Assembly: GCA_002104905.1 (NCBI GenBank)
Contig: MCFE01000150.1
Span: forward strand, 89,306-153,305
From: Basidiobolus meristosporus CBS 931.73
Taxonomy: Eukaryota; Basidiobolomycota; Basidiobolomycetes; Basidiobolales; Basidiobolaceae
Direction of reading: 5' to 3'
Length of the DNA: 64,000 nt
Shown piece by piece: positions 1 to 64,000 of the stretch (positions within the stretch are counted from its first letter, which is position 1; every line of letters starts with the position of its first letter). Made by a program: the position numbers and the translations under genes. The notes beneath the pieces were generated by a model that was not told where the DNA came from, searched no databases, and saw only the letters and a program-made list of their open reading frames with translations.

Positions 1-1003
1 CTTCCTTATTTCTCTACTACACTTATTATAGTTCTATCCCATTTGTCTTACCTAATCAATACTATCCCATAAGCTGGTTGACTATCATACCTGCTTACCT
101 TATTGCATAAGTTATCCCTCACTTTATGTGAGATTACTAGCGGTAAGTGTGTTTATATTAGGCAAGTACCTGTGACACATGATTAACCCATGTTGCCATC
201 CCTACCATTTCCATACCATATATGGTATCCCTATGTTACACAAGTTTTAAAGTACTGATTCCTGATCAGTTGGATGTGCTGTTCCTCTTAGAACCTTCTG
301 GCATCTATTTAAGATACTTGTAGCTCATTATGAGGTGATGAAGATTTCTACTGATCTTTGGAGCCTTCTGGAACACCATGATTAATAATCACTTAGCCAG
401 TGAGAAAAGTATATGAGGGAGGCAATCCCTCAGCAATAAATCATCATCTGTTTTATCAATATACTGACTTGTTGATTAGTATGATCACTGCTACCTGCAG
501 CTACCTGAACTTCCTGCCCCCAACCACAGGACACTCCCAGGAAACTGCACTGACAGCCAACTGACCTTGGAGGCACTACTTGTGAGGAATACTCAGGGTA
601 GGTATCTTTTATTATATCTTATTCTTTCCCAAGTTTGTTCCTGCACAGGCAAAGATATTTTTCTGTCTTTGTAACTATTGACCACAGCTGCATTCTTATC
701 AAGTCCCTGCTAGTGGAGTTTACAGTTGTTTTGACTTTGGAAGCCTTAGTACATTGTAATCTCAAAGGATGCTGAGCCCAACACATACTTTTGTTAAGAC
801 ACCAACTAAGTTGGGGATTGTAGCTTAATAGTTTTCCCTTGACAAACTTGTGGCTTTATTCCCCATCACATTAGATTAGGGATGGAATTCAAGTACTCCT
901 AGCAAGCTTTTGCCAGATGTTATTGCACCCAGTGAACACCCCACACATAAAACACTTGAGAAGTGTTGGATGTATATCTCCCTTGGACCTATATACCACC
1001 ACA
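1..1003 (+). repeat. Gy2-family LTR, 5' end beyond the window
   Basis: This stretch matches the two 1071-bp LTRs of the Gy2 element at 11940-13010 and 18044-19114 from about LTR position 55 to the terminal CCACCACA. It keeps the TATA/AATAAA region and the block around GTAGGTATC. It differs from the Gy2 pair at many sites, so it is an older copy. The sequence after 1003 is inverted copia coding DNA rather than a gypsy primer-binding site. It is therefore a solo LTR, or the 3' LTR of an element outside the window, inserted into that copia fragment. Confidence 0.85.
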
Positions 1004-2268
1004 ATGCATTGGTGTTTCTTCATTTAAGTTACCAATATTGGCTTCCAGATATGAAGGACTATAAGTCAGCTTGTAAAGATTCTAATCTCTGATACCCAGA
1101 GCAATATGGCACCATTTTAATCTGTGATCCTGCATTCAGAATTGTCAAAGTGGAAACTGAGTCCTTATGTGGTGGCCTTGCTTCCAGATAGTAGGTTCTT
1201 GGCTATTTCTGGTACAAAGAGTACTTCTTTAAAGGTCAGTGTATGGTTTCCTTCACTCTTGCTAAGGTTTACTTGGATAGTTCCTTCTGCCACTGCATCA
1301 AGTGTTCTCTTGTCACCCATGAAAACCTTCTTAATTGGAATTTCCTGATATTGAGTATAAAGTTCTTTTTGCATACAAAGTGTTGAGATGCTCCAGAGTC
1401 AATGTACCCCATCTGAGAATCCTTGTTTGTAGTTATATTTAGGTCAGATGTGAATGGTCTATCTTCAGTTGTTGCAGCCTCTCCATATTCAAGCTTTTTC
1501 TGCTGAATATATCTCTTTTTGAGGGACTGGTTGGACGTGTGTCCTTCCTTTTTCAGTATATATAAAATAGGTTGCTATTACATTTGAAAGGTCTTTGGTA
1601 TCTTCTTTGTTGGTTATCATTGCTTTTTAAAGTACTTTCTTCTTCCTTCTTGTTGGTGCTTGATTTTCTTAAATCTTCATCAGGAGCCTTCCATATACAT
1701 AATTTAAGGTCATATCTTCAGTTCTGGACTATTGGGTTGCTACAAGGCCCTGAAATATGACTATCACATTATTCTGGATGGTAAATATCTCATCCTCATC
1801 AGTAGTTGATCCACCAACAGAATCCATCTCATCTGCCAGCAGGGTAGTTATACTAATATGATTTTTCATTTCTTCTCCTGGCGGCATCTTTGTAGCAAAG
1901 AATTTTCATCTTATACATTTTCTTAGCAGCTGAGCATGCCTGGTGGGTGACTTCTAGTGCCTTCCAGGCATTTTTTGCGGTTTTTGCTCTTGACCACTGA
2001 ATTAGCAATTTGCCTTTAACATTAAGGCAAATGCAGTTAGAGGCACTTTGTGCATTCCTCTGGTACTTCAAGGCTTCCTCTCCCACATTTTTAGCAGGGC
2101 ATTCTTCTCCCCTGATAATATCCCAAAGGCCTCTTTCTTGTAGCAGCATCTTCATATTCACCTTCCACACTTGGTGCTTCAATCCATCTAGCTTTTCAGT
2201 AGAAGGGAAAATTCCCGTACAAGCAGTAGTAGACATTGCAGGGAGTGACAGCTTAGGGCATATAATCT
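1004..2268 (-). pseudogene. Inverted Ty1/copia gag-protease fragment (copia C)
   Basis: Read on the minus strand this is a broken copy of the copia element seen intact-in-outline at 2875-6855 and 20290-24272. The gag N-terminus (STTACTG...STEKLDG, then QVWKV.MKMLLQERGLWDI) lies at about 1853-2235. A protease-proximal block (FTQYQEIPIKKVFMGD-like) lies at 1165-1374, and the start of the pre-integrase region continues to about 1004. Several frameshifts and stops separate the pieces. RT and RNase H are missing because the fragment ends at the Gy2-family LTR. It is a decayed relic. Confidence 0.8.
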
Positions 2269-2523
2269 GCTGTAAGAGTGTTGGAGGTATTGGAAGTGAT
2301 TGGGAGGATAAGTAGATTATGTGGTTTTCACTTAATGATTTATTGAATGTAAAAGTAGTATTTATACTTTTACCTGGTCTTGGCATAGCAAACACGTAGA
2401 ATAGATTAAGGAAGGTCCTAAGAACATGTGTCCAAAGTTGAGTCTGTTTGGACAACTTTGCAAATTTTCATGTTCTGGGTACCAGGTATTTTGGTGCAAA
2501 TATTCCAAGTAAATCCCAACAAG
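2269..2523 (-). repeat. Truncated 5' LTR of inverted copia C
   Basis: This is the reverse complement of the copia LTR, running from the inner end (TTACAGC) outward to the block reading CTTGTTGGGATTT in sense. About the first 95 bp of the LTR are missing where the forward copia array begins at 2528. The sequence next to its inner end (AGATTATATGCCC in sense) is a decayed version of the TGGTTATGAGCCC primer-binding site found in the forward copies. Confidence 0.8.
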
Positions 2524-2527
2524 AAAT

Positions 2528-2874
2528 TGTTCTAAAAATTTGTATTTCCACATGTATATTCACCTAACTTAGTCACTAAGATCATCACCTTCAAATCCTA
2601 GAGAATACTGACTAAAGCTCCTTGTTGGGATTTACTTAGAATATTTTCACCAAAACACCAGGTACCCAGAACATGAAATTTTTCAAGTTGTCCAAACAGC
2701 CCCAAACCTTGCACACATGTTCTTAGGAACTTCCTTAATCTATTCTACATGTTTGTTATGCCAAGACCAGGTAAAAGTATAAATATTATGTTTACATCCA
2801 ATAAATCATTAAGTGAAACCACATAATCTACTTGTTCCCCAAATCACTTCCAATATCTCCAAAACTCTTACAGC
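2528..2874 (+). repeat. Copia array LTR 1 (left)
   Basis: This 347-bp LTR starts TGTTCTAA and ends TTACAGC directly before a TGG-initiated primer-binding site. It contains a TATA-like AAGTATAAATA and an AATAAA. By eye it differs from LTR 3 (24273-24620) at about 9 of the first 120 positions, so the array is older than the nested gypsy elements. The five bases before it (GAAAT) do not match the bases after LTR 3 (CTATT), so no target duplication brackets the array. Confidence 0.85.
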
Positions 2875-2888
2875 TGGTTATGAGCCCC
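2875..2888 (+). other. Copia primer-binding site
   Basis: TGGTTATGAGCCCC follows the LTR directly and begins with the TGG complementary to a tRNA 3' CCA end. The identical site follows the middle LTR at 20290. I have not assigned the primer tRNA. Confidence 0.6.
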
Positions 2889-5800
2889 AAGCTGTCACTC
2901 TCTGCAATGTCTACTACTGCTATTACTGGATTTTTCCCTCTGCTGAAAAGTTGGATGGATCTAACAACCAAGTGTGGAAGGTGAAGATAAAGATGCTGCT
3001 ACAAGAAAGAGGCCTTTGGGATATTTTCATGGGAGAAGAATGCCCTCCTAAAAATGTAGGAGAGGATGCCTTGAAGTACCAGATGAAAGAACAAAGTGCC
3101 TTTAACTGCATTTGCCTTAATGTTAAGGACATATTGCTAATTCAATGCTCAAGAGCAAAAATGACAAAGAATGCCTGGAAGGCATTAGAAGACACCTTCC
3201 CATCATGTTCAGCTGCCAAGAAAATGTATCTGAGACAAAAATTCCTTACTACAAAGATGCTACCAGGAGAAGAAATGAAAAATCTAATTAACAGAATTAC
3301 CCTGCTGGTAGATGAGATGGAATCTGTGGGTGTACCAACTACTGATGAGGATGTGATAGTTACCATCCTGAATAGCCTGACAGACAAGTTTCAGGGCCTT
3401 GTATCAGCCCCAGAGTCCAGAACTGAAGATTTAACATTTAATTACATATATGGAAGGCTCCTGGATGAAGAATAAAGAGAATCAAGCGCCAATAAGAAGG
3501 AAGACAAAAATGCTTTAATAAGCAATGAAACCAGCAAAGGAGGTACCCAAGACCCTACAAAGGCAACAGCAACCTATTTTGTAACTACTGTAAAAGGAAA
3601 GGACACACATCAGACCAGTGTCTCAAAAAGAAAGATAATCAGCAAAAGAAGCCTAAATATGGAAAGGCTACAACAACTGAAGATAGACTATTCATATCTG
3701 CACTAAATATGACCACAAACAAGGATTCTCAGATGTGGTATATTGACTCTGGAGCATCTCAACACTTTACACACCAAAAAGAACTTTTTACCCAATATCA
3801 AGAAATTCCAATTAAGAAGGTTTTCATGGGTAACATTAGAACACCTGATGCAGTGGGAGAAAGAACTATCCAAGTAAACCTTAGAGGCAGTGAAGGAAGC
3901 CTTACACTGACTTTCAAAGAAGTACTCTATGTATCAGAAATAGCCAAGAACCTACTCTCTGTAAGCAAGGCCACAGCAGAAGGACTCAGTTTCAGATTTG
4001 ACAATTCTGGATGCAGGATCACTGAGCAAAATGGTGCCCATATTGCTTTGGGCATCAGAGATCAGAATCTATACCAGTTGACTTATATTCCATCATATCT
4101 GGAAGCCAATATAAGTGACTTAAATAAAGAAACACCAATGCTTTGGCATAGGATATTTGGACACATCAATTTTGATAATTTGAGTAAAATGATCAAAGAT
4201 CAGCTAATTTCTGGAGTGAAAATTGATCCCCCAGCTAATATGGAGCACTGTGAAGCCTGCATATATGGTAAACAAGCCAGACAACCATTCAAGAGCTCTG
4301 GGTTAATCAAAACTAAGGAAAAATTAGATCTAATTCACTCAGATCTGTGTGGACCTATGCCAAATTTATCCTTAGGCAGGATGAAGTATTTAATCACCTT
4401 TATTGATTATTATACAAGATACACATGAGTCTACTTCATGGAGAGAAGGCAATAAGCTCTGTCTAGGTTCAGGGAACTCAAAGCCATGGTGGAGAGAGAA
4501 ACTGGTGGAAAAATCAAGAAAACACACTCTGACAATGGTAGAGAATATTCCTCAAAACTCTTCATCCACTTCTGCAAAATTCATGGGATAAAGCAAGAGA
4601 CTCCTGTACCATACTCCCCACAGCAAAATGGAGTATCAAAACGTGCTAACAGAGCAATAATTCATATGGCAAGATCTATGATCCATGATAAAAAATTATT
4701 CTATGATTTTGGGCAGAATCAGTTGCCACTGCTGTATACCGTAAAAATAGGAGTTTTAAGAGAATACTTTGTGATTCTACTCCATATGAAACATTGCATG
4801 GATACAGACTAAGTGCAGAACATCTAAGAATATTTGGGTGTACAGCATATACCAAAAAACTGGCTGGAAATCTGTCAAAATTTGAGCCAAAAAGTGTAAA
4901 TGCATATTTTTGGGCTACTGCAATGAGAGTAAGGCATACAGACTCTACAATACCAAAGCAAAGAAGCTGATCAAGTCCAGGGATGTGTTGTTTGATGAAA
5001 ATTCCAAATATTCACAAAAAATGACATCAGATGATGACAAAAATTTAATCTCAAATCCACCAATTGTCAGGATAGAGTCAGAACAAAACAATGCTAATTT
5101 TTTCACTCCAGAGGACTCTGCAACTGTTGTTCAGCCAGAATCAGTGCCCAGGAATATCCCAGAAGTGCTCATTCCAGTATCAAATACCCAGAGATCCAAT
5201 TGGAGAAGAAATAGCCCAAATTATTATATCAATGAGGGTTCAAACTTAGCCTATGCCTATTCAGTCCATGTTGATGAACCCCAGACTGTAAAAGAGGCCC
5301 TAAATAGCCCTCAGACAAAGTCTTGGAGATCTGCAATGACTGAGGAATATCAGGCCCTGATGGAAAATTAAACTTGGGACTTAGTCAAATTACCAATCAA
5401 CCAAAAATCAATTGGATGCTGATGGGTCTTCAAGACCAAATACATGGCTGATGGTAAAGTTTAAAGATACAAAGCAAGGCTTGTAGCCAAAGGATAGTCT
5501 CAAACAAAAGGACTTGACTATACTGAGACCTTTGCACCGGTAGCCAAGTTTAATTCCATCAGATTAATATTGGCTATTGCAGCCAAATATAAGTTTTTTA
5601 TTCATTAAATGGATGTAAAATCTGTATTCTGGAATGAAGAACTTAATGAGGCCATATATATGGACCAGCCTTATGGGCTTTTTGACCAAGATAACCCCCA
5701 TTTGGTCTGCAAGCTTAAAAAGTCACTCTATGGTCTCAAACAATCACCAAGAGCCTGGAATTGCAAGATAGATTCTTATTTGGAATCTTTGAGTTTCAAA

Positions 5801-6855
5801 AGAAGTTATGCTGACTATAGTATATACTATAAGCCGGATAGAGCAAATCCAGTTCTACTAGCTCTATATGTGGATGATCTTATTATAGCCACCAATAACC
5901 TAGAAACATTTGAAGAGACTAAGTCCAGCCTATCTAAGGAGTTCAAGATGTCCAATCTAGGAGAACTTAGTTACTACTTAGGGGTTAAATTCTCCATAGA
6001 CAAAAGTACCCAGACTATCACCCTAAGTCAATCCAAGTATATTCAAAATATACTAAAGAAATATAAAATGGACAACTGTAAACCAGCAGCTACCTCAATG
6101 GAGACAAACCTTAACTTAGTCAAAACTCAACCAAATCAAGCAAGCTTGGAGCCATCTGAAAGCCCTGACTTTCATTATCAATTCATGGTCAGCAGTCTGA
6201 TGTATATCATGCTTGGAACACGTCCAGATATCTCATATTCAGTGGGAGTTGTCAGTCAACATAATCAGAGCTATGGATCTGATCATGTTGCAGCAGTTAA
6301 GTGGATTTTTAGATACCTAAAAGGAACTGCTGATATCTGCTTAAGATGTACCTATAAGGATGCAGAACAGGATCTTGTGGGATACTCTGATGCTGATTAG
6401 GGACAAAATTTGGAAGACAGACAATCCACCACAGGATACACCTTTCTTTACTGTAAAGGCGCAATTTCATGGAATTCAAGAAAGCAAACAACTGTAGCAC
6501 TTTCTACCACAGAGGCAGAGTAAATGGCAGCCTGTGAAGCTACAAAAGAAGCAATGTTGCTAAGAAAGCTTTTCACAGATTTAGGCCTATGTCAAAAAAT
6601 GGCTATTACTTTATTTCAAGATAATCAAGGATGTATACAATTAGGTAGAAATCCAACTTTTTATGCAAGAACCAAGCACATAGATATCAGATATCATTTC
6701 ATATGTGAAGCTATAGAAAAAACTTATTTAGCTTAGTTTACTGTCCTACAGATGAAATGATTGCAGACATTTACCAAGCCATTAGCTAGAGACAAGTTTG
6801 AATATTGTAGGTCAAAATTAGGACTAGTCAGTGTTTACATTTGGCTGAGTGAGAG
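2889..6855 (+). pseudogene. Ty1/copia gag-pol, defective (copia A)
   Basis: Internal region of a copia element. Gag begins at ATG 2907 but loses frame within about 30 nt through a one-base loss relative to copia B, and a TAA stops it at 3473-3475. A CX2CX4HX4C zinc knuckle lies near 3580-3630 in the protease frame. The protease (DSGAS) starts about 3709. The HHCC zinc region (LWHRIFGH...CEACIYGKQ) lies near 4140-4290, followed by the integrase core. RT carries YVDDLIIA near 5865, and RNase H ends with TKHIDIRYHF near 6670. In-frame stops include TGA in RYT*VYF, TAA after MEN, TAG in KG*SQ and TAG in DAD*GQ. Most of these also occur in copia B. It cannot encode an intact polyprotein. Confidence 0.9.
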
Positions 6856-6975
6856 TGCTGTAAAAATCCAAAATTCCACTTAAATCTTCACCTAACTTAG
6901 TCACTTAGATCATCACCTTCAAATCCTAGAGAATAATGACCAAAACTCCTTGTTGGGATTTACTTAGAATATTTT
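6856..6975 (+). repeat. Copia array LTR 2 (shared middle), left part
   Basis: These are the first 120 bp of the middle copia LTR, starting TGCTGTAA. It is interrupted at 6975 by gypsy element Gy1 and resumes after Gy1 at 20062. The last five bases (ATTTT, 6971-6975) are the Gy1 target duplication. This one LTR is both the 3' LTR of copia A and the 5' LTR of copia B. Confidence 0.9.
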
Positions 6976-7496
6976 TGTCATGATCACATGACAACTATGA
7001 ACACCCATGCCAAGTTTCAGCTTCCTAGCTCAATTTCTAAGAGATTCCTTCTGGAACCTTCTACCACCTTCCAGAAAGTTCCTGACCATTGCAAACCATT
7101 GTTACACAATGGAACATTCCATGGAAGCTTTCCATTGTATTTTTCATAGTCCAGTACCATATATGGAAATACCAGGTCACATGACTTAGTCACATGATCT
7201 GGTGACCCAATCCATTTCCCCCTCCTGTCTCAGTGCCGTGTCATCTATGTCATTATCCCCAGCACCATTGCTGTGCCTCACCCCACAACCCCATTAGTAT
7301 TAGCTAATATCTCTTGGCATCAGTATAGCCAAAAAGTATATATAGTCCTATCCCCCCTTAAGTATTCCTCAGTCTGATAAACACAGGTCTTGAATTAACA
7401 GCCTTGCCTTGAATCCTGTCTTGCCTTGATGGTCCACACCAAAGTCCTTTCCTGCTGTGCCTAGCTCTTCCTCCTGCCTTGTGTCTATTCATAACA
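6976..7496 (+). repeat. Gy1 5' LTR
   Basis: A 521-bp LTR starting TGTCATGATCACATG and ending TTCATAACA. It matches 19536-20056 with about six differences by eye (roughly 1%). A TATA-like AAAGTATATATAG lies near 7334, which would place transcription start about 30 bp downstream. The flanking duplication is ATTTT at 6971-6975 and 20057-20061. Confidence 0.93.
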
Positions 7497-7567
7497 GTTT
7501 TATCAGACTCTCCTGACTTACCTGTGGATCCCTGCCTTCTGCCCAAAGTTTGAAGAAAACTTGTAAA

Positions 7568-7878
7568 AGGAATACTCACCGTAAGTATCACCCATCATCT
7601 TTCTCTAGTCTTGTCCTATAAAGGCAAAGATACTTTATCTTTGTAAAACTATTGGTCAAAGCTGCATTCACTTTATTACCCTGCTGGTGGAGTTTACAGT
7701 TGTTACAGTATTGGAAGCTTTAGTACAATACTCTATCAAAGGATGTTGAAACCAGTACCTTCTGAAGCAATGCTAACTTATTTAAGTTGGGGATTGTGGC
7801 TCCATAGTTGTATTCTTGACATACTAGTGGCTTTACAAACCCACAATCTAGTTTAGTATATTCCAGTATTCCTTGCAA
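7568..7878 (+). other. Gy1 leader module shared with the Gy2 LTR
   Basis: About 310 bp of non-coding leader between LTR and gag. It aligns by eye with the U5 half of the Gy2 LTR (about 12593-12918) and with the LTR at 1-1003. Shared blocks include GGAATACTCA, GGCAAAGATA, GCTGCATTC, TGGTGGAGTTTACAGTTGTT and AAGTTGGGGATTGT. The homologous block starts just before a splice-donor-like GTAAGTATC and ends at GCAAG, so it may be an intron. No clear TGG primer-binding site follows the Gy1 LTR. Confidence 0.7.
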
Positions 7879-7902
7879 GTTCATCCGCCTTCCTCAGCTA
7901 CC

Positions 7903-8835
7903 ATGTCCAACCTAGCGCTGAACTTTGCCCAGCTCATGGCTGCCTTTACCCAACTGCAGCAAGACCATGCAGACCTCAGAAGCACTCTTGCTCAGTTCCA
8001 GAACCAAAGTGTCCAACAAACTAGCCATGTCCCAGTCTACCAAGAACCCAAGTATACTCCTGCTACCAAGTTCAATGGCTCTCAGAATGAATTCTGTGGC
8101 TTCATCAACATGGTGAAGAACAATCTTGCACTCCAGCCCAACCAGTACCCCACTGACCAGGCCAAAGTTGGTTTCATCTCCAACCTGCTTACTGGTACAG
8201 CTCTCAAGTGGTTCTCCCCATTAGTGGAGACCAACTCTCCCCTCCTCAGAGACTACCAAGCTTTTCTCACTGAAATGGAGCTAACATTTGGTAACCTTGA
8301 CCAAGCCAGAACTGCTGCCAACAAGATCAAGACCCTCAAACAAGGGAACAAACCAGCATCAGTCTATGCCTCTGAATTCTGACAACTCTCCAGTGACCTC
8401 AGCTCCTGGGGTCAAGCAGCCTTGATAAGCCAATTCCAAGATGGCCTTAATGATGAAGTTTGTGATCTGCTACTCACACTCCCAGATCCAGATACATTGG
8501 TTGAAGCTATGCACCAAGCAATCCGGTGTGATAACAGACTATTCCAGAAGAAGCAAAAGAACCGTCAAAGACACATTCCTGTTGCAGTCCCAGCCCCTCC
8601 TGCTCCCCAAGTCACTCCAGAAGATCCTATGCAGATTGATAGTGCCAAATACAAGAAACTATCAAAGAGTGAAAAGTCCAGACGTCAACAAGCCAGCCTC
8701 TGTCTATACTGTGGCCAACCAGGTCACTTTGCCAAGTCCTGCCCCAACAAGAAGTCCAGCTTCAAGCTGATGCAGTCCTCCAGCAACCAACCTGATTCAG
8801 ATCTGCTGGGAAACTCCAATGTCCAGTTGCACTGA
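7903..8835 (+). pseudogene. Gy1 gag, one internal stop
   Basis: Gag starts at ATG 7903 (MSNLALNFAQ). The capsid-like helical region has QNEFCGFINM and a WFSPL block typical of chromovirus gag. An in-frame TGA at about 8380-8382 (YASEF*QLSS, most simply CGA to TGA) interrupts it. The frame reopens to a CX2CX4HX4C zinc knuckle (CLYCGQPGHFAKSCP) near 8700-8745 and ends at 8835. Pol begins in the -1 frame and overlaps the last codons, the usual arrangement for fungal chromoviruses that frameshift to make Gag-Pol. Confidence 0.88.
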
Positions 8836-11800
8836 CAGGCTTGCAACTGGACCCACCCATGAAAATCCAGCATATCCAAGAATCTTCCTTTGCCACAAAA
8901 TCTATCCAGTCCTTGAGAGTGCCTGTCAAAATCCAGATCCCTGACTCCAGTCCTGTCCCAGCCCTAGCCCTGATTGATTCTGGTGCTTCATCCTGTTTCA
9001 TTGACCAAGCCTTTGTCCAGAAGCACTCTATTCCTGTTACCTTGAAATCCTGTCCAGTCCAAGTAGAAGTTATTGATGGAAGATCACTCTCCTCTGGTGC
9101 CGTTACCCATGAAACATGCTTACTCCAGCTGTCCAGTACTGCCCACCAAGAAAGAATCGCCTTCAACATCATCAACTCACCACACTATCCTATTGTGCTT
9201 GGAAGCTCATGGTTGAGCTACCACAATCCAAGTATTGATTGGAAATCCAAGATCCTGTCATTCACCAGATCCCACCAAGTCAACTCCATGAAATCTCCAG
9301 ACCCTGATAACCATGAAAAGTAGGTTGCCAATAGTTGAACAGCCCAAGATACCTTGCCAGCTGAAGGAGCCCCCTCAGCAACTATACCAGCCAAGTATCA
9401 AGAGTTTGCCCATGTCTTTGACAAGAAGAAAGCAGAACTCCTCCCTGACCATTGGCCTTATGACTGCCCTATTGACCTTGAAGATGGAAAAGTCCCTCTA
9501 TTTGGCCCAATATATAACCTTGCCCAGCCGGAGTTGCAAGAACTCTATGGTTATATTCAAGAGAACCTCCAGAAGGGTTTTATTCAGCACTCCAAATCAC
9601 CTGCTGGAGCCCCAATCCTCTTTGTCAAGAAGAAGGATGGCACCCTCAGAATGTGTGTGAACTACTGTGCTTTGAATATGATTACAGTCAAGAACCGCTA
9701 CCCCCTGCCCCTGATCAACACACTGTTGGATCAGCTATCTGCTGCCCAAGTCTTCACCAAGATAGACTTGAGAGGAGCTTACAATCTTGTCAGAATCAAG
9801 CCTGGTGATGAATGGAAAACTGCCTTTTGCACAAGATATGGTCACTTTGAGTACAAAGTAATGCCATTTGGCCTCACCAATGCCCCTGCTGTGTTTCAAC
9901 ACCTCATGAATGACATATTCCATGAATACCTTGACCAGTTTGTGGTAATCTACCTTGATGATATTCTCATAGACTCCAAGAGCCAAGATGAACATGATGA
10001 ACATGTCAAGAAAGTATTGAGAAAACAAGACTCTGCCGGTCTCTATGCCAAGCTAGAGAAGTGTGAATTTGACCAGAGAGAAGTGGAATTTCTTGGTTAC
10101 CTCATCAGCCCTGAGGGAACAAGAATTGACCCAAAGAAAGTTGACTCAGTCCAATCCTGGAAAACTCCAAGCTCAGTCAAGGAAGTACAATCCTTCCTGG
10201 GATTTGCCAACTTCTATTGCAGGTTCATAGCCAACTACTCCAAGATAGTCACCCCTCTGACAAAGCTTACCCAGAAGAATACACCTTTTGCCTGGAATGA
10301 GGAGCAATCCACCTCATTCAACCAACTCAAGAAATCTTTCCTGAAGGCCCCCCTGCTTGCCCACCCTGACCTTGAGAAGCAATTCATAGTGGAGACTGAT
10401 GCTTCTGATTTTGCCCTTGGTGCCATACTCTCCCAGTATGATGAGGACAATGTGTTGCACCCCATTGCATTCTACTCTCGGAAGTTTTCCCCTGCAGAGA
10501 TCAACTATGATATCTATGATAAGGAGTTGCGTGCCATCATTGTAGCCTATGAGCAATAGAGACACTACCTGGATGGTGCAAAACACAAAATCCTAGTCTT
10601 CTGTGACCATAAGAACCTTGAGTACTTTGCAACTTCCAAAGTACTAAACCGGAGACAAGCTAGATGGTCACTCTTCCTGTCCAGCTTTGACTTTACTATC
10701 ATCTATAGACCTGGTGCAAAGCAAGGAAAGCCTGATGCCCTGTCCAGAAAAAAGGAATATGCCCTGGAAGAGGGAGATGATGCCTGTAGGCAAATGGAAC
10801 ACCCATTGCTGAGCAAGAAACATTTTGAGATTCTTGCCACCCAGTCCTCAAGTCTTGTCATCCCTTCATTCCTAGTAGGGATATCAGAATCCCAAGCCTC
10901 TGATATGACTTCCAGCACCGTCAAGAAATATCTGGAATCCCCAGTTGGGCCCCCTCCCAAGTTCCCAAACATTCAGAACCTGCATTTGGTTAACAACCTC
11001 ATCTACCACAAGCAGCAGCTTTATGTCCCAGACCTTGCCACCCAGCTAGACATCATTAAGTCTTGGCATGATTCAATGGCAGCAGGCCACTTTGGTACTG
11101 CCAAAACCTTGAATGCTATCAAAAGAGATTTCTGGTGGCCTAGAATGATAACTCTTATCAAAGAGTACATTCTGACTTGTGATATTTGCAACCGTGCAAA
11201 ACCAGCCAGACACCAGCCCTATGGACTTCTTCAGCCCTTGCCCATCCCCAAACACCAATGGAGATCTATATCTATGGACTTCATTACTGACCTCCCTGAG
11301 TCATGTGGCTTCAATGCTATACTTGTAGTGGCTGACTAGGTGACCAAGATGGCTCACTTTATCCCTTACTGTAAGAACACTGATGCAAAAGAAACTGCTG
11401 CATTAGTCCTGAAGAATATTTTCCGCCTTCATGGTATCCCCAGTGATATTGTGTCAGATAGAGGCCCACAGTTTGTGTCCAAGTTTTGGAAACACTTCAT
11501 GCAATACCTTGGTGTTCAAGTCAAGCTCTCTACTGCCTTCCATCCACAGTCTGATGGCCAGACTGAAGGAATCAACCAGATTCTAGAGCAATACCTCCGG
11601 TGCTATATCAATTACCAGCAATACAATTGGGTTGATCTACTCCCTGTTGCTGAGTTTGCCTACAACAACTCAAGCCATAGTGCAACCGGTTTTACACCAT
11701 TCTATGCAAACTATGGATTCCACCCTCAGTTTGATATCCAGATTCCAACAAACCCAATGAGCCCACATGCAGCTGAACATGCCAAAGCAATCCAGGACAT

Positions 11801-11939
11801 CCAGAACACCCTCAAGGAAGAGCTATCCTTAGCTCAGGAAAGCTACAAGAAATTTGCCAATCTAAAACGGCATCCCAGCCCTGATCTTAATGAAGGAGAT
11901 TCTGTATGGTTGCTCAGAAGAAACATCAGCACCAACCGC
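8820..11939 (+). pseudogene. Gy1 pol: protease, RT, RNase H, integrase (first part)
   Basis: One frame carries a pepsin-like protease with LIDSGASS near 8975, RT with YLDDILI near 9955, RNase H starting ETDASDFALGA near 10395, an HHCC zinc domain (HDSMAAGHFG...CDICNRA) near 11065-11200 and an integrase core with SDRG near 11455 and the catalytic Glu 35 residues later. In-frame stops lie at 9321-9323 (TAG), at a second site shortly after, at 10557-10559 (TAG at an expected Trp) and at 11337-11339 (TAG). The frame runs into the Gy2 insertion at 11939 and resumes at 19119. Confidence 0.92.
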
Positions 11940-13010
11940 TGTAGTGGGGTGACAGTGACCCCCACTGACAGATGTGCTCATTCCCCTATTTTCTACTTCC
12001 CAATATCTCTACTACACTTATTTTAGTTTTATCCCATTTGTCTTACCCAATCAGTACTATCCCATAAGCTGGTTGCCTATCACACCTGCTTACCTTATTG
12101 CATAAGTTACCCCTTACTTAATGTAAGATTACTAGCTACTAGTGCTTCTATATTAGGCAAGTACCCGCACCAGTACCCGTGTCACATGATCAACCCGTGT
12201 CACCATCCCTACCATTTCCATACCATATATGGTATCCCCATGTTACACAGGTTTCAGAATACTGATTCCTGATTGGTTGGATGTGCTGTGCCTCTTAGAA
12301 CCTTCCGGCACCTACTTAGAACATTCTTAGGTCATTCTGATGTCATTAAGATTTCTATTGATATCCGGAACCTTCTGGAACACCATGATTAGTAATCACT
12401 TAGCCAGTAAGAAAAGTATATAAAGGAGGCTCTCCCTCAACAATAAATCATCATCCCTTTTATCAATATACGAACTTGTTGATTAGTGTGATCACTGCTA
12501 CCTGCTGCTACCTGAACTTCCAACCCTAGACCACAGGACACTCCCAGGAAACCGCGCTGACAGCCAACTGACCTTGGAGGCACTACTTGTGAGGAATACT
12601 CAGAGTAGGTATCTTTTATTATATTTGATTCTTTCCCAAGTTTGTTCTTGTACAGGCAAAGATATTTTTCTATCTTTATAACTATTGACCACAGCTGCAT
12701 TCCTATCAAGTCCCTGCTGGTGGAGTTTACAGTTGTTTTGACTTTGGAAGCTTTAGTACATTGACATCTCAAAGGACGCTGAACCCAGCACATACTTTTG
12801 TTAAGACGCCAACTAAGTTGGGGATTGTAGCTCAATAGTTTTCCCTTGACAAGCTTGTGGCTTTATTCCCCTTCACATTAGATTAGAGACAGAACCCAAG
12901 TATTCCTAGCAAGCTTTTGCCAGAGGTTATTGCACCCAGTGAACACCCCACACACAAAACACTTGAGAAGTGTTGGACGTATCTCTCCCTTGGACTTATA
13001 CACCACCACA
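11940..13010 (+). repeat. Gy2 5' LTR
   Basis: A 1071-bp LTR beginning TGTAGTGGGG and ending CACCACCACA. A TATA-like AAGTATATAAAG lies near 12414 and an AATAAA near 12441, so R begins around there. The U5 part carries the block shared with the Gy1 leader, including GTAGGTATC at about 12605. The LTR is unusually long for a fungal gypsy element. Confidence 0.95.
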
Positions 13011-13014
13011 TATT

Positions 13015-13032
13015 TGGCACCCAACGTGGGGG
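13015..13032 (+). other. Gy2 primer-binding site
   Basis: TGGCACCCAACGTGGGGG begins four bases after the 5' LTR. The TGG start fits pairing with a tRNA 3' CCA end. The primer tRNA was not identified. Confidence 0.75.
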
Positions 13033-13150
13033 GTTCATACAAGCTCCCTAGGACCCAACAAGATTTACCTGAAGATTTGAGCTGTTATCCACCTATTGAA
13101 AAGAGACTACCGATATTACCAAGATTACAACACCAACCTACCTGGCCAAA

Positions 13151-16100
13151 ATGAACTCTATGCCATTACCACTCTCACATGGAGCCCCACAGTTTGATGG
13201 AAAGAATGTGGAAAGCTTCATATTCAAATGGGAGAAGCTCTGCAAGATGTGCAGCCTATCTGAACAAGAAATGGCTGAAGACTTCCCCTACTACTGCACC
13301 GATGATATTACCACTAAGCTTCTCAGACAAGGAGACATTCTCACTGACTGGGCCTTAATGAAGACCTACCTACAGACCAAGTATGGTAGACCCCAGATAT
13401 ACTATGGAATTGAAGACCTCAGGCACTTTGGAAGAACTGGACTTTCCAAGCTACCACTTGAAGAGTTCATTCAACAGTGTGACAATATGGCCAAGCCACT
13501 CCTAGAGTCCCAGGCTATAACTGAGTTTACCATGACACTTTACCTTGCACAAGGGCTTCCCCAGGACTTGGCAAGGAAAGATGACTTACATGCAGCCAAG
13601 GATGACAAGTCTGGCATTCCTTGCTTTGCAGAGATGAAACGTGTTCTCCTAGAGGCAAAGCAAACTTCTACCTTTATGAGACTCCTGACATCTAATGTGC
13701 CAGACCAGTCAACCAAGGAGCCAAGGAGTGCTGCTGCTGACAATCAGACCTACACTACCAACAGAATTGACCAACTTGCTGAAGAGCTACAAAAGCTAGC
13801 CCTCAAGATTAATGGCTCAGCCGAGGTTGCCACTGATGGACAAAGACCTTTGCCCAGGCACTGCATCTGGTGTGACTCTACTCAGCATGCCAGACAAGAA
13901 TGCTCAGAGCTTAGTCAGCTACTCAGAGAAGGAGCAGTACAGTTTGATGCTGATGGAATGCTTGCTGACAAGGAAGGAAGAAGGATTCCCACTAATTTCC
14001 AAAGAGGAGGGATGAGAGCCCTTTTCCAGAAATCTGACTCAGCAACCAGAAAGATTACTTTTGATGCCCCTATTGGGACTCATAAAGTGAATCCAAGCAG
14101 CCCTGACAACAGACAACATGAAGTTGATGCCTTTGCTACCAAAAGACACCTTGCTGAAGAACCTGCCAAGCCCATCCTTAGAAGACCACGCTTTGAAGAA
14201 CCTGAAGTTGTTATTGACAAGAGGCCTAGTATGCTGCCCACCCAAGATCCATTGCCTCACTTTCAGATGACCTCAAAGATAGCAAGCTACTCAAGCCCTC
14301 AACTGATTACTGAGAAGCTGCTGAAGCAGAACCTCACTTTGTCGGTTGGAGAAATCATGAGTGTATCCCCATCTGTTAGGAAGACCTTTGATGAGCAGCT
14401 TAGAACAAGACAACAAGCTGTTGAACATATGGACACTCATATAATTCAGACAAACCATGAAGACCACCAAAAGGATGACAACACTACTGAATATAAGACC
14501 TTTAACTCAGTTGTAAATGCTGTGGTGAAAGGGTATATATATGATGACCCTGTTGACTGCCATATTGACAGTGGCTCAGAGATTTGTGTTATGCCGCTAG
14601 ACTTCTGGAAGACACTTAAAAGCAAGGAGCTACTGCCTGTTGATAGAGATATTGGATGGAACATGACCGATGCAAACTCAGGATCTAGTCCACTCTATGG
14701 TGTAGTACACAAGTTTCCTATTGAGGTACAAGGAATCAAGGTCTGGCTTCCCCTCTTCATCTGCCAGAAGGCAAACTTTGACCTTCTGCTAGGTAGACCA
14801 TGGGAAGCCAGTACTAAGGCTACAACTACCAACTATTCCAATGGGTCAGTATGGTACACCATACAAGGATCCAACCCAGGACTACAGTCAACCTTCTGTG
14901 GTGTAACACCCAACAATAAGAGGACACATACTGCCTGCCAGAAGACACATCTTGTTATGGAAGAAGATGAAGAGCCTCACAATATACACCCCAACATTTG
15001 GAGCTGCTCATTAGGTATACAGGAGCAGACTGCTATGGTTCGGACAAAATACAAGACAGTAGAACAGATGATTAGACCATCACTTACACCTTTGACTGAT
15101 GGATCCCGACCTGCTGATTACATTAGACCACCAGAAGAAACACCAGATGATACACAACTTACACCTGAGAGACTTAAGCAACTTATCATTGGTGATGGAA
15201 ACCTTACACCAGAGGAGATACTATTATTTAAGGAGACCTTGAAAAGGCATGATAAGGTCTTCTCATATAATGACAAGGAGATGGGACTCTTAAAGACATC
15301 AGTTGAAAAACCCATCAAGATTCATACAGTGCCCCACACACCCTGGTCATTTAAGCCTTACCCACTGCCCAGAGGACTCCAAGCTGATGTGCATGACCTA
15401 CTTAAGAAGAAGATAGAAGCTGGTATCCTAGAACCTTGCCATGGACCCTATGCTAACAGATGGTTTGTGACCAAAAAGAAGAATGGAAAGCTCCAATTCA
15501 TTCAAGACATGCAACCTGCAAATGCTGTCACTATCAGAGATGCTGCTATACCTCCATCTATTGATGACTTTGCAGAAAGCTTTAGTGGCCACTCCATCTA
15601 CTCAACATACGATCTCTACTCAGGATATGACCAGATTCCCCTTGATGAGACATCAAGAGATATGTTTGCGCTACAGACACCATTTGGACTATTAAGGATG
15701 ACAAGACTCAGCCAAGGGGCTACAAACTCCGTGGCTCAGTTCCAGAGATGCATGGTGAATGTGCTATACCAGTTTATACTTGAGAAACTTGCTGTCTTTG
15801 TTGATGACATAGGCATCAAAAGACCAAAAACCCGGGACACCACTGGAGTCATGCCTGGAGTCAGAAAGTTTGTCTATGATCATATTTCAGACAATGATGC
15901 CATATTAGGAGCCATTGAAGAAGCTGGACTCACCATCAGTGGTGAGAAAAGCAGCTTTGGTGTATCAGAGATATCCATTGTTGGACAAAAATGCAATACC
16001 TTTGGTCGCTCACCTGGCAATTCCAAGACACAAAAGATATGCAACTGGCCTACCCCCACAAATCTAACACAAGCTCGTGGCTTTGTGGCAGCTTGTGGGT

Positions 16101-18004
16101 TCTTTAGGATCTGGATCCCAAGATTTTCTGAGATAGCAGAACCAATCTACCGACTACCGAGAAAGAATACCCCATTTATCTGGGGAGAAGAGCAAGAAGA
16201 AGCCATGCAATTACTGAAAGAGGCCTTAGTATCTCCACCAGTTCTAAGACCTCTTGACTATCAAAACACTGAATGCCCACCTATTTTGACAGTGGATGCA
16301 AGCCCTATAGGAGCTGGAGCACTACTTGGACAAGATGATGAAGATGGCAATTGCTATGCCTGCAGATATGAGAGCTGCCTATTCTCTCTTAGAGAGCAAA
16401 GATACTCACAGATTAAAAGAGAACTACTAGGAGTTGTGAAGATGCTGAGGAAGCTGAAGTCACAACTCTACATGACACATTTTATCCTGGAGACAGATGC
16501 CAAGCCACTTATAGGAATGATCAACAAGCCTGACCTACCTGATGATGCCACAAACCAATGGATGGCATGGCTGAAAATGTTTGACTTTGAGGTCAGACAT
16601 ATCCCTGGCAAGACAAATGTTGTGGCTGATGCACTCTCCCGGAAGGGACCACAATTATTTGAAGACTTGGACCCTCACTTTGATGATATTATTGATGCAG
16701 AGATCCGACGAATTGCCATCAAAGACCAAGAGAGAACTACCTGGAGTCTGATCAAGGAATATCTAAGGACTCTTAAAGAACCTAGTTGGATGGAAATTCA
16801 GGAGTTTAGAAAACTCAGGAAGAAGGCACATCACTACTATCTTAAAGATGATCTTCTCTTTAAGCGAGTGAAGCCTGGACTTATGCCAAGAAGAGTAGTC
16901 ACTACCCCTCAAGAGCAACTGAACATCATGACAAGTATCCACCAAGGAGAACCAGGAGGACATAGAGGACGAGAAGCCACCTACTATACCACAGCTCAGA
17001 GGTACTACTGGGAAAACATGTACTATGATATTCAACACTTTGTTGAGTCATGTGTAGCCTGCCAGAAGAGATCCTCCAAGTGTTATGAAGAACCACTGCA
17101 TCCTACTTACACAATCTGTTTATGGCAAAAGGTTGGTATTGACCTTGTCCACATGCCAACAGCTGGATCAAAAAAGTACCTGATTGTTGCTAGAGATGAC
17201 CTTAGTGGATGGGCAGAGGCTCAAGCCTTGCCCAACAACAAGAGCCATACCATATGGAGATTTATACTTGAAGACATCATCTGCAGATTTGGCTGCATCC
17301 AACAGTTTGTTGCTGACAGAGGAGAGATGACATCCCAAATGATCCAGGAGTTGTGCTCAAAGTACAAGATACACATTGCTTTTACAACCGCTTACCACCC
17401 TCAAGCCAATGGAATGATAGAGAGAGGACATGGACCATTGGTGAACTCTCTTGTCAAGGCCTGTGAGAATAACACAACACTGTGGCCACAGCAATTACAT
17501 CTTGCACTCTGGGCAGATAGAATTACTACCAAGAGAACAACTGGATTATCACCATTCAAACTACTCTATGGACATGACTGCACACTACCAGTTGAGTTAA
17601 ACACAGTCACTTGGAACTCATTGAATTGGAGATCCAATATGCAGACTGAAGACCTCCTTGCAACTTGCATACAGCAACTTGATCACCATGACTTGAATAT
17701 CAGCAGAGCTGCTGAACAACTTAAGGATACACAACTAAAGAACAAGATGCCCTTTGACAAATCACACCCAACAAGACCAAAACCACTATCACTAGGAGAC
17801 CCAGTATTACTCTATGATTCTACCTTGGACAAGCAATGGAGTCGGAAGTTTGACAACAAATGGACTGGCCCCTACCTCATTTCCAAAGTGATTGGAAATG
17901 GAAGTTATTACATATCTGAGCTTGACAACACCCAGTTGAGAGCACCAGTTGCTGGATATCGACTTAAGTTATTCAAGCATAGGAATTTTGCACATGAAGA
18001 TTAG
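13151..18004 (+). CDS. Gy2 Gag-Pol polyprotein
   Basis: A single 1617-codon ORF encodes the whole retrotransposon polyprotein. In order it shows a gag region from residue 1, a CX2CX4HX4C knuckle at about 238-251 (CIWCDSTQHARQEC), protease Asp at about 473 (HIDSGSE), RT Asp pair at about 885-886 (FVDDIG) and RNase H Asp near 1049 (TVDASP). The integrase HHCC zinc region spans about 1264-1304, and its D,D,E triad is at about 1331, 1389 and 1424. A GPF/Y-like tail (KWTGPYLISKV) closes the protein. There is no chromodomain. The last two integrase residues are 34 apart rather than the usual 35. There is no frameshift or stop, so it may still be active. It would act in reverse transcription and integration of its own RNA. 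Confidence 0.96.
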   Translation: MNSMPLPLSHGAPQFDGKNVESFIFKWEKLCKMCSLSEQEMAEDFPYYCTDDITTKLLRQGDILTDWALMKTYLQTKYGRPQIYYGIEDLRHFGRTGLSKLPLEEFIQQCDNMAKPLLESQAITEFTMTLYLAQGLPQDLARKDDLHAAKDDKSGIPCFAEMKRVLLEAKQTSTFMRLLTSNVPDQSTKEPRSAAADNQTYTTNRIDQLAEELQKLALKINGSAEVATDGQRPLPRHCIWCDSTQHARQECSELSQLLREGAVQFDADGMLADKEGRRIPTNFQRGGMRALFQKSDSATRKITFDAPIGTHKVNPSSPDNRQHEVDAFATKRHLAEEPAKPILRRPRFEEPEVVIDKRPSMLPTQDPLPHFQMTSKIASYSSPQLITEKLLKQNLTLSVGEIMSVSPSVRKTFDEQLRTRQQAVEHMDTHIIQTNHEDHQKDDNTTEYKTFNSVVNAVVKGYIYDDPVDCHIDSGSEICVMPLDFWKTLKSKELLPVDRDIGWNMTDANSGSSPLYGVVHKFPIEVQGIKVWLPLFICQKANFDLLLGRPWEASTKATTTNYSNGSVWYTIQGSNPGLQSTFCGVTPNNKRTHTACQKTHLVMEEDEEPHNIHPNIWSCSLGIQEQTAMVRTKYKTVEQMIRPSLTPLTDGSRPADYIRPPEETPDDTQLTPERLKQLIIGDGNLTPEEILLFKETLKRHDKVFSYNDKEMGLLKTSVEKPIKIHTVPHTPWSFKPYPLPRGLQADVHDLLKKKIEAGILEPCHGPYANRWFVTKKKNGKLQFIQDMQPANAVTIRDAAIPPSIDDFAESFSGHSIYSTYDLYSGYDQIPLDETSRDMFALQTPFGLLRMTRLSQGATNSVAQFQRCMVNVLYQFILEKLAVFVDDIGIKRPKTRDTTGVMPGVRKFVYDHISDNDAILGAIEEAGLTISGEKSSFGVSEISIVGQKCNTFGRSPGNSKTQKICNWPTPTNLTQARGFVAACGFFRIWIPRFSEIAEPIYRLPRKNTPFIWGEEQEEAMQLLKEALVSPPVLRPLDYQNTECPPILTVDASPIGAGALLGQDDEDGNCYACRYESCLFSLREQRYSQIKRELLGVVKMLRKLKSQLYMTHFILETDAKPLIGMINKPDLPDDATNQWMAWLKMFDFEVRHIPGKTNVVADALSRKGPQLFEDLDPHFDDIIDAEIRRIAIKDQERTTWSLIKEYLRTLKEPSWMEIQEFRKLRKKAHHYYLKDDLLFKRVKPGLMPRRVVTTPQEQLNIMTSIHQGEPGGHRGREATYYTTAQRYYWENMYYDIQHFVESCVACQKRSSKCYEEPLHPTYTICLWQKVGIDLVHMPTAGSKKYLIVARDDLSGWAEAQALPNNKSHTIWRFILEDIICRFGCIQQFVADRGEMTSQMIQELCSKYKIHIAFTTAYHPQANGMIERGHGPLVNSLVKACENNTTLWPQQLHLALWADRITTKRTTGLSPFKLLYGHDCTLPVELNTVTWNSLNWRSNMQTEDLLATCIQQLDHHDLNISRAAEQLKDTQLKNKMPFDKSHPTRPKPLSLGDPVLLYDSTLDKQWSRKFDNKWTGPYLISKVIGNGSYYISELDNTQLRAPVAGYRLKLFKHRNFAHED

Positions 18005-18030
18005 TTTGCTTTGACCCAAGTTCAAAGCTG

Positions 18031-18043
18031 AGAGGGGGGTGGA
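18031..18043 (+). other. Gy2 polypurine tract
   Basis: AGAGGGGGGTGGA lies immediately before the TGTAG start of the 3' LTR. It is the expected site for plus-strand priming. Confidence 0.8.
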
Positions 18044-19114
18044 TGTAGTGGGGTGACAGTGACACCCACTGACAGATGTGCTCATTCCCCTATTTTCTAC
18101 TTCCCTATATCTCTACTACACTTGTTTTAGTTTTATCCCATTTGTCTTACCCAATCAGTACTATCCCATAAGCTGGTTGCCTATCACACCTGCTTACCTT
18201 ATTGCATAAGTTACCCCTCACTTTATGTAAGATTACTAGCTACAAGTGCTTCTATATTAGGCAAGTACCCGCGCCAGTACCCGTGACACATAATCAGCCC
18301 GTGTCACCATCCCTACCATTTCCATACCATATATGGTATCCCCATGTTACACAGGTTTCAGAATACTGATTCCTGATTGGTTGGATGTGCTGTGCCTCTT
18401 AGAACCTTCCGGCACCTACTTAGAACATTCTTAGGTCATTCTGATGTCATTAAGATTTCTATTGATATCCGGAACCTTCTGGAACACCATGATTAGTAAT
18501 CACTTAGCCAGTAAGAAAAGTATATAAGGGAGGCTCTCCCTCAACAATAAATCATCATCCCTTTTATCAATATACGAACTTGTTGATTAGTGTGATCACT
18601 ACTACCTGCTGCTACCTGAACTTCCAACCCTAGACCACAGGACACTCCCAGGAAACCGCGCTGACAGCCAACTGACCTTGGAGGCACTACTTGTGAGGAA
18701 TACTCAGAGTAGGTATCTTTTATTATATTTGATTCTTTCCCAAGTTTGTTCTTGTACAGGCAAAGATATTTTTCTATCTTTATAACTATTGACCACAGCT
18801 GCATTCCTATCAAGTCCCTGCTGGTGGAGTTTACAGTTGTTTTGACTTTGGAAGCTTTAGTACATTGACATCTCAAAGGACGCTGAACCCAGCACATACT
18901 TTTGTTAAGACGCCAACTAAGTTGGGGATTGTAGCTCAATAGTTTTCCCTTGACAAGCTTGTGGCTTTATTCCCCTTCACATTAGATTAGAGACAGAACC
19001 CAAGTATTCCTAGCAAGCTTTTGCCAGAGGTTATTGCACCCAGTGAACACCCCACACACAAAACACTTGAGAAGTGTTGGACGTATCTCTCCCTTGGACT
19101 TATACACCACCACA
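18044..19114 (+). repeat. Gy2 3' LTR
   Basis: A 1071-bp copy of the 5' LTR with the same ends. It differs by about a dozen substitutions, mostly in the first 300 bp and near the TATA box. It is followed at once by the duplicated CCGC and then by Gy1 coding sequence. Confidence 0.95.
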
Positions 19115-19118
19115 CCGC

Positions 19119-19535
19119 CCTTGTGACAAGTTGGATTTCAAGAAACTTGGTCCCTTCAAGATCAAGATGAAGCTTAGCCCTATAGTATATCAGCTACAGT
19201 TACCAGCAAGTATGAAAATCCATGATACTTTCCATGTGTCCCTCCTGGAGCCATATTGTAGGAACACCTTGCCAAACTGGCAAGAAGCAAAGCCCCAAGC
19301 CATCCAGGTTGACCAACATCAAGAATTTGAAGTTAAACAGATTCTAGACTCCAAGTATATCCTGTCAAAGCTGTACTACTTAGTAGACTGGATTGGTTAC
19401 AACCCAAGTGACCAAACATGGGAACCAGCTACCCATCTCACTAATTGTCAAGAACTAGTTACCCAGTTCCACCAACAATATCCTGCAAAACCTGCCCCAA
19501 AGGGAAACAGAGCTTTGCCTGGAAGTGGAGAATAG
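19119..19535 (+). pseudogene. Gy1 pol, C-terminal part with chromodomain
   Basis: Continuation of the Gy1 pol frame after Gy2. It opens with the GPF module (KKLGPFKI...YQLQLP), then HDTFHVSLLEPY, and ends in a chromodomain (VKQILDSKY...YYLVDWIGY...TWEPATHL). Chromodomains of this class are known to guide integration toward marked chromatin. The TAG stop at 19533-19535 directly abuts the 3' LTR. This part is undamaged, but the polyprotein upstream is broken by stops and by Gy2. Confidence 0.92.
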
Positions 19536-20056
19536 TGTCATGATCACATGACAACTATGAACACCCATGCCAAGTTTCAGCTTCCTAGCTCAATTTCTAA
19601 GAGATTCCTTCTGGAACCTTCTACCACCTTCCAGAAAGTTCCTGACCATTCCAAACCATCGTTACACAATGGAACATTCCATGGAAGCTTTCCATTGTAT
19701 TTTTCATAGTCCAGTACCATATATGGAAATACCAGGTCACATGACTTAGTCACATGATCTGGTGACCCAGTCCATTTCCCCATCCTGTCTCAGTGCCGTG
19801 TCATCTATGTCATTATCCCCAGCACCATTGCTGTGCCTCACCCCACAACCCCATTAGTATTAGCTAATATCTCTTGGCATCAGTATAGCCAAAAAGTATA
19901 TATAGTCCTATCCCCCCTTAAGTATTCCTCAGTCTGATAAACACAGGTCTTGAATAAACAGCCTTGCCTTGAATCCTGTCTTGCCTTGATGGTCCACACC
20001 TAAGTCCTTTCCTGCTGTGCCTAGCTCTTCCTCCTGCCTTGTGTCTATTCATAACA
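19536..20056 (+). repeat. Gy1 3' LTR
   Basis: A 521-bp LTR matching 6976-7496, followed by the second copy of the target duplication ATTTT (20057-20061) and then the rest of the copia LTR. Confidence 0.93.
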
Positions 20057-20289
20057 ATTTTCACCAAAACACCAGGTACCCAGAACATGAAAATTCTCAA
20101 GTTGTCCAAACAGCCCCAAACTTTGAGCACATGTTCTTGGGACCTTCTTTAATCTATTCTACATGCTTGTTATGCCAAGACCAGGTAAAAGTATAAATAC
20201 CACGTTTACATCCAATAAATTATTAAGTGAACACCACATAATCTACTTGTTCCCCAAATCACTTCCAATATCTCCAAAACTCTTACAAC
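20057..20289 (+). repeat. Copia array LTR 2 (shared middle), right part
   Basis: After the Gy1 duplication ATTTT the copia LTR resumes (TCACCAAAACACCAGG) and runs to TTACAAC. Together with 6856-6975 it makes a 348-bp LTR, the length of LTR 3. It is followed directly by the copia primer-binding site TGGTTATGAGCCCC at 20290-20303. Confidence 0.9.
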
Positions 20290-20321
20290 TGGTTATGAGC
20301 CCCAAGCTGTCACTCTCTGCA

Positions 20322-21122
20322 ATGTCTACTACTGCTATTACTGGAGTTTCCCCCTCTGCTGAAAAGTTGGATGGATCAAACTACCAAGTGTGGAAGGTGA
20401 AGATGAAGATGCTACTACAAGAAAGAGGCCTTTGGGATATTTTCATGGGAGAAGAATGCCCTCCTAAAAACGTGGGAGAGGATGCCTTGAAGAACCAGAT
20501 GAAAGAACAAAGTGCCTTTAACTGCATTTGCCTTAATGTTATGGACAAATTGCTTATTCAATGCTCAAGAGCAAAAATGACAAAGAATGCCTGGAAGGCA
20601 TTAGAAGACACCTACCCATCATGTTCAGCTGCCAAGAAGATGTATTTGAGACAAATATTCTCTACTACAAAGATGCTGCCAGGAGAAGAAATGAAAAATC
20701 TAATTAACAGAATTACCCTGCTGGTAGATGAGATGGAATCTGTGGGTGTACCAACTACTGATGAGGATGTGATAGTTACCATCCTGAATAGCCTGACAGA
20801 CAAGTTTCAGGGCCTTGTATCAGCCCCAGAGTCCAGAACTGAAGATTTAACATTTAATTACGTATATGGAAGGCTCCTGGATGAAGAATTAAGAAAATCA
20901 AGCGCCAATAAGAAGGAAGACAAAAATGCTTTAATAAGCAATGAAACCAGCAAAGGAGGTACCCAAGACCCTACAAAGGTAACAGCAACCTATTTTGTAA
21001 CTACTGCAAAAGGAAAGGACACACATCAGACCAGTGTCTCAAAAAGAAAGATAATCAGCAAAAGAAGCCTGAATATGGAAAGGCTACAACAACTGAAGAT
21101 AGACTATTCACATCTGCACTAA
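20322..21122 (+). pseudogene. Copia B gag
   Basis: An open 266-codon frame from ATG 20322 (MSTTAITG) with the copia gag block (EKLDGSNYQVWKVKMKM) and a long helical region. It overlaps the pol frame. The zinc knuckle that should end Gag (CNYCKRKGHTSDQC, about 20996-21040) is read in the -1 frame, continuous with protease. The -1 frame opens at 20945, so the crossover must lie between 20945 and 20995. Copia A has the same offset and copia C the same spacing there. It may be a programmed shift or an old inherited lesion. Confidence 0.82.
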
Positions 21123-24100
21123 ATATGACCTCAAACAAGGATTCTGAGACATGGTATATTGACTCTGAAGCATCTCAACACTTTACACACCAAAAAGAAC
21201 CTTTTACCCAATATCAAGAAATTCCAATTAAGAAGGTTTTCATAGGTGACAATAGTACACTTGATGCAGTGGGAGAAGGAACTATCCAAGTAAACCTTAG
21301 AAGCAGTGAAGGAAGCCATACACTGACTTTCAAAGAAGTACTCTATGTACCAGAAATAGCCAAGAACCTACTCTCTGTAAGCAAGGCCACAGCAGAAGGA
21401 CTCAGTTTCAGATTTGACAATTCTGGATGCAGGATCACTGATCAAAATGGTGCCCATATTGCTTTGGGCATCAGAGATCAGAATCTATACCAGTTGACTT
21501 ATATTCCATTATATCTGGAAGCCAATATAAGTGACTTAAATAAAGAAGCACCAATGCTTTGGCATAGGAGATTTGGACACATCATTTTTGATTATTTGCA
21601 TAAATGATCAAAGATCAGCTAATTTCTGGAGTGAAAATTGATCCCCCAGCTAATTTGGAGCACTGTGAAGCCTGCATATACGGGAAACAAGCTAGACAAC
21701 TATTCAAGGGCTCTGGGTTAATCAAAACTAAGAAAAAATTGGATCGAATTCACTCAGATCAGTGTGGACCTATGCCAAATTTATCCTTAGGCAGGATGAA
21801 GTATTTAATCACTTTTATTGATGATTATACAAGATACACATGAGTCTACTTCATGGAGAGAAGACAATAAGCTCTGTCTAAGTTCAGGGAGCTCAAAGCC
21901 ATGGTGGAGAGAGAAACTGGTTAAAAAATCAAGAGAGTACGCTCTGACAATGGTGGAGAATATACCTCAAAACTCTTCATCCACTTCTGCAAATTCATGG
22001 AATAAAGCAAGAGACTACTGTACCATACTTCCCACAGCAAAATGGAGTAGCAGAATGTGCTAACAGAGCAATAATTGATATGGCAAGATCTATGATCCAT
22101 GATCAAAAATTATCCTATGATTTTTGAGCAGAATCAGTTGCCACTGCTGTATACCATAAAAATAGGAGTTATAGCAGGATACCTTGTGATTCTACTCCAT
22201 TTGAAGCATGGCATGGATGCAAACCAAGTGCAGAACATCTAAGAATATTTGGGTGTACAGCATATGCCCAAAAACTGGCCAGAAATCAGTCAAAATTTGG
22301 GCCAAAAGGTGTAAAATGCATACTTTTGGGCTACTGCAATGAGAGTAAGGCATACAGACTCTACAATACCAAAGCAAAGAAGCTGATCAAGTTCAGGGAT
22401 GTGTTGTTTGATGAAAATTCCACATTTTCACAAAACATGACATCAGATCATGACAAAAAATTGATCTCAAATCCACAAATTGTCAGGATAGAGTCAGAAC
22501 AAAACAATGAGAGCTTTTTCACTCCAGAGGACCCTACAACCATGGTTCAGCCAGAATTAGTGCCCAGGAATATCCCAGAAGTGATCATTCCAGTATCAAA
22601 TGCCCAGAGATCCAACTGGACAAGAAATAGCCCAAATTACTATATCAATGAAAGTACAAACTTAGCGTATGCCTATTCAGTCCATATTGCAGAACCCCAG
22701 ACTGTAAAAGAGGCCCTAAATAGCCCTCAGACAAAGTCTTGGAGATCTGCAATGACTGAGGAATATCAGGCCCTGATGGAAAATTAAACTTGGGACTTAG
22801 TCAAATTACCAATCAACCAAAAATCAATTGGATGCAGATGGGTCTTCAAGACAAAATACATGGCTGATGGTAAAGTTGAAAGATACAAAGCAAGGCTTGT
22901 AGCCAAAGGATAGTCTCAAACTAAAGGACTTGACTATACTGAGACCTTTGCATCGGTAGCCAAGTTTAATTCCATCAGATTAATATTGGCTATTGCAGCC
23001 AAATATAATTTTTTTATTCATCAAATGGATGTAAAAACTGTATTGTTGAATGAAGAACTTGATGAGGCCATGTATATGGACCAGCCTTATGGGTTTTTTG
23101 ACCAAGATAACCCCCATTTGGTCTGCAAGCTTAAAAAGTCACTCTATGGTCTCAAACAATCACCAAGAGCCTGGAATTGCAAGATGGATTCTTATTTGGA
23201 ATCTTTGAGTTTCAAAAGAAGTTATGCTGACTATAGTATATACTATAAGCCAGATATAGCAAATCCAGTTCTACTAGCTCTATATGTGGATGATCTTATT
23301 ATAGCCACCAATAACCTAGAAACATTTGAAGAGACTAAGTCCAGCCTATCTAAGGAGTTCAAGATGTCCAATCTAGGAGAACTTAGTTACTACTTAGGGG
23401 TTAAATTCTCCATAGACAAAAGTACCCAGACTATCACCCTAAGTCAATCCAAGTATATTCAAGATATACTAAAGAAGTACAAAATGGAAGACTGTAAACC
23501 AGCAGCTACCTCTATGGAGACAAACCTTAACTTGGTCAAAACTCAACCAAATCAAGCAAGCTTGGTGCCATCTGAAAGCTCTGACTTTCCTTATCAATCT
23601 ATGGTCAGCAGTTGGATGTATATCATGCTTGGAACACGTCCAGATATCTCATATTCAGTGGGAGTTGTCAGTCAACATAATCAGAACTATGGATCTGATC
23701 ATGTTGCAGCAGTTAAGTGGATTTTTAGATACCTAAAAGGAACTGCTGATATCTGCTTAAGATGCACCTATAAGGATTCAGAACAGGATCTTGTGGGATA
23801 CTCCAATGCTGATTAGGGACAAAATTTGGAAGACAGAAGATCCACCACAGGTTACACCTTTCTTTACTGTAAAGGAGCAATTTCATGAAATTCAAGAAAG
23901 CAAACAACTGTAGCACTTTCTACCACAGGGGCAGAGTACATGGCAGCCTGTAAAGCTACAAATGAAGCAATGTGGCTAAGAAAGCTTTTTACAGACTTAG
24001 GCCTATGTCAAAAAATGGCTATTACTTTATTTCAAGATAATCAAGGATGTATACAATTAGGTAGAAATCCAACTTTTTGTGCAAGAACCAAGCACATAGA

Positions 24101-24272
24101 TATCAGACATCATTTCACATGTGAAGCTATAGAAAATAACTTAGTTAGCTTAGTTTACTGTCCTACAGATGAAATGATTGCAGACATTTACCAAGCCATT
24201 AGCTAGAGACAAGTTTGAATATTTTAGGTCAAAATTAGGACTAGTCAGTGTTTACATTTAGCTGAGTGAGAG
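20945..24272 (+). pseudogene. Ty1/copia pol, defective (copia B)
   Basis: Second internal region of the copia array. Zinc knuckle and protease run from about 20990 to 21607. Pre-integrase and integrase pieces follow to about 22300 with frameshifts. RT (22986-23816) carries YVDDLIIA, and RNase H (23940-24206) carries DNQGCIQLGRNPTF and TKHIDIRHHF. Stops shared with copia A include RYT*VYF (TGA), MEN* (TAA), KG*SQ (TAG) and DAD*GQ (TAG). Some lesions are private; A has TAA where B reads TAC in AEYMAAC. The protease Gly after DS is Glu (DSEAS). It is inactive. Confidence 0.9.
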
Positions 24273-24620
24273 TGTTGTAAAAATTTGCATTTCCACCTAA
24301 ATATTCACCTAACTTAGTCACTTAGATCATCACCTTCAAATCCTAGAGAATACTGACCAAAACTCCTTGTTGGGATTTACTTGGAATATTTTCACCAAAA
24401 CACCAGGTACCCAGAACATGAAAATTCTCAAGTTGTCCAAACAGCCCCAAGCTTTGCACACATGTTCTTGGGACCTTCCTTAACCTATTCTGCATGTTTG
24501 TTATGGCAAGACCAGGTAAAAGAATAAATACCACTTTTACATTCAATAAATCATTAAGTGAAACCACAAAATCTACTTGTTCTCCAAATCACTTCCAATA
24601 TCTCCAAGACTCTTACAACA
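24273..24620 (+). repeat. Copia array LTR 3 (right)
   Basis: A 348-bp LTR with perfect 8-bp inverted ends, TGTTGTAA and TTACAACA. It closes the array. The next bases, CTATT, do not match the bases left of LTR 1. Confidence 0.9.
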
Positions 24621-25048
24621 CTATTGAAGGCAGAAGAGCAAAGTTATCACAGCTTAAAACCAGTGACTTCCTTAAGAGGCTGTCACAAGCAATGGAGAAT
24701 TCTCTAATCAAGAGGCAAAGTAATGTCAGGCTCATGGAAGGGTAGGTAAGGGAAAAGCAGGCAGAAACAGATGCACCAATGCAGCATATATCAAGGAAAA
24801 ACTGTAGTACAATACAAGAAGCACTCAGTTGGGTTAGCAGAGGAGGACCTGGTAGTGATAAAGGGAAAGGATAAAAGTCTATTCAATCCAGAAACAGAGG
24901 AGCATGAGAAAAAAAGTTGCAGTTCTCACCAATTAATGCTATCAACATGGTACAGTTTGACTCCAATAATTGCTATGATGATTTACACACAAGGTGACAG
25001 CTGTTTTCACCAGAGTTAGGAGCCTAGTCAGTTGAGCTATACTACAGC
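24621..25048. other. Unassigned sequence between copia LTRs
   Basis: No recognisable gene. The short open frames here, the longest about 80 codons at 24771-25019, have no family resemblance that I can see. The stretch lies between LTR 3 and a decayed inverted LTR, so it is probably eroded retroelement or flanking DNA. Confidence 0.4.
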
Positions 25049-25290
25049 TGTTGTAAGAGTTTTGTAAGATATGTGGCTTCACTTATTGACTTATCAGGTA
25101 TGAAAATGGTATTCATACTTTGACAAGGTTGTGGCAACATACCCCCACAAAATCTGTTCAGGAAGGTCCCAAGAATACATGAGCAAAGTCTATAAGCCCT
25201 TGGGCAACTAGGGGATTCTAGTGTTCTGGGTACATAGCATCTTAGTGAGAACATCCCTGGTAAATCCCCACAAAGAATTTTGTCTTGGGA
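25049..25290 (-). repeat. Decayed inverted copia-like LTR
   Basis: TGTTGTAAGAG at 25049 begins a stretch that follows the inverted copia LTR block by block. The blocks include ATTCATACTTT, AGGAAGGTCCCAAGAA, GTTCTGGGTAC and GGTAAATCCCCACAAAGA, with many changes. No internal region follows in the expected direction. It is an old solo or truncated LTR of a related family. Confidence 0.65.
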
Positions 25291-25454
25291 AAGCTCATAA
25301 ACCAAGATCCAAGTAGTCAAGTGGAGGTAAATATTAGGTGTAATTCCGAAATTTCCAACGTTATAGAGGCTTCACGAATATAGGAGATTGATTGAACCAT
25401 CAGGGCCCCGCCCAACTCCCAGTAGGAGTATGCTTCAACAGGGATCTGGATATG

Positions 25455-26012
25455 GAATATGAGGAAACCCAACGGATTCGTGACACTAAACTTGGTCGAC
25501 TTGTTATAGATGGTAGGGCCCAATTGATGGAGCAAATCTAGCGCATCTCCCTTCCTGCCAAGGAATCCCAAATCATCGATCATTTCCGCACTACTTTGAA
25601 AGATGAGGTTGGTAAAATCAAGCCGGTGCCAAAACAAACAACTAACGGCCAAAGAACCCGCTGCAAGACGTTTGTCCTCATCCGGGACTCCAACGGTCAT
25701 GTCCGACTCGATGTCAGGTGCGCGAACGGAGTGGCGACTGCAATACGTAGCGCCATCGTCCTTGCTAAGCTTAACATCAGCCCAGCGCGCTGCAGGATCT
25801 GGTACTCCCGCTGCCCTCAACCCCAAAGTACTTTGCAACTTACTGGTATTACCGACGGCTACATTACCGCTCGTGGCTCAACCCGTACTTTGGGGAACTC
25901 TATCAAGGCAACATTTGTAGCCGTCGGCCATACTTGCGCTTTCTTGGCCCCTGATCTGTGGGCCGAGTCGGTTCCCCCACGGGTCCCTACCAAGAAACCT
26001 CGGACCACCTGA
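25455..26012 (+). pseudogene. Ribosomal protein uS5 (RPS2) pseudogene
   Basis: An intronless, decayed copy of cytosolic 40S protein uS5/RPS2. The frame reads LGRLV at about 25490, LPAKESQIIDHF, LKDEVGKIKPV at about 25600, QRTRCKTFV, DSNGHV, ATAIRSAIVLAKL and, further on, RGSTRTLGNSIKATF at about 25875. An in-frame TAG lies at 25539-25541. Roughly 30-40 codons of the middle are deleted near 25795 with a frame change: the PAALNPKVL stretch, matching APVPKKLLQ of the family, is read in another frame. The terminal region is also missing. Lack of introns suggests a processed copy made by a retroelement RT, which is an inference. No functional RPS2 is in the window. Confidence 0.8.
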
Positions 26013-26326
26013 GCAAGGCTTAGGATAACGCCGAGCGACAGTCCAATCCGACTACGGGGTCGCTTTAGACGCCAGTGTCGCGTGTCAACCCAACCATATT
26101 GAATCCACTTTTATTGTACACAATCTATACTTTCACACGAGCCCAGAGATCTCAAGTTTGCTGATTTATCCGATGATCAGAAACAATAGATTACTATTTC
26201 ACGAAATATACAAGTCCCGCACGGGTGGCCACCGACTCCGCACAGCTAAGGATGGTCTGGAGGCGTAGTTCACCCTTGGAGCACGGAATCCGCACCCTTA
26301 TCACCTGAATGCCATCAACGGGAACC

Positions 26327-28170
26327 CTAGTTTTGAATGAAATTCGCCACTTCAAAGCAGATGGTGGTGATGCCGATCAGGATTTCGGCGGCTTTTACGG
26401 GTTGCAAGGTATGGTTGGTCTAGGTTCTTCGGGCGAAGTGGGAGTAGGGGCAGGAAGGCGCTTACCAATCAATATGATCACGATGTATTCCAGGGTCTCT
26501 CCTGTGGGCGAAACGATGTTTAGTGCAGTGAAAAGCGATTTATCAAGGGCGGCAGGGTTACCGTGGTTGCTGTTCAAGTGGTCCTTCAGCATCTCCAGCA
26601 GATCATTGATCACCGTGACTCTCTGGTTCAGCAGCTCAGCTCTCTGGGAGATCTCCAAGTACCCTGGATAAGAGGTGGATCAATATCGCGATCTTCAAGG
26701 CAACCAGTATGCCCACACACCTCGTATAGCACTGTACAGTGGCTGCTGTGCAGGTTCCGACCAGAATATCTCCGGCGTATCTAGAATGTTACTCACCAGG
26801 TTCACGTTGATTCTCACGATGAAGAGCTTGTGAGAGTAAGTAAGGAGAGGAGATGGTCGGGACCCAAATGAGCAATTTACCTGACCAATCTTCGAGGTGA
26901 TCGCATTTCTGATGCAGATATGGACAAAGCAGATTCAGCCGATGCTGTTCCGGGGGATTGGTGGAGACTACGTACCTGGACAGATGTACCTTCCCTGTCT
27001 CGGCCATGATCTGCGGGATGTGCTTCGTGTCATGGATGGTCTGGTCGACCAAATCCTCAAATAAAGTCATCTTCACCGACTGGGCAATGGCATGCGATAT
27101 AGTCAACTTGACCATGTAGTTCCTAGGGTTCTTCAGCGATATGATGTCGTTGTAGATACTGCCAGACCCAAGTTAGCACGGCACCCTACCATGTGAAGAG
27201 ACAGCAATCTTACCAGGGCTGGCACGAGGGGTCATACTGAAAGTTCAGCTCCTCCACCTTGATGCCCGACTCCTCTGCTCAAAGGTGATGCAACGTTTAA
27301 TTTAAAGAGGAAGGCAAGCCGATCAGGCGAAGGGAACTTCCAAATTACCTAGTTTCTCTTGCTCAAACGCCTCGATTTCCATCAGAAGCTCTCGCTCCTG
27401 GAGCTCAGAGAATCCCCACATCACAATCACTCCGTAGTCAAAGAAAAATAGCTCCCCGATTTTCAAGGACTCGTCCATCTCGGGGGTCAGGCTTGGCGAC
27501 TTCGCCTCTGTGAGTGGGGATGTCTTGGCTGATCCCGGGGAGTATGTGGCATTGATTTGGATGATCGTTGATTTGCTCTCGAACTCTAAAGATATGGTCG
27601 CGTAAAGGCTAAACAGGTGTGAGGTCAGTGGATCGGGGCCCTGGGTTGACTGGCTGGTAGCCTACATACCACTCGTCTATTCGCTTGGGAGCAATGTTGA
27701 TGATGCTGTGTCTCCTGTTCTGCAGGTACTTCTGCAGCATGTCCATCCTGTACGAGCTATAAGGATGATTAGTAACCCTGATTAGCCCATGAGCCCACAG
27801 GAGATACCCACTTGGCTGTACAATAGGCCGTGACTCTCGGAAGATCCGTACGCTTCAGTTGAATCATCTTTTTCGCCTGCTGGGTACTCTGAATAGGTAT
27901 CTGGGATATTTGGTTGTATACCTCCTCATCGCTGAAATTCTCCGTGACAAAGGCATCGTTTCCCTCGTCGGGAAACAACGCCAGCTTCTGGGAGATCTTC
28001 GTTGTTCGGTTCGGGTGGGCTGACCGGTCACTGGAATCCTCCAGCGTCGAGTTGTAGGCGACCTTCTGCTGAATCATGCTCTGGGCAGAGAGTCTTTTTT
28101 TCCGATCGGTTTTCGGGTGCATGTTGTGTGACGGGATGGGTTGAGAGTACGAACAAAGCAATTTCGCCAC
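26327..28170 (-). CDS. RMD1/DUF155 family protein
   Basis: A ten-exon gene read on the minus strand: 28170-27812, 27756-27670, 27608-27349, 27275-27214, 27158-26976, 26908-26881, 26826-26721, 26663-26562, 26501-26466 and 26391-26327. All boundaries are GT-AG. About 428 residues. Family blocks are RTTKISQKLALFP, LPRVTAYCTA, SYRMDMLQKYLQ, GELFFFDYGVIVMWGF, YNDIISL...TISHAIAQSVKM, INVNLVSNILDTPEIFW and the C-terminal LEISQRAELLNQR...EMLKDHLNSNHG, then ETLEYIVIILI and a membrane-like end. Fungal Rmd1/Rmd8 and animal RMND1 share this domain; roles in meiotic nuclear division and mitochondrial translation have been reported for relatives. ATG 28122 (MHPKTDRK) is an alternative start. A fourth T near 27240 in exon 4 puts the exon one base out of frame; it could be an error or a real lesion. 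Confidence 0.88.
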
Positions 28171-31100
28171 TACAATGCGAAGAAAGAAGAGTTCGGCGGG
28201 TGTGGTATCGGGTCATTGCGTTCTCGCCGGGTTATTTATTCGCACGCGTTTTCCACACTGCCCGCTCTGCGTCGATTCTGCATTGTCGGCAAGGCAAGGG
28301 CCTAGGAATCGTTGATAGATTCCAATCTGATGCATTTGCCACCTTCTCTATCATTCGAATGCAAAGGCGCACCCTCAATCGAGGATCTAGGCGGATCCTC
28401 TCTGAATCATATTGGAGGCTGCACTTGCACCCACGTATTTGTTGAGGTAGTCTGATCGTGGTCCGATCCCCGCAAAATCCCATGCCTAATGGCTTCATGT
28501 TGATCATGCAAGATGCCATCTCAGTTTACTTTATTTATTAAATTTCAATGAACCGGCCTAGCAAAAACCTGATTGATGTTTGACATTACCCACCGCATGC
28601 CTTATTTGGACATGTATCTGAGCGACCTTACGCATCAGGCCTGGTCGTTTACTAGCGTTTAGGTTTTATCAACCTCACCTGCAGCCATGCTTAGCCAAAT
28701 ACCGCATACTAAATGATTGCCTGATTTGCCTGCTGGAAAAACTCTCTCCTACTTGTTTCATAGGTCGCCAGGTTGTACCCCACGCCAGATATACACCGCC
28801 TGTGTCGCACAAAGGCTGACGACTATGAGCCTGTCGCCGAAGTCGATTCGTAATCGCCGATGGCTCTTTACTCTTGGCCTGGACATGTCACTATAAGGTA
28901 TGGTTTTTGGCTCCATTTGATGAGGCGATTGTTCGGCGCCAGCGTGTGGGCCCTCCCTGTACGGGAATGCTGGTGACGCCGGGTGGGACACACGGTACCA
29001 TGGCAAGTGACCTTGTGAGATCCAGGCTGGTCGCCACGATCTTTATTTATGTGCTACTGGACACCAAGCTGGTAGCCTTACTGAGCGTTAGGCACCTAGA
29101 TATCGTGTAGCTCCTGGAGACCTTGCAAGCGGTTCTCTAGACGGTTGATTCCGTGGACTGTTGTCATGTTTGCCTGGAAGGACCAATGCAATCCCACACC
29201 CGCCAAATCTCTTCGTTTGTTGTAGTGAACATCCTGCCCACGATGGGTCGAGCGCTAAAAAGTCTGTGAAACAGCCAAGGTCGCACCGTACTATCCTATA
29301 TCATTCCAGAAAATCCTTCTGACCCACCGAGACTCGAAAGTGCTAAAACAAACTCCACTCGGATTTAATGGAAGGGTGTCACCAGCGCGTGCCTGTTACC
29401 ACCACCCATTCCTAGTTCCAAGAGCTACTCAGAACCTCACCAGTAAGGAAAGTCTCTATTTTGTTCACATCCCATTCAGCGATTGCGTACGTAACGTAGG
29501 ATATATCGGAATCTCAAGGGCTACGGCATATCAGCGACGAATATTTTCACCATAGCCCCTCAGTGTTGGGTGGACCAAGGGAGCCCACCCTTCACTGGCG
29601 TACATTGGCTGCATCATCCAGGACAGTGACATCCGCTTAGTGATGTGGCTGCTATCATAGAAATAGCCCACATCTTCAGTAGCAACGAGTATAGCTTCGC
29701 CGCACAGAAAGCTCCGTCAACGACATCAGCAATGGTAGGGAAGTGCAGGCAGACGCCCGACTGTAGCTTCTGTGAGGGTTCCTTATCTTCGGGTGGCACA
29801 AAGTTGCCGCCTGCAAAGATTTATCAATATCTATCTGCTAGATCTTGTTCAAAAGCAATAGCGGCTTCCCCATTTAGCTAGTCAGCATTTACGAATCCAA
29901 CAGTGGATTTGCCAACATCGAACACCATATTAGGATGCCCTACAGAGAAAGATCGAGGGATCAGGCGTGTAGAACCCAGCATCACCTAGCAGAAGGGATT
30001 TTATCTTGGCACATCGAGGAATGTGTACACCTTCCTCTAGAGGCAACCTTGGATAACATGATTCAACCGGCGCCCTATCACGGGGATGAAATCGATTCTC
30101 TTATTAATAAGACCACTGCCTCTAGGGGTAATCATGTAACACGTTCAGTATGATTAGTAAGGGGAAACCGCGCAATTCTTATTCCGATACATACCGATGG
30201 GATGAGATTATTGGAGTTTGGATCCTGGTTCACTGTAATATCCCCGTATTCACCGCTCAGCCATGAAAGGTTGGAGGTTTAGGGTTGAAGTGAGTGTTAC
30301 TTGACACAGCGATGGACCCCTTCCAATAGCCGCGCTGCATGGAGTAGATTTCATCTGCAGTTCACCATTGCAAATCGAATGATCATTCCACATCCAACAC
30401 CAGATACCAAAAGCTCTAAATTGTGAGGACGTTCCCAGTCTTTTCTATCTAGATATCCGCTCCGGGAACATGCGGGAAACTCGATTTCGCCTTGTGTAGA
30501 TCACACAACGTAGTAGGACTCGTCGTTGTGTGTGAGAGCAATGCGGCAACGCAAAAACACTCCAAGCAGGCAGCGCCGTTGGTTAGACACCAATCTCAAC
30601 TCACTACTCGCTCAGGGCTGGAACAACAAGGATTTTGGGGATATGTGGGCCGGAGCAGGAGTATTGTGTGCGATTGGAGTGACTGCTCGGATGGCTGCTG
30701 TAAGGATGTGGAGGCCTAATGGGACTAATCCCCGTCCACAAAAGTTAGGAGGCGGCCCATTCCAGATGGGAGATAGGACCCCAATACCTAGTCCATGTAG
30801 ACTGTACAGCGCGCTAGATGGTAAATCTGCTTTGAGCCTGATGTCGAATGAAATGAGATCCCGGAATAGTAGATATGTATGCCTGATTGGATTGGATTTT
30901 CACCTCTATTGGTTCACCCGTAGTATAATTATAGTTTGAGCGGAAGCTTATTCTCCTGCTAGAATTGTAAGGTTCTCATTAGTATCATTTCACAGACACA
31001 AATATTCCCCGATCCTCGACGCTGGCCAATGGGGCGAACGCCATGGGTGGCACACCGAATCCGAATTATCTTATCGACCTTGCTTGTTAACTGCCCTTGG

Positions 31101-31469
31101 TGAATTCATGTCCATATTCAGCAGCCATTCGTCGAAATCGGATCCGCTACAGCCGTAATGGGCAATATCACCATACGCTGTCAAATCTAATCAATGGGAT
31201 TGATACCTAGCACCCGCCCTCCCTGCCATCTAGCCAACTGGTGCCAGGCTGAAAACTGAATAATCGGATTTACTCTCGAATTCTTCCTCATCTTGATCTA
31301 CCGGATTTTTGACTTGATCTAGGTTGGGTGGTAGGCAGCAGATATAAAAGCAGGAGCCACTCATCGACCATTGACCGGACTTTCTCTTTCTTCACCAAAA
31401 CACTCCACCAGACCTACACGGGTACTTTCACCGTGCCATTTTGCCTTGCCCAGCAGCCATTCACTTGAA
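28171..31469. other. Gene-free spacer
   Basis: About 3.3 kb between two divergent genes, apparently holding both upstream regions. Short open frames on both strands (the longest is 137 codons at 30526-30939) show no domain, no paired exons and no family match that I recognise. Minus-strand fragments near 29610-29940 look coding-like but carry several stops and could be a decayed gene. I see no repeat or RNA gene. Confidence 0.5.
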
Positions 31470-32299
31470 ATGAATCATGATTTAATGCATCAACGAGCTC
31501 TCTCCGGAGGCCATGATTACCATCAGTTTCATGTCCACGACGGGCAATCCAGGAATAGTTTACATCTCTGGAGCTCTGTTGTGGAGTCGTGCCTCGGCCC
31601 AGACCCAACCTCCTTTGGAGCTGTGAATGAGTTCCCCGTCAATTGCACACTAGGTAACCCCGTTTATATCCAGCGTATCTCCCTAACATTGCTAACCAAG
31701 CCTGATGCTTAGCAACCAATGTCCTACGCGAAGACTCGACCCTAATGTCCAACAGCCACCTCTCTAATTTCGTATATTCACTCAATCCACAAACCCACCT
31801 TCCCTATTCACCTGATGTTGCTCCTACACCCGCCACAACTGGGGTCGCCTCACATGCACTACACACACCAAAGTCCTACTGGGGGGCTCACAACTATGCT
31901 CCTATACTGCCCAATGGTGACCCGTATACCAACCTCCCGGTCATGAGCCCCGTTGTCCCCAGAAGAAGACGGGGTTCAAGCCGGGAAACATCGATGACTC
32001 CATCCATGAGTAATCCAGAGCTATCAGCCAGATTGGAGAGCGACGAGGACAAAAGAAAAAGAAATACGGCGGCCTCGGCGCGCTTCCGCATCAAGAAGAA
32101 GCTCCGCGAGCAGGCGCTAGAGCAAACAGCCAAAGACATGTCCACCAAGGCCAACATGCTTGAGAGGAAGGTGAAAGAGCTGGAGAAAGAGATCAAGTGG
32201 CTCCAGTCCCTGTTAATCGACAGAGATCCGCACTTCATGGATCACCAGTCACCCTTCAGGAAGCGACCCTCCGAAGGGGTCACCGCCACCGCTCCCTAA
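31470..32299 (+). CDS. bZIP transcription factor, CYS3/MetR-like
   Basis: Two exons, 31470-31653 and 31713-32299, joined across a 59-bp intron with two CTAAC branch candidates, give 256 residues. The bZIP lies at the C-terminus. The basic region at about 175-193 reads KRKRNTAASARFRIKKK, the signature of the fungal CYS3/MetR (Met4-like) sulfur regulators and their relatives. A leucine zipper follows at about 194-230 (LEQTAKDMSTKANMLERKV...LEKEIKWLQSLL). The N-terminal part is Ser/Pro-rich and unstructured, with an RRRR stretch near 145. It should bind DNA as a dimer in the nucleus. Assignment to sulfur control rests on the basic region only; other nutrient-responsive bZIPs look similar. Confidence 0.9.
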
Positions 32300-35200
32300 A
32301 TCCACACTCGCCAATTTACCGCTTGCTTAGCGGGTGTTAGTGCCCGTTACGTGCATGAGCAGCGTCTTTCATCAAAAAGTGTATATATATAGCCATCACT
32401 CCTCTAGGTTAATTTAGACCATTCTTCATGAATCAAGCTATCCGTACCAGTAGCTTCTCTAATACAGGACGTTCTTCAGTTTTCAATCTATGTGCACACT
32501 GGCAACAGTTAAGCAATGCTGATGGGCTCTCGGTTCATCGGCATCCTTCCTCCTACGACTGCATGTTGCGTACCCAGTATCCAGCATTCACATCTGAACC
32601 CCCCTTTGGAGTGTACATAGGATGCTAGGCTATCTGTTGAATAAATGACACTAATGTCCAATATAAGTCACCCATTTAAGCAACCATTCTGTGATACGGA
32701 GAAGTGTATTACACATCGCAAGAAGTCATTCCATGTCCCTGGCTTATGACACCATCAGGTTGACCTGGCCCGCTTGCTCCGTTGTTGAACATCCCGGGCT
32801 CGGGCTCGGGCTGGATCGTCAGCTGAGCCATTTCAGGGATGGCTATGAGACCTCATGTTTCAGATTGGCATTCCACCAAGCTATATGTCAAGATCATGGT
32901 GAATGTTTGTCGGCTATGGTGACCCTACTACGGTAAAGGGAAGGCAATCCCCATTCCTAATGATTCCGCCATGGCACAAGATATGATGTTCAGAGATGGC
33001 GTACAGCCAGATAGGGAGCACACGGATATGGATAGGCACCATGCGAACCCTATAGCCCTGGAATGAGTCATCGCAGTACGAATGATCCGATGGATGTAGC
33101 GATGCTAATGGACGCGTGTCTATTGCATGAACAAACAACTCTTCAGGAGCCCGGAGTTGGATGTGAGCCGTGAATCTGTTGAGAAATTACGCGGACGTGG
33201 GAAGAATGACATCCACCCCCATGGTATCGGTAACTTCATTTGCTTAACCAATCCCTGGGCCTTGACCTATTGGCGCCGGCGGCTTAGAAACGTTTGTTGG
33301 CAAGGGCTGCTCGCGGAATAGGCCAATACTACGAGATAAGCAATCTGGCAAGGCAACGCAGACCTATTCAAACGATCACTTAATTGGACAAGTCACTCTT
33401 GATTGGATGGAGGAACCTTGTTTGCCTAGGAAATCAGTCCACTTTGGAAATAATCATACTCCTCCGTATGACCTGGCTGCCATTTTGATGGCATGCCATC
33501 CACTGCCTATCACACCACCACGAAGCCCGCTCCACTCTGCCGATTGGACCACTCGAACATCAGAATGGGATCTGAGTACATAATAAAGTAATAAATCAGG
33601 ACCTCATGCTGTCGATCCAAAGATAGCATGTGGTGACAAGCCAAGTCAACCTAACACAGCTTGCTCTAATTAGAGGAGAACATGATACGTGATTCCATAT
33701 GGGCGGTGTGTAGATCCCCTGGATATAGGAGAATCTTGTTTGGTGCAGGGTAGTGGTCGGGGAAGGCAAGATTTTCGTACACACTTTGGGAGTAGGTATA
33801 CTTGATACACCATACAAAACAGATCTATCGCCATTGTGATGTACATATGGGGAATCCCCTACTGCTCATAGCAAGCGAGATTGCCCGTTGGTATGTCTCT
33901 ACAAGCATCCAGCTAACACACCTCGAGCAGTCTTTATGTATCCGAGCGAACATCAACTCAACTCACCAACTCACCTAAACGATGATAAATGGCCATCATC
34001 CATTACAACTGTACCCTGAAAAACGAACCCCACATGCTCGCCAACTTGAACTCATGGCTACGCCATATAAATGATGGGTATTGCTGAAGAGACATTTTGA
34101 ATAGCACGGGTGATTCATGGAGTTTAAAAGCATATCGGACAACCCCCCCACGCGACGGTCACTTACTAACGTACCAAGTGGAGGAGTTCTCCAAACGCCT
34201 TGGGTGAGAATCCATGGACTATTTGAGGGAGAAGGGTGTACTTGAGCATACCAAAATACTAAGCTATTCCAGGGCAAAATAGTGTAGGTACTTCCCTTCC
34301 CAACACTGTTCTTAGTTCAATTCTATCAGGACATCCACAGCAGTGCTACTAAAGCTTACTCCCAACTGCGCCCTACTGGTTGTAAAAATAGGCGTAGAGG
34401 TCATCATCAGCCCATCACTTGAGATGTACACAGTCCCTGAGCTGATTCATCCACCAGCCATCTGGAGCCTGGCTGGATCGGCTCTCAGCATATATAAGGG
34501 CGTTGTGTTTCTGAGAACTTGCACTTATTCTTGCCTTGAGCGTGTTCGTTAGCCCAAACGGCCCTGGCGCACCTCTATCTACTCTATCGCTACCTAACAG
34601 TGTCTGCTGATAAATGGGCAACATTGGGCTATGCTCATACAATGACACCATCCATATAGCCAGAAACAGGAACTGAGTTGTGTCTGTGTCAGCAATGAAA
34701 CAGGTTGCATGGAATCATTTCCATGAGTAGATGGTGTACCAAGCTATCTCAGTGTCACTCTGCCCATTGGATCCATAGATTCGGACCAATCACCAACAAA
34801 ATAAGCGCAGATTAACAGTCAAGGATCACATATTGACCTTCCTCGGAAGGTTCCCAATATGTCCATCGTGGTATGAGAAAGGTGCATAGACATTAATGAC
34901 CTGTACTCAACCGCAATTCCTATAGCATCAGCCGTCATAGTCTAGACCCAATAGACCCTTCCATGGTGTTTCCCGATATTCTCCACGAATCACGAGGACT
35001 CAAAATTACATGACTCACCTAAATATCAGGAATATTCGACCACCCCATAGCTAATCACAGGATACGAAACTTGAGCCACCCAGGATCAACCAACGAATGA
35101 TCCTTCTAAACTCGCCGAAATCTTGCACTCCCCCATCTTCACTGCATTTAATCTTTCTCACAGCCAGCATTCATTGATTCTAACGCAAGGGAAAAGTAAC

Positions 35201-36834
35201 CATGGTAAGATGGCCTTGAGCCCTAGTAACGGAGTACAGTGATTAGCGAAAGCAGTCGACGATGGCTATTCAATCGCCCCAGAGTAAGATTCAGTGGGTA
35301 TCCGATACGATTCAGGTTTGGTTGATGATTGAGTCGTTGAGAAAATTACCCTGATCGTGCACCAGGACTGTTGACCTCATGCGAGTCAGCCTATATTGAA
35401 ATAAACAGGAGTTTAGCCAAGTAGGATAATATCCACCATACAGCGGTGCATTAATTGGTGCCGAAGCCGGATCCATATTACACAGCCATACAATCTCAAA
35501 CAACTAGCAGTCTGCTATTTATTTACACGCTACATACTCCTATGCAAAACCACTTATTCTGGCCATAAATCGCCATCAATCAAGCCACGGAACATAGGCC
35601 TACTCATGCCCTGTATGCTTCAGAACTTATCACGACCTGCAATATCGATAAACAGGCACAGAGCACCCGGCCAATCAGCGCCTGTGGTGCCAACCAAGCT
35701 TTCCTGAATCCCATCTCAAGCCTCAGTATTCTATGCGCTTCATCTCGAACTCTAGGCATACACCACCAAGCGGATCCGCCGCGGCCAATCGCCGTGGACG
35801 CTCGGTTTAGGAGGGGCAATCGTTTTCATTAATTGCATTTACACGCCGTCCATTTGGACCAGAAACATCGAAGCAACATCCCATTCAAGCCGTGGAATCG
35901 AAGGCCAACTAAGATTAAATTGGCCTTGCTGACCACCTATGATCTCATCCAAGCCCTTCGAACCCCCCCCCCCCTTCATGCGTCTAAAAACGGGCGGGGG
36001 ATCACTATATTGATAGTACAAAGTCAGATGATGGATTATTCCTCGTGAAATATTCTCGACAATGAATCCGCCAGTTGAATCTGATCTGCTTTGAGATGGA
36101 TTTTCGCCCGTCAGCTAGATGAAATCAGAGGCATCGATCTAAATCCCATGTTATTCAAGGAACACCTCTTACTCAACTGGATGGGTCCCCAGACCTCTGG
36201 GAATATTTAATATCTTGTCGAAACATCATCCATTTTCGGCCAATCAGCGACCCCCAGTGGGGAGTGCTTTCAGTGGTGAAATTGAATTGTCGAGTTGCTG
36301 ATCCAATCAAAATCCCCTGGAAATACTCGTGACTCCAGTGATTTCCACGATGGAGTAGATTTCCTATTCGTCTATTTCGAGCTCCCTTGAGATAAAGCCA
36401 TCATTTATAAATACGTAAGATTTGCTTAATCAAGCTTGCTCAGGAGTCGACTTTATTTAAATCCGTACCGCTGGACCCCGTCTTTTGCTGCTTTTCCATA
36501 ATTCAGTAGTCCAATATCTTGCCACTTGTTACCTGCCATTTCCTTTTCCCGTTGATCTAGTTAATTTTCGCCCTTTTTTTGTGATAATTCTGTATTCTTT
36601 GGGTGGTTTTCATCGTCACAATATTCGCCTAGCAAACATCTCGGAGTAGTCTTCGTTCGTTTGCTTGTGTTGTGGTCACGTAGATACTATTGGGTCATAC
36701 TCGTCAGACGCCTCTTCTGAGTTGTACATATCGCATAGGTATTGTTAGATACTTCTGTGACCGTTGTTGGATACAATTGCACTAGCTTCAGTCTCGCTGG
36801 AATACTCGCTCCCCACAACCACCTTCGTCAGAAC
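32300..36834. other. Long gene-free spacer
   Basis: About 4.5 kb with no convincing gene. Open frames are short and unlinked by plausible introns. A run of 12 C lies at 35963-35974. The last ~400 bp before 36835 (pyrimidine-rich, several CTTTT tracts) look like the promoter and 5' UTR of the SAM-HMG gene. Confidence 0.5.
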
Positions 36835-37981
36835 ATGGAGGTACAGGAGTTCCTAAAAAAATGCGGCTTGGAGCAATACACAGAAGCCTTCCTGGCCGAA
36901 GGTTTCGATCAGTTAAGATCTGTTAGTAGCGATCCCTCTACTGACCCTTTTGACTGGACCCTGCTAACCCAATCTCTGTAGCTTTTCGAAATTACCGAGT
37001 CCGACCTGGTGGCGTTGGATGTGAAGAGAGGTCATCGTAGGGTAAGAATTGGCCTTGCTTGTTGTGCGGGTTCCTTCGGAAACTAAGACCGCTGTTTCAC
37101 TTTAGCTCATTCAACGCGAAATCAACGCTATCAAGGGTTCCCCCTTTACTCCTCCCTTCTCACTCTCCATAGGAGCCAACGAGAATCCGTTCATGAATCT
37201 CACTGGTGCAGGTATGTGCTTGTTCCTTCCGTAGGGATCTGTCATGTCATGTCAGCTGACTCGAGAGTGGCTGCTCTTTCCACCCCCACAGACCCCAGGG
37301 CGCCTAACCTATTTGCGAAAAACCTGATCTCTTCCACACCGCCGAATGGCAACCAGAAGATATTCTTCATGAACCCTAAGCTTCCTATCGCCCCGCTCAA
37401 GTCCTCGCCCCCGTCAACCGAAAGTAACAGCAATAAAAGACGGTACAGGAGACACCCGAAGCCGGACAAAAACGCCCCGGAGAAACCGCCTTCTGCTTAC
37501 GTGATGTTTTCGAATAAAGTTCGAGCGGAGTTCAAAGATCAGAATATGTCGTTTACCGATATGGCCAAGATTGTTGGCGACCGTTGGAAATCTCTCAGCC
37601 CGGAAGAGAAAGAGGATGTCGATCAGTGTGCGGCCAAAGCCAAGCAGGAGTATACGGAGGCGCTTGAGGCCTACAAGAAGACACCGGAGTACAAAGAGTA
37701 TCAGGAGTACCTGGTGGAATTCAGGGCCAAGTCGTCGTCCTGTGTCCGCCCCGTTGGCAGACCACGGAAACACCCTAAACCAGACGAAATTGACAACAGC
37801 GTCCCATCGGACGACACAAATGGTAATTATTTAACATGGTCGGACTTGTTATAAAAAGGCCTGTATATGTATTTCTAATCTAGGTCTTCTCCTTACAGCT
37901 GACGACCTTATATACCATGATACATCATCGGGTAGAAGTGTGGACCACAGCTCATGGCCAGCCATTGTTCCCAGCTGTTAG
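36835..37981 (+). CDS. SAM-domain plus HMG-box protein
   Basis: Five exons, 36835-36921, 36982-37041, 37106-37211, 37256-37822 and 37899-37981, all GT-AG, total 903 nt and 300 residues. Residues about 1-70 form a SAM domain (VQEFLKKCGLEQYTEAFLAEGF...LRSLFEITESDLVALDVKRGHRR). A basic linker precedes an HMG box at about 160-229 (PEKPPSAYVMFSNKVRAEF...MAKIVGDRWKSLSPEEK). An AT-hook-like RPVGRPRKHPKP follows the box. The protein is probably a chromatin or transcription factor, with SAM for self- or partner-association and HMG for DNA bending. The third intron is only 44 bp. The target is unknown. HMG boxes also occur in mating-type regulators, but nothing around the gene marks a MAT locus. Confidence 0.9.
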
Positions 37982-38713
37982 TCCTGCTACCCACCCAGAT
38001 TTGCATCAAACGTAGTGAAGTTGATGTCTCACAATATGTATTTTAATATCACAATTCTATCATTATTGCAAAGTTTACTAGCCTGTCTGATTTCTTCTGT
38101 TCTTATTATCTCCCCTAGTTGTTTCCCTGACCCTGCTCATTGTTCCTGTAAGCCCAGTGATCATGGCCACATGTTGTTAGCCTGGACAATGGTTTTTGAT
38201 GTAAATGCTCGTTTTCACATTCGTATTCTTTCTTGCGTTACTCGGTCGATGCAAAATAAATGTTGCTGCATATTCCAAATCTCGCCCGCTGCACAGCCGC
38301 CCTGTACGTGATGGTGTTGGGTTGTCATGGCATAAGAAGTTCGGTCAGAGAGGGACTGGGTGTTCGCGGTTGACGTCGTAGGGGTTCGTGTGGACTGTTT
38401 GGTTGGGTGGAAGAGTCACACAGGTGCAGATGCATTAATCCCGGACCTGACTATGGTGGGGTCCGCTACCCGAAATCGATATGCTTACCAAAACCCATAT
38501 GTGACAAAGTTAGACATCCACTTTATTCCCAATAGATTGGCGAAATGATTGGCCTTGCATTCCGGCCGATTTCAGAAACTCACTGTAAACTTGCCGCTAG
38601 TGCGATCAGGTAGCCAGGGAAACTTTGGACCACATTCTACTCGCGAGATTACTTGATTACCGAAATGGTTGATTACACACAGACATGAAGATTGGTTGAT
38701 GGCGTTGTCCTTT
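37982..38713. other. Spacer between convergent genes
   Basis: About 730 bp of 3' flanks for the SAM-HMG and WC-2-like genes. No gene or repeat seen. Confidence 0.5.
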
Positions 38714-39665
38714 CTAGACTGGCTCTGGGATGGATTGGCGGCGGTTGAGTTTAGACCAGCGAAGGCCGCAAGCATTGCAGAGACTATCAATTTTGTTAGT
38801 GCTGGTGCGATTTGGCGACGATCCGGCATTACCGAGTCACTTACGTTTTGGGCCCTTGTGGTCCTTTGCGCCATTCAGGCGAGTCCACTGTGCCGCATTC
38901 AGTGCATACGCGCTCTTGCTCGCTTTCTTTGGGCTTCTTCTGGCTCTATAGAGGGGTCACGTTAATTCAATCACCCTGGTCTGTCTACGGGTAAGTGGTA
39001 CGTACCCTGCGCTTGGGTTTGGCCAGCAGGTTTTCCAGGTTGGATGCAGTTGCTTGGTCCAAGTCTGCGCGTGGCTCGAGCTCGATAGAAGTTGGGGGCT
39101 TATGCACAAGTTCGGCGTTGGCCGAGTTCTCTGCAGAATCTGCAGGCTCAGGGGTCTTGATGGAGACCCCCAGTTCGGCAAGCTGACGTCTTAAGCGTTC
39201 GTTCTCCATCTTCAACTCGAGAAAACTGTCCATGGCCGAGGTGGCTTTGGCCGGATACTGCCTTGCCATATTGAAGTAGCACTTTAGCTCGCCCAGATTG
39301 GTAAAGTAGGGCCGGCCCAGCACCTCAAACATGACGAACCTATCGTCCTTGCGTCGGAAACGAAGAAACAGCCGGTACTCCTCCTCGGGCCTCGCCAAGG
39401 TAAGCTCTCGGAGGTAACAGTCCACGTCATCCACGTGAAGGAATTCCTTGATGTTTCGCCCTACGAGTTCGTCAGGCTGAAAGCCCACTAGCTCTTGGCA
39501 GGACGCCGAACAATAGAGTATCTTTCCCTCGGGTGTGGTGACATGGTAAAAATCTTTGATTTCGTTCAACAGCTTGTTGGACCAGTTCTTTCGTTTGGTG
39601 AACTCTTGGGAAACCGTCGAGGGGATAGGGCTGTTTGGTACTAGATCCAGAACATTCTCGTACAT
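38714..39665 (-). CDS. wc-2: White-collar-2-like PAS/GATA protein
   Basis: Three minus-strand exons, 39665-39006, 38945-38845 and 38783-38714, give 831 nt and 276 residues. A PAS domain spans about 37-140 ([33 protein letters not shown]...[10 protein letters not shown]). It lacks the flavin-binding Cys motif, as WC-2 proteins do. A coiled stretch, [18 protein letters not shown], follows. A C-terminal GATA zinc finger has spacing CX2CX18CX2C at C234, C237, C256 and C259 (CTEC...CNAC). In fungi WC-2 pairs with the LOV-containing WC-1 to form the blue-light photoreceptor and transcription factor. No WC-1 gene is in the window. The protein is shorter than the Neurospora one, which is usual outside Ascomycota. 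A G-rich tract lies about 60 bp upstream. Confidence 0.92.
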
Positions 39666-40706
39666 GATTGCTTTGGTCGCACTACGCTGGGGTTCGATAA
39701 GATGCGGGGATTGCGGTGTCGGTTGCGGGTGTGGGTGTGGGTGCGGGTGCAGTCAAGAGGAGAATTCTTGGAGTGGGTACGATGATTCATTGTTACATAT
39801 ATATTTGCCACACGGCGGACTGAATGAATCTACACACCAGGATAGTCTGGTTGGTTGGAATTCATCCTGAATCGCCATGACGGGACAGATCGCGGCTCAC
39901 CTGCGTGGGGGGCGATTCGGAGTTGATCACGGCTGAACTCATCACAAGTTATGTAAACTTCGGCTGGAGTGTCACAAGCTTTGGACTATGCTACAGCAGG
40001 AGGGCCACAGGCTTATAAGACGCTGATAATCGCCTCGGCCGTCTGAAATAAGAGCGGGATTCACCATCGAGCCATCAGCGCCATCGCCTGCCACAAATGA
40101 GTGGTTGTCGAAGAAGAGGTCCTCGAAGTGGCGTGCAGACTGATCAGTATGGAATGGTGTTTGCCATGATAGGGGGATCTGTTTTCCCGATTGGTTTATG
40201 GCGCAAACCCTGATCAGCTAAACCTAATCTACTTGAGACTAGGGACAGCTTCGCTCTGAAACATCCATTTGGCTCCTTTGCGATCGTGGAATTCCAAGGC
40301 CCTCCTTGATCTAGATGGCTTCCGCCTCTTGGGATTGTGGTCCGTATATGGGGATATCTCTGGGAATCCCGGGTGGCTGCGTGGCAGGGAAAACATCACC
40401 ATTCGCTCTCCCTGGGCATCCTCGAACAGAAACGCCGACGGATTTGTCCGCGCAAAACACCGCACATCCACCACAGCCATGCGACATAAAATCGCCAGAT
40501 GCGTATCTCGCTTTGACCTTCGCTTATTTGCGAATGGAAAGGCCTAGGTGAACAGACAGGAACCCCACTGAGGACCAACGATCAAGACCAAATAGAATCA
40601 TTCACATATCTGGCTCTCGCCTCGATGTGGTGTGCATTTATTTACAATCCCGTGGCGTGTCATTCGCTTCTAGGGGTTCGTTTGGGAATCGGGTCTGGGC
40701 CGTGTG
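39666..40706. other. Spacer upstream of the wc-2-like gene
   Basis: About 1 kb. It contains an 83-codon open frame on the minus strand (40229-40480, MAVVDVRCFARTN...). I cannot place that frame in any family. Overlapping frames on the other strand are as long, so I do not call it a gene. Confidence 0.4.
39727..39747 (+). promoter_or_regulatory. G-quadruplex-type motif upstream of wc-2-like gene
   Basis: Four GGG runs separated by loops of three bases (TGT, TGT, TGC) lie 62 bp upstream of the start codon, on the template strand. The spacing meets the usual G-quadruplex pattern. Whether it forms or matters is untested. Confidence 0.45.
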
Positions 40707-41736
40707 CTACTTCAGGTGGGTGGAGAGGCTTAACGTCTTTATACCATTCTCGGTGACCAGGCAAAGCTCGTTGGAGCCATGAATGAACATCAGCTTCTTG
40801 ACTGCTCCTTGGGGGCGTCCCGAGACAAATATACAGGCAGAGTTGATCACAACTGCCGAGGCTTTTTTACACGATATCAGAACCAGCTAAACCAGAAAGA
40901 GCGTGAGTGCTTATCCCGCCAGCCAAGCCTTACTGCGCTACTACTCACCTCACTTTCCACATGAGAGTATAAGGCCAGTATACTTCTTCCAAAATTCAAG
41001 CCAGCCAGGTGGTACGTCTTCTTCAGCACGAGCTTTGGCAGTTTCTGGGCCAATGCCGTGTTCAGCATGGTGGCATATTCTACATATACATGTGTGCGAT
41101 TCGAGGGGTAATCGTTGATTACAACCACTATGCGCCGATCAGTCAACTGGGCCACCTTGACGATCTCTTGGGTCTGTATGTCTATGCACAGGGCTTGGTG
41201 GGTGTAGTTGGCCTCGGTCTCTCGGAGCGAGTCGCCGATGCTGCGCTTCCACAGAAGAATGCTGGGGATTAGGCACTGGTCACTGTTGTAGAAGTCAACG
41301 AGCACCTCTGCGAACAAGAAATGTCAGTCAAGCTCGGGAAACGGGCTGCAGTGCCATACGTACCCTCGTTCTCCAGATGGAGCGGGCTGTCTTTGCTGAA
41401 ATGCGATTCCAATGATGTTGAAGATATGCTGTTGTGTCGCGAGCGGGTTTTGTGCTTGACCGGGAATTCCGCGCTGTTGCGGTCGCGATGTCTGCCAGGC
41501 CCCTCTGAAGGCGAGCTGGGCCCCTTTTTCGTATAGAAGCGACTCAGGCCCCCTAGGCTAATGGAAAGTCTATGGTTGTGCTCATTGCTGGTCGAACGAA
41601 AGGTCAGGTTTTGGTTGGATTTCTCTACCAGAGCCATCGCAGAGATAGATGACTGACGTTGGGGTGGGATCAAGGAGGCTCGGGGGTCTACTATTCGGTC
41701 GGTCTTGACGGGGAGGAGCTTTAAGCGAAAGACCAA
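40707..41736 (-). CDS. Hypothetical protein, 303 residues
   Basis: Three exons, 41736-41364, 41307-40949 and 40886-40707, with GT-AG junctions and consistent phase add to 912 nt. I do not recognise the family. The first ~120 residues are Ser/Arg-rich and look disordered (SRHNSISSTSLESHFSKDSP). The rest is a compact mix of beta-like segments (LTDRRIVVVINDYPSN, HVYVEYATMLNTALAQKL, HLAGLNFGRSILALYSHVE, KKLMFIHGSNELCLVTENG). There is no signal peptide, membrane span or catalytic motif that I can see. Its start lies in a long spacer with no neighbour close enough to suggest co-regulation. Continuous phase over three exons is the main reason to believe it. Confidence 0.75.
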
Positions 41737-43484
41737 AATTGCTATGGAATGGAGTGGTTGTCAGGCTGACGGGCGTCCCGTGGATGTATTTATAAGTCCG
41801 AGAGTGGGGATTATGCCGTATCTAGGTTATATTGGCTGGCAACAGATCCAGAATTCCATCAGGGCCAAGTGACAGAGTAGAGGTGGTCGATCATTGGGTG
41901 CTCCGTCTCCACATTTTGATTCCACTGATCTGCCTCATCAACTAGCTGGCCCACATCTCGCCTATCCCGGATGGGGATGGCTCAGGGAGAATTGGCTTTC
42001 TGTGGCACGGAGTTAGAACATAATAGGGGTTTCATGTGATTGAATTCAGGGCAGATCGTCGCAGGAGCCTATTCCTTTTGTCCTGCCAGAGACAACTGAG
42101 CCTGTCGCGTACCCCATCCCCGTCAGCACAAATGGATCGATCCCCTCCAGCCAATCTGAGGGCGAAGCCACAGAGCGGAATAATCCCTACTGTCTCTAGC
42201 GGTCGGATGCTTTCTGTCACGATACTTTCGCCTCCTTAGCCATGATGATCCCAGGCTGTGTCCCTTGAAACATCTCGGTCAGTCGCAGAATCATTTACCC
42301 AAGAGACAGCTAGGCCTCCAATCTGGCTGCGACTGGTTACGCGAACAAATTGTAATGAAACCGTGGGTCATTGGCGACTGAGGCGGATCAGATCATTACG
42401 TGTCCGTACCGCGCATCGTGTCGAGAGAGCAGTTGGATTGACTCGATCGGATCTTATACAAGGGGATCAACGGTCTGCAGTGCCTGACGAGCGGATTATC
42501 ATTAGGGATCGGTGGAGGGCAATCGCTTTGGTCTAGTCTTTGAGGCTATCGCTGGGAGACGCATTGGAAATAAATCCATAATTTCCGGTTTTGTGTTAAT
42601 GAATCGCCGAATCCATATGCCATATTACCAAAGATATTGGTACCTGAAGCACCAGGTCCACAATAGCAGACAGTGGGATTGATGATGGTGGAGCGATCGA
42701 GTGAATCTTCGGATGTTGGGCTCCTGACATTTTGCTGCGAATCGGGATTATCGTCTTGGTTTGACAACGCTTGGCTGTGCCAGGAACCCACCGGTTGGAA
42801 CTGGCAGTGTAGAAGTCGTTTCATGCAGCAAACCTGGGCACGCCATTAATTAATGCTGCCCCTCAGTCTAGATGGCTCCTGATACCGATGGATGCTGACA
42901 GGCCTCCACTGTTTAACAGCACCCAACCGCAACACTGCATAGTCAACGAGCAGCGATGTTATCGGCGGTCACAGGTGAGGCCAACTATCCACAGGTGTGG
43001 TGCACAGTACTATGCAGCGGGGCTGTTCAATGGATCATTCTAGTCGTCAAGCATATTTGGTAGTCGCACCCAACCACTGACCATTTCAATTGTTTGTGAC
43101 CTGAGGTACGATAGTGCCGCATGCCGTGTTGGTGGTAATAAAGCCAAATGCAGATGTGGGAATGAGATTATTTCCCATGAACCAGGTGACAAAATGAGTT
43201 TCTATCGCGGACGAATCCAGATACTGCGCACGATATCGCGTATGTCAATTTTACTGAATGCCAAGGATTTAGGTTGAAGGTTACAGGGAAAGATCGGTTT
43301 TCCAGTCGAGAGCATGCTCGGCCCTCTCGACACGGTGGAAAAGCGTGGTTTGTCGGTTGACAAGGTGTACCTCTATTCATGCCATTTATGTTCAATGAAT
43401 ACTTCAAGATCACTGGAATGTCAGATTAGGGATGGGTTTCTATGCATTATTATAGTAGCGTATTAAATTTAGACCAGTCTACGG
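41737..43484. other. Gene-free spacer
   Basis: About 1.7 kb. Only short unlinked open frames are present, and I saw no repeats or RNA genes. It should contain the promoter of the 303-residue gene and the 3' flank of the chitin synthase gene. Confidence 0.5.
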
Positions 43485-46400
43485 TTAGCCGCAGAAGCAG
43501 CCGAGGCATAGATAAGCAAAGCAGCCGATGAACTTGATTAGGGAGAGGACTGCAACAGCCCAGAAGATGAAGGTAAGATAGAGATGGCTCGAAACAGAGG
43601 TGGTTGGCGTTTTTAGGTTGAACCAGGAGTTGCTCTCGATGGCTTGGAACACAAGAATTAATACGACATTCGAGAAGATCCACACTAGCACGGTGCGCGT
43701 ACGGAAAAGCCGGTAGTAATCCTCCCTCTTGGTTTGAGCGTCTCGCTTGTCCTTTTTGACTACAGGGCGTATAGCGAGGTCTTTAACCGTCTCCTCGTAG
43801 ATGGCGTTGATGTCCTGGCGCTGGCTTGGCACCGCCAAAGCTGCCACCTCCTTCCCTTGCTTCGTGGTCTGCACCATGACCTTGCCTAGGTCTCCGGTAG
43901 ATCCGTTGTCGCCCTTTGTTCCCCATGAAACATCATGGGTATTGCAGAACGCATATACCATCAAGATGTTCACGTACGAGGGGAAGATAAAGAGATACTG
44001 GATGAAGGAGGTAATCATATGCCAAGGATCGAAGTACAGAATCGAAGATACTATGTACAGGCCATAAGTGGACGCCAGCGCAATAAATAGGTTCAAGCTC
44101 TCTTTTGTGAACGGATGCTCCCTCATCAGCTGAGTATTGCTGGGGTCGGAGAAATACGTGTACAGGTTGAACCCAACCGCATACAGCATGATCCCCATGA
44201 TGAACGCGAAAATGAATACGCACAGCAGATAGATCGCCTTCGAGCCCTGGGGACGGTTTCCAAGCGAGAGGATGAACTGGACGATGATGCCTAGCAGAAA
44301 GATCTGTCTGGCGATGGGGAACACAATCCAGGAGTATCCGAAAAATGGATCCGGATGGTTGGCATCGGACTCCTTGGGCATAGAAGCATCGGCCAGGAAA
44401 TAGAAGGTCAAATAGAAATTGCCCTGGTTCGTTGAATCGAATAAACGGTTAACGCGGGAAACTTATCCACCACCAGGAAAGCAGCAACTTACCAAGGCAA
44501 ACCAGCTGAAGAACAGGGAAATGATGTTGTAGATGAACTGGACAAAAAACAAAATCTTCCGGAATAGCCCGTGCTCTGTCCCGTAGATCCGCAACCAGTG
44601 TGCGGTGGCAAAGAACGCCGCGAAGAGTGATCCGTTGAGCCAACGTCTGCGTTGAGAGATAAATTCGGGCCAGCTGTCGGGCACATCGGTCTCTGCTTTG
44701 GCCGCCTGGAAGATGCACCGACCGGTTTAGTAAGACTTCGTCTCGTCTATGATTAGACAGCAACCTACCTTCACATACTTCAGCACCCAGTTGCAGTTCT
44801 TTTTGGCAACCAATTCAAAGCACAAGATACGATCCTCGGCTAGATACATGTTGGCCTCGAAAATACCGCCAGTAGCATCGGCGCCGTGCATAGTCTCGCC
44901 CTTGAAGTAAGATGCCAAGGGGCCTATACCGGGGGCAGTGTTCTTCAAAGCGGCGTAACGATACGCGGAAAACGCTCCAGGAAGCACACTGATATAGCCA
45001 AAAACGCTTTCCAACGGCTTATCCAGAATATTGCTCATTTTGTACTCGAAATTCTGCGCAGCGACCAATGGATTGATGAGATTCTTCCAGCCTGTGCCTA
45101 GCTCCACGCAGATTTCGCCACATGCTCCTCCTACGTTGCGGTCGCGGTCAAACGCTAAATGTGAATCGTGTTAGCAACAGGGTCACGAAAACTTCCGAGA
45201 CCAAATCCATTTACCTTTCCACAGGTGGTAGATGGATGTTCCGCTAGGTCTGGTTCCCACATCCAAGAGAACACACACGTTTGGATTCAACAGCGGCGCA
45301 AACGCATTGAAAAACCAGCGGTGGGAATTCAGCTTCTTCTTGTTCTTTTCCTTCAAGCAGAAGATAATCTGGGTAGGCACATATTGCTTCTCGGAAATGG
45401 ACTTCACCTGCAGTCTCTTGTTCACGTAAAGCTGCGTGGTGTATTCGTATAAATGGGCGGTAACGTCTTTGCCATTCACTTCACTCTGGGCAATCTCTTC
45501 TTGGTAGACTCCCATGGCACTGAGCACTTTGAGAACCCTAGGATGGACCTTTGTGCGGCCGTCGGCAACAACACACACCACCACCTTGGTCCAACCCTCT
45601 TTCCCCCATGTTTTGGAGCGGCTCCGGGTGCACAGATGGCGGATATTTTTGATGACTCCGCTGAAGGTTTTGATGAAAAGGTTTTCATCTTCGTTGTACA
45701 TCGTCATGACAACAAACAGTTCTGTCGTACGGCCGTAGACCGCCTGGCGTAGGGTATACTTGGATGCCAGGAATTCATCCGGATCGCAAGTCACAGCCGT
45801 GTATCTCATGTGGGTAAACTCCCGCTGATCTTTGTAATGTGCAGATGCCAAAACGCGATCGGGGACTGGGCAATCCAGAACCAAATTCCCGCTTGTCAAC
45901 TCGATGTGTTTCAAGCTGCGTCTGCGCTCCTCCACGTACCGCTCAAAACGTCGCGCATTCTCAGGAGGCGCGAAAGCAGGGTCAACGAGGTCTTTGATAG
46001 GAGCACGCCTGCGTGGCCCCTCGGACTCGACTATTGCTTGCAACTGTTCGCTTTGCAGAGGATCGGTCGGCGACGAGGCCTGCTCCTGGAGGGTTCTGAT
46101 CTCCGGAGCACTAGGCTCGCTATGAAGAAGCTCGTGGGCAGGGAACTCCTGCGGGTACGTGAAACGAGGGTCGATAGGGGGCTCCGGGGCAGAAGGAAAT
46201 GGATACATCATCTGTGGCCCGCCATGCGAATAGTAAGGTTGTGGATAGGGTAGCTCGTAGGGAAACATGAAGGCTCCAGTCTGGTGAGGCTCCGGCATGG
46301 TTGAGGGTTGTGGATAAGGCCTCTCAAGGTGTTGTAGAAGGTTGACCGCGCTGTGGGAGTCTAATGTGCTAGGTTGACCAGACCGATATGATAAGTCATC

Positions 46401-46754
46401 CGAGCGGTCTTCTGAGTGGTTGCGCTCTCGATTTTGAGGGGGTGAATCGTCTAGGTAGTGCTTGTACATTTTCTTTATCAGCGCCTCGAAGGGGGAAAAG
46501 TATACGGTTATTAAGTAAGACCAAAATGGGCTCTCTAGCGCGTTAACGACGAATTCCTTGTAAGAGCAAAGTCTTATATCAAACTTGACAAGTAACAAGC
46601 CAAACACTAAAGATGCAGGAATGGAGTAAAGGTAGATCCAAGATATCAATAGTAGACAGCGGCTAAGTATAAGCTGAACGATACGGATGAGTGTGGAGAT
46701 TAGAGTTGAAAATAGAACGATGGTGGCAAAATTGTAAGGGACTTTGTCCATCAT
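43485..46754 (-). CDS. Chitin synthase (division 1)
   Basis: Four exons, 46754-45215, 45154-44769, 44705-44493 and 44423-43485, total 3078 nt and 1025 residues. The enzyme polymerises UDP-GlcNAc into chitin at the plasma membrane. The catalytic core begins near residue 330 ([13 protein letters not shown]), then [88 protein letters not shown] and the hallmark QRRRW at 660-664. Seven or so membrane spans follow. The phrasing resembles class I-III enzymes. Unusually, the N-terminus is not a soluble disordered arm. Residues about 8-66 contain two or three hydrophobic spans, and the Pro-rich disordered segment (about 115-260) comes after them. Start ATG 46754 leaves room for no longer frame. Confidence 0.95.
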
Positions 46755-48090
46755 ATGTGGTAATTAAGTACCCCTCAGTGTCAAGCAAGTCCGGTTGTGA
46801 TGATTATCTATTGGCTTAATTAATAATAATTTCTGGCAAATCGAGTATAATTGTAGGAGATTAAAGTAGGGAATGCGGCTGTTTCGAGTTCAGTTTTATA
46901 TTGTGATTGAGCAATAAGTCACACCGCATTGGCCTGCGCTCTGCTAATCCAATGATTCCGTTTAAGGAGAAGTCTAAAAACAGATGGCTAATTTTAAACT
47001 TATTCCAAGGTTCCATTTGAATACAAATCAATTTAATCGGACTCTAGACTGAGCTGCCAGAAGGTACAAATGTCAACTATTTGCTTGGAGTCCCATGGGT
47101 GCCGAATTTATCTTGTTCACAATACTCATGTGACTCCTTGGAGGGTTGCAACAAATAGCACCAAAATTCTCTTAATTAAAAGGCATAGTTGGCAACAAAT
47201 CAGACCTCCCGAAAGAACCTTCGTGACAGTAGCAAGGTGGTGCTCGATATGATTGGCGGAGGACTCATGGAAAAGATCGCCCAAACACATACCGACCAAG
47301 GTCCCTGACATCATAACTACGTGTGGACTTATCGGTTGACATTCAGGTGGGTTATGAACAAGAAATCCAGTATTGCAGCCGCCTGTAGTGTCTCTCTCCC
47401 CAAATCTCTGAGAAGAGCTACTTCACCAAAGCCATCTTCTCACCGCATTCAGCTTGGATCACATGGGTCTACTGGTGCGAAGTAGCATGTGCCCTGAACG
47501 AAACAAGCCATGCAAATCACCACGGCACACAGGGTGAGAACCTTCCATACTGAAGATAGAACCAGTATTAAACTTCTTTCGAACATGTGGCATGTCTCGG
47601 ACTTGCATGGAACCTAGCGGGAATTGCAAGGGCAAGAATGAATTTTGACTTTATTAGGAAGTGGAGCCCTACCGCGGTTTTACTGCCGAAGGTGTTAGGT
47701 TGGATATAGATCTACGAGTGTGAGGGATCCAATTCAAGGTGCATTTCGACACAAAAATAGCTTCACGCCATGATGACATTCATGGTGGCTACACGGAACT
47801 GAAAAGTCATCCCTGATGCGGTGGCCAGAAATTCTAACATTTAAGATTGGACCAATCAGTCCATCACATCCATTCTTGGTGCCAAATCAATGGGTCATAG
47901 ACACGCTTCCTAAGACAATGCTTAAATCAAGCCAATTAAACCCCGATCATTTAAAAATAGATTTATCGGAAAAAACATGGCCAAGTTAACATATAGATAC
48001 ATAAAGTAAACAACGGAATACTTTGGTTCGAGTGAAGATTGTTGACGAATTCAGAAATCAAAAAAATTCCATCAATCAAGATTGGGCCTC
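46755..48090. other. Gene-free spacer
   Basis: About 1.3 kb, AT-rich near 46800-46870, upstream of the chitin synthase gene. I saw no gene or repeat. Confidence 0.5.
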
Positions 48091-48339
48091 TCACATGACG
48101 CAGCATCCTCGGCCATTACGTTCTCTTCTTATCAGCTTAGACTGACCGACTAAATGCGCGGGTGGAGTTGAAGAGACGAGTGGATTACCGGGAAGATTGT
48201 CTATCCGACTCATCGAGTCATTGCTTTGTAAGTTGGATGCACTAAAATCTACCGAGTCGAGAGGGTAGGCAGTTGCATCTGATACAAGTTCAGATACAAC
48301 AACAGCAGCAATGATGTTGGCAGGGGTCAAAATCTTCAT
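48091..48339 (-). CDS. Small secreted-looking protein with CaaX-like end
   Basis: An 82-residue single-exon ORF. A TATATTTA/TATAAA-like box lies about 45 bp before the ATG, which supports a real transcript. Residues 1-24 resemble a signal peptide (K2, hydrophobic AAVVV core, cleavage plausible after ATA). The middle is Ser/Asn-rich and disordered. The end is KLIRRERNGRGCCVM: a dibasic RR and then C79-C80-V81-M82, a legal CaaX box for farnesylation. A-factor-like fungal pheromone precursors end in CaaX but normally lack a signal peptide, so the combination is odd. It may be a pheromone-like precursor, a small secreted protein whose Cys pair is accidental, or another short peptide. No receptor gene lies nearby. 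Confidence 0.55.
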   Translation of the reverse strand: MKILTPANIIAAVVVSELVSDATAYPLDSVDFSASNLQSNDSMSRIDNLPGNPLVSSTPPAHLVGQSKLIRRERNGRGCCVM

Positions 48340-51140
48340 ATTGAGCTTGGGAAGTGCTTGGGTAGGTTGCCCTGCGTCGGCCCTTTATATTTAGGTGGGA
48401 TGTCGCTTCGTACACCACTTCGTCACGGCCGATTTCAAATAAAATCTATTGAGTTTGGGATCCTTCTCATATTGCTCTGATGGGTTCATGGTATTGGATG
48501 AGTGGTTCAGGCCTATCAACGAGCAAGCAACTCTGCCATTTTTGAGCAACAATCATCAGGGCAAGATTAGGTTTAATTGTTGGTGATGCTATGATCTCCG
48601 TGCGCTATCCGTTGAATAACCTTGATCTCTGGTGATCCGTAAAGGGGGCTCGTTCCCACCAAAGAGCGACTAATGAATATGAGACCTCTAACCGTAACGA
48701 CCTTGCCCACGAAGTGTGGTAGTAGTCAAGGCAGCGATCATGCTGATCTTCGGACGAGTGATAGTGCCATCAGTCGTTTCAGCTGGAGACAATGGATCGC
48801 CGTTATCCCCAACACTAAACAATAGGAGGCTTATTCGTCTGCTGAGTTTTTAAACCATTGTTGGTGCGAGACATGGTCAGTTTCGGACATGTGTGAGGTT
48901 ATTAATGATTTAGCCCACCAGGCTGATCCGGCACAACTTGTTCAGTAGGTGACGTAAGTTCTACGGGAGACTCTGCGCAGCTAGTTTGAACAACCTCAGT
49001 ATTCCTGTTTTGCCACTTCCATCAGGCGGTCTTATTCTGGACAATGAATGCCTCTTGCAGGTAGGAAAAACCAGAACGGACATGGAAGATATGTAAATCC
49101 TTCGAGCAGGGCAGGCTCAACACACCAGTCCCTATCCAAACCACATGTTGGTTTGAGGATGGGGGCTCGGAGATTTAAAGATTTCCCATGTTTCAAGAAC
49201 GTTACTAGCCTTTCTGAGGACAAATTAACGCTGATGCTCGATTACGGCGGGAATGACCAGAAGAGCTCAGCTATTTTCCATACGCAAAGCTATGTGCGAG
49301 ACGGTCAGCTCCCATCCACCATTCCGCAAATGGTTCCCTGTTTCAAAGCGTATCTGGCAAACGATGGCAGTACAATTTAACTTGCGACTCAACTTGAATG
49401 ATGGACTGGTGGCAAACATGATTTCAAGTACATTCTAGGTTTGCGAAAACCAAATAATCAAACAACTGGGTGCTGCCAACTCTGTAGGGCTATCTACATT
49501 GTCTTTCTCAATGAACACCGGCTACCAACTTCTGGATCATTGGTCAAGCCGGGGCTTAGAAATCGGTTGAGCCATAGCCTGTGTGTTTGTCATTGCGATC
49601 AGCCAAGCCAAATACCTGCTAGTAGCATAACAGTCATGGCACAGGTATCGGGGAGATCTCGCCAGGCGATTTTGTTGTGTGGCGAGTTGATCTGTTCATC
49701 TCACTAGGCGCACTGCAACCGCCCGATGGAGTTTGCAGATAAAGGTGGGACAACTGATCATTCGAAAAGCCAGAATCTATGCGCAAGTGGCATCACCAGT
49801 GTGACCTTCCAAATGGCCACCTCGGTTGTCCCTTCGTTATATGTTTAGAGTGGCATCCAGATTGGAGACATCATAGGAATTACACAGTTTCTACGCCGGA
49901 TCCCCCAAAGTAGCTCTGGCACAATTGCGGAGCCTCCGATACCGGCTTCCGTACATCAAAGGGAATTTCAACGCAAATCTGATATTCATATCTAGCTTTA
50001 ATGGCTCAAGCTGGTGTACATTTGAACACCATCGTTCCAGTGGTGCGAGATTGATCTGATAGATGCGTGTGGGCAATCAACAATAATGTATTCGAGCTTA
50101 ACTACTGATTTAATTTATCTCCATCGGTTTGGCAACAATGAAAGTCACGGGTGTTCACACTCGCACCCGTGCCTCAGGCAGTGCCGTGCCCTTGCCATTG
50201 GTGGTGGATGTCCGTGGTCCAAATCAATCCGGTAGTTTGCAGCTGATTAATCTGAAAACCATGTTAGAAGCTTGGGGGTCACTTCATCGTAGCCTGTTGC
50301 TCGATTGACTCAGGCTGTCAGCAGCAGAGTCTCTGATGACTACATTTGAGTGGTGCAGCGATAGCTATGCACTGTGTCCGGGTTTATTAACCACCGTAAT
50401 GACCTCTAAATGTCTCACACAATTGATCCAGGCTGGTTTTGCGTGTTTGATTCAGGATATGCGTGTTACCACGGAGGGGACCAATCGAGGTTTGGTACCG
50501 GACAGCACTTTTCAAGTGCAATTGCAGTCTAGCACATATACATATATTTAACGCCGCATTTCACGGATGGGTTGCTCAATGCATATGAAAAATCTTGGTG
50601 CCTTTCTCTAAGGTAAGGTGGTGTGCTTCACATGGACTCCAGTTGGCGGTGATGCATTTCGAGCGATCTTCTCTCACCGAGATTGGTACTGCATCAATAC
50701 AGCTTCTCGACATCTTGCTTATCTAGCTTCCCTATCAATGTAGCTTCAAGTTCATCTGCCTGAGAATCCACAGGTGCCACGCGCAATTGGCTCGATCTAG
50801 TCCTACCTGGATTAGGTCTTTTTGCAAATGCCTTTTAATGAGCTCAGGTGACTGATGCTAGTTTCCTGGTGAAATAGTTCCTTAACCTACTAATCCCCAT
50901 TTCCCATCTGTTCCATTGATTACTCTTAAGCTTATTACCATTGTGACTAGTTTTTCCTAATCATCCGATAAAACATTTTGCTCCTAAGGCCGGGCGCACT
51001 CTTATTTTATCTTTCACCAAGTGGCCATCACTCGAGAGTGGCTCAGAGGAAAAACTACGCAATAGGAGACTAGTAAACATACCGAGCTTACTCTATTAAT
51101 CTTGCCTGTCCCCTGTAATCAGTTACTTAACATATCCGCC
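48340..51140. other. Gene-free spacer
   Basis: About 2.8 kb without a convincing gene. The longest open frame is 110 codons at 49048-49380, with no recognisable domain. The upstream regions of the CaaX-type gene and the VTT gene share this spacer. Confidence 0.5.
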
Positions 51141-52181
51141 ATGAGGCTTTTCAGAAAGTATGCAAGTGCTCGGAATTATGAGGGTAATCACAAGCAAATC
51201 TTAAAGTGGTTATTTAGAGGAGTATTGGTGCTGCTAATACTAGGCTTACTTATTCTGGCTGGTATCTACGCCTCACCCCATTTGCAACCATTTCTATACA
51301 GGATGCAGCAAGTCCCTTTAGGTTGGTTATGGGTTACTATGGCTTATATACCGCTGGTCATGGTTTTCGCTCCGAGGTCTTTAGTTGGAAGCGGAGTTGG
51401 CTTCGTTTTCGGGCCTGCTTTAGGCTTGGCTATTGATATATCTGGGTTCACTTTGGCTACTATGAGCATCTGGGTGGTTTGTCAAGCTCTCAAGCGTGTC
51501 ATAAATGTTGGAGAAGCTCAAGAAAGTTCAATTGAGATTGCAGATGAGGAAGGGGACACCGACACCTTGCACCTAACCCATTTCAAGCCACCTTTGCAGA
51601 GACATGATTCAGAAGCTTCGCACACCAGTCAAACTTCAAATATTTCCGCCTTCTCACTCGGCTCGGAAGATGAATTGTTGATAGAGGAGCCAGCAGAAGC
51701 TTCGCATACTGGTAATAAACCAGCCTCAAGCAACAGCTCCAGCTCAGCGGCAGAGCAAGGGATCCTGAAGAAAGCAGAGAAAAGATTCCGGTTGATCAGT
51801 AGACTGTATGAGCGTGTTGGAGGATGGAAGCTAGTGCTATTCGCAAATATAAGCCCAGCATTTCCAGTTTCGTTGACTTCCTACATTCTTTCGTTTACAA
51901 ACATCCCATTCTATCAGTACCAAATCATGACTATATTGTCTAATATCCCGTATTGTGTACTCTATGTCATGATTGGGGCCTCTGCTCGCAGTTGGGCCGA
52001 CCTGATCTCAGGCCAAGGGCAGACCTGGTGGCAATGGTTAGTTTTAGCTATTGGATTAGGCTCTACCGTTGGATTTATAGCCTGGCTGGGTAAACTCACA
52101 GTCAAGTATTCGAAAGAGCTGGACGAAGAAGAGGAGGAAGAAGCTGACCTGATATCTGACGTTGATGAAGGGACTTCGTAA
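51141..52181 (+). CDS. VTT/TVP38-family membrane protein
   Basis: A single-exon ORF of 346 residues from ATG 51141 (MRLFRKYAS); the frame is open a little further upstream but without an ATG. A membrane span at about 22-46 is followed by the SNARE-associated/VTT (DedA-like) domain: LVMVFAPRSLVGSGVGFVFGPALG...TLATMSIWVV near 80-130, then after a long acidic, Ser-rich insert (about 140-225) RLYERVGGWKLVLFANISPAFPVSLTSYILSF near 235-265 and SNIPYCVLYVMIG. A last span precedes an acidic tail (EEEEEEADLISD). Yeast Tvp38 and animal TMEM41/TMEM64 are relatives. They act in Golgi/ER membranes, some as lipid scramblases. The insert splitting the domain is longer than usual. Confidence 0.85.
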   Translation: MRLFRKYASARNYEGNHKQILKWLFRGVLVLLILGLLILAGIYASPHLQPFLYRMQQVPLGWLWVTMAYIPLVMVFAPRSLVGSGVGFVFGPALGLAIDISGFTLATMSIWVVCQALKRVINVGEAQESSIEIADEEGDTDTLHLTHFKPPLQRHDSEASHTSQTSNISAFSLGSEDELLIEEPAEASHTGNKPASSNSSSSAAEQGILKKAEKRFRLISRLYERVGGWKLVLFANISPAFPVSLTSYILSFTNIPFYQYQIMTILSNIPYCVLYVMIGASARSWADLISGQGQTWWQWLVLAIGLGSTVGFIAWLGKLTVKYSKELDEEEEEEADLISDVDEGTS

Positions 52182-53033
52182 TGTGTAGCTGGTGTTTCTC
52201 TAATAAATTATGTTTATCTCTAAACCTCGAGGTGTTTCCGAGTCCCGGCCACTAACCTACCTCATCGATTCACTCTGACTCAACAGCACTGATGTTCCTG
52301 TTCTCATTTGCAACGTCCATCTCACACCTCAACTCGTATATCCTGCATTTCCTTTGACGAACTCATGCCCATTCTTCTTTCTCTGCAGGCCAAGTTGCCC
52401 GATTTGTAGTACCTTGAGATTGGGGGATGTCATACAAAGGTACAAAAAATGCATACAACCCGCAACACTTGCCATAATTATCCATTGCTGATTAATGCTG
52501 GCTGTATATACGTTGATGATCCATTTTGACAATACCGTCTGAACTCGCTTGATATGATTTGATACTGAATGAGTAAGTTAAGCCGAGTAGCTGCATCGGG
52601 CTGTGTTTGCCATCGCTGTTGACTCTGTCACATACGTAGCTGGTAGTTGTGCGCAGCATGGTTTTTGAGGTGGTGTGCCATTATGTTAGCTGCTGGGTCA
52701 GACTGGAAATCAGTACTTCGCGACAGTACATCGTCCACACAATAGAGAGCCTACCTTTGACCATCAATGCTTCAGTTAGCGTGGCTACTGTGCGATCGTC
52801 CAATAATGGGATTTTGGTGCGTTAGTCTCATTAGCGGGATAGATAAACCCAGATAACCTGCCACCATTCAATGCATGTCTGACAAATCCCAGAATGATAT
52901 TAGCCAATGGTCAAGAACAGCGATTACATCAACGATGCTCCATTGGTTCTTTGATTACTGGAGGCCATTATAAAAATCCCCAAACCAGAAAGTCAACTTA
53001 GTAGTTCATTTCTTTACCATTCAACCGGAGAGC
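52182..53033. other. Spacer upstream of msrB
   Basis: About 850 bp with no gene or repeat recognised. Confidence 0.5.
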
Positions 53034-53537
53034 ATGGCACAATCAGAAGAGGAATGGAGAACTGTTTTGTCCCCAGAACAGTTCCGCGTTTTGAGAGAGA
53101 AAGGGACCGAGCCTCCCTTCACCGGGGAATACGACAAACATTATGAACCAGGTATTTGTTACTCCTCCTTACCTACCGACCTGCTTACTTAATCCGCATT
53201 TAGGAGTTTACTGCTGTGCCGGGTGTAATGCCCCTCTTTATAAATCGGACACCAAGTTCAAATCAGGCTGCGGCTGGCCTGCATTCTTTGATGCAATTCC
53301 AGGTAGATCTTACACCCACCTTTTGTAGTCCAGGTAAAATACTGACAGGATGTAGGGGCCATTGAGCGGCACGAAGACCATTCTTTCGGTAGAACCCGTA
53401 CAGAGATTGTGTGCAAGGCTTGTGGAGGCCACCTTGGTCACGTATTCAAGGGTGAAGGATTCCCTAATCCTACTGACGAACGCCACTGCGTTAATAGTAT
53501 CAGCTTGAAATTCAACGAGGGAGACAATAAGTTATGA
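53034..53537 (+). CDS. msrB: Peptide methionine-R-sulfoxide reductase B
   Basis: Three exons, 53034-53151, 53204-53302 and 53356-53537, give 399 nt and 132 residues. The enzyme reduces the R epimer of methionine sulfoxide in oxidised proteins. The structural zinc ligands are two CXXC pairs, C44-A-G-C47 and C92-K-A-C95. Family blocks are [52 protein letters not shown] and [11 protein letters not shown], where C117 is the catalytic cysteine. The length is the family norm. There is no targeting peptide, so it is probably cytosolic. Both introns split a PG codon pair at the same phase. Confidence 0.95.
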
Positions 53538-54292
53538 TCAGAGACAAAGCTATCAGTTTGTAACACACGAGTCTTTTCCACATTGCTTTTTCAACTGAAT
53601 AAATATTACAAGGAATTCGAAGGCTTTGCACTTGCTTCTGTGCACGTCCAGTTATCAAAAGTAGCTGTTGGGAATGCGTTCAGGAGGTGCGTAATGGCCC
53701 AATTTAGGAAAGAGGGACACCTAATTCATGACAATCGGCAGCTTCCCCAACCCCAGGTGTGATCTCAACCAGCAGTAGTGGGATTCTCCCATAAATGCCA
53801 CCATTGATGCGTGATCAAGATTGTTTAGAATAAAATCACTAAAATTAACTTTCACTCTGGTAGGCAATCTTGATTATCAGCACCAAGATGCCCCCTATTC
53901 ATCCATGCTGAACAGAACCGAATATCTTGGTGATCAACGATAAGATAGCACTACTGCACTGTGTATGAATGCATACCAAGGCATTGAGCTATGGTAAATA
54001 AAGAAGTAAACAAACCTCCTCGGTATAGCCCAGTACCTTCCTGGAGACTAAACACATCTCTGTCTCAGGATCGAAGCCAAGGGTCCCTGACATACGGGTG
54101 GAGTTACGAGTATTAATTTACTAATTCTAAGCAGTGTAGTAACCAAGAGGTTACGGAAGATTAGAAAAAACAAGTATCTTGTGACACAGATCGCTAGTGC
54201 AAGGACACGCTGATGCATTAGTCCTTGCTACTAGAAAGGAGGGATTCTTAGTATATCCAGACCCCGCAGTGATTGTTCCACCCTTTCCGCCA
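53538..54292. other. Spacer next to the truncated acyltransferase
   Basis: About 750 bp, the last apparently ordinary unique sequence before the terminal array. I saw no gene. Confidence 0.5.
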
Positions 54293-54680
54293 TTAATAGA
54301 TAAATTTGACAAACGATGCCAGTTCCTGGTCGTTGCGGAATCTTTCCAAGTATTCCGTCTCTACAGTAACACAGGCGTCAATTCCCCTGCCTTGCTTTTG
54401 TAGCGGCGGCATATCGAATATGCAAATCATCCCAACAACAAAGGATGCTTCCCGCCGACAACATACAGGAGCTCCGTCGCCGAAATCAGTGGTGTAATAG
54501 CCAAACTTCGACCAGTCAGTGGCTACGCAGTCCGCATCTACCAACCACTCGGGTATTATTTGTGGCAGAGGCGCACCGTTGTCGGGATACAAATGATTGA
54601 TCCAGGATTCCTTGGGCTCATATCTGCCTGTAAGGACGGCCTGGCGCATCCTCAAAGCCACACTTCCGAGTGTTCCGTTC
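54293..54680 (-). pseudogene. C-terminal remnant of a BAHD/HXXXD-type acyltransferase
   Basis: About 129 codons matching the C-terminal end of the fungal CoA-dependent (trichothecene acetyltransferase-like) transferases: LGSVALRMRQAV, ATDWSKFGYYTTDFGDGAP with the DFGxG-type structural motif, a hydrophobic strand (VGMICIFDMPP), CVTVETEYLERF and the stop. The catalytic HXXXD half is missing. The frame runs straight into TTAGGG at 54681, so the 5' part of the gene was lost, apparently by a terminal break followed by telomere addition. The substrate cannot be told from this part. Confidence 0.75.
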
Positions 54681-55652
54681 TTAGGGGGGGGGATGATAAT
54701 CACCACAGGGTGAAATCTTTATTTAAATTGTAAATAAAGAAGCCAAGTTTGAATATGAATATCTGAGATGCAGTTAGCCTACAAGATAAACCTGGACTTT
54801 GCTGTATCCCAAATATCCTCAATATCAAAGTTTAGAGGAGAATGTAGCAAAACTGCTTGTTCACTGTAGTATTTCTTGAGGAAGTTTGTGACTTGAAGGG
54901 AAGGAGAGTTCTTCAACAAGCTGGTAAACCTTTTGAGGAGGTCTTTTTCCAGAGAGAATGGTACAAAGAGTGGAATGTCTAAATGATGTCTGAATATATT
55001 CTCTGAGAGCTCCCAATCCAGCATATTTTTGACTTCTTCTGTAATATCTTCAACAATATCTTTGTCAAGAATGACTTCCAAGTGATCCCTGGAAATGTAC
55101 TGAATGCTAATAATCCTAGGCATATGAATACCTAGGTCCTTGAGGTAGTTTCTTTGTTCTGAAATTGGAAGATAGCCAGCATTTCTGAAATAGCAAACAG
55201 CCCAATTGGAAGTGGGAGGAGTATCAGGGCTGACAGGGAATATTCTTCTGGCTTTAGGGTGCACTGGCTTAGGTGACTGTCTTGTTGGAAGGGCAGCTGG
55301 CTTTGGATGCGCTTGAAGTGCTTGGGAGTATGTCTGAGTATGAATGGCAGGAGTTGCTGGTTGCTGATAGTGCTCAGATTGACTGGAAGAAGTGCTGGTT
55401 GAGGGGTTGCAAGGTAAGGAAGAAGCTGAAAGAGAAGTAGAGAGTGCTGTGTGAAGATCAGAGAGAGTTTTGAAAAGAACCTAGATCTGAGATTTCAACA
55501 TTGAGTTTTCAGCTTCCAGAAGAGAAACTCTTTGTTCAAGATAAGAAGTCTGTAAAGAGTGAAAGTTGGGTAAAGACATGGAAGAAGTAGATAATAAGAA
55601 GAAAGGAGTAGTTGGGGTAGGAGGGTGAGAAAATAGTTAAGAAGAAAAGAGA
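54681..55652 (-). mobile_element. ORF1-only non-autonomous retroelement (telomeric array unit 1)
   Basis: A roughly 970-bp unit on the minus strand. Its 3' end reads GGCTTCTTT...AAATAAAGATTTCACC, then the hairpin CACC-CTGT-GGTG, then a run of nine C joined to CCCTAA of the flanking telomere motif. That tail is the one used by the LINE and the SINE further out. It encodes only an ORF1-type protein and no endonuclease or RT. Telomeric GGGTTAGGGTTAGGGG at 55653-55668 borders its 5' end. Confidence 0.75.
54779..55579 (-). pseudogene. ORF1-like protein of the non-autonomous element
   Basis: A frame of 267 codons from ATG 55579 (MSLPNFHSL) with one TAG at 55483-55481. The N-terminus is a coiled coil (LEQRVSLLEAENSMLKSQI). 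A Ser/Pro/Gln-rich linker follows, then a globular C-terminus (TSNWAVCYFRNAGYLPISE...HLEVILDKDI...IEDIWDTAKSRF). The C-terminus aligns with ORF1 of the full LINE (STWTVVYLKQVPWTPISN...ILEVILDQNI...FEELWDSAGH). By analogy with LINE ORF1 proteins it should bind element RNA. If the TAG is real, only the part from a later start is made. Confidence 0.75.
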
Positions 55653-55668
55653 GGGTTAGGGTTAGGGG
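55653..55668 (+). repeat. Interstitial telomeric tract
   Basis: GGGTTAGGGTTAGGGG lies between the ORF1-only element and the next, unidentified unit. Confidence 0.9.
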
Positions 55669-56470
55669 TCTAAATTCTTTTATTGAATCTGATCAAGTAT
55701 AGTAATACCATTTCAACTTGATTCAAGTTGAGTAGTGCAAATTGTACAAAGAAAATATATTTATGGTAATGTGAAGGTAAATATACTGCTTAAGTTGAGT
55801 TGAGTTCTGAAAAGAAATTTGTCAATAAATTAGGCTAGAAATGAAGTAAAGATGGGAGTTATTTGAAAGCAAAGCACCAAGGGAAAGTGTAGAGCTATAC
55901 TACCACTTCCTGGAAGGCAGGGATGTCACAGGAAGGCAGAAGCTCAGGTCTAATTGCAGATATGATAGCAGAAAGTCTCTGGATGAGCTCCCTTTGTTTG
56001 TGAAATTGGAACAAAGATTGGGTATCTTTGAACCCAAAGCAGCTCTCTACATGAGAGAAGTAAAAATACCTGCTACAGTAGGGGCACTTGGTGTTGTAAG
56101 AGTCTTGGAGATATTGGAAGTGATTGGGAGGACAAGTAGATTATGTGGTTTTCACTTAATGATTTATTGAATGTAAAAGTGGTATTTATACTTTTACCTG
56201 GTCCTGGCATTGCAAACACGTAGAATAGGTTAAGGAAGGTCCCAAGAACATGTGTGCAAAGTTTGGGGCTGTTTGGTCAACTTTGAGATATTTCATGTTC
56301 TGGGCACCTGATGTTTTGGTGAATATATTCCAAGTAGTTTCTGAAATCTAATTGATGGAAAACAAGGTCACGACTCAGTGCTTTTAATAAGCACAGCTAT
56401 CATCCTCCTACGTGGAGTAGCCAAACTGTGGTATTCATACGATTACTACTCCTTCTGATTTGGTTTCACC
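55669..56470 (-). other. Unidentified array unit with an embedded copia LTR piece
   Basis: Bounded by telomeric motifs at both ends (TTAGGGG at 55663-55669, TTAGGG at 56471). Read on the minus strand it ends with an AATAAA near 55680 and GACCCCTAA, so it looks like the 3' end of another retroelement. It lacks the CACC/GGTG hairpin tail of the other units. I find no coding region. A copia LTR fragment occupies 56094-56338. Confidence 0.4.
56094..56338 (-). repeat. Inverted copia LTR fragment
   Basis: TGTTGTAAGAG at 56094 begins an inverted stretch closely matching the copia LTRs of the first 25 kb (GATTTATTGAATGTAAAAG, TACTTTTACCTGG, GTGTGCAAAGTTTGGGGC). About 100 bp of the LTR's outer end are missing at 56338. 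Confidence 0.85.
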
Positions 56471-56999
56471 TTAGGGGGAGGAAAGTCACCAAGTGGTGAA
56501 ATCTTTATTTACTTATGACAAGTATCTAAAGAAGCCATGTTAATCTGAAGTAATTCCTAGAAAGCTAGGTCTGAGAGATATCTTCCTGGTAAGCCAGGTC
56601 TGAGAGTTGAGAAGCTGAGTGGTACTATATTTCCTAGTTAGCTAGGTCTGAGAGAGGTTTCCTGGAAAGCCAGGCCTGAGAAGTGAGAATCTGAATATAT
56701 CTGAGCCAAGTTATACTGGTTTGCGGTAGCTGAATTGTGGCCAGAATAGCCAGTAGACTGGGGGAGCTGAGATGAATATCTGGGAGATCACTGGCCAAAT
56801 TTACTAGGCAAATCTGGCCAACTAGCATTTCAAGGATTTCAGCCAATCAGAGCCTTTACTTTGCCCGATGGTTGATCAAGCCATCTCCCAATGAGCACAC
56901 ATCAATTTTATTAATCAAATTTTTGCTGGATCTAGGATTTGAACCCACAACCATGGGTATGGAAGGGTTAGGGATAACCACAAGGCTAAGTGTTCTTGG
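56471..56999 (-). mobile_element. tRNA-derived SINE with LINE-type tail
   Basis: Read on the minus strand. The head contains a pol III A box, TAGCCTTGTGGTTA (56988-56975), and a B box, GGTTCAAATCC (56945-56935), about 30 bp apart, as in a tRNA. The body carries four short hairpins (56554-56682). The 3' end is GGCTTCTTT...AAATAAAGATTTCACC, hairpin CACC-ACTT-GGTG and a run of five C next to CCCTAA. The tail is the LINE tail, the known way SINEs borrow a partner LINE's RT. The head abuts a single TTAGGG unit and then the 3' end of the truncated LINE. Confidence 0.8.
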
Positions 57000-57000
57000 T

Positions 57001-58480
57001 TAGGGGGGGAGACAGTCACCAACAGGTGAAATCTTTATTGCAGTTGAAACAAAGAAGCCAGCGCTACTGTTGTAGCTTTGATACAAGAGTGTGTAGCTGA
57101 GGGGAATTTGTAGGTAAGTTAATAAGAAGTGATGATAGCTCTTCAGTGCTCAAGACACTGTTCAGTGGGAAGGGGGGTAGCAAGAGAGGTAAGAATGACT
57201 TGTGAACAACATTAATGAGGGGAATGTGATAAGGATTGATATTCATCATAAATGGAGTGTGCTGCTGCAGATATTGCTGCCAAAGGTCTGTCAAGTACTT
57301 CAGGTAGGCCAGCTTGGGTTTTTCTGACTGCAGAATAAAGTGAGCAAACTTCTTGACTTCAGGATCTCCAAGTATAGTTCTCCAGCAGGAGCCAGGTGTT
57401 GTGTGGTGAGTTCTCTTCCAGGCCTTAATCAGTGGGTTGTTGCAGTTGTGAAGTCTGAGGTATAATCTGGTTCTAAGGTAGAGAAGTCTGATCTTATAGG
57501 GCATAAACCCAAAAGCACCAAGAATAGCATGTCTGTAGGGGCATTCAGGCAAATGAGGCACCAAGGAGGTAATGCACCATACTGCAAACTTGTCAAGCTT
57601 AGTGCAGTCTCTAGAAGTAAGAGAGAGAAGTGGTAAGCCAAATTCTAGGACAGGGAAGACAAACTGCTTGAGTAGAAGGAGGCAGCTGGGAGCTGAAGTT
57701 GTAGGAGGAGTAACAGCCAACAGCTTGTGGAGTGCCTGTCTTGCAAGGATAATTCTCTTCTTCAGGTGTGCTCCAGAGTCTAGTCCAGTAGGAAGGAAAG
57801 GAAAGCCAAGATATGTAGCAGAAACCTGAGCAGGTAGAGTGGAGTTCTCCAAGCTGATGGGAGAGCCCAAAGGTACTGTCTTTGCAATGGAAAGCTGGAG
57901 ATTATTCTTCTGCAGATACTGGTGGATGGTCTGGGAGTCTTGTTGCACATTGGAGGAGGATATTCTGATGTCATCAGCAAAGAGAGTAACCAGGCAGTCA
58001 GCTGAGAGTCTTGGGAAATCATTCAGGAAGATGGCAAACAGTATAGGACCAAGCACAGAGCCTTGAACCACTCCATTAGGAACTGAGAACACAGCTGATT
58101 GCTCACTTGGGTGCAGAATTCTTGCTTGTGGATCCAGAAACAGAGACCTGACAAGGGGGGTGAGAGAGGTACTGGAGAAGCATTGCAACTTGGACCAAAG
58201 CAGATTTCTGTCAACTGAATCAAAGGCCTTAGTAATATCAAACAGAACTGAGGGATACTTGCACTGGAGAGAGTGATCTTGGCTAAGTATGACTGCATAT
58301 TCCAAGGAGAGGCCAGGAACAAAGCCAAACTGTGCAGGATGAAACTTGAGGGAGTCAGAGTAGAGCTCCTGAGCAAGCAGAAGCTCAAACACCTTTCTGC
58401 AGGTGGGCAGCAGAGATATTGGCCTGTAGGAGCTAGGATCCAGGTGCTTTCCTTTACCCTTGTACAGTGGCAGAACATTT
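57001..58480 (-). mobile_element. 5'-truncated telomeric LINE (copy 2)
   Basis: Nearly identical to the last third of the full LINE at 58518-62926. It starts, in element sense, within the RT just before NVLPLYKGKG and runs to the shared 3' tail (hairpin CACC-TGTT-GGTG, seven C). The 5' breakpoint at 58478-58480 shares TTT with the telomeric TTTAGGG that caps it. It has one open frame and is non-functional because endonuclease and ORF1 are absent. Confidence 0.92.
57064..58480 (-). pseudogene. Truncated LINE ORF2: RT core and C-terminus
   Basis: The frame holds RT motifs SSYRPISLLPTCRKVFE, FGFVPGLS, FDITKAFDSVDRN, GVVQGSVLGPILFAI and LFADDIRISS, then the thumb and C-terminal region to the stop at 57064. 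It differs from the full copy at only a handful of residues. The open frame continues upstream into telomeric repeats without a start, so it is a truncated remnant rather than a gene. Confidence 0.9.
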
Positions 58481-58520
58481 AGGGTAGGGTAGGGTTTAGG
58501 GTTAGGGTTAGGGTTTAGGG
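58478..58520 (+). repeat. Degenerate interstitial telomeric tract
   Basis: About seven units mixing TTTAGGG, TAGGG and TTAGGG lie between the truncated 5' end of LINE copy 2 and the 3' end of the full LINE. The mix of unit lengths is unlike the uniform TTAGGG at the chromosome end. Confidence 0.92.
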
Positions 58521-58577
58521 GGGAGACAGTCACCAACAGGTGAAATCTTTATTTCAGTTGAAACAAAGAAGCCAGCG

Positions 58578-61346
58578 CTACTGTTGTAGCTTTGATACAA
58601 GAGTGTGTAGCTGAGGGGAATTTGTAGGTAAGTTAATAAGAAGTGATGATAGTTCTTCAGTGCTCAAGACACTGTTCAGTGGGAAGGGGGGTAGCAAGAG
58701 AGGTAAGAATGACTTGTGAACAACATTAATGAGGGGAATGTGATAAGGATTGATATTCATCATAAAGGGAGTGTGCTGCTGCAGATATTGCTGCCAAAGG
58801 TCTGTCAAGTACTTCAGGTAGGCCAGCTTGGGTTTTTCTGACTGCAGAATATAGTGAGCAAACTTCTTGACTTCAGGATCTCCAAGTATAGTTCTCCAGC
58901 AGGAGCCAGGTGTTGTGTGGTGTGTTCTCTTCCAGGCCTTAATCAGTGGGTTGTTGCAGTGGTGAAGTCTGAGATATAATCTGGTTCTAAGGTAGAGAAG
59001 TCTGATCTTATAGGGCATAAACCCAAAAGCACCAAGAATAGCATGTCTGTAGGGGCATTCAGGCAAATGAGGCACCAAGGAGGTAATGCACCATACTGCA
59101 AACTTGTCAAGCTTAGTGCAGTCTCTAGAAGTAAGAGAGAGAAGTGGTAAGCCAAATTCCAGTACAGGGAAGACAAACTGCTTGAGTAGAAGAAGGCAGC
59201 TGGGAGCTGAAGTTGTAGGAGGAGTAACAGCCAGTAGCTTGTGGAGTGCCTGTCTTGCCAGGATAATTCTCTTCTTCAGGTGTGCTCCAGAGTCTAGTCC
59301 AGTAGGAAGGAAAGGAAAGCCAAGATATGTAGCAGAAACCTGAGCAGGTAGAGAGGAGTTCTCTAAGGTGATGGGAGAGCCCAAAGGTACTGTCTTTGCA
59401 ATGGAAAGCTGGAGATTATTCTTCTGCAGATACTGGTGGATGGTCTGGGAGTCTTGTTGCACATTGGAGGAGGATATTCTGATGTCATCAGCAAAGAGAG
59501 TAACCAGGCAGTCAGCTGAGAGTCTTGGGAAATCATTCAGGAAGATGGCAAACAGTATAGGACCAAGCACAGAGCCTTGAACCACTCCATTAGGAACTGA
59601 GAACACAGCTGATTGCTCACTTGGGTGCAGAATTCTTGCTTGTGGATCCAGAAACAGGGACCTGACAAGGAGGGTGAGAGAGGTACTGGAGAAGCATTGC
59701 AACTTGGACCAAAGCAGATTTCTGTCAACTGAATCAAAGGCCTTAGTAATATCAAACAGAACTGAGGGATACTTGCACTGGAGAGAGTGATCTTGGCTAA
59801 GTATGACTGCATATTCCAAGGAGAGGCCAGGAACAAAGCCAAACTGTGCAGGATGAAACTTGAGGGAGTCAGAGTAGAGCTCCTGAGCAAGCAGAAGCTC
59901 AAACACCTTTCTGCAGGTGGGCAGCAGAGATATTGGCCTGTAGGAGCTAGGATCCAGGTGCTTTCCTTTACCCTTGTACAGTGGCAGAACATTTGCAAAG
60001 GACCATTCCTCAGGAGTAGAAAGCTGGGCTGAGCATTGCTGAAACAGTGGAAGCAGAAGTGCAGACATGGCCTTGGTACTAGTCTTCAGAAGCTCATAGG
60101 AGATTGTGTCCACACCTGGAGCAGTAGAGTTGGGAAGCCTCTTGAGCACATTATGGATTCTCCTTTGATCAAGTGCAAGTGGGATGGGCAGAGTCTTGAA
60201 GTCAGGATGAAAGCCAGGAGTTGAGTACTGCTTTGTAGAGAAGAAGATGTTAGCCAGCTGTTCTGTTGAAGGTAACTTCCTGGAAGAGGGCCTCATTGCC
60301 CAGTAGAGTCTTGATACTGTTCTTGTTATAGAGTTGGAAGATTGCAGAGGCAAGGAACTCATAATATGATCCCAGAGCTGAGTATGCAGAGTGTGGTGAA
60401 TTGCCTTGGAGTGGTGTATTGCTGTCAGGAGGAGTTTCTCTGTTTTTGGGTTAGGGAAACTCAGGTAGCTTTGTTGCAGGGCTGAAACAATGGATTCCCA
60501 TTTTCTTGAGGTAACAGCAGTAGTCTTGCATGGCAGTGAGAGGGAGGCAGACACCAGAATCAGATGCTTCACAAAGAGCCAGGCATAGTTGAGATCATCT
60601 GGCAGAGAAAGTAGCAAACTGGCAAGCTTCAAGTAGTTCCCAAAGTCTTTCTTCTGATTCTTGGTAGCTTTGTGGGTGAGCACAGTAAGTTTTGGCAGCT
60701 TCTTCTTCACAACTGGTTGCATAGAAAGGGACCAGGCTGGGTGGTCAGAGGCTCTCAAGGATCCTAGCTCAGCTCCAGAGAATTGCTTGACTTCATCCAC
60801 AAAGTAGAGGGCAGCAGCAGAAGGGCAGATCCAGTCAACACATCTTTTCTCAGATTGAGCACCTAGTGCTAGCAGATGGCTTTCTCTCAGGAAGTTCAGT
60901 AGGAATGTAGACCTTGGCTTCATTCTTGCAGTCAGAGTAGTCTTGTTCTCAGGATGGGGAATGTTGAGATCTCCAAGCAAGATAATAGGTGTTGATATAG
61001 ATTGCTGGTATTGCTGAACTTTCTGGCATATAACTTGCACTTCCTGAAGGGCAAGACTTGGAGGCAGATAGCAGAGCACCAGACTGATAGTTGGCAACTG
61101 GAGAGCAGCACAGTAAGGGGAGTAAAGAGGAACACAGAGCTGAGGAGTATTGATGGTAGAAGAGATGAAGCAGATAGAGGAGGTATTCTTTGTTCTAGGA
61201 GTAGAAAAGCAATATAGATTAGTCAAAAGTATAGAGGGTAGCTGGACATCAATCAAACACAGGAGGGAAAATCTTGAAAGAAGTCTCTCTAGAGTTGGTC
61301 TTGATGGCTGTATGCTGTTGCAGTTAAGCAACAGAACTTCAGGTAG
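58578..61346 (-). CDS. LINE ORF2: endonuclease and reverse transcriptase
   Basis: An open frame of about 920 codons. An APE-like endonuclease comes first (LNCNSI; GDLNIPH; VDWICPS; SDHPAW). The RT follows: TAPGVDTISYELLKTS, VLPLYKGKGKHLDPSSYRPISLLP, QFGFVPGLS, DITKAFDSVDR, GVVQGSVLGPILFAI and FADDIRISS with the catalytic DD. A long C-terminal region has no zinc knuckle that I can see. The endonuclease begins right after a UGA that ends ORF1 in the same frame. The first AUG is about 135 codons in, past half of the endonuclease. Where many APE enzymes have QET, this reads IDV (CLIDVQLP). The frame is otherwise intact. Confidence 0.9.
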   Translation of the reverse strand, partial: LPEVLLLNCNSIQPSRPTLERLLSRFSLLCLIDVQLPSILLTNLYCFSTPRTKNTSSICFISSTINTPQLCVPLYSPYCAALQLPTISLVLCYLPPSLALQEVQVICQKVQQYQQSISTPIILLGDLNIPHPENKTTLTARMKPRSTFLLNFLRESHLLALGAQSEKRCVDWICPSAAALYFVDEVKQFSGAELGSLRASDHPAWSLSMQPVVKKKLPKLTVLTHKATKNQKKDFGNYLKLASLLLSLPDDLNYAWLFVKHLILVSASLSLPCKTTAVTSRKWESIVSALQQSYLSFPNPKTEKLLLTAIHHSKAIHHTLHTQLWDHIMSSLPLQSSNSITRTVSRLYWAMRPSSRKLPSTEQLANIFFSTKQYSTPGFHPDFKTLPIPLALDQRRIHNVLKRLPNSTAPGVDTISYELLKTSTKAMSALLLPLFQQCSAQLSTPEEWSFANVLPLYKGKGKHLDPSSYRPISLLPTCRKVFELLLAQELYSDSLKFHPAQFGFVPGLSLEYAVILSQDHSLQCKYPSVLFDITKAFDSVDRNLLWSKLQCFSSTSLTLLVRSLFLDPQARILHPSEQSAVFSVPNGVVQGSVLGPILFAIFLNDFPRLSADCLVTLFADDIRISSSNVQQDSQTIHQYLQKNNLQLSIAKTVPLGSPITLENSSLPAQVSATYLGFPFLPTGLDSGAHLKKRIILARQALHKLLAVTPPTTSAPSCLLLLKQFVFPVLEFGLPLLSLTSRDCTKLDKFAVWCITSLVPHLPECPYRHAILGAFGFMPYKIRLLYLRTRLYLRLHHCNNPLIKAWKRTHHTTPGSCWRTILGDPEVKKFAHYILQSEKPKLAYLKYLTDLWQQYLQQHTPFMMNINPYHIPLINVVHKSFLPLLLPPFPLNSVLSTEELSSLLINLPTNSPQLHTLVSKLQQ

Positions 61347-61349
61347 TCA
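61344..61349 (-). promoter_or_regulatory. Candidate stop-codon readthrough site UGA CUA
   Basis: ORF1 ends at UGA, and the next codon is CUA in the same frame as ORF2, which is open from there on. UGA followed by CUA is a known leaky context in viral and some cellular genes. ORF2 has no AUG near its start. Confidence 0.5.
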
Positions 61350-62884
61350 GGCAGAGGTTGTAGCTTCTTCAGAGGCAGCATTGACAATGTGACCTGCAGA
61401 GTCCCAGAGCTCTTCAAATGGTGCATCACTTAAGTCAGCAAGGAGGGAAATGGCATGGTTCTTGAGGAAGTATGCCACATCATAGGAGGGGGCTTGTCTC
61501 TTGATGGCAGCAAAGAAAGACAGAATGGCAACATGGGCTGGAGGCTTGTTGAACAGTAGAGAGTCAGAGGATTCAGATTCTTCAGGCACTATCTTGAAGT
61601 CAGTTTTCAGCCAGTTAAGGTTCTTCTCCACAAAGGCAACAAATGGGTCAGCAATGTTTTGGTCTAGGATAACCTCCAGAATCTTCCCTTTTCTCCAGGC
61701 CAGGTTGACAATTCTTGAGAGCTGAATATTGCATGCCTTGAGTGCTTTCCTGATGTTGGAAATGGGAGTCCAGGGAACTTGCTTCAAGTACACCACAGTC
61801 CAGGTAGAAGCTGGTGGTAGGTTTGCTGGGGGCTTGTAAGTCCTTCTGTGTGGCAATGGAGCTGCAGTAGTCAGATTGGAGTCCACATTCTCAGTAGAGG
61901 GTTTTCTTGATGTGTCTTGCTGAATGGTACTGGAGCTGGATGTGTTGATAATTCTTGCTAGAACCTTGCCTGCATAAGTCTGAGGTATAGCTGAGGTGAC
62001 TGTAGAGGTGGTGGCAGCTGGTGCAGGTGGAGAGGCAGAAACTGAAGCAGGAACTGAGGTCACCTGGGAGAAGGCAGTAGAAGCAGGTTTTCTGGGAGGA
62101 ACAGAGTTCACTATCCAGTTGTTCTGTAAAACACTGGAGTAGCTTTTCTGTGGAACAGGATCTTGCTCTTGAACAGGAACAGAAGCAGCAGGCTGGGGCT
62201 GAGCAGTAGTGGTAAGGCAGTGGCACTCCAAGGAAGCTTTTTGCAAGGCATCTCTGGCAGTTTTCAGGGCAGTATTAGGCTTCATTCTTGAGCTTCTTGC
62301 ATTGGGCATCCAGTCTCTTGTTTTCAATAGTCAGGGCAGTATTGGCAGCCTCTATAATCAGCAATTCTCTTCTCAATTGCAAGGAATCTCTGAAGAAATG
62401 CATCAGTAGAAGTGCTGGCATCTGGGAGAGCAGTGGCAGGAATAGAGTCCATTGACAGTGGGCTTCTTGGAGGCAAGGAAAGTGGACTGGCAGATTCAGG
62501 CACAAAAGGAGATATCCTGGCAGGAGGAGAAGGAGTATCCAAGGCAGTAACAGAGGCAATTCTTGTTGGTGAAGCAGCAGCAGGGGAGGCAAGCCTGTTC
62601 AGAAACTGGGCAGGAGAGAGTGCTTGAGGAGAGGGAGTCTTCAGCTTGCCAAGCATGTCTTCCATCAGAGTGATACCAATATTCCTGGTGCATTTGCAGA
62701 GAAAAGTAAGCTTCCTGAGTCTGCCAGCTCTTCCATTCCTTCTGATAGTTCCTTTGTTTCCACAGTTGGGGCAAGAAATCTTCTTGATAGACTTGTCAAA
62801 GCAATCAAGAACCTTCCTTTCAGGTGTAGTGGGCTCCTGTTGAGGTTTTGGTGGCATATCCAGAGTTTCAGCTTCAAATTTCAA
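61347..62884 (-). pseudogene. LINE ORF1, split over three frames
   Basis: The N-terminal part (62884 inward) has a zinc-ribbon-like CPNCGNKGTIRRNGR...LCKC near 62710-62775 and a Ser/Pro-rich stretch. A coiled coil (LLIIEAANTALTIENKRLDAQCKKLKNEA) near 62280-62370 is read one frame over. From about 62327 to the UGA at 61349-61347 a third frame carries a Ser/Thr-rich linker and the C-terminal domain (TWTVVYLKQVPWTPISN...EVILDQNI...FEELWDSAGH) shared with the ORF1-only element. Two one-base shifts separate the parts; they are lesions, assembly errors or, less likely, programmed. ORF1 proteins coat LINE RNA. Confidence 0.78.
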
Positions 62885-62926
62885 TTTTTGAGATTTTTGG
62901 GTGATTTTTGATGGGCGGGATCAAAA

Positions 62927-62940
62927 TTAGGGTTAGGGTT
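62927..62940 (+). repeat. Short telomeric tract at the LINE 5' end
   Basis: TTAGGGTTAGGGTT directly follows the 5' end of the full LINE on its telomere side. Confidence 0.9.
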
Positions 62941-62981
62941 GCGCGCTGTGACTGCTTTTTACGATCGCAAGGTCAGAACCT
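62941..62981. other. Unique spacer before tandem repeats
   Basis: Forty-one bases (GCGCGCTGTGACTGC...) not seen elsewhere in the window. They are more GC-rich than the repeats that follow. Confidence 0.5.
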
Positions 62982-63776
62982 AGGAAAAAATAAAAATAGT
63001 TAGTAAAGGTGATTTAATGGATGGATGGATGGATTCGGAGTCAGATTCAATCAAAAAATCAAATCGTTGACTAATTTAAAGAGGAAAAAATAAAAATAGT
63101 TAGTAAAGGTGATTTAATGGATGGATGGATGGATTCGGAGTCAGATTCAATCAAAAAATCAAATCGTTGACTAATTTAAAGAGGAAAAATAAAAATAGTT
63201 AGTAAAGGTGATTTAATGGATGGATGGATGGATTCGGAGTCAGATTCAATCAAAAAATCAAATCGTTGACTAATTTAAAGAGGAAAAATAAAAATAGTTA
63301 GTAAAGGTGATTTAATGGATGGATGGATGGATTCGGAGTCAGATTCAATCAAAAAATCAAATCGTTGACTAATTTAAAGAGGAAAAAATAAAAATAGTTA
63401 GTAAAGGTGATTTAATGGATGGATGGATGGATTCGGAGTCAGATTCAATCAAAAAATCAAATCGTTGACTAATTTAAAGAGGAAAAATAAAAATAGTTAG
63501 TAAAGGTGATTTAATGGATGGATGGATGGATTCGGAGTCAGATTCAATCAAAAAATCAAATCGTTGACTAATTTAAAGAGGAAAAATAAAAATAGTTAGT
63601 AAAGGTGATTTAATGGATGGATGGATGGATTCGGAGTCAGATTCAATCAAAAAATCAAATCGTTGACTAATTTAAAGAGGAAAAAATAAAAATAGTTAGT
63701 AAAGGTGATTTAATGGATGGATGGATGGATTCGGAGTCAGATTCAATCAAAAAATCAAATCGTTGACTAATTTAAA
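62982..63776 (+). repeat. Subtelomeric tandem repeat, eight units of 99-100 bp
   Basis: Units start at about 62982, 63082, 63182, 63281, 63380, 63480, 63579 and 63678. They appear identical except for five or six A after AGG. Each contains four or so GGAT tetramers and the block GGAGTCAGATTCAATC. The last unit runs directly into the telomere (TTTAAAGGGTTAGGG). There is no coding potential. Confidence 0.97.
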
Positions 63777-64000
63777 GGGTTAGGGTTAGGGTTAGGGTTA
63801 GGGTTAGGGTTAGGGTTAGGGTTAGGGTTAGGGTTAGGGTTAGGGTTAGGGTTAGGGTTAGGGTTAGGGTTAGGGTTAGGGTTAGGGTTAGGGTTAGGGT
63901 TAGGGTTAGGGTTAGGGTTAGGGTTAGGGTTAGGGTTAGGGTTAGGGTTAGGGTTAGGGTTAGGGTTAGGGTTAGGGTTAGGGTTAGGGTTAGGGTTAGG
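63777..64000 (+). repeat. Chromosome-end telomere, (TTAGGG)n
   Basis: About 37 uninterrupted TTAGGG units in the G-rich orientation run to the last base. This orients the window with the centromere to the left and marks the right chromosome end. Confidence 0.99.

Follow-up and report, generated by a model that had tools for sequence, protein, structure and literature searches.

Telomere-restricted non-LTR retroelements of Basidiobolus meristosporus and their probable tail-first addition to chromosome ends

Analysis of the retroelements stacked at contig ends of Basidiobolus meristosporus suggests that they constitute a telomere-restricted non-LTR group whose members, judging from sequence features, are probably added tail-first to short or broken ends that telomerase would then recap. 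The elements, stacked at many chromosome ends, nearly all face the same way and are joined mostly through a single telomeric repeat, which suggests that they contribute, together with telomerase, to the repair of damaged ends. The group includes a LINE, a second LINE-like lineage (family IV), a SINE-like element and two ORF1-only families, the second of which (family V) was judged by reading; all have one kind of 3' tail, which a shared machinery presumably recognizes. An earlier note on this DNA had interpreted the elements as extending chromosome ends, an interpretation that is partly supported overall; its suggestion of a separate fungal example with several partners is upheld by these five families.

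The terminal stack and its elements

The window, namely the whole analyzed stretch of 64,000 nucleotides, is the end of a contig assigned to B. meristosporus by protein match, and telomeric repeats run to its last base (terminal TTAGGG tract, 63776..64000, plus strand). From a truncated gene outward to the telomere, the stack consists of an ORF1-only element, a unit termed E2, a SINE-like element, a pair of LINE copies and then eight copies of a 99-bp satellite (62986..63777, plus strand). The earlier note's description of a terminal array holds and can be extended across the genome; in the window it covers the five units stacked before the satellite, the outermost unit being the satellite itself and no retroelement. 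Its statement that all recognizable units lie on the minus strand with the tail inward applies to four of these five, because E2 lacks the shared tail.

The gene fragment, of the acyltransferase family (54293..54679, minus strand; Pfam PF02458, E 1.5e-6, profile positions 364-433 of 434), retains approximately 70 positions at the end of the 434-position profile and breaks off at the first telomeric motif. There, TTA and nine Gs (54681..54692, plus strand; C370 143989 in the genome junction list) link it to the innermost element, whose position next to a broken gene we count in favor of addition to ends. This ORF1-only element ('HET', 54693..55655, minus strand; recognized by its ORF and ORF1 similarity) encodes a 161-aa protein (54779-55264) with 30% identity to the LINE ORF1 over 159 aligned positions (E 4e-16), and represents a homologous, gag-only, non-autonomous partner of the LINE. 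Its 5' end reads ...GAGAGGG on the plus strand, and its copies adjoin many contig ends. The sequence TTAGGGTTAGGGG (55656..55668, plus strand) lies between it and E2 (55669..56470, no strand assigned), of which about 250 bp recurs elsewhere in the genome in both orientations.

E2 is separated by TTA and five Gs from the SINE-like element (56479..56999, minus strand), which contains no long ORF, has a 5' end reading ...CTTGG on the plus strand, and by alignment has a 3' tail in common with the LINE of the same genome, as is characteristic of a LINE-dependent SINE. Near its 5' end is GGTTCAAATCC (56935..56945, minus strand), which we take to be a pol III box B-like motif; neither ARAGORN nor Rfam found a tRNA. 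TTA and seven Gs (G-run 57003-57009) lead to a 5'-truncated LINE copy with its tail inward (57003..58478, minus strand; RVT_1, E 1.3e-25), which a degenerate interstitial telomeric tract (58479..58517, plus strand) separates from the longer LINE copy (58518..62926, minus strand; six Gs at 58518-58523, tail starting at 58524). Beyond the 5' end of the latter lies TTAGGGTTAGGGTT (62927..62940, plus strand). The window contains 39 occurrences of TTAGGGTTAGGG versus 0.01 expected, four of them inside the stack (55656, 58496, 58502 and 62927) and the remainder in the terminal tract.

The two LINE copies match at 98% over 300 nt. The longer one has an ORF1 region of two overlapping frames (61347..62884, minus strand; 61347-62327 and 62324-62884 in the ORF list) and an ORF2 of 917 aa (58578..61331, minus strand) that combines an endonuclease-like region with a reverse transcriptase (RVT_1, E 2.6e-25), whose FADD or YADD motif is present in all seven aligned rows. 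In a Pfam scan of ORF2, the presence of RVT_1 and absence of an integrase match indicate a non-LTR type; the scan gave no match to a restriction-like endonuclease of the kind that marks the MoTeR/CRE clade, for which Pfam may lack a model. ORF2 matches Exo_endo_phos_2 (PF14529) below the cut-off (E 5e-4, 20.4 bits against 27.4), and the endonuclease-like region has no match in PDB at E<=10. The region keeps six of the seven catalytic-type residues compared (N4, D122, N124, D167, D197 and H198), the catalytic Glu being replaced by Asp in all three kin rows with a residue at this position, as against Glu in all 33 others. A search of viral contigs found no relatives.

The shared tail and its placement in the genome

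The tail common to four window units comprises a stem-loop and a C-run, fused on the inward side to TTAGGG. In the longer LINE the stem-loop (TCACC-N4-GGTGA, 58530..58543, minus strand) folds at -9.6 kcal/mol (z -2.87); among the three families folded, it is weaker in the SINE (z -0.74) and the ORF1-only element (z -1.60). The genome contains 1,729 occurrences (1,574+155) of a 15-base core of this tail and none of the control, on which basis we rejected chance similarity. TTAGGG lies 8-32 nt inward of the core in 83 of 95 tails among the matches listed. In a search that did not require a G-run, 165 of the 166 exact cores in the examined sequence had three or more Gs, 147 had TTAGGG within 40 nt inward, and two had five consecutive Ts or As over that distance, which does not fit the poly(A) junction of SART1.

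All 36 tails on contigs of over 100 kb (from the first 100 listed) have their 5' side facing a contig end no more than 25 kb away, the chance expectation for such placement being a mean of 0.12 per tail. This agrees with the restriction to contig ends implied by the earlier note, and an ordinary dispersed LINE was rejected on genomic position. One contig, C424 (312,558 bp), has at each of its two ends a full-length SINE, tail inward, immediately beneath the telomeric repeats. On C80, where the contig end falls within a LINE, copies reach as far as 24.7 kb from that end; neither end of C217 is telomeric. Contigs carry 8002 TTAGGG 18-mers on the plus strand versus 103 on the other, which could mimic a strand bias of the elements; we rejected such a contig-orientation artefact because the C424 SINEs mirror each other and C419 has minus copies with nine CCCTAA repeats at their outer side.

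The proposed tail-inward orientation is supported in a sample of 134 tails. Copies of the opposite orientation, which had been named as evidence against it, do occur: seven of the 134 are inverted. They lie on two contigs, in interstitial stacks (C558, 95.2-99.5 kb of 218 kb; C726, 56.3-61.1 kb of 69.6 kb) whose junctions resemble telomeric ones, and these stacks look like relics.

Telomeric junctions and the mode of addition

Under the favored mechanism, the TTAGGG strand would pair through its 3' end with the C-run of the element RNA, and the LINE reverse transcriptase would extend it. Elements would usually be added to an end that is short, broken or uncapped and carries 0-2 repeats, and the new end could either prime the next element or be capped by telomerase. 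The frequent 5' truncations might then arise because uncapped ends wear. A more ambitious version, which we put forward tentatively, would be a standing two-enzyme system of end maintenance in which telomerase caps healthy ends, while the LINE reverse transcriptase and partner RNAs regularly rebuild those that have lost their cap among approximately 250 chromosome ends, priming on free 3' ends and not on nicks.

We collected 172 junctions from selected loci with a pattern that required a G-run, dropping eight unclassed matches. TTA followed by a G-run forms the 3' junction in 149 of these, in keeping with the claimed fusion to TTAGGG; the full TTA is absent in the other 23, making the assertion that every junction fits too strong. 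The inter-element tract before the G-run has a median of 5 exact nt and is at most 9 nt in 153 of the 172, versus terminal tracts of 119-222 nt at the nine of 17 examined contig ends with three or more repeats. This disparity weakens the earlier idea that telomerase repeats are laid down between rounds. We count the short tracts, together with the telomerase RNA-binding domain encoded in the genome, in favor of end addition. They may alternatively be survivors, because longer tracts are commoner near the end (at least 15 nt in 5/32 junctions within 2 kb versus 5/131 beyond; Fisher p 0.026, 163 of the 172 junctions used) and, in the excerpted account of the blast fungus, the long interstitial tracts of the MoTeR host break (PMC7367193).

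Such shrinkage is integral to endonuclease-primed insertion into duplex telomeres, the mode of silkworm TRAS/SART and the one proposed for FoTeR, whereby ORF2 would nick the TTAGGG of the G-strand and long tracts would later break or shrink to one repeat. We regard this as rather unlikely, although the enrichment of longer tracts near the end favors it, as does the regular 3' junction, which a fixed nick would equally yield. Further support comes from the endonuclease-like region being kept both here and in relatives; with six of seven residues in place, nicking may still serve. MoTeR, as far as its excerpted description goes, likewise shows the same orientation, the same stable one-to-two-repeat junctions, and internalized repeats (PMC7367193). 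However, even at the 10 junctions lying nearest the end, no more than 1 kb from it, exact tracts do not exceed 29 nt, or 35 nt under relaxed counting, against the 119-222 nt found terminally. The 5' junctions are also scattered: at 40 junctions where truncated 5' ends join the telomeric tract, all six registers are represented, which counts for end addition since a single site-specific second-strand cut would be expected to give one register.

An overlap with the tract, counted from 0 nt upward, was seen in 42 of 66 truncated junctions, the 24 with unmatched bases being left out. Its mean in these 42, computed with a family IV reference trimmed free of LINE sequence, is 1.98 nt versus 0.75 simulated, a value reached in none of 2000 simulations; minus two overlaps of 10 or more the mean is 1.53. 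We count this excess for end addition, along with three direct fusions without TTA, which also speak against duplex insertion. These involve apparently full-length 5' ends terminating in GGG (C466, C946 and, by eye, C384); 11 junctions lie within 30 nt of the ORF1-only 5' end, one being a direct fusion.

Direct fusions could also reflect template jumping, a known property of R2-type enzymes, in which the reverse transcriptase would pass from the 5' end of one RNA to the C-run of another and lay down a head-to-tail stack per event. We consider this extremely improbable: the fusions at 5' ends of apparently full length are in its favor, but the TTA in 149 of 172 junctions would need an RNA ending in CCCUAA, and each of the 29 preceding LINE copies that were identified is truncated relative to the reference used.

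Alternatively, the stacks might grow mainly by recombination, in which broken ends invade element sequence or interstitial TTAGGG on another telomere and copy through to its end (break-induced replication), retrotransposition being rare. This could explain why a satellite, and no retroelement, sits outside the window LINE, why adjacent SINEs are somewhat closer (mean 1.7% apart, 5 pairs) than those on different contigs (2.9%, 810 pairs), and why one innermost junction is common to two contigs. This too appears improbable, given that ORF2 is uninterrupted in 46 of the 50 best genome copies, all 50 having at least 99% identity, that the five families are mixed in stacks with differing junctions, G-run lengths and truncation points, and that the sole adjacent ORF1-only pair is 7.7% apart.

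The age order proposed by the earlier note, from old inward to young outward, is only weakly testable with these data. Among 41 SINE copies, divergence increases the farther a copy lies from the end (rho 0.32, p 0.04), but the ORF1-only element has an opposite, non-significant trend (rho -0.27, p 0.14, 31 copies); within the same array, divergence is greater in the inner copy for 4/10 SINE pairs and for the single ORF1-only pair.

Relationship to known telomeric retroelements

None of the titles and abstract openings listed for open-licence literature on Basidiobolus describes these telomeric elements. The fungal telomeric retroelements in the excerpted sources all belong to the MoTeR/Cnl1 clade, Cnl1 being hosted by Cryptococcus. 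To these our analysis contributes a host outside the Dikarya, an apurinic-type-endonuclease-like region in the LINE, and SINE-like and ORF1-only partners. Numerous ends, a telomerase gene and dozens of ORF2 copies with an uninterrupted frame occur together in this genome, making it a natural test system: it could show whether uncapped ends are repaired by retroelements, and how the work is shared between these and telomerase.

In the excerpted account, MoTeR1 and MoTeR2 of Magnaporthe (Pyricularia) oryzae are stacked telomeric non-LTR elements with the 5' side toward the chromosome end, a common 3' sequence and internal relics; the tracts between elements are stable and hold no more than two repeats, insertion is described as internalizing telomere repeats, and 19 of 24 telomere healings in the host used 1-4 nt seeds (PMC7367193). 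The Basidiobolus elements resemble them in stacking, outward 5' ends, a common 3' sequence, short stable tracts and internal relics, and differ from them in lacking the variant repeats TTCGGG/TTTGGG of the MoTeR 5' end. MoTeR is grouped with restriction-like-endonuclease elements, and FoTeR of Fusarium oxysporum and Cnl1, also telomere-associated non-LTR elements, fall in the MoTeR1 clade, with an endonuclease type that appears to differ from that of the Basidiobolus LINE (PMC12857005, in part). Like the Basidiobolus elements, FoTeR has telomeric motifs at both ends, its 3' ends being typically followed by 3-7 repeats as opposed to approximately one between the Basidiobolus elements, and the portion of the source considered describes no SINE partner, in contrast to the SINE-like one found here (PMC12857005). 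Compared with MoTeR as described, the Basidiobolus LINE is distinguished by its apurinic-type endonuclease-like region, its C-run stem-loop tail and its four partner families, one of them SINE-like.

TRAS1 and SART1 of the silkworm have an apurinic-type endonuclease. According to the excerpted source they are LINEs that target telomere repeats and, unlike the Basidiobolus elements, have a poly(A) tail and need at least three repeats (PMC7265360). They are described there as inserting into duplex repeats at a fixed site; in Basidiobolus the 3' junction is regular and the 5' junctions of truncated copies fall in six registers. The HeT-A, TART and TAHRE elements of Drosophila build ends as tail-inward stacks without telomerase repeats, and HeT-A is a gag (ORF1)-only partner. 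Basidiobolus likewise has tail-inward stacks and a gag-only non-autonomous partner, but unlike in the HeT-A/TART system most of its junctions hold TTAGGG, terminal tracts are present and a telomerase domain is encoded. Endonuclease-independent insertion of L1 at mammalian telomeres, primed by an unprotected telomeric 3' end, was reportedly described by Morrish et al. in 2007; that case concerns a dispersed element under a laboratory condition, whereas in Basidiobolus such priming would be a regular habit.

Genome-wide position and orientation of the tails

In the genome assembly (89.0 Mb, 1311 contigs), for which a passage of PMC7466969 names PacBio as the sequencing platform of Basidiobolus meristosporus CBS 931.73, the 15-base core of the 3' tail has 1,574 forward and 155 reverse matches, while the reversed-pattern control found none in either direction in the whole genome. 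Among the first 100 tail-core places listed (26 contigs), all 36 on contigs longer than 100 kb are no more than 25 kb away from the contig end faced by their 5' side, against a mean chance per tail of 0.12, some but not all of these ends having been read for telomere repeats. Tail-inward orientation, which the earlier note describes for the recognisable elements of this stack, holds for 127 of 134 tails in the examined sequence (contigs of at least 60 kb) and fails for seven, which lie within inverted interstitial stacks on contigs C558 and C726. Exact TTAGGG is found 8-32 nt inward of 83 of the 95 tails common to two match listings.

The 312,558-bp contig C424, which opens at its left end with a CCCTAA tract and carries at least nine TTAGGG repeats ~150-220 nt short of its right end, has a full-length SINE immediately under each telomeric tract, both with tails inward. 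In all, 18 full-length SINE 5' ends pass directly into at least nine perfect repeats. The assembly contains 8,105 TTAGGG 18-mers (8002 forward, 103 reverse), which, divided by the number expected per 200-nt tract, give an estimate of ~259 telomeric tracts. Most contigs seem to be placed telomere-right, an apparent assembly oddity reflected in this strand skew. An internal (TTAGGG)3 is present at C1:184730, 184.7 kb into a 345-kb contig.

The terminal stack and its elements

The window spans positions 89306-153305 of contig C370 and forms its right end. On the inner side of the stack is an acyltransferase-family gene fragment, of which only profile positions 364-433 of 434 are left. The first unit outward is an ORF1-only element; unit E2, a SINE-like element and two LINE copies follow, the inner copy truncated and the outer one longer, and beyond them come a 99-bp satellite and finally the telomere. 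This order bears out the earlier claim of at least five units stacked between a truncated gene and the telomere. Four units share a tail that reads, on the + strand, as a G-run, family-specific bases and TCACC-N4-GGTGAAATCTTTATT. As RNA, its hairpin beats shuffles in the LINE (z -2.87); the margin is less clear for the ORF1-only element (-1.60) and for the SINE (-0.74). Two further families with the same kind of tail, IV (a second LINE-like lineage) and V (second ORF1-only-like), both assigned by reading sequence and not by domain search, are present at other ends. G-runs are most often 6 long in the LINE and ORF1-only element; the commonest length is 5-6 for the SINE and 4 for families IV and V. 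Unit E2 (55669-56470) has neither the shared tail nor a long ORF, and ~250 bp of it recur in other stacks in either orientation. The window also contains reverse transcriptase, RNase H and integrase ORFs at 9354-18004, which we take to be Ty3-like, and minus-strand chitin synthase fragments at 43485-46754, the match at 43485-44411 being under its cut-off.

The ORF1-only element encodes a 161-aa protein with 30% identity to LINE ORF1 (E 4e-16), and LINE ORF2 matches RVT_1 in a domain search (E 2.6e-25). A protein recorded under Basidiobolus meristosporus CBS 931.73 matches 26% of LINE ORF2 with 97% identity. The best 50 of 1388 first-look ORF2 candidates each span residues 1-918 with at least 99% identity, and 46 of these 50 are stop-free. 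Two stretches on contig C880 score above the curated cut-off for the telomerase RNA-binding domain, one containing TAG; the same search matched none of the 14 control genomes.

Junctions with telomeric repeats and possible routes of addition

In the 172 classed 3' junctions (8 unclassed dropped), collected with a search pattern that required a G-run, TTA precedes the G-run in 149 and is absent in 23; hence the C-run is fused to TTAGGG at most junctions, and not, as had been claimed, at every one. The exact telomeric length ahead of the G-run has a median of 5 and is at most 9 in 153 of the 172. When no G-run was required, the 40 nt inward of the core nevertheless contained one for 165 of 166 exact cores in the examined sequence, and contained TTAGGG for 147. 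The innermost junction sequences of contigs C361 and C191 are nearly identical (G-runs 8 and 7), and these ends are perhaps duplicated or allelic.

Alongside the established position, orientation, shared tail, junction form, open ORF2 copies and telomerase domain, we propose that the G-strand 3' end would pair with the element C-run, that elements would thereby be added onto short or broken ends and then capped by telomerase, and that truncation may be caused by attrition. The 3' junction is regular, which a fixed nick would also produce, and two further observations count against addition to free ends. Firstly, the endonuclease-like region of LINE ORF2, which scores under its cut-off in the domain search, retains N, D, N, D, D, H in the alignment, though the catalytic-type Glu (ORF2 residue 29, 61248-61250) is Asp in all three telomeric kin rows having that residue; it is Glu in all 33 other LINEs aligned. 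Secondly, tracts of at least 15 nt are commoner near the end (5/32 junctions within 2 kb versus 5/131 farther, p 0.026; rank correlation -0.16, p 0.04; 163 of the 172 junctions, C217 and inverted stacks left out). Such a gradient is expected from loss of long interstitial tracts over time, whatever the element's entry route. Terminal tracts, measured by a one-edit rule halting at larger irregularities, span 119-222 nt at 9 of 17 contig ends examined, that of C667 continuing beyond, and the other eight ends carry fewer than three repeats.

The 5' junctions, in our reading, point to free ends. The preceding element is truncated at 66 junctions, 42 of which overlap the tract by at least 0 nt, with unmatched bases between in the other 24. 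Mean overlap in the 42 is 1.98 nt versus 0.75 simulated, a value reached in none of 2000 simulations; without two overlaps of at least 10 nt it is 1.53 nt. Across the 40 remaining junctions all six registers are represented at the start of the tract, with shared seeds such as T, GGT or AG, and with none in ten. We read these seeded, register-scattered junctions as probable healing of free ends; in the blast fungus, the relevant portion of PMC7367193 gives seeds of 1-4 nt for 19 of 24 healings. Three TTA-less fusions follow apparently full-length, GGG-ending 5' ends, on C466 and C946 from alignment and on C384 by eye, the match there ending 12 nt before the reference end. The satellite (eight copies, 62986-63777) lies outside the LINE, immediately beneath the telomere, and also precedes elements at other ends (6/172 junctions), an alternation that points to recombination between ends.

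Comparison with known telomeric elements

HeT-A is an ORF1-only partner and in this respect parallels the ORF1-only element, while its telomeres, unlike the Basidiobolus ends, are not known to carry telomerase repeats. Nearest in behavior is MoTeR, for which a section of PMC7367193 describes 5' ends facing the chromosome terminus, internal relics, and tracts between elements that are stable when they hold no more than two repeats. MoTeR, FoTeR and Cnl1 are placed in one clade with restriction-endonuclease-like domains by an excerpt of PMC12857005. A Pfam scan of LINE ORF2 gave no match to such a domain, for which Pfam may lack a model; what the Basidiobolus LINE has instead is an apurinic-type-like region (match under cut-off). 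For SART1, part of PMC7265360 reports that three repeats are needed, that the element has poly(A), and that the repeat is cleaved between TT and AGG; poly(A) does not characterise the Basidiobolus tail cores in the examined sequence. Given these differences from the MoTeR clade, SART1 and HeT-A, we file the Basidiobolus set outside those families as a putative separate variant among telomeric non-LTR elements.
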